The position numbers and the translations under genes were made by a program. This document shows, piece by piece, positions 1 through 16,475 of a DNA stretch of 16,475 nt. Under the pieces are notes generated by a model. That model was given only the letters and a program-made list of their open reading frames with translations. It searched no databases and was not told the origin of the DNA. Position 1 is the stretch's first letter. Each line of letters opens with the position of its first letter. Where the stretch lies: positions 1 through 16,475 of the forward strand of contig CADFQU010000004.1 in assembly GCA_902836505.1 (NCBI GenBank), read 5' to 3'. The DNA is from Streptococcaceae bacterium. Its GTDB lineage: Bacteria > Bacillota > Bacilli > Lactobacillales > Streptococcaceae.

Positions 1-48
1 TTTCTGAAGCTTTTGAGCTTGCTTCATCATGTTTTGCATGTTCATCAT
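1..48 (-). CDS. ebfC: EbfC/YbaB nucleoid-associated protein, N-terminal fragment at window edge
   Basis: Only the first 16 codons are in the window, reading MMNMQNMMKQAQKLQK on the minus strand. This is the characteristic Met- and Gln-rich start of streptococcal YbaB/EbfC, a small dimeric nucleoid-associated DNA-binding protein often encoded near dnaX and recR. The start at position 48 is supported by a GAAAGGAAT-type ribosome binding site about 13 bases upstream (around 62-69); a second Met codon follows at once. The reading frame is intact at this end, so the mobile element lies upstream of the gene and has not cut the coding sequence. The gene keeps its ribosome binding site but its native promoter is presumably on the far side of the element. 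The identification rests on 16 residues, but this N-terminus is distinctive. Confidence 0.8.
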   Translation of the reverse strand, partial: MMNMQNMMKQAQKLQK

Positions 49-73
49 AATATTTTCTAGATTCCTTTCATAT

Positions 74-90
74 CAAGGGTTTAGCCCTTG
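74..90. other. Putative ICE attachment core next to ebfC
   Basis: A perfect 6-bp inverted repeat, CAAGGG (74-79) and CCCTTG (85-90), surrounds a 5-base spacer, TTTAG. Short inverted arms around a 5-8 base overlap are the usual layout of a tyrosine recombinase core site. It sits between the integrase gene and the ebfC ribosome binding site. No U-rich tract follows on either strand, so a terminator is less likely. The precise crossover cannot be set without the other ICE end. Confidence 0.5.
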
Positions 91-104
91 TTTCTTAAAA
101 TTTA

Positions 105-124
105 CTGCCCACTTCTGCCCACTT
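105..124. repeat. Tandem 10-bp direct repeats, likely integrase arm-binding sites
   Basis: CTGCCCACTT occurs at 105-114 and directly again at 115-124. The repeat lies between the integrase stop codon and the putative core site. Phage- and Tn916-type integrases bind direct repeats of this kind through their N-terminal arm-binding domain. The 10-bp period puts both copies on the same DNA face. Confidence 0.55.
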
Positions 125-128
125 TTTT

Positions 129-1280
129 TTAAAAATCGTCAAAAGCGTTAGCAACTTCCTTCTGTTGAGATGGAAATAAATGTGAATAAACATTAATTGT
201 TGTGTTGATGGAACTATGTCCAAGTCGTTTCATCAGTGTAAAGAAGATAAAGTCTTTCCCCTCACCTTTTCTTAATCCCTGACTTATCAAGAATGCTGCA
301 TGTGAATGTCGAAAATCATGATTTCGAATTAACTTTAAATGCTCAGGTAAACGTTTTTTCAATGATTTTCTAAAATTATTTACGTTTGGTGCAGTCATTG
401 GTTCACCGGAAAATTGAAAAATCTGTAGGTCATCAGTTGAATCAGTGAGTTTGGACAATCTGTTTGCTTGAGTAAATTTCCAGACTCTCAATTCATTAAC
501 AAAAGCCTTATGGATATAAATCCTTCTGTTAGACTGAGTTGTTTTTACTGTTCCAATATGAGTTTTTCCATTACGGTAATATGCAGATTTATGAATTCTG
601 ATGCATCCTTCTTCGAGAAAAACATCATTCCAGGTTAGTGCAAGAGCCTCACCCATGCGAATTCCAGTATACATAAGAGTACGGTAAAGTAGTTGGAAAG
701 AGTACTCATTTTTTTCAAAATAGGTATCAAATTCTTTGAATTGTTCGGGAGTGTAGTAAGACATTTCCTTGTGTTTATCTGGTAATCTACGTATAGAAGA
801 ACAAGGGTTGTCTTTTCTAAATCCTTTTGAAATAGCTATATCAAATAACTTATGAACAAAAATCATTTGTTGATTGATATGCTTTGCTGATAGTGTACCT
901 CCTTTTACGCTTGGTTGCTTTATTAACCAATCTCGATATTTTTTGATATCCTGAGTAGTTACTAAAGCCATATCAGCTTTTTCAAAGAACCGTGATATAT
1001 ATTGATTGTAGTATGATTGTTGAGTATCTACAGTACCTTTTTTATTTCCTCTAAGTTTATCTTCTTCTTGTAGCAAAGTATAGAGGGTCGAGATAGAAAC
1101 TGTTTTAGTAGTTTGTAACTGATTTAAATGGTGGATACGGTAATCTGCTTCGTAATCTTTTGCTTCTCGTTTTGTTGGGAAATTGGCTTTACGATGACGT
1201 ACACGTTTTCCTGTAAGAGGACTAATACCATCACTAATATCGACTTGCCATAGACCATCTTTTTGTTTAATTACTGTCAT
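129..1280 (-). CDS. int: ICE tyrosine recombinase/integrase
   Basis: A 383-residue phage/Tn916-type integrase that would catalyse ICE integration at, and excision from, the site upstream of ebfC. The N-terminal part (about 1-55) looks like an AP2-like arm-binding domain (KDGLWQVDIS then RVRHRKANFPTKREA). It is followed by a SAM-like core-binding domain (about 60-165) and the catalytic domain. The catalytic residues are all visible: R208 (TGIRMGEAL), K246 (TVKTTQSNRR), H321-x-x-R324 (NHDFRHSHA), H355 (RLGHSS) and the nucleophile Y365 (INVYSHLF). The start at 1280 has an AAGGAGAAC ribosome binding site, and the ATG overlaps the stop of the upstream DUF3173 gene (ATGA), suggesting translational coupling. 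Length and all key residues are normal, so the enzyme is probably active. No clear terminator separates it from ebfC, 80 bases downstream on the same strand. Confidence 0.93.
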   Translation of the reverse strand: MTVIKQKDGLWQVDISDGISPLTGKRVRHRKANFPTKREAKDYEADYRIHHLNQLQTTKTVSISTLYTLLQEEDKLRGNKKGTVDTQQSYYNQYISRFFEKADMALVTTQDIKKYRDWLIKQPSVKGGTLSAKHINQQMIFVHKLFDIAISKGFRKDNPCSSIRRLPDKHKEMSYYTPEQFKEFDTYFEKNEYSFQLLYRTLMYTGIRMGEALALTWNDVFLEEGCIRIHKSAYYRNGKTHIGTVKTTQSNRRIYIHKAFVNELRVWKFTQANRLSKLTDSTDDLQIFQFSGEPMTAPNVNNFRKSLKKRLPEHLKLIRNHDFRHSHAAFLISQGLRKGEGKDFIFFTLMKRLGHSSINTTINVYSHLFPSQQKEVANAFDDF

Positions 1281-1531
1281 GTATTTTGTTCTCCTTCAAT
1301 TATGACAGCATTTCGAAGGTCACCATCAATTATAGCATTTTTCATTTGCAATTGAAAACCAAGAATTGCTTCAATTGTTTTAATGGGGACACGCCCAATA
1401 CGTTTATTTTTATACCAATCAAACCCTTCTTGAACAAGGTTTTGTTTAGCTTTTCTAATTAGGTTGCTGGCTTGTGATTCAGAGTATCCTGTGAGCGCCA
1501 TTATATCTTTTTTATCTACAATATTAATCAT
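1277..1531 (-). CDS. DUF3173 family protein, excisionase-like
   Basis: An 84-residue protein with a predicted helix-turn-helix: IVDKKDIMALTGYSESQASNLIRKAKQNLV, followed by FDWYKNKRIGRVPIKTIEAILG. This pattern is typical of DUF3173 proteins, which are almost always encoded directly upstream of a tyrosine integrase in Gram-positive ICEs and IMEs. They are thought to act as recombination directionality factors. The start at 1531 has a GGAGGACTC ribosome binding site. It overlaps the integrase gene by four bases. Its C-terminal tail (about 65-84) extends beyond the second DUF3173 protein in this window. The excisionase role is inferred from position and fold type; no catalytic activity is expected. 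Confidence 0.8.
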   Translation of the reverse strand: MINIVDKKDIMALTGYSESQASNLIRKAKQNLVQEGFDWYKNKRIGRVPIKTIEAILGFQLQMKNAIIDGDLRNAVIIEGEQNT

Positions 1532-1564
1532 TTGAGTCCTCCGTTTTTATCGTAATTGCTTATA

Positions 1565-2677
1565 TTAGTGTCCAATAACATAAGTAAATTTTTTTGCAGT
1601 TTCTGCATCAAATGTACGATAACTAATGATCCCTAACCCTTTTACATTACACTCCGAGATGAGAATTGAGCCATCTGATTTGACTTGTTCCACAAAGGCA
1701 ATGTGACCATAGGTTGGATCTGCTCCAGCTTGTCCTGGGCTAAAAGATAGTGCGGAGTGTTCGGTAGGGGTATGAGTTGTTTGATAACCTGGGGCATTCA
1801 TCCATTGGCCACCATTTCCCATATACTCTCCAAAGCTAACACCGACCTCTTTTCCTCGGTTATAGACAAACCAGGTACATTGTCCCCAAGGATAAGACAG
1901 TCCTGTATAGCTTGAGGTATTGATTTCTTTGGTGAGGCTATAGCCTTGTGGGACATCCCCAGTTGTGACACCGCCTCCGTCTCTCGTTTTTCCTGTCGTT
2001 TGCTCAGGGGCTTTTGGTGTACCTCCATGCTCATCGATATAAGTATCGAGTTTTTGCATGGTTTCAGCACGCCTTTTTCCTGAGCCAGAGGTATCGGTGA
2101 AGTAGACCCCACCATCTGTTGACGTGTTGAGGGAACCACTCGCAAATTTTTGCGCTTTGTCATCTTGGACTTTGAAGGTTTCATTTTTATTGCCAATGAT
2201 GGTCTGATTGGTGAGTCCAACAACTGCCATTTCATCGTTAAAATTATTGGCGTTTTCTGGATTAGAGTCAAATGCCCCAAAACCAAACATGTTAGCTCCA
2301 GGATTTGTCGCAACTCCAGCTGTTCCAAGTGAGCTTTCATTTAAGGCAATCGCTACAATAGCACGAACATCTAGATTAGACTTAGCCTCCCAATCTAGGA
2401 GCTTTTTCCCATTGATGCGTTTCTTGTCATAGGAGATGCCTAAAGTATCTAAAAAGCCGTCTAATTGCTCTGCTTTAATACCATAGCGATGGACGAGTAA
2501 ATTATGAGTATAGGGGTCTCCATTTGACCAGTGGTCTGTGTAGGTTGCGCCATTTAGTGATTGAGAAGAGCCACCAGTGCTACCTCCTCCGACGGCTCCC
2601 ATAATGATGATAATGATAAAAACAGGAAAAAAGAGAGGAAGAAGGCTAGATAATAGATACCATTTTAGTTTTTTCAT
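1565..2677 (-). CDS. VirB1/CwlT-like bifunctional cell wall hydrolase (lysozyme-like plus CHAP) of the conjugation apparatus
   Basis: A 370-residue protein anchored by an N-terminal membrane segment (about 7-29, LLSSLLPLFFPVFIIIIIMG). A lysozyme-like muramidase/glucosaminidase domain follows (about 75-215) with candidate catalytic E114 in ALNESSLGT. A linker leads to a C-terminal CHAP peptidase domain (about 258-370) with C267 (YPWGQCTW), H325 (YGHIAFVEQV) and E342 or N344 (ISECN). This arrangement matches Tn916 Orf14, ICEBs1 CwlT and pCW3 TcpG, which open the peptidoglycan locally to let the transfer channel pass. The start at 2677 has an AAAGGAGAG ribosome binding site. It is the last gene of the transfer operon before the excision module. 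The presence of all catalytic candidates suggests a functional enzyme. Confidence 0.9.
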   Translation of the reverse strand: MKKLKWYLLSSLLPLFFPVFIIIIIMGAVGGGSTGGSSQSLNGATYTDHWSNGDPYTHNLLVHRYGIKAEQLDGFLDTLGISYDKKRINGKKLLDWEAKSNLDVRAIVAIALNESSLGTAGVATNPGANMFGFGAFDSNPENANNFNDEMAVVGLTNQTIIGNKNETFKVQDDKAQKFASGSLNTSTDGGVYFTDTSGSGKRRAETMQKLDTYIDEHGGTPKAPEQTTGKTRDGGGVTTGDVPQGYSLTKEINTSSYTGLSYPWGQCTWFVYNRGKEVGVSFGEYMGNGGQWMNAPGYQTTHTPTEHSALSFSPGQAGADPTYGHIAFVEQVKSDGSILISECNVKGLGIISYRTFDAETAKKFTYVIGH

Positions 2678-2693
2678 CGACTCTCCTTTCTAC

Positions 2694-2918
2694 TTAATGT
2701 CTGATATAAGCTGTAAATAGAACAGTCCCAAAGCGCCATTTAGCGTCTAAGACGACGGAATGAGCTTTCGTTTGTGCAATGATCTGGTCTTTGTCTTTTT
2801 CTGAGACTGGAAATAAAAGAAGGAAATCGACGGAGCGTTTCCCTTCTTGGTAGGCCTTAAAAAGTGTCTCTTCAAGCATTCTTGGAAAGGCTGTTCTTGA
2901 GCGTATTTTAGTATTCAT
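2694..2918 (-). CDS. Small conserved ICE protein of unknown function (74 aa)
   Basis: A 74-residue basic protein without a membrane segment or recognisable motif. The start at 2918 has a GAGGAGAAT ribosome binding site that overlaps the end of the VirB6-like gene. The next gene (wall hydrolase) begins 16 bases past its stop. Its tight packing between two essential transfer genes, with an intact frame and good translation signals, argues that it is real and co-expressed. ICESt3-type elements are known to carry small unassigned genes at this place. I cannot assign a function. Confidence 0.75.
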   Translation of the reverse strand: MNTKIRSRTAFPRMLEETLFKAYQEGKRSVDFLLLFPVSEKDKDQIIAQTKAHSVVLDAKWRFGTVLFTAYIRH

Positions 2919-2919
2919 T

Positions 2920-4800
2920 CTATTCTCCTCTCAATTGGTTTAGGCGTTGAGTTAAACGATCTCGTCGCTTGATATTGGCTCTTATCTTATTGTCTCGTGT
3001 CATGGTCTGATGATAAGCACGGGTGAAGGCATTGGAACCTTGGGCTTTATACATGGCTTGAGGGTCCTTGTAAGTATCCAATCTCCGTTCTAGGGTATTG
3101 ATACGGTGTTGTTTGAATGGTGATATCCACTCTTCTCTGAGCGTTTGGAATTCGTCCTCTGGACTAGGTATTCCTTCTGACATGATTGGTGTCTCATTTG
3201 GAGATGTTGGGCTCTCTTCTTCAATCGGCTTGAAGTTATCAGGTGGTGTCTGTGTTGGAGGAATGATTGGTTCTGGAGATTCTGGCGTTATTGGAGCCTC
3301 TGTTGGTACAGATGGCATGGAAGTTTCCGGTTGACTTGGTTCTTTACGGGTAAAGAAGGAACCAGCATTTTGGAAATGGCTCTTGGCATTCATCATTACT
3401 CCAGTCCCAAAACCGGCTCCAGCCAATGCAAAGTTTCCGAGGTGTTGAGCCGTCGCAAGGCTTCGTGTTGGGACTTGTGAAGCAACCTCTTTGGTCTTTG
3501 TGACGCCATGTTCAACTTTAGTCCCAATATCTGTCGCAACCATTCGAGCTTTGGTGCCAAGAACGAATTGGAGGAGTTGGCCTTTAAATCTCCAGATGAG
3601 GAAATAGATGACACCTTTAGAAACCACTGATACTAAGAGTTTGAAGACAAGACCAAATAAGAGAAGGGATGGTAAGGTTTTCAGAACTCCATCAAACCCA
3701 TTTGTGACAATGTTTTCTATCATTTTTTCAATATAGAAAATAAGGAGTGTTAAGAGAGTTGTAATTGCTGGAAAAATCAAACCTCCGAACATAACTTTAA
3801 GCACTCCAAAGACCAACTCTTGCATCCTTGGAACGAATGACATGAGAAGGACTACTGGGAAAAGTAGAATCATGGTGAGAACAAGGATTTGAGCTACTAC
3901 ATTTAAGAGCTGGATAAGGATAATGGGGACGGCTAATACAAAGGCTTCTACAATTTTAAAAATCACATAGAACATCCGAGTGAAAATGAAGTCCGGCATG
4001 GCTGATACCCAACGGTTCTTTTCACCATCATCGTTGGCTCCGTCTCCTAAATCGTCTAAATACTTGGAACGGTCTTTGGCTTTGACAGCCTTAAAATTTC
4101 CATTCTTATCACTAGTTCCAAGAACTTTACTGTCGTCAAAGGCTTCTTCTTTCCCGTCTTGGCTGTTCTTGTATTTTCCATTTTCTTGGCCGGTATTGAC
4201 AAAGACATAGGCTTCATAGGATGTTTCTGCAATGTAGCTATCCGACATCGATTTTCCAATTTTAATGGACTTATCTTTGGCGTAGTCCACCTTAATACCT
4301 GCAATCTTTTTGGTAACGTCTTTAGAGACGTTATTGACGGTATCAAGGAGATAGAGCCCACCAGAAGTTCCAGCGACTGTCCCAAAGTACCCCAGAGCTA
4401 ATAGGAGTACTAGACAGACATGGAGGAGTGTTCTTGAAAAAGAGCCTTTTGAGAAGAAATACTGGTAGAACAGGTAGAAAGCTAAAACCAAAAGCAAGGT
4501 GCCTACAAGTGATTTGTTGGTAATGTTGCCAGAATTAGAGCCCGTAAATCCGTGCCAAATACTGCTTGCTCCATGAAAGACATAGGTTTTATAGGTGGCG
4601 TAGAGATCAATCTTTTCTAAGATGCGAATGAGGAGGGAAAAGAAGCCAACGACGGCATTAAGAATGAAAAAGAAGAGGTTTACGAAGAGTTCATTAATTA
4701 GGACCCAGGCTCCATTAAAGGAGCCAAAGTTGGTTGGTTCCATGTAGGACTTTAGGGAGAAGATATCCACTCCCTTTAGCTTGGCAAAAGCTTCTTGCAT
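2920..4800 (-). CDS. VirB6-like polytopic conjugation channel protein (Tn916 Orf15 / TcpH type)
   Basis: A 626-residue integral membrane protein. Hydrophobic segments lie at about 32-60, 97-116, 123-143, 271-325 (two spans), 329-356 and 375-403. A hydrophilic, probably extracellular loop (about 145-265) is rich in Lys, Asp and Gly. The C-terminal region (about 475-545) is strikingly Pro/Glu/Ser-rich (for example PESPEPIIPPTQTPP), followed by a basic Arg/Gln-rich tail. This matches the VirB6/TrbL-like pore component of Gram-positive conjugation systems. The start at 4800 has a GGAGGTG ribosome binding site embedded at the end of the VirB4 gene, so the two are likely coupled. The Pro-rich tail may be a flexible cytoplasmic docking region, which is an inference. 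Confidence 0.88.
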   Translation of the reverse strand: MQEAFAKLKGVDIFSLKSYMEPTNFGSFNGAWVLINELFVNLFFFILNAVVGFFSLLIRILEKIDLYATYKTYVFHGASSIWHGFTGSNSGNITNKSLVGTLLLVLAFYLFYQYFFSKGSFSRTLLHVCLVLLLALGYFGTVAGTSGGLYLLDTVNNVSKDVTKKIAGIKVDYAKDKSIKIGKSMSDSYIAETSYEAYVFVNTGQENGKYKNSQDGKEEAFDDSKVLGTSDKNGNFKAVKAKDRSKYLDDLGDGANDDGEKNRWVSAMPDFIFTRMFYVIFKIVEAFVLAVPIILIQLLNVVAQILVLTMILLFPVVLLMSFVPRMQELVFGVLKVMFGGLIFPAITTLLTLLIFYIEKMIENIVTNGFDGVLKTLPSLLLFGLVFKLLVSVVSKGVIYFLIWRFKGQLLQFVLGTKARMVATDIGTKVEHGVTKTKEVASQVPTRSLATAQHLGNFALAGAGFGTGVMMNAKSHFQNAGSFFTRKEPSQPETSMPSVPTEAPITPESPEPIIPPTQTPPDNFKPIEEESPTSPNETPIMSEGIPSPEDEFQTLREEWISPFKQHRINTLERRLDTYKDPQAMYKAQGSNAFTRAYHQTMTRDNKIRANIKRRDRLTQRLNQLRGE

Positions 4801-4811
4801 CAGTTCACCTC

Positions 4812-7316
4812 CTAACTAGCGTATTTATTTTCGAGACTTGAAGAGACTGTTGCTTTCATTGGTTTTAGAAGCATGTCAATATCCTCAAAGAGATTATGGA
4901 CGGAAATCATATTAAGATTACCGTAGACATCGTAGTAAAGGCACTGACCAGAAATCATATTATCAATCCATTCGAGGTTACTTTCAGTGACTTCGAGATT
5001 GACGTGTCTGAGAATATCTTCACGTTCAGATTTTTCATAGAAGGCAAAGATGGTCCCAAATCCAGTCGTGTCATCGTCATTTTCTGCATCATGGACGGAT
5101 TGTGTAATTAGTGCCAAGGTATTGTTTTTGGAGCGTCCAATACGTCTCATATTTTTGATAACGGCTTTTCCTTCTGCGGACTTCATAAGAATCCAAGCTT
5201 CGTCAAAGAACTCAATGGTATCTTCATTTTCATTGCGTTCTCCAAAGTGGGTACAAAAGGCCCCAAGCGCAAACATGAGAGCAATGGAGTTTCGTTCGTG
5301 GTCTGAAATCTTTGTAGAGTCATCTTTTGGAAGCTTGAGGTTGTTGACTTCTAGGATAGTCACCCGTGATTCATAGTTAAGCCCTGAGGTTGTGCCATCT
5401 GAGAAAGCGAGTTCCAAGATGGAGTTTGTCACAATGGACGTCAAGTAGCGACCCACTGAGGCAATTTCAGATGAGGAAGCCTGTCTTAAGGCTTCTAGGA
5501 CATGTTTAAAGCCGACGTTTTCACCAGCTACTCGACGTTCTACGATAGCATTGATGGCTTCTGTGATGGCTGTTTTCTGGTCCATCGTTACATCATCGAC
5601 AGCTTGTAGTAGAAACTCAAGCATGTTCTTTGCGACCTCTACAGCTTGTTCCTTATCAAGAACTACAATGGGATCTAGGACTCCGTGGTTTGATGGTAGT
5701 GAGCTGTCTAGTGTCACAAAGTTAAAGTTGTCAATCTGTTTTTTGCGTTCAGGGTAGCGTCGTGCAAATTCAGGGGAATTGATTACCTCTTGGTAGTGGT
5801 TTCTGAGTTCTCGTTTGGGGTCAATATAGAGGGTTTTGACATTTTGTAAAGCCACACTTAAAAAGATAATCTGAGCGAGGAAAGATTTTCCTTGTCCTGT
5901 CGCACCCGTAATAATGATATGTGGGTTCTTGGTAATCTTTCCAGCGATATCTTCTTTGTTTCCGACTGTGGCATTGTAGAGGACGATATTTTTAGAGGAA
6001 TCAATAGCTTTAGCGATAGTGTCCCAACGACCTGTCCAGTTGTCCACTCGTCCAATATACCAACCGATACGGTTTCCTGAGGTCGTATTGGTAAAGGGCA
6101 TGAGTTCTGAAAACCCACGGGCTGTGACCATATGTGTCCAGGTGCGAGTTTTCTTTTGGAGGTTTTCTCCGTAGAGTAGGGCTTGAAAGAGGTATGGGCC
6201 ATCTTGCGAAGCTTCACTGATTTCAACGCCCATATCATCAAAATAGTTGAGAACTACTTGTCGTCTTTGACGAAGTTGATTGACACTAGAAGCAGAGACA
6301 ATTAGATAGGCTCCATATTCAATGATATCTTCCTTGTTTCCGACTTTCTTCATCAGGTCTTTTAGAGAGATAGAGCCCATGATGATTTCATCTTGTTGGA
6401 CGGTGTCTGTATTTTCAGCTTCTTCCATGATGTTTCGATAACGGGTATTGGAACGTCCCATTCTCCCCTTAATTTTGTTGGTATCAATGAATTCTGCTTT
6501 GATGCGTAGTTCTACGGGAAAGTTCAAGCGTTGGACAAATTCGCCTAGGTGAAAGCCGTTGAATTGCACGGGAAACTTTCCAACAGGAAGAATAGTCACA
6601 AAAGAGGAACCATAAGGACTTTCGAGCTTAAGGAAGCCTCCTTTTAGGACTTTAATCAGGGTGTCTGTGATATTAAATTGGGAGCGATTAGCAAGGACCT
6701 CCTTTTTGTAGTGGGGAATATAGCGGAGGTATTGCATCCTCTGGTAGTAAAAGAGTTCGTCATTGGTCAGACGTTTGGCACGTAGGACAGAGAAGGCTTG
6801 GAAAATAGTGAATTCGTCACTTCTGTAATCGTCATACCATGTGGGACTCAATACGTATTCGTAGCCAAGACCTTTTGCGATTTTCTCCGAGAACTCATTA
6901 AAACTCTCATAGGCTAAGTCTTTCACCGTTGCCCCGTGATTTTGTTTACGTAAGGTCACTCCCACGACCCAGTCAAACTGATAAGGAATTTCCATTTCAT
7001 CCGTGAGACGGTCAACCGTGTAAAGAAGGAGTTCTTCTCCCAGATCACGGCTATCATCTGCCAATGCTTCTGAAAAGTCCCTCATTTTCTCTTCTAAGAG
7101 ATAATCTTTAGGAATGAGTGAAATCTCAAAGGACTTATTTTTCTGGAGCTTCTTTATCATTTGAGCAACTGTAATCTTGTGTTTGTCCTTTTTCTCTTCA
7201 TCTGTAATGGTAATGGGAGTATTGGGAATACGGTAATAGGCTACCACCGTTCGATCTTTTTTGATGGCTAGATTTTCATAGGTTTCCTTAATGGGATAGG
7301 TTAAGGTAATACTCAT
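4812..7316 (-). CDS. virB4: VirB4-like conjugation ATPase (Tn916 Orf16 / TcpF type)
   Basis: Read from ATG at 7316, the protein has 834 residues beginning MSITLTYPIKE. I prefer this start to an upstream in-frame one at 7355. A perfect AAGGAGG sits four bases before it, and the longer form would overlap the end of the TcpE gene. The N-terminal half is the VirB4 accessory domain. The C-terminal half is a RecA-like ATPase with Walker A GATGQGKS (about 471-478) and Walker B TIEFFDEAW (D705, E706), followed by an arginine-rich sensor segment (NMRRIGRSKNNTLALITQS). It would energise the assembly of the channel or DNA transfer at the membrane. The motifs are intact and the length is typical of the family, so it should be functional. 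Confidence 0.93.
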   Translation of the reverse strand: MSITLTYPIKETYENLAIKKDRTVVAYYRIPNTPITITDEEKKDKHKITVAQMIKKLQKNKSFEISLIPKDYLLEEKMRDFSEALADDSRDLGEELLLYTVDRLTDEMEIPYQFDWVVGVTLRKQNHGATVKDLAYESFNEFSEKIAKGLGYEYVLSPTWYDDYRSDEFTIFQAFSVLRAKRLTNDELFYYQRMQYLRYIPHYKKEVLANRSQFNITDTLIKVLKGGFLKLESPYGSSFVTILPVGKFPVQFNGFHLGEFVQRLNFPVELRIKAEFIDTNKIKGRMGRSNTRYRNIMEEAENTDTVQQDEIIMGSISLKDLMKKVGNKEDIIEYGAYLIVSASSVNQLRQRRQVVLNYFDDMGVEISEASQDGPYLFQALLYGENLQKKTRTWTHMVTARGFSELMPFTNTTSGNRIGWYIGRVDNWTGRWDTIAKAIDSSKNIVLYNATVGNKEDIAGKITKNPHIIITGATGQGKSFLAQIIFLSVALQNVKTLYIDPKRELRNHYQEVINSPEFARRYPERKKQIDNFNFVTLDSSLPSNHGVLDPIVVLDKEQAVEVAKNMLEFLLQAVDDVTMDQKTAITEAINAIVERRVAGENVGFKHVLEALRQASSSEIASVGRYLTSIVTNSILELAFSDGTTSGLNYESRVTILEVNNLKLPKDDSTKISDHERNSIALMFALGAFCTHFGERNENEDTIEFFDEAWILMKSAEGKAVIKNMRRIGRSKNNTLALITQSVHDAENDDDTTGFGTIFAFYEKSEREDILRHVNLEVTESNLEWIDNMISGQCLYYDVYGNLNMISVHNLFEDIDMLLKPMKATVSSSLENKYAS

Positions 7317-7329
7317 AAGACCTCCTTTT

Positions 7330-7740
7330 CTATAGTTTTGTTTTTTCAAAGACAATTTCTTCTAATAGCTCTATTCGATCTTCATGGTAGATTGCTTTTT
7401 TATTGAGCTTGAAATCCCAGAAGTAAATCAGGTAGTCCCCAATAAAAACGTGCATCTTCTTACCGTGTGGCTCGTATTCGGTGTAGAATTTAGCAAGTTT
7501 ATAGGGGAGGTACCAGTAGAGCAGTAGTGAAATAGAGTGTGTGAGTTTTGCGAGGGGAATCAGGATGAATCCTCCAAAGAGCAACATGGCCACAAAAACA
7601 AAGGTAAAGACAATGAAAAAGGACAATTGCATCGGTGTCGCAAAGTACCAAAGGCGAGTCCCTTTTTTTGTCTTGATTTCCTGGATCCAATAGGGAGCGT
7701 TTAAGCCCTTACTGTAGTCATAGAGTCTTTCTTCAGTCAT
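7330..7740 (-). CDS. tcpE: TcpE family conjugation membrane protein (Tn916 Orf17 type)
   Basis: A 136-residue protein with two adjacent transmembrane segments (about 38-60 and 62-82) and a cytoplasmic C-terminal tail ending in acidic and basic residues. Sequence character (NAPYWIQEIKTKKGTRLWYFATP, then YKLAKFYTEYEPHGKKMHVFIGDYLIYF) fits the TcpE family, located immediately before VirB4 as in Tn916 and pCW3. TcpE is needed for efficient transfer in pCW3 and ICEBs1 (ConD/ConE neighbourhood). An AGGAC ribosome binding site precedes the start at 7740. It lies 14 bases upstream of the preferred VirB4 start and two bases after the TcpD-like gene. Confidence 0.85.
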   Translation of the reverse strand: MTEERLYDYSKGLNAPYWIQEIKTKKGTRLWYFATPMQLSFFIVFTFVFVAMLLFGGFILIPLAKLTHSISLLLYWYLPYKLAKFYTEYEPHGKKMHVFIGDYLIYFWDFKLNKKAIYHEDRIELLEEIVFEKTKL

Positions 7741-7742
7741 AC

Positions 7743-7967
7743 TTAAAGTCCTGAATCAATACCAAAGAGTCGTAGGAACCAGCCGACCACTTTTAGGATA
7801 TCTTGTCCTTTTGCGATTGAGACAATAACGGCATAGAAGCCAACGACTGAGAAGAGTTGAAGCCAAGAACTGTTTCGCCAAGCTTTAATAGCCAACAAAA
7901 CAGCGATAGCGGTGAGAATCCAAATCCCATCGCCTTGGAGGAAGGTGCGTAGATTGTCTGTATTCAT
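7743..7967 (-). CDS. TcpD-like small membrane protein
   Basis: A 74-residue protein with two transmembrane helices (about 14-29 and 34-53) and a short amphipathic C-terminus (VVGWFLRLFGIDSGL). Size, topology and location between the VirB8-like gene and TcpE match the TcpD family in related elements. Such proteins are small structural components of the transfer complex, possibly VirB2- or VirB3-like. A GGAGAAC ribosome binding site supports the start at 7967. The family is assigned mainly from topology and position, so the name is less certain than for its neighbours. Confidence 0.75.
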   Translation of the reverse strand: MNTDNLRTFLQGDGIWILTAIAVLLAIKAWRNSSWLQLFSVVGFYAVIVSIAKGQDILKVVGWFLRLFGIDSGL

Positions 7968-7976
7968 AGAGTTCTC

Positions 7977-8969
7977 CTAATCTTTATCGTTTGCGTAGTT
8001 GAGAGGAATGGTGTGTTCTAGTTTTGTGACATAGTAGCTCTTGTCTTTTTCTGAGAGGGTGAAGGTGAAGTTTTCAGAGTGTGTTGTTCCTCCCACCTCA
8101 AAGGTTGCCTGGACATAGGCTATGAGACCAACCTTATCTTTCTTAAGATAGGTATAGTCAATCGTTTTAAAGGTGGTATTGGCTACAATAGCAACGTTCT
8201 TGGCAATAAGGTTAAGGTTGTCTTGATTGGTAGTATAGTTGGTAAAGAAGACCTTGAGGAACTTTTCGACCTTCTTGTGTTGGTTATCTGAGACGTGGTC
8301 GTTGGCTGTGAGTTGGAGCTGATCGTCTTCGCTAAAGTGTCCAGCTTGTGAAGAGTCAATCGCTGAGAACCAAGGAAGTCCAGAAACGTAGTATTTCCCC
8401 TCTTTTTCATCAAAGGGAATATTAAATCCCGTTACCAGTTCTTTTTCCTCGGTGTCTTTGTCATGTTGGATTATTTCCTTGTATTTTACCTTGTAGGTAG
8501 CTACCTTACCTTCTACCGTGACTAATTGTGAGTAAAGTAGGGTGCTTGGGTTACGCACTTGACCTTGTGCTTTGACGTCTGGAACGAAGTTATAGAAACT
8601 GTTGAGGTGTTCGACTTGTGCTTGTTGTTTATCTCCTTCTTGTGGGAGGGTGAAGTAGGCATAGACATAGTCATTGAGGTAATACTGGAGCTTGTAGTCA
8701 TACTTACGATTAGCCACAGGCTGTGCTTTCTTATTTTGAGTTACTTCCACTTGTTTTTGTAGTGTTGCCACTTTTCTTGAGAGTGTTATGGCACGTATGG
8801 AACCCATAAGACCAACAAAAAGGAGGAAAGCAATTCCTCCGATAACAGCTATATTGACGGTCTTTTTTGTAGTGACTTTTAGCTTTGGTGGCCCACCTTT
8901 TTTCTCCACCTTTTTAAAATTTGAGAGGTATTCCCTTGCTTTTAGTAGGGATCGTTTAGCTTTTATCAT
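7977..8969 (-). CDS. tcpC: TcpC family conjugation protein, VirB8-like (Tn916 Orf13 type)
   Basis: A 330-residue bitopic protein: a basic cytoplasmic N-terminus (about 1-36), one membrane span (about 38-60, VNIAVIGGIAFLLFVGLMGSI), then an extracellular region of about 265 residues. In pCW3 TcpC the latter folds as two VirB8/NTF2-like domains; two such units can be perceived here (about 95-210 and 230-325, the second containing TYLKKDKVGLIAYVQATFEV). It is a structural component that recruits other channel proteins. The start at 8969 has an AAGGAGGACC ribosome binding site. It ends nine bases before the TcpD-like gene. Confidence 0.88.
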   Translation of the reverse strand: MIKAKRSLLKAREYLSNFKKVEKKGGPPKLKVTTKKTVNIAVIGGIAFLLFVGLMGSIRAITLSRKVATLQKQVEVTQNKKAQPVANRKYDYKLQYYLNDYVYAYFTLPQEGDKQQAQVEHLNSFYNFVPDVKAQGQVRNPSTLLYSQLVTVEGKVATYKVKYKEIIQHDKDTEEKELVTGFNIPFDEKEGKYYVSGLPWFSAIDSSQAGHFSEDDQLQLTANDHVSDNQHKKVEKFLKVFFTNYTTNQDNLNLIAKNVAIVANTTFKTIDYTYLKKDKVGLIAYVQATFEVGGTTHSENFTFTLSEKDKSYYVTKLEHTIPLNYANDKD

Positions 8970-8980
8970 AGGTCCTCCTT

Positions 8981-9538
8981 CTAGAGACTAGCGAGTTCAA
9001 TGAGTTTAGACCCTTTAGCGTAGAGTCGCTTATTAGCCTTTTCAATCTCACTGTTGATGTAGTAGTAGCCTCGTAACTCATTATGGAGTTGTTCGACTAA
9101 CTCAGGTTTTAGGTCTTTGGCTTCTTCTTTTTTAAGAAGAGCATTTAGTTCTCCAGCTTTAGTCCAAGCTTGTTTGTGGTCTTTCTTTTTGAGTAATTCT
9201 CCGAGTTCGTTGGTAACTTGTCCAACTTTGGTTTCAAAAATTGTTTTAGTAGCCATATCAATTTCCTTTCTAAAGGTTTCGTGATTATTTTTGATGGTCT
9301 GTTGAATATAAGCAATGAGAGAGGGACGCATCCGTTTATTGAGACTCAGAACCTGACCGTCTAGGGTGAAACAGGCGTGTTCATAGTCGTAGAAGCCCCT
9401 ATCATCTGGAGGTTTTTCGGTACATCTTCCAGCACATTCATAGTAGAAGTCCTTGCCTTTTCTAAGGAGGATATACATGTTCCAAAACTCTTGATCGGGA
9501 AGAAGGAGGAAGTCTGCTTGATAGATTTTCTTGAGCAT
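8981..9538 (-). CDS. Conserved ICE protein of unknown function (185 aa)
   Basis: A 185-residue soluble protein. The first half has aromatic-rich segments and a CAGRC motif (residues about 35-39) that might bind a metal, although with only three Cys in that half this is speculative. The second half (about 95-185) is Lys/Glu/Leu-rich and probably helical or coiled-coil. No membrane span. The ribosome binding site before 9538 is weak (AGAGG), and the start is five bases after the preceding gene, so translational coupling is likely. Genes of this size occur between mobT and the VirB8-like gene in ICESt3-type elements, but I know no function. Confidence 0.75.
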   Translation of the reverse strand: MLKKIYQADFLLLPDQEFWNMYILLRKGKDFYYECAGRCTEKPPDDRGFYDYEHACFTLDGQVLSLNKRMRPSLIAYIQQTIKNNHETFRKEIDMATKTIFETKVGQVTNELGELLKKKDHKQAWTKAGELNALLKKEEAKDLKPELVEQLHNELRGYYYINSEIEKANKRLYAKGSKLIELASL

Positions 9539-9542
9539 GACT

Positions 9543-9773
9543 TTAGGCCTCTAGGAGGTCCTCGTAACCAAGTGCTTGATAAATAAAGTCTGTATCAAAC
9601 CAAAGCCAATCATTGATTTGAGTGTCGGTAGGGGTGTTGCCTGAAAAGAGATCTTCACAGATGGTGGTTAGGGTATCTATACCACCACGTTCACGGACAG
9701 TGTTTAAGGTACTCAGTCCACCAGACCAGGCTTTAAAGTTGTTTAGTGAGTTGATTTCGACTTTGTATTCCAT
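9543..9773 (-). CDS. Small acidic ICE protein of unknown function (76 aa)
   Basis: From ATG at 9773 the product is 76 residues, starting MEYKVEINSLNNFKAWSGG. This start has an AAAGGAAAT ribosome binding site and avoids overlap with mobT; a longer in-frame reading begins at 9797 within the end of mobT. The protein is acidic and rich in Trp, Thr and Asp (TDTQINDWLWFDTDFIYQALGYEDLLEA), with no membrane span. Small acidic proteins next to relaxase genes are common in Tn916 relatives; some others in that position (for example ArdA) mimic DNA, but nothing here is enough to claim that. Function unknown. Confidence 0.72.
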   Translation of the reverse strand: MEYKVEINSLNNFKAWSGGLSTLNTVRERGGIDTLTTICEDLFSGNTPTDTQINDWLWFDTDFIYQALGYEDLLEA

Positions 9774-9786
9774 AGGGATTTCCTTT

Positions 9787-11019
9787 CTAGTGTTCATAGT
9801 GTTTGTTGGTTTTGAGGAGTCTTAAGATAGCCTCCCCACGATCGGTGATTTCACCGCTATTTTGAATCATCTTCATGTATTCTGTTTGCATGATTTTGTC
9901 TGCTTCAGAAACGAGTGCAAGAGAATTTGCGACTTGGTAGGTTAACCAGCGAATGGTTCGTTCGATACTGTAGGGTTGTGGACTGGTTGAGAGTTTTAGG
10001 GGTTCAACCCCTCCAAAGAGCCTTTGCCACTTTTCATAGGGCTTATATGCTCCAAAACGGGTGACACCATCATAGACTTGGATTTCCTTGTTCACGATAC
10101 CTCTTGCGATTTCTCCGAGGTCCACACCGTTGATGTATTCTTCCACAACCCCTTGGGCTTTCTGGTCTGAGAAGCGTAGTTCGTAGCGGTTCCAGATACC
10201 AAAAATCTCCAAGGATTCTTCCAAGGAGATATTTTCCATACGGGCGATTTCGTATCGCTTTTCGTAAAAGTTGAAGTAGAGCTGGCTTTGACGACTACCA
10301 AAGTAAAGGGAAAGCCCGTGATTGGCTTCCATATCGTCATTATCGGTGAAGGAGCCCCCACCTGTGATGTTCCATTTTCGAATGGTATCTAGGACAATTT
10401 CTTTGGCGTAGAGCTTATCAATGAGCTTGGGGATCTGGATGTGCTCCTCCTCGTGCCCATAGCCTTTATAGAGCTCGTCTAGGGCGATATCAAGGCGTTT
10501 TACCCTGACATCTTCATAGGCATAGAGAATATTTTGAAGAAAGGTTTGCCAAGAGATCCCCTTGTGTTCTAAGAGGAGTTCCATCTCCCGACAGCCTTGA
10601 CCAGAGAGTTGGAGACACGTTTGGTAGTCATTAGTCGCAGACTTATCAAAGAAATCGAAGATCCAAATGTTTCCCCGTTGCCACAAGTGGGTATAATTCA
10701 TGAGCCGTGTTTCTTGGTCAGTAAATTCGCTTAAGCGACAAAAAAGAAAGTTCTCACAGAAAGCTTCTAAATCCCGTAGACTAGGGAAGGTTAGTCGCAA
10801 GTAGTCGATGTGAGCCTTGAGATTGTTTTTGTGACACTCTTGATAATAACCGAGTTTTTCTTTGAGTTCTCGAAACTTGTCAATAGTGAGTCCTCTTTCT
10901 CCTGATTCATAGGAGCGGTAAGTTCTTATCGGTAAGCTAACTGCTTGTGCAAAGGCTTTTTGGCTGAGGCCTGTTTGTTTTCTGAAGTTTTTGATCTGAA
11001 AGGGACTCATTTTAGTCAT
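9787..11019 (-). CDS. mobT: MobT-family conjugative relaxase (Rep_trans fold) with N-terminal HTH
   Basis: A 410-residue relaxase that nicks the ICE oriT and pilots the strand to the recipient. Residues about 6-60 form an XRE-type helix-turn-helix (QIKNFRKQTGLSQKAFAQAV, then YRSYESGERGLT). The Rep_trans/replication initiation factor domain follows. Key features are the acidic motif VKRLDIALDE (D177, D181) and FGSRQSQLYFNFYEKRYE with candidate catalytic Y252. I recall Tyr252 as the proposed nucleophile of ICESt3 MobT, and the position coincides. A third conserved stretch is WNRYELRF (about 276-283). The GGAGGTG ribosome binding site lies about ten bases before ATG 11019. A spurious four-codon ORF (ATG at 11023) overlaps this start. 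The relaxase is encoded next to its oriT, but its usual upstream partner, the coupling protein gene, has been displaced by the nested element. Confidence 0.92.
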   Translation of the reverse strand: MTKMSPFQIKNFRKQTGLSQKAFAQAVSLPIRTYRSYESGERGLTIDKFRELKEKLGYYQECHKNNLKAHIDYLRLTFPSLRDLEAFCENFLFCRLSEFTDQETRLMNYTHLWQRGNIWIFDFFDKSATNDYQTCLQLSGQGCREMELLLEHKGISWQTFLQNILYAYEDVRVKRLDIALDELYKGYGHEEEHIQIPKLIDKLYAKEIVLDTIRKWNITGGGSFTDNDDMEANHGLSLYFGSRQSQLYFNFYEKRYEIARMENISLEESLEIFGIWNRYELRFSDQKAQGVVEEYINGVDLGEIARGIVNKEIQVYDGVTRFGAYKPYEKWQRLFGGVEPLKLSTSPQPYSIERTIRWLTYQVANSLALVSEADKIMQTEYMKMIQNSGEITDRGEAILRLLKTNKHYEH

Positions 11020-11039
11020 TCATGGGAACACCTCCTTTT

Positions 11040-11166
11040 GATTAAGTGACACACTTTTTGGACCAAAGTGACACACTTTCTAAATCTTGAAATCCCAACT
11101 CCCACAAGGAATGAGGAGGGGTGGACGTGGCACTTTGGCCAAATGTAACCCCCCTATTAGAAATAG
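11040..11166 (-). other. oriT: ICE origin of transfer (oriT), interrupted
   Basis: The region between mobT and the nested integrase holds palindromic repeats (11044-11079 and 11130-11145) and, on the minus strand, TTTCTAATAG followed by GGGGGGTTAC (plus 11145-11163). This resembles Tn916/ICEBs1-type nick regions, where CTAACAG or CTAATAG precedes a G-run that pairs with an upstream C-run. Here the upstream C-run is missing: the minus strand reads CCCACTATTT instead. That points to the nested element's edge lying inside the oriT hairpin. The innermost CTATT-TCT-AATAG (11154-11166) still forms a 5-bp stem. Confidence 0.72.
11044..11079. repeat. Pair of palindromes AAGTG-ACA-CACTT in oriT
   Basis: AGTGACACACTTT occurs at 11045-11057 and 11067-11079, a 22-bp period, about two helical turns. 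Each copy is itself a palindrome, AAGTG(ACA)CACTT. Between them CACTTT-ttgga-CCAAAGTG forms an overlapping inverted repeat, echoed at 11131-11145 by CACTTTGGCCAAATG. Likely binding sites for the MobT HTH or for an oriT accessory factor; they lie directly upstream of the mobT ribosome binding site, so autoregulation is also possible. Confidence 0.6.
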
Positions 11167-11176
11167 TGGGAAAATA

Positions 11177-11207
11177 TGAAAAAAAGCCCTTTAAAATGAG
11201 GCTTTTG
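11177..11207 (-). terminator. Rho-independent terminator after IME integrase
   Basis: On the minus strand AAAAGCC (plus 11200-11206) pairs perfectly with GGCTTTT (plus 11182-11188) around an 11-base loop, followed by TTT. It lies about 50 bases downstream of the IME integrase stop and would stop readthrough from the IME into the ICE relaxase operon. Confidence 0.65.
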
Positions 11208-11224
11208 AGGTGTATTTCCTTTTT

Positions 11225-11245
11225 TTTGGTAGCTAATTTGGTAGC
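11225..11245. repeat. Direct repeats TTTGGTAGC, likely IME integrase arm sites
   Basis: TTTGGTAGC occurs at 11225-11233 and 11237-11245, a 12-bp period, immediately downstream of the integrase stop and between the gene and the element edge. Paired repeats of this type are common arm-type integrase binding sites. Confidence 0.5.
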
Positions 11246-11254
11246 CAAAGATAT

Positions 11255-12394
11255 TTAGTCGATAAAATCACTTGATATGAGATTGAGTTTATCTGTTAAT
11301 TCGGAATCAGCGTTTGGGTATAAATGACTATAAATGCTAAGTGTAGTTTTGACATCAGAATGACCTAATCGTCTTTGAATATATAGAGCATTTACATTAT
11401 ATTCATTAATAAGTAATGACGCATGGGAGTGTCTTAAACCTTTTGGTTGAATGTATTTAACTCCTGCACGTTTAGAATATTTTAGAATCTGGTCTCTAAT
11501 ACTACGTTTACGATATGGATTTCCATCAAGTGATAGAATGAATGGTATCTTGTCAACTTTTGCTTGTCGTTCTTTCCATTCCTTAAGTACATTTAGAGTA
11601 TTATCATCAAGGCCAATGGTTCGTCTGGAGCTTTCAGTTTTTAGTTTGTTACGCCGAACCCAATTTTCACGGTTTATGTACTGTAAGTTGTGATTGATTG
11701 CTAGAGTTTTCTTTTCAAAATCTACATCTTCCCAATAAAGAGCAGTCGCCTCATTTACACGCATTCCTGTAAAATAATAAAGCCAAAAAAGTGTATAAAC
11801 AAAGTGCTCAAAATAACTTTTTTTATCAAGTGATTGTATTACTTTTTGGAACTCGTCTTTTGTCCAAAAATCTATATGTTTTTTTATGATTGGAATTGGA
11901 CTGATATTACTTGTGGGAATTTCATGAAAAATCAACCCATATTTTTTTGCAGTTTTCAAAACTTGATTAAGCAATGTCATCTTGTTTCTTGCATATGAAT
12001 TTGAATATCTCTCTAATAAACCATTTCTATAATTAATCACATCATAAGTAGTAATTTCTCTAGGTTTTTTCTTACCAAAGTATTGAATAAATTCATTGAA
12101 TATAACTTGACGTCTGTGTTCGAGATCCGGACTTGTTGTAGCGTAATAATTTGGCATAAAAACTTCTTCCATAAACTGCTTAAAAGTCCATTGAGTATGC
12201 TTAATTCCTCCTTTTTGTTGTATCTTATTCAAGGCTCTTGTACGTGCTTCAAAGGCTTCTTTTGCGGTTTGAAAACCACGTCTACGTTCTTGATAAGGTT
12301 TACCAGTAGCTAGGTCAACTCCAGCTTTAAAATAATAAGTATATTTGCCAGTCTTATCATCTTTCGTAACACCGGTATATCTAGTTTTTGACAT
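11255..12394 (-). CDS. int: IME tyrosine recombinase/integrase
   Basis: From ATG at 12394 the protein has 379 residues (MSKTRYTGVTKDDKTGKYTYYF). This start has a GGAGG ribosome binding site six bases upstream; a reading six codons longer (12412) lacks one. Domains: AP2-like arm-binding region (about 1-50), SAM-like core-binding domain (about 65-165) and catalytic domain. Catalytic candidates are R212 (TGMRVNEAT), K252 (NKLKTESSRR), K318-x-x-R321 (PKGLRHSHAS, with Lys replacing the more common His), H345 (RLGHSD) and Y355 (LSIYSHLYP). It is clearly diverged from the ICE integrase and so should recognise a different site, inferred to be the oriT nick region about 100 bases downstream. It overlaps the upstream DUF3173 gene by 14 bases. 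Confidence 0.93.
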   Translation of the reverse strand: MSKTRYTGVTKDDKTGKYTYYFKAGVDLATGKPYQERRRGFQTAKEAFEARTRALNKIQQKGGIKHTQWTFKQFMEEVFMPNYYATTSPDLEHRRQVIFNEFIQYFGKKKPREITTYDVINYRNGLLERYSNSYARNKMTLLNQVLKTAKKYGLIFHEIPTSNISPIPIIKKHIDFWTKDEFQKVIQSLDKKSYFEHFVYTLFWLYYFTGMRVNEATALYWEDVDFEKKTLAINHNLQYINRENWVRRNKLKTESSRRTIGLDDNTLNVLKEWKERQAKVDKIPFILSLDGNPYRKRSIRDQILKYSKRAGVKYIQPKGLRHSHASLLINEYNVNALYIQRRLGHSDVKTTLSIYSHLYPNADSELTDKLNLISSDFID

Positions 12395-12584
12395 GTAGTT
12401 CCTCCAATCCAAGTATCTCTGCTACAACTGATACTGGAACTGTTCCAAGTCCTTTATTATTATAAAAATCGAATCCACGTTCAACCATAATATGTTTTGC
12501 TTGCCGTAAAATATTATAAGCAGTCCATTTTGAAAAACCTAAGTCCATAATTTCTTGTACTGTCATAGTTAGCTTATCGTTCAT
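12381..12584 (-). CDS. DUF3173 family protein of the IME, excisionase-like
   Basis: A 67-residue protein, MTVQEIMDLGFSKWTAYNIL then FDFYNNKGLGTVPVSVVAEILG, with the same helix-turn-helix and wing pattern as the ICE copy at 1277-1531 but clearly divergent. It lies directly upstream of, and overlapping, the IME integrase gene. This position and fold suggest a recombination directionality role. The start at 12584 has an AAAGGAGAA ribosome binding site and overlaps the stop of the Rep gene (ATGA), so rep, this gene and int form one coupled operon. Confidence 0.8.
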   Translation of the reverse strand: MNDKLTMTVQEIMDLGFSKWTAYNILRQAKHIMVERGFDFYNNKGLGTVPVSVVAEILGLEELHVKN

Positions 12585-13573
12585 AAGTCAGTTTCTCCTT
12601 TACTAGTAAGTTCTAGGAATTCTCCTATTAATTGTTTGAGTTCATTATTTAATCGTGGGGTTTGTTCTTTAAGTGCATCTTGTAGTTCTAAAGAAAATGA
12701 GCTACTATCAAATGCTTTTAGGTGTTTTCTAAGTCTGGTCTTTTTCACTCTAATAGTGTTAGGTTTCAGGTAGGGGAATAATTCGGGTAAGAGTGCTGGT
12801 TCATGAAGAAAAATATAGGCAAATGCTTTGCTATCATCTGGAACACTTGAAAGACTAAAAAAGCTAAAATTCTCCAATCGTTTAGAAATCTCTGAAATGG
12901 TTTCCTCGTTTATAGCCTTTGTTCGTAGTTGGAACTCTAACCGCCACCAAAAGGGTTTGATTTCTATATCTAATTTATCAGCTCTTTTGTGACTTAGTAC
13001 CTCTATATTCTTATCGTACAAACGTACTTGAACGTTACTACCACTTGCCCCCCAGTATTTACTTTCTATATTGCCCCCTCTACCGTAGAATATTTTATGA
13101 CTAACCCCTCCTTTGATATGTTGTAAAAAAACTATTTCTGGCCTATTAAAGATATCAAAAGCAAGATCTAATCGTGACAGTCTAATTTCTAATCGATTTA
13201 ATCGAGCGTAATTCATAATCTGCCTCCACACTTGTAAACCCTCAAATTCTTTTAGTGAGTTTGGGTTGAAGTCTAGGCGTATGACTTGATAACCACCATA
13301 ATCAGAAAGTTGGAAGAAAATTAGATTTATACTATCTTCGTTTATCGTTTTATAAAGAGTAAAATAGTCTTCTTTTAGATTTTCTTGAATACTAAATTCT
13401 TGAATTATATTATCGAGTGATTTTCGTAATTCACGAAATATTCGTCTAAGTGATTGGTTCTCACTATCAAAGATTACTGTTAATCGGTCAATGCTGATAT
13501 AAATAGATTTTTCTAGTTTTGATAAATCTACTTGACTTTGATATTCTCGTAGAGATTGAATGGTATTTTTCAA
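12581..13573 (-). CDS. rep: Rep_trans-type replication initiator, possibly also the IME relaxase
   Basis: A 330-residue protein of the pT181-RepC/MobT superfamily (replication initiation factor) without an N-terminal HTH. Motifs: YISIDRLTVIF (about 25-35), LSRLDLAFD (D136, D140), YWGASGSNVQVRLYDKNIE with candidate nucleophile Y186, and FWWRLEFQLR (about 208-217). These align in order with the corresponding motifs of MobT in this window. The start codon is TTG at 13571-13573, seven bases after a GGAGG. A weak start may limit Rep dosage. Such proteins nick an origin for rolling-circle replication. In an IME without another relaxase it could also start transfer, which is inference. It begins about 70 bases from a three-hairpin origin candidate. 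Confidence 0.85.
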   Translation of the reverse strand: MKNTIQSLREYQSQVDLSKLEKSIYISIDRLTVIFDSENQSLRRIFRELRKSLDNIIQEFSIQENLKEDYFTLYKTINEDSINLIFFQLSDYGGYQVIRLDFNPNSLKEFEGLQVWRQIMNYARLNRLEIRLSRLDLAFDIFNRPEIVFLQHIKGGVSHKIFYGRGGNIESKYWGASGSNVQVRLYDKNIEVLSHKRADKLDIEIKPFWWRLEFQLRTKAINEETISEISKRLENFSFFSLSSVPDDSKAFAYIFLHEPALLPELFPYLKPNTIRVKKTRLRKHLKAFDSSSFSLELQDALKEQTPRLNNELKQLIGEFLELTSKGETDL

Positions 13574-13645
13574 TGTAACGCCTCCTTTCTATGCTTAAAA
13601 TCTGCGTAATTCGTTGCTACTATTGATTTTTGCCGACGACTCGTT

Positions 13646-13782
13646 ACTTAGGGCGTTGCCTTAAGTGTATCTGATTGCTGGCTGTTAGAAACGCCAGTTT
13701 TTATGTTAGAGATTGGGAGAACTTCGAGCTTCGGGCGCTCTGCCTTCGGCCCGCGCCCTTGCACTTGTCTCCCAATCTCTAA
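13646..13782. other. Candidate rolling-circle origin with three consecutive hairpins
   Basis: Three inverted repeats lie between the rep start and the 60-aa gene. The first has arms ACTTAGGGC and GCCTTAAGT (13646-13666) with one wobble pair. The second is CTGGC(10)GCCAG (13678-13697), whose minus-strand loop carries TTTCTAACAG, like pT181-type nick sites and the ICE oriT motif. The third is a 77-base compound cruciform (13706-13782). TGTTAGA is repeated at 13683 and 13704. pT181-family double-strand origins likewise have several inverted repeats with the nick in a hairpin loop. It could equally be the IME oriT. Confidence 0.6.
13706..13782. repeat. Long compound inverted repeat with GC-rich core
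   Basis: A perfect 15-bp inverted repeat (TTAGAGATTGGGAGA at 13706-13720 and its complement at 13768-13782) encloses GGGCGC (13733-13738) paired with GCGCCC (13753-13758), which encloses GCC-TTC-GGC (13742-13750). The core is strongly GC-rich in an AT-rich element. It lacks a U-tract, so it is more likely a single-strand or double-strand origin than a terminator. Confidence 0.7.
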
Positions 13783-13798
13783 TTTATTAGTTTTTAAA

Positions 13799-13981
13799 CT
13801 ACCCAAAATACTTGTCTAGAAACTGCGAGAGCAATTCAAGTGCTCTAAGCTCAATTTCTTCATTTCGAATATCTTCAAATTCATTATCATTTACTTGAAT
13901 ATATTCTTCTAAACTAGGCGAATAAAAAGAATGAGTATTGTTAATTTTGTTGTTTTGAAATGTAAATTGTGTTGATGTCAT
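13799..13981 (-). CDS. Hypothetical 60-aa acidic protein of the IME
   Basis: A 60-residue acidic protein, MTSTQFTFQNNKINNTHSFY followed by a Glu-rich helical segment (about 33-56, ending LLSQFLDKYFG). No membrane span or known motif was recognised. The start at 13981 has a GAGGAT ribosome binding site. It is the first gene of the leftward IME operon and lies between the origin region and the repressor operators, so it may be a replication or copy-number accessory. That role is only a guess from position. Confidence 0.6.
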   Translation of the reverse strand: MTSTQFTFQNNKINNTHSFYSPSLEEYIQVNDNEFEDIRNEEIELRALELLSQFLDKYFG

Positions 13982-14025
13982 AATATCCTCAATCTAGCCA
14001 TATTTCGCTTCTTATGGACTTTTTA

Positions 14026-14041
14026 TTACCATTTTGGTATA
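14026..14041. promoter_or_regulatory. Operator-like palindrome O1 with adjacent -10 box
   Basis: TACCATTTTGGTA is a near-palindrome identical in its core (ACCATTTTGGT) to the two sites in front of the repressor gene. A plus-strand TATAAT (14038-14043) overlaps its right edge. It lies 47 bases upstream of the start of the leftward 60-aa gene, so the repressor may also control that operon. Confidence 0.5.
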
Positions 14042-14065
14042 ATTGTATTGGTTTTAAACGAAAGC

Positions 14066-14102
14066 CTCAGAACGCTTTGCAGAGCTTTCTGGAGTGTTTT
14101 TG
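14066..14102 (+). terminator. Terminator-like hairpin in the divergent region
   Basis: CTC-AGAA-c-GCT (14066-14076) pairs with AGC-t-TTCT-g-GAG (14083-14094), giving about ten pairs with a mismatch and a bulge, followed by TTTTT at 14097-14101. With the -10 box at 14038-14043 it would delimit a transcript of about 50 bases. Confidence 0.35.
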
Positions 14103-14150
14103 CATATTCATAAGCTAACTAGTATTACCTATTTTGTATGCTTTGTTTTT

Positions 14151-14198
14151 ATATAACCATTTTGGTTATATAGGTATAATACAACCATTTTGGTTATA
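14151..14198 (+). promoter_or_regulatory. Repressor promoter flanked by two operators
   Basis: O2 is a palindrome with 9-bp arms, ATATAACCA (14151-14159) and TGGTTATAT (14163-14171). O3 repeats it imperfectly, with AACCATTTTGGTT at 14183-14195. A consensus -10 box, TATAAT (14175-14180), lies between them; O2 covers the -35 region, where no good -35 hexamer is seen. This layout predicts autoregulation by the HTH protein encoded 30 bases downstream. Confidence 0.65.
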
Positions 14199-14228
14199 AG
14201 TCAATAGAAAAACGAAAGGAATTTTAAA

Positions 14229-14531
14229 ATGTTAAAAGACAATATAAAAAAAGCCCGACTAGATGCAGGACTTACTCAATTAGAAGTTGCTGAAAAGTTA
14301 GGTGTGGCTCAAGCTCAATATGCTAGGTGGGAGAACGGGGGGAGAAATCCAAAGGATGATACAGTAGAGAAACTAGCTGAAATCTTAAATACTTCTTTTG
14401 AGATTCTTAAAGGACGAGATGATGGCCTTGAGGAGATAGTTAGTTTATTGAGAGAGCATGAATTAACAGAGGAAGATAAAAACCAAATTATTAGTCTTTT
14501 ACAGGACTTCTTAATAAACAAGTCAAAATAA
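14229..14531 (+). CDS. Cro/cI-type (XRE) transcriptional repressor of the IME
   Basis: A 100-residue protein with an N-terminal HTH_3 domain (about 5-60): IKKARLDAGLTQLEVAEKLG, then AQAQYARWENGGRNPKDDTVEKLAEIL. A short helical C-terminal part (about 68-100, HELTEEDKNQIISLLQDFLINKSK) could dimerise. It lacks a LexA-like autocleavage domain, so it is not a classical SOS-sensing cI. The start at 14229 has an AAAGGA ribosome binding site. It is transcribed away from the replication-integration operon and is preceded by palindromic operators. The likely role is control of its own gene and of the leftward operon, similar to a phage or ICE switch. Confidence 0.85.
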   Translation: MLKDNIKKARLDAGLTQLEVAEKLGVAQAQYARWENGGRNPKDDTVEKLAEILNTSFEILKGRDDGLEEIVSLLREHELTEEDKNQIISLLQDFLINKSK

Positions 14532-14553
14532 TGCATTGGTTGGAGGATTAAAA

Positions 14554-14676
14554 GTAAATAACATCCGAGAACAAAAAAAGCAAGCTAAAGCATTTATTAA
14601 ACGCTGGGAAAACCGTGGCAATGAAAGACAAGACAGTCAGTCATTTTGGCTTGATTTGCTCCAATCTGTTTATTGA
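14554..14676 (+). pseudogene. N-terminal remnant of a DNA methyltransferase (restriction-modification type)
   Basis: An open frame of 40 codons reads NNIREQKKQAKAFIKRWENR, continuing GNERQDSQSFWLDLLQSVY, then stops. This resembles the N-terminus of large class I SAM-dependent DNA methyltransferases of streptococcal and other Gram-positive restriction-modification systems, which continue after this point for hundreds of residues. The expected start codon position reads GTA (14554-14556) behind a good GGAGG at 14542-14546. It suggests a lost GTG start, so translation is unlikely. No other part of the methyltransferase is visible, so the body of the gene has been deleted, with a junction near 14674. 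The identification is from memory of the family N-terminus, without a search. Confidence 0.55.
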
Positions 14677-14740
14677 ATTGATAAATGAGAAGATTAAAGC
14701 GTTGTAGGAAAATAGATATTTTATGAGGAGGCGAGGCAAC

Positions 14741-14857
14741 TTGAAAGAATATATTGTAAGTTTGGAAAAAGAAATAATCAAATCTGAATTTGAGGGGGTG
14801 TTTTTATGTCAACAATTAAAATTGAAAACCTTACTTTCTCATATTATGGCTATGTAA
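14741..14857 (+). CDS. Possible leader ORF overlapping the ABC-F start
   Basis: From TTG at 14741, ten bases after GAGGAGG, a 38-codon ORF reads MKEYIVSLEKEIIKSEFEGV and continues across the ABC-F start (14806) in another frame, stopping at 14857. An ATG at 14723 gives a longer frame but has no ribosome binding site. Short translated leaders often control ABC-F and other ribosome-protection genes, with drug-stalled ribosomes changing downstream expression. Here the overlap would make the two starts translationally linked. It may instead be a fragment of a lost gene; coding character is not decisive. Confidence 0.35.
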   Translation: MKEYIVSLEKEIIKSEFEGVFLCQQLKLKTLLSHIMAM

Positions 14858-16284
14858 AACCTGTATTTGAAAATGTATCATTTTCATTTGATACGAACTG
14901 GAAAACAGGGCTAATAGGAAGAAACGGAATTGGGAAATCAACACTATTTAAGCTGCTTCTAAACCAAGAAGTTTATAAGGGGAAAATCAGCAAAAGTGTT
15001 GACTTTATTAAATTCCCACCCAATTTAAGTGATACTTCAAAATTAGGGATTGAGTTATATAGAGAACTAATATCAGATGAGGAAGAATGGAAATTATTTA
15101 GAGAACTTCATTTGCTAAATGTAGATGAGAACCTTGTTTACAGAAAGTTTGAAACACTATCCAAAGGAGAACAAACAAAAATCCTTTTGGCTATTTTGTT
15201 TACAAGAGAAGATGGTTTTTTACTTATAGATGAACCAACAAACCATTTAGATATGGATGGAAGAAAAAATGTCAGTGAATATCTGAAAAGTAAAAAAGGT
15301 TTTTTGCTCATATCTCATGATAGAGATTTTTTAGACGGCTGTATCAATCATGTTATTTCTCTTAACAGGAATTCTATTGATGTTCAATCAGGAAATTTTA
15401 CATCTTGGTATGAAAACAAATTGATGAAAGACCAATTTGAAATTAGTGAATACGAGAAATTAAGAAAAGATATTAAACGATTAAAAGAAGCTGCAAGACA
15501 AAGTAAAACTTGGTCTGATAAAATTGAAAACACTAAAAATGGTGTGAAAGTATCAGGTGTAAAACCAGATAAGGGACATATAGGTCATCAGTCAGCCAAG
15601 ATGATGAAAAAATCAAAGAATTTGGAAAAGAGACAAAATAAGGCAATAGAAGAAAAACAAAATTTACTAAAAGATATTGAAACAAAGGAAAGTCTATCAT
15701 TGCATTCATTACATCATCATAAAAATCCTCTAATATCGGTTAGCAATTTATCATTATGCTATGGAGAAAGACAGATATTAAGCGATGTAAGTTTTGAGAT
15801 AAAACAAGGAGATATAGCAGCTATATATGGGGGTAATGGTAGCGGAAAATCAACCTTGATTAAAATTTTATTAGGTCTAAATAACGAGTATTCAGGTGAT
15901 GTAAAATTAGCAAATAATTTGAAAATATCGTATATTCCTCAAGATACATCAAATTTAACAGGTAGCTTAAATGAGTATATTCATCAGCAAGGTGTTGATG
16001 AAACATTGTGCAAAACAATTCTTAGAAAATTAGATTTTGCAAGAGAATTATTTGAAATGGATATGAAGAACTATAGCGATGGACAAAAAAAGAAAGTTTT
16101 AATTGCTGTAAGTTTGTCAAAGGCAGCTCATATATTTGTTTGGGATGAACCATTAAACTATATAGATGTAATATCAAGAATACAGATTGAGGAAATTATA
16201 AAAGAAGCAAATCCTACACTCATATTTGTGGAACACGATAAGCGATTTGTAGAGGATATAGCCAATAAAATCATACGATTATAA
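14806..16284 (+). CDS. Lsa-type ABC-F ribosome protection protein (probable lincosamide/streptogramin A/pleuromutilin resistance)
   Basis: A 492-residue cytosolic protein with two ABC ATPase domains and no membrane span. NBD1: Walker A GRNGIGKS (38-45), signature LSKGEQ (118-123), Walker B FLLIDEPTNHLD (138-149) and switch H171. NBD2: Walker A GGNGSGKS (342-349), signature YSDGQ (423-427), Walker B WDEPLNYID with E448, switch H477. A charged linker of about 95 residues (about 205-300) corresponds to the P-site tRNA interaction motif. As recalled, the NWKTGLIGRNG and VWDEPLNYIDV stretches are characteristic of the Lsa group. These proteins enter the ribosomal E site and dislodge drugs from the peptidyl transferase centre. 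The allele cannot be named and the phenotype is inferred. The start has a strong GAGGGGGTG ribosome binding site. It is cargo of the IME, preceded by a decayed gene and a possible leader ORF. Confidence 0.88.
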   Translation: MSTIKIENLTFSYYGYVKPVFENVSFSFDTNWKTGLIGRNGIGKSTLFKLLLNQEVYKGKISKSVDFIKFPPNLSDTSKLGIELYRELISDEEEWKLFRELHLLNVDENLVYRKFETLSKGEQTKILLAILFTREDGFLLIDEPTNHLDMDGRKNVSEYLKSKKGFLLISHDRDFLDGCINHVISLNRNSIDVQSGNFTSWYENKLMKDQFEISEYEKLRKDIKRLKEAARQSKTWSDKIENTKNGVKVSGVKPDKGHIGHQSAKMMKKSKNLEKRQNKAIEEKQNLLKDIETKESLSLHSLHHHKNPLISVSNLSLCYGERQILSDVSFEIKQGDIAAIYGGNGSGKSTLIKILLGLNNEYSGDVKLANNLKISYIPQDTSNLTGSLNEYIHQQGVDETLCKTILRKLDFARELFEMDMKNYSDGQKKKVLIAVSLSKAAHIFVWDEPLNYIDVISRIQIEEIIKEANPTLIFVEHDKRFVEDIANKIIRL

Positions 16285-16320
16285 ACTAAATTAGAACTCC
16301 CGGTTTGTCGAGATAATACC

Positions 16321-16351
16321 TTTTAACGATAACCTTATGCTATTGTTAAAA
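16321..16351. repeat. AT-rich inverted repeat between the ABC-F and TfoX-like genes
   Basis: TTTTAACGATA (16321-16331) and TATTGTTAAAA (16341-16351) pair over 11 bases with one G-T pair and a 9-base loop. There is no U-tract after it on the plus strand, so it is only a weak terminator candidate; an operator or a stem in the leader of the next gene is possible. Confidence 0.35.
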
Positions 16352-16387
16352 AGAATGAAATTCTAGTAATTAAGGGAGATAGAAAAA

Positions 16388-16475
16388 ATGGCTTCAAGTA
16401 AAGAATATTTAGATTTCATTTTAGAACAACTATCCGAGTTGGAAGAAATAACATATAGAACAATGATGGGCGAAT
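16388..16475 (+). CDS. TfoX/Sxy N-terminal domain protein, partial at window edge
   Basis: The first 29 codons read MASSKEYLDFILEQLSELEE then ITYRTMMGE. This is the typical start of short TfoX_N-domain proteins common in Firmicutes, where the next residues normally are a YxIYY stretch. In Gammaproteobacteria TfoX/Sxy acts on competence, but the role of the short Gram-positive homologues is not established. GGGAGA, seven bases before ATG 16388, gives a good ribosome binding site. It follows the ABC-F gene by about 100 bases on the same strand and is probably further IME cargo. The call rests on a short stretch. Confidence 0.65.
   Translation, partial: MASSKEYLDFILEQLSELEEITYRTMMGE

Follow-up and report, generated by a model that had tools for sequence, protein, structure and literature searches.

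An IME inserted in the conserved nic site of an ICE is an arrangement already in print (PMC5704250, PMC7563843). The elements concerned form the IME_oriT family of Libante et al. (2020; PMC7563843, citing Puymege 2015 and Douarre), which includes lsa(C)-carrying members, has an RDF named among its genes, and is recognized by a relaxase 91-100% identical to that of IME_SagLMG15084_oriT (references EPW57073.1 and EPW57075.1). Eight of 64 IME_oriT insertions lie outside mobile elements (PMC7563843). For one member, excision, mobilization in trans and a requirement for the relaxase have been published: ICESt3 transfer was similar without the IME, with it, and with a relaxase-less IME; the composite ICE::IME gave no cis-transfer, and transfer of the IME needed its own relaxase (PMC7563843). 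The conjugation module of ICESt3 is described as one operon, orfONMLK-oriT-orfJ...int (PMC7563491), and ICEs of this type have been reported to insert at the 5' end of ebfC (PMC7563843). A relaxase cut at CT'AA was reported for ICEBs1 and is conserved in the superfamily (PMC9371924).

The stretch of DNA analysed here, which we call the window, comprises 16,475 nucleotides of a Streptococcaceae bacterium (contig CADFQU010000004.1, positions 1 to 16,475). It provides a further IME_oriT with an Lsa-family gene, whose host ICE apparently lies at ebfC. The phenomenon has thus already been published, as an earlier note on this DNA had said of IMEs in oriT generally.

A divided nic hairpin in an ICESt3-family element

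The ICE in the window is a partial element of the ICESt3 family (Tn916 superfamily) on the minus strand. Its features, and the adjoining end of the IME, are as follows.

129..1280, minus strand: ICE tyrosine integrase (Pfam PF00589)
4812..7355, minus strand: ICE VirB4/TcpF-like ATPase (Pfam AAA_10; NCBIfam TcpF far under its cutoff)
9787..11019, minus strand: ICE MobT-type relaxase (HTH and Rep_trans; Pfam PF02486, PF01381), 410 aa, open
11044..11078, minus strand: predicted IR2-like MobT bind site, in the layout published for ICESt3 (PMC9371924)
11149..11163, minus strand: ICE nic hairpin of ICESt3 type, 3' half only, TTTCTAATAGGGGGG, with an empty counterpart in genome G001
11157..11174, minus strand: IME right end, TTTTCCCACTATTTCTAA, with the shared core within TATTTCTAA

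The best match of the ICE relaxase is NCBIfam MobT, at 163.5 bits against a cutoff of 600, and the protein is 90% identical to the copy at locus L007. At the start of the window a minus-strand frame encodes MMNMQNMMKQAQKLQK, which we take to be the N-terminus of EbfC/YbaB, and on this sequence the ICE appears to sit at the 5' end of ebfC.

On the minus strand the junction of ICE and IME reads TTTTCCCACTATTTCTAATAGGGGGGTTAC (within the window, TTTTCCCACTATTTCTAATAGGGGGG spans 11149-11174). Here TTTCTAATAG occupies 11163-11154 and the G-run 11154-11149, with the CT'AA cut predicted at 11159/11158. The pairing run of five or six C is missing from the junction, and only CCC, contributed by the IME end, precedes the core. 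Towards mobT, the IR2-like site consists of two 13-bp copies (11044-11056 and 11066-11078), 9 bp apart and 68 bp from the hairpin. The motif TTTCTAAYAGGGGG occurs once exactly in the window; taken alone it is weak evidence, because with up to two mismatches this 14-mer is found at least once in 45 of 200 shuffled windows (mean 0.25 per window). It is the context, not the motif, that carries the case for an oriT half, and in our sequence comparison it is decisive: the IME-free ICE of G001, the nearest genome in the comparison, is 96.3% identical to that of the window over 9,603 bp (window 1566-11164), and the alignment ends at the core.

The alignment excludes the ICE integrase module of the window (129-1531), so the ICE of G001 has another integrase module. 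Beyond the core, G001 continues with AACCCCCGATTTCTAATAGGGGGGTT, a complete hairpin that folds at -6.7 kcal/mol (z -2.5) when empty as here, and then with a 562-aa minus-strand ORF, a 473-aa part of which (L001) matches FtsK_SpoIIIE (Pfam). The oriT-tcpA arrangement for which the earlier note had suggested searching is therefore found in this relative, as a complete hairpin adjoined by an FtsK-like tcpA on the minus strand, and not in the window. An FtsK_SpoIIIE protein lies on the side of oriT away from mobT in G001 (L001), L004, L006 and L007, and intact hairpins of the form C5-N1..4-TCTAAYAG-G5 occur in 75 of 284 genomes of the genus of G001 (reversed control pattern: none among the matches listed).

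These observations bear out the earlier note in its main points: the nic hairpin in the oriT of the ICE has been interrupted, with the G-run half present and the C-run replaced by the IME end; the IME integrase module lies directly beyond the oriT half; and the insertion target is the relaxase cut site, at whose core the collinearity with G001 ends. The position it had given for a short repeat (11154-11166) was slightly off: the core shared by IME and target falls within TATTTCTAA at 11157-11165. We searched the window, which stops at 16475, for the other IME end and did not find it. The window's ICE resembles ICESt3 in its MobT-type relaxase with HTH, its CT'AA nic hairpin and an IR2 68 bp downstream, and its relative in G001 shows the order tcpA-oriT-mobT; the window's ICE differs in that its oriT is split by an IME.

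Gene content of the IME and its own CT'AA hairpin

From the junction to the end of the window, the IME has the following features.

11179..11206, minus strand: terminator-like hairpin with T-run, directed towards mobT, at the IME end
11255..12412, minus strand: IME tyrosine integrase (Pfam PF00589), with copies 93-99% identical
12381..12584, minus strand: DUF3173 protein (Pfam PF11372), putative excisionase/RDF of the IME
12581..13573, minus strand: IME relaxase, Rep_trans type (weak Pfam match, 22.3 bits, under the cutoff of 29.6)
13678..13697, minus strand: CT'AA hairpin CTGGCGTTTCTAACAGCCAG, ahead of the IME relaxase and a candidate for the IME's own oriT
14229..14531, plus strand: HTH regulator of the IME (Pfam HTH_3)
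14806..16284, plus strand: cargo gene for an ABC-F ribosomal protection protein of the Lsa family (NCBIfam ABCF_Lsa_all, 798.7 bits against a cutoff of 750)
16388..16475, plus strand: further cargo ORF, start only, cut by the window end

The IME relaxase is 91-98% identical to those of the 10 other IME_oriT copies to which the comparison was limited. The Lsa-family product is 93% identical to the L007 copy, the only solved structure matching it at E 1e-100 is Lsa(A) (7nhk), and the gene is predicted to be of antibiotic-resistance type. The ORF at 16388..16475 is presumably TfoX-like, judged by eye; this 29-aa piece had no match in Pfam and no counterpart in the compared loci when up to eight substitutions were allowed. 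A Pfam scan of the IME ORFs up to 16475 revealed no mating-pair domains, an Rfam search at gathering thresholds and a tRNA scan returned nothing, and PADLOC gave only generic matches to the HTH regulator.

Judged from its sequence, the insert is an IME of the published IME_oriT family. It shares with that family a Rep_trans relaxase, a tyrosine integrase, an RDF candidate, a regulator and Lsa-type cargo, as well as an insertion site within the nic stem-loop that precedes mobT in ICESt3-family ICEs, including those at ebfC; unlike the family, the window copy has an extra partial cargo ORF at 16388, and its far end lies beyond 16475. Like the IMEs in VirD4 genes of Tn5252-superfamily ICEs (PMC7563843), it is nested in a part that the host needs for transfer, but its target is a relaxase-cut DNA site and not a gene.

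The hairpin at 13678-13697 has the form (G)CTGGC-GTTTCTAACA-GCCAG(C), with CT'AA placed in the loop of a GC stem, and folds as DNA at -6.1 kcal/mol (z -4.4). The motif is found upstream of the relaxase in all 11 IME_oriT copies examined, window included. A relaxase search returned 43 places, comprising 10 IME_oriT copies, 26 places at 56-59% identity and seven others (an 85% fragment in G121, 44% in G179, and 33-35% in five genomes). Among the 26, the 22 examined (L098-L119) represent a widespread sister clade of Rep_trans relaxases, and every one has the same motif upstream at about equal distance; the stem is fully paired in 19, with one mismatch each in L102, L103 and L105. G001 has a sister-clade relaxase with the hairpin, yet no IME_oriT integrase match at E 1e-60; thus the hairpin travels with the relaxase and not with the IME_oriT integrase. 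CTAA-centred GC hairpins are expected 0.38 times per shuffled window, with at least one in 34 of 100 shuffles, so the case for an oriT rests on conservation and position. No compensatory stem changes were seen in the copies compared. We propose the hairpin as a candidate for the oriT of the IME itself; no description of it was found in the passages and legends of PMC7563843 consulted or in a literature search. A second, unrelated CTAA-centred GC hairpin, CAAGGGCTAAACCCTTG, lies at 74-90, at the ICE end by the presumed ebfC, and may be due to chance.

Recurrence in Streptococcus and the region of exchange

We searched the 284 genomes of the genus of G001 (Streptococcus), defining a copy by an integrase identity of at least 93%, and found 10 places in eight genomes. 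Nine correspond by position to L003-L011; the additional one is in G118, where the integrase match has one internal stop. Eight of the 10 copies are in oriT at the same phase (G272 twice, G007, G145, G118, G243, and G126 twice), G272 and G126 each having two IMEs in two ICEs. Both ends were seen for all eight, although both G126 copies are at contig ends (317 of 385 integrase residues) and we infer the pairing of their ends, which are on separate contigs. The remaining two copies lie outside oriT, between two glycoside hydrolase genes (G146/L003) and at a ferric-reductase-like gene (G188/L009); in this sample, then, the oriT hairpin is a preferred target and not a required one. The earlier note had called the IME dependent on ICE hosts, which stands for transfer, where an ICE was needed in the published work, and is too strong for insertion, given these two copies and the published 8 of 64 elsewhere.

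The mobT-side junction is CCCACTATWTCTAAYAGGGG in all eight oriT copies and in the window. The tcpA-side junction reads CCCCC(C)G, two or three bases, TCTAA, and then TTCCGAG in seven of the eight and CTCCGAG in L006. The junctions in these relatives are the two halves of hairpins that are intact elsewhere (for example CCCCCGTTTTCTAATAG, CCCCCGGTTTCTAACAG and CCCCCCGTATCTAACAG), and the C-run half anticipated at the far end was present in every oriT-located close relative (8/8). The 18 bases of the IME right end are identical in L004, L005, L006, L007, L008, L009, L014, L029 and L126, changed by one base (TATATCTAA) in L120 and L125, and altered in the core in L003.

We excluded from the copy count those right ends that have no close integrase, or just a part of one (G004/L014, L029, G083/L122, G186/L123 and G192/L124). 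Those reading CCCACTATTTCTAA without a full close integrase at L122, L123, L124 and L127 (G083, G186, G192 and G004) are probably decayed insertions, and at L014 (10747-11927) a decayed right end has as neighbours an IS1595-type transposase and a gene resembling those for aminoglycoside adenylyltransferases. At L008 (386-5270), one Tn916-type oriT insertion contains two left ends of an IME (400 and 5260), which point the same way and are approximately 4.9 kb apart, an arrangement that suggests a composite of two IMEs, one right end having been lost. A search of plasmids and phages for further insertions gave only integrases below 60% identity (150 plasmid and 3 phage records); the top plasmid match (Lactococcus, 52%) is adjoined by phage-defence and restriction genes. 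Weaker integrase matches (33-41% identity) also occur among the 284 genomes.

Two positions of TNTCTAAY distinguish the target from the IME, one being A or T and the other C or T. The first lies inside the exchange region, because its combinations vary among the junctions of L008, L120, L006 and G126 (Tn916-type targets); the second is placed inside by a single copy, L006. With both positions inside, the region contains CT'AA, and the integrase exchange would bracket the relaxase cut. We considered the junction hairpin as a conserved mimic for the relaxase and rejected this, as the fold is not kept across copies: the junction folds at -5.3 kcal/mol in both the window and L007 (z -3.8 and -3.9), and only at -2.3 kcal/mol (z about -1) in L005 and L006, which have C for T. 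An integrase arm that resembles the hairpin arm would account equally well for CCCACTA.

A separate observation concerns G129, a genome with no IME_oriT integrase match, in which a Tn916-type oriT (L128, position 1051, minus strand; also L088) has the IME-type loop GTTTCTAAC. It is the only such site among 43 exact Tn916-type sites in 42 of the 284 genomes, the other 42 having GTATCTAAC. The loop is possibly the scar of a departed IME; we did not retain this interpretation, as it is a single case that mutation can also explain. In viral contigs, no stretches had GTTT, against nine with GTAT.

Excision, transfer and the effect on the host ICE

In the reading in which we are highly confident, the nic hairpin of an ICESt3-family ICE has received an IME_oriT through the action of the IME's own tyrosine recombinase, and the IME would excise, be mobilized by the ICE and reinsert. 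The recombinase would swap strands across approximately TNTCTAAY, that is, CT'AA and its surroundings, with the hairpin arms probably serving as flanks; the C-arm would move with tcpA to the far end, and mobT would keep beside it the G-arm, the CT'AA and the bind site of MobT. The mobT-side anatomy, the phase, the natural empty site in a relative and the recurrence document this insertion; for excision, mobilization and reinsertion we draw largely on the published matings. Excision would restore the oriT and the operon of the ICE, whose coupling protein and secretion system the IME would then exploit with its own Rep_trans relaxase, which probably acts on the CT'AA hairpin at 13678-13697, before reinserting into an ICE oriT in the recipient. 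Excision of the IME before transfer is the simplest reading, because ICE transfer was unchanged and no cis-transfer was seen (PMC7563843).

The earlier note had also held the IME able to silence its host. At the IME end, the terminator-like hairpin folds at -7.3 to -9.2 kcal/mol as a short piece in 13 of 13 right ends; in a 75-nt piece L003, L006 and L014 pair otherwise, and a simple terminator scan of the window did not call it. If the window's ICE is transcribed like ICESt3, the IME would also split the operon. Silencing, in which oriT is kept divided and the IME terminator shuts off the mobT/T4SS operon at the ICE's cost, would be in keeping with the split hairpin, with the terminator-like hairpin between IME integrase and mobT, and with the description of the ICESt3 conjugation module as one operon (PMC7563491). 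We regard it as very unlikely, as the IME itself needs the ICE machinery and as, in the published matings with one family member, ICE transfer was unchanged with the IME, without it, or with a relaxase-less IME (PMC7563843), a result that largely refutes silencing for that member. It is quite unlikely that the composite is instead decayed, with an IME unable to excise and an oriT that stays split: the window has open frames for integrase, DUF3173 protein, relaxase and MobT, and many other copies carry a near-identical integrase and relaxase, even though the hairpin is physically split, the published composite showed no cis-transfer (PMC7563843), and decayed or remnant relatives exist (G004/L014, L029, G083/L122, G186/L123, G192/L124, and the stop in the G118 integrase match). 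The chance that there is no oriT half at all, and that the IME end lies near mobT by coincidence, is practically negligible; the bare 14-mer is expected 0.25 times per window at up to two mismatches, but such a likeness would not bring with it 9.6 kb of collinearity with an intact oriT, a bind site 68 bp away as in the published layout, and eight other copies at the same phase.

Insertion followed by excision remains the reading we prefer. A further reading, which we consider unlikely, is that MobT strand transfer between the two junctions frees an IME-free ICE with no prior excision by the integrase. CT'AA is kept at both IME junctions in the oriT copies, the MobT bind site is intact beside the mobT-side junction, and the window's IME end supplies CCC..CTATT, with which a weaker hairpin refolds round CT'AA at the junction. 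MobT would cut the mobT-side junction (5'-AAYAGGGGGG, mobT leading) and, after coming round, would act again at CT' in the tcpA-side junction, cutting and joining there. Strand transfer is catalysed by RelSt3 (PMC9371924), the relaxase has been credited with a Tn916-type chimera whose junction lies at nic (PMC7563491), and a published tool uses a Mob protein to recombine oriT copies (PMC4902927). Against this route, mobT expression behind the IME terminator may be poor, the two folded tcpA-side junctions do not form the hairpin, and prior excision accounts for the data on its own. In the passages and strain table of PMC7563843 consulted, no IME integrase deletion appears. If the route were real, the ICE would be transferred with a perfectly restored oriT and the IME left behind, which would explain why the published oriT-splitting IME neither slows its ICE nor travels with it.

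What the window contributes to a known family are small mechanistic additions, namely an exchange placed round CT'AA, an intact bind site, a hairpin of the IME's own and a terminator-like hairpin before mobT. The integrase exchange, the cut of the ICE relaxase and the candidate cut of the IME relaxase all share a CT'AA core, which provides a concrete candidate for the oriT of the IME and a possible route by which an ICE may shed its passenger during transfer.
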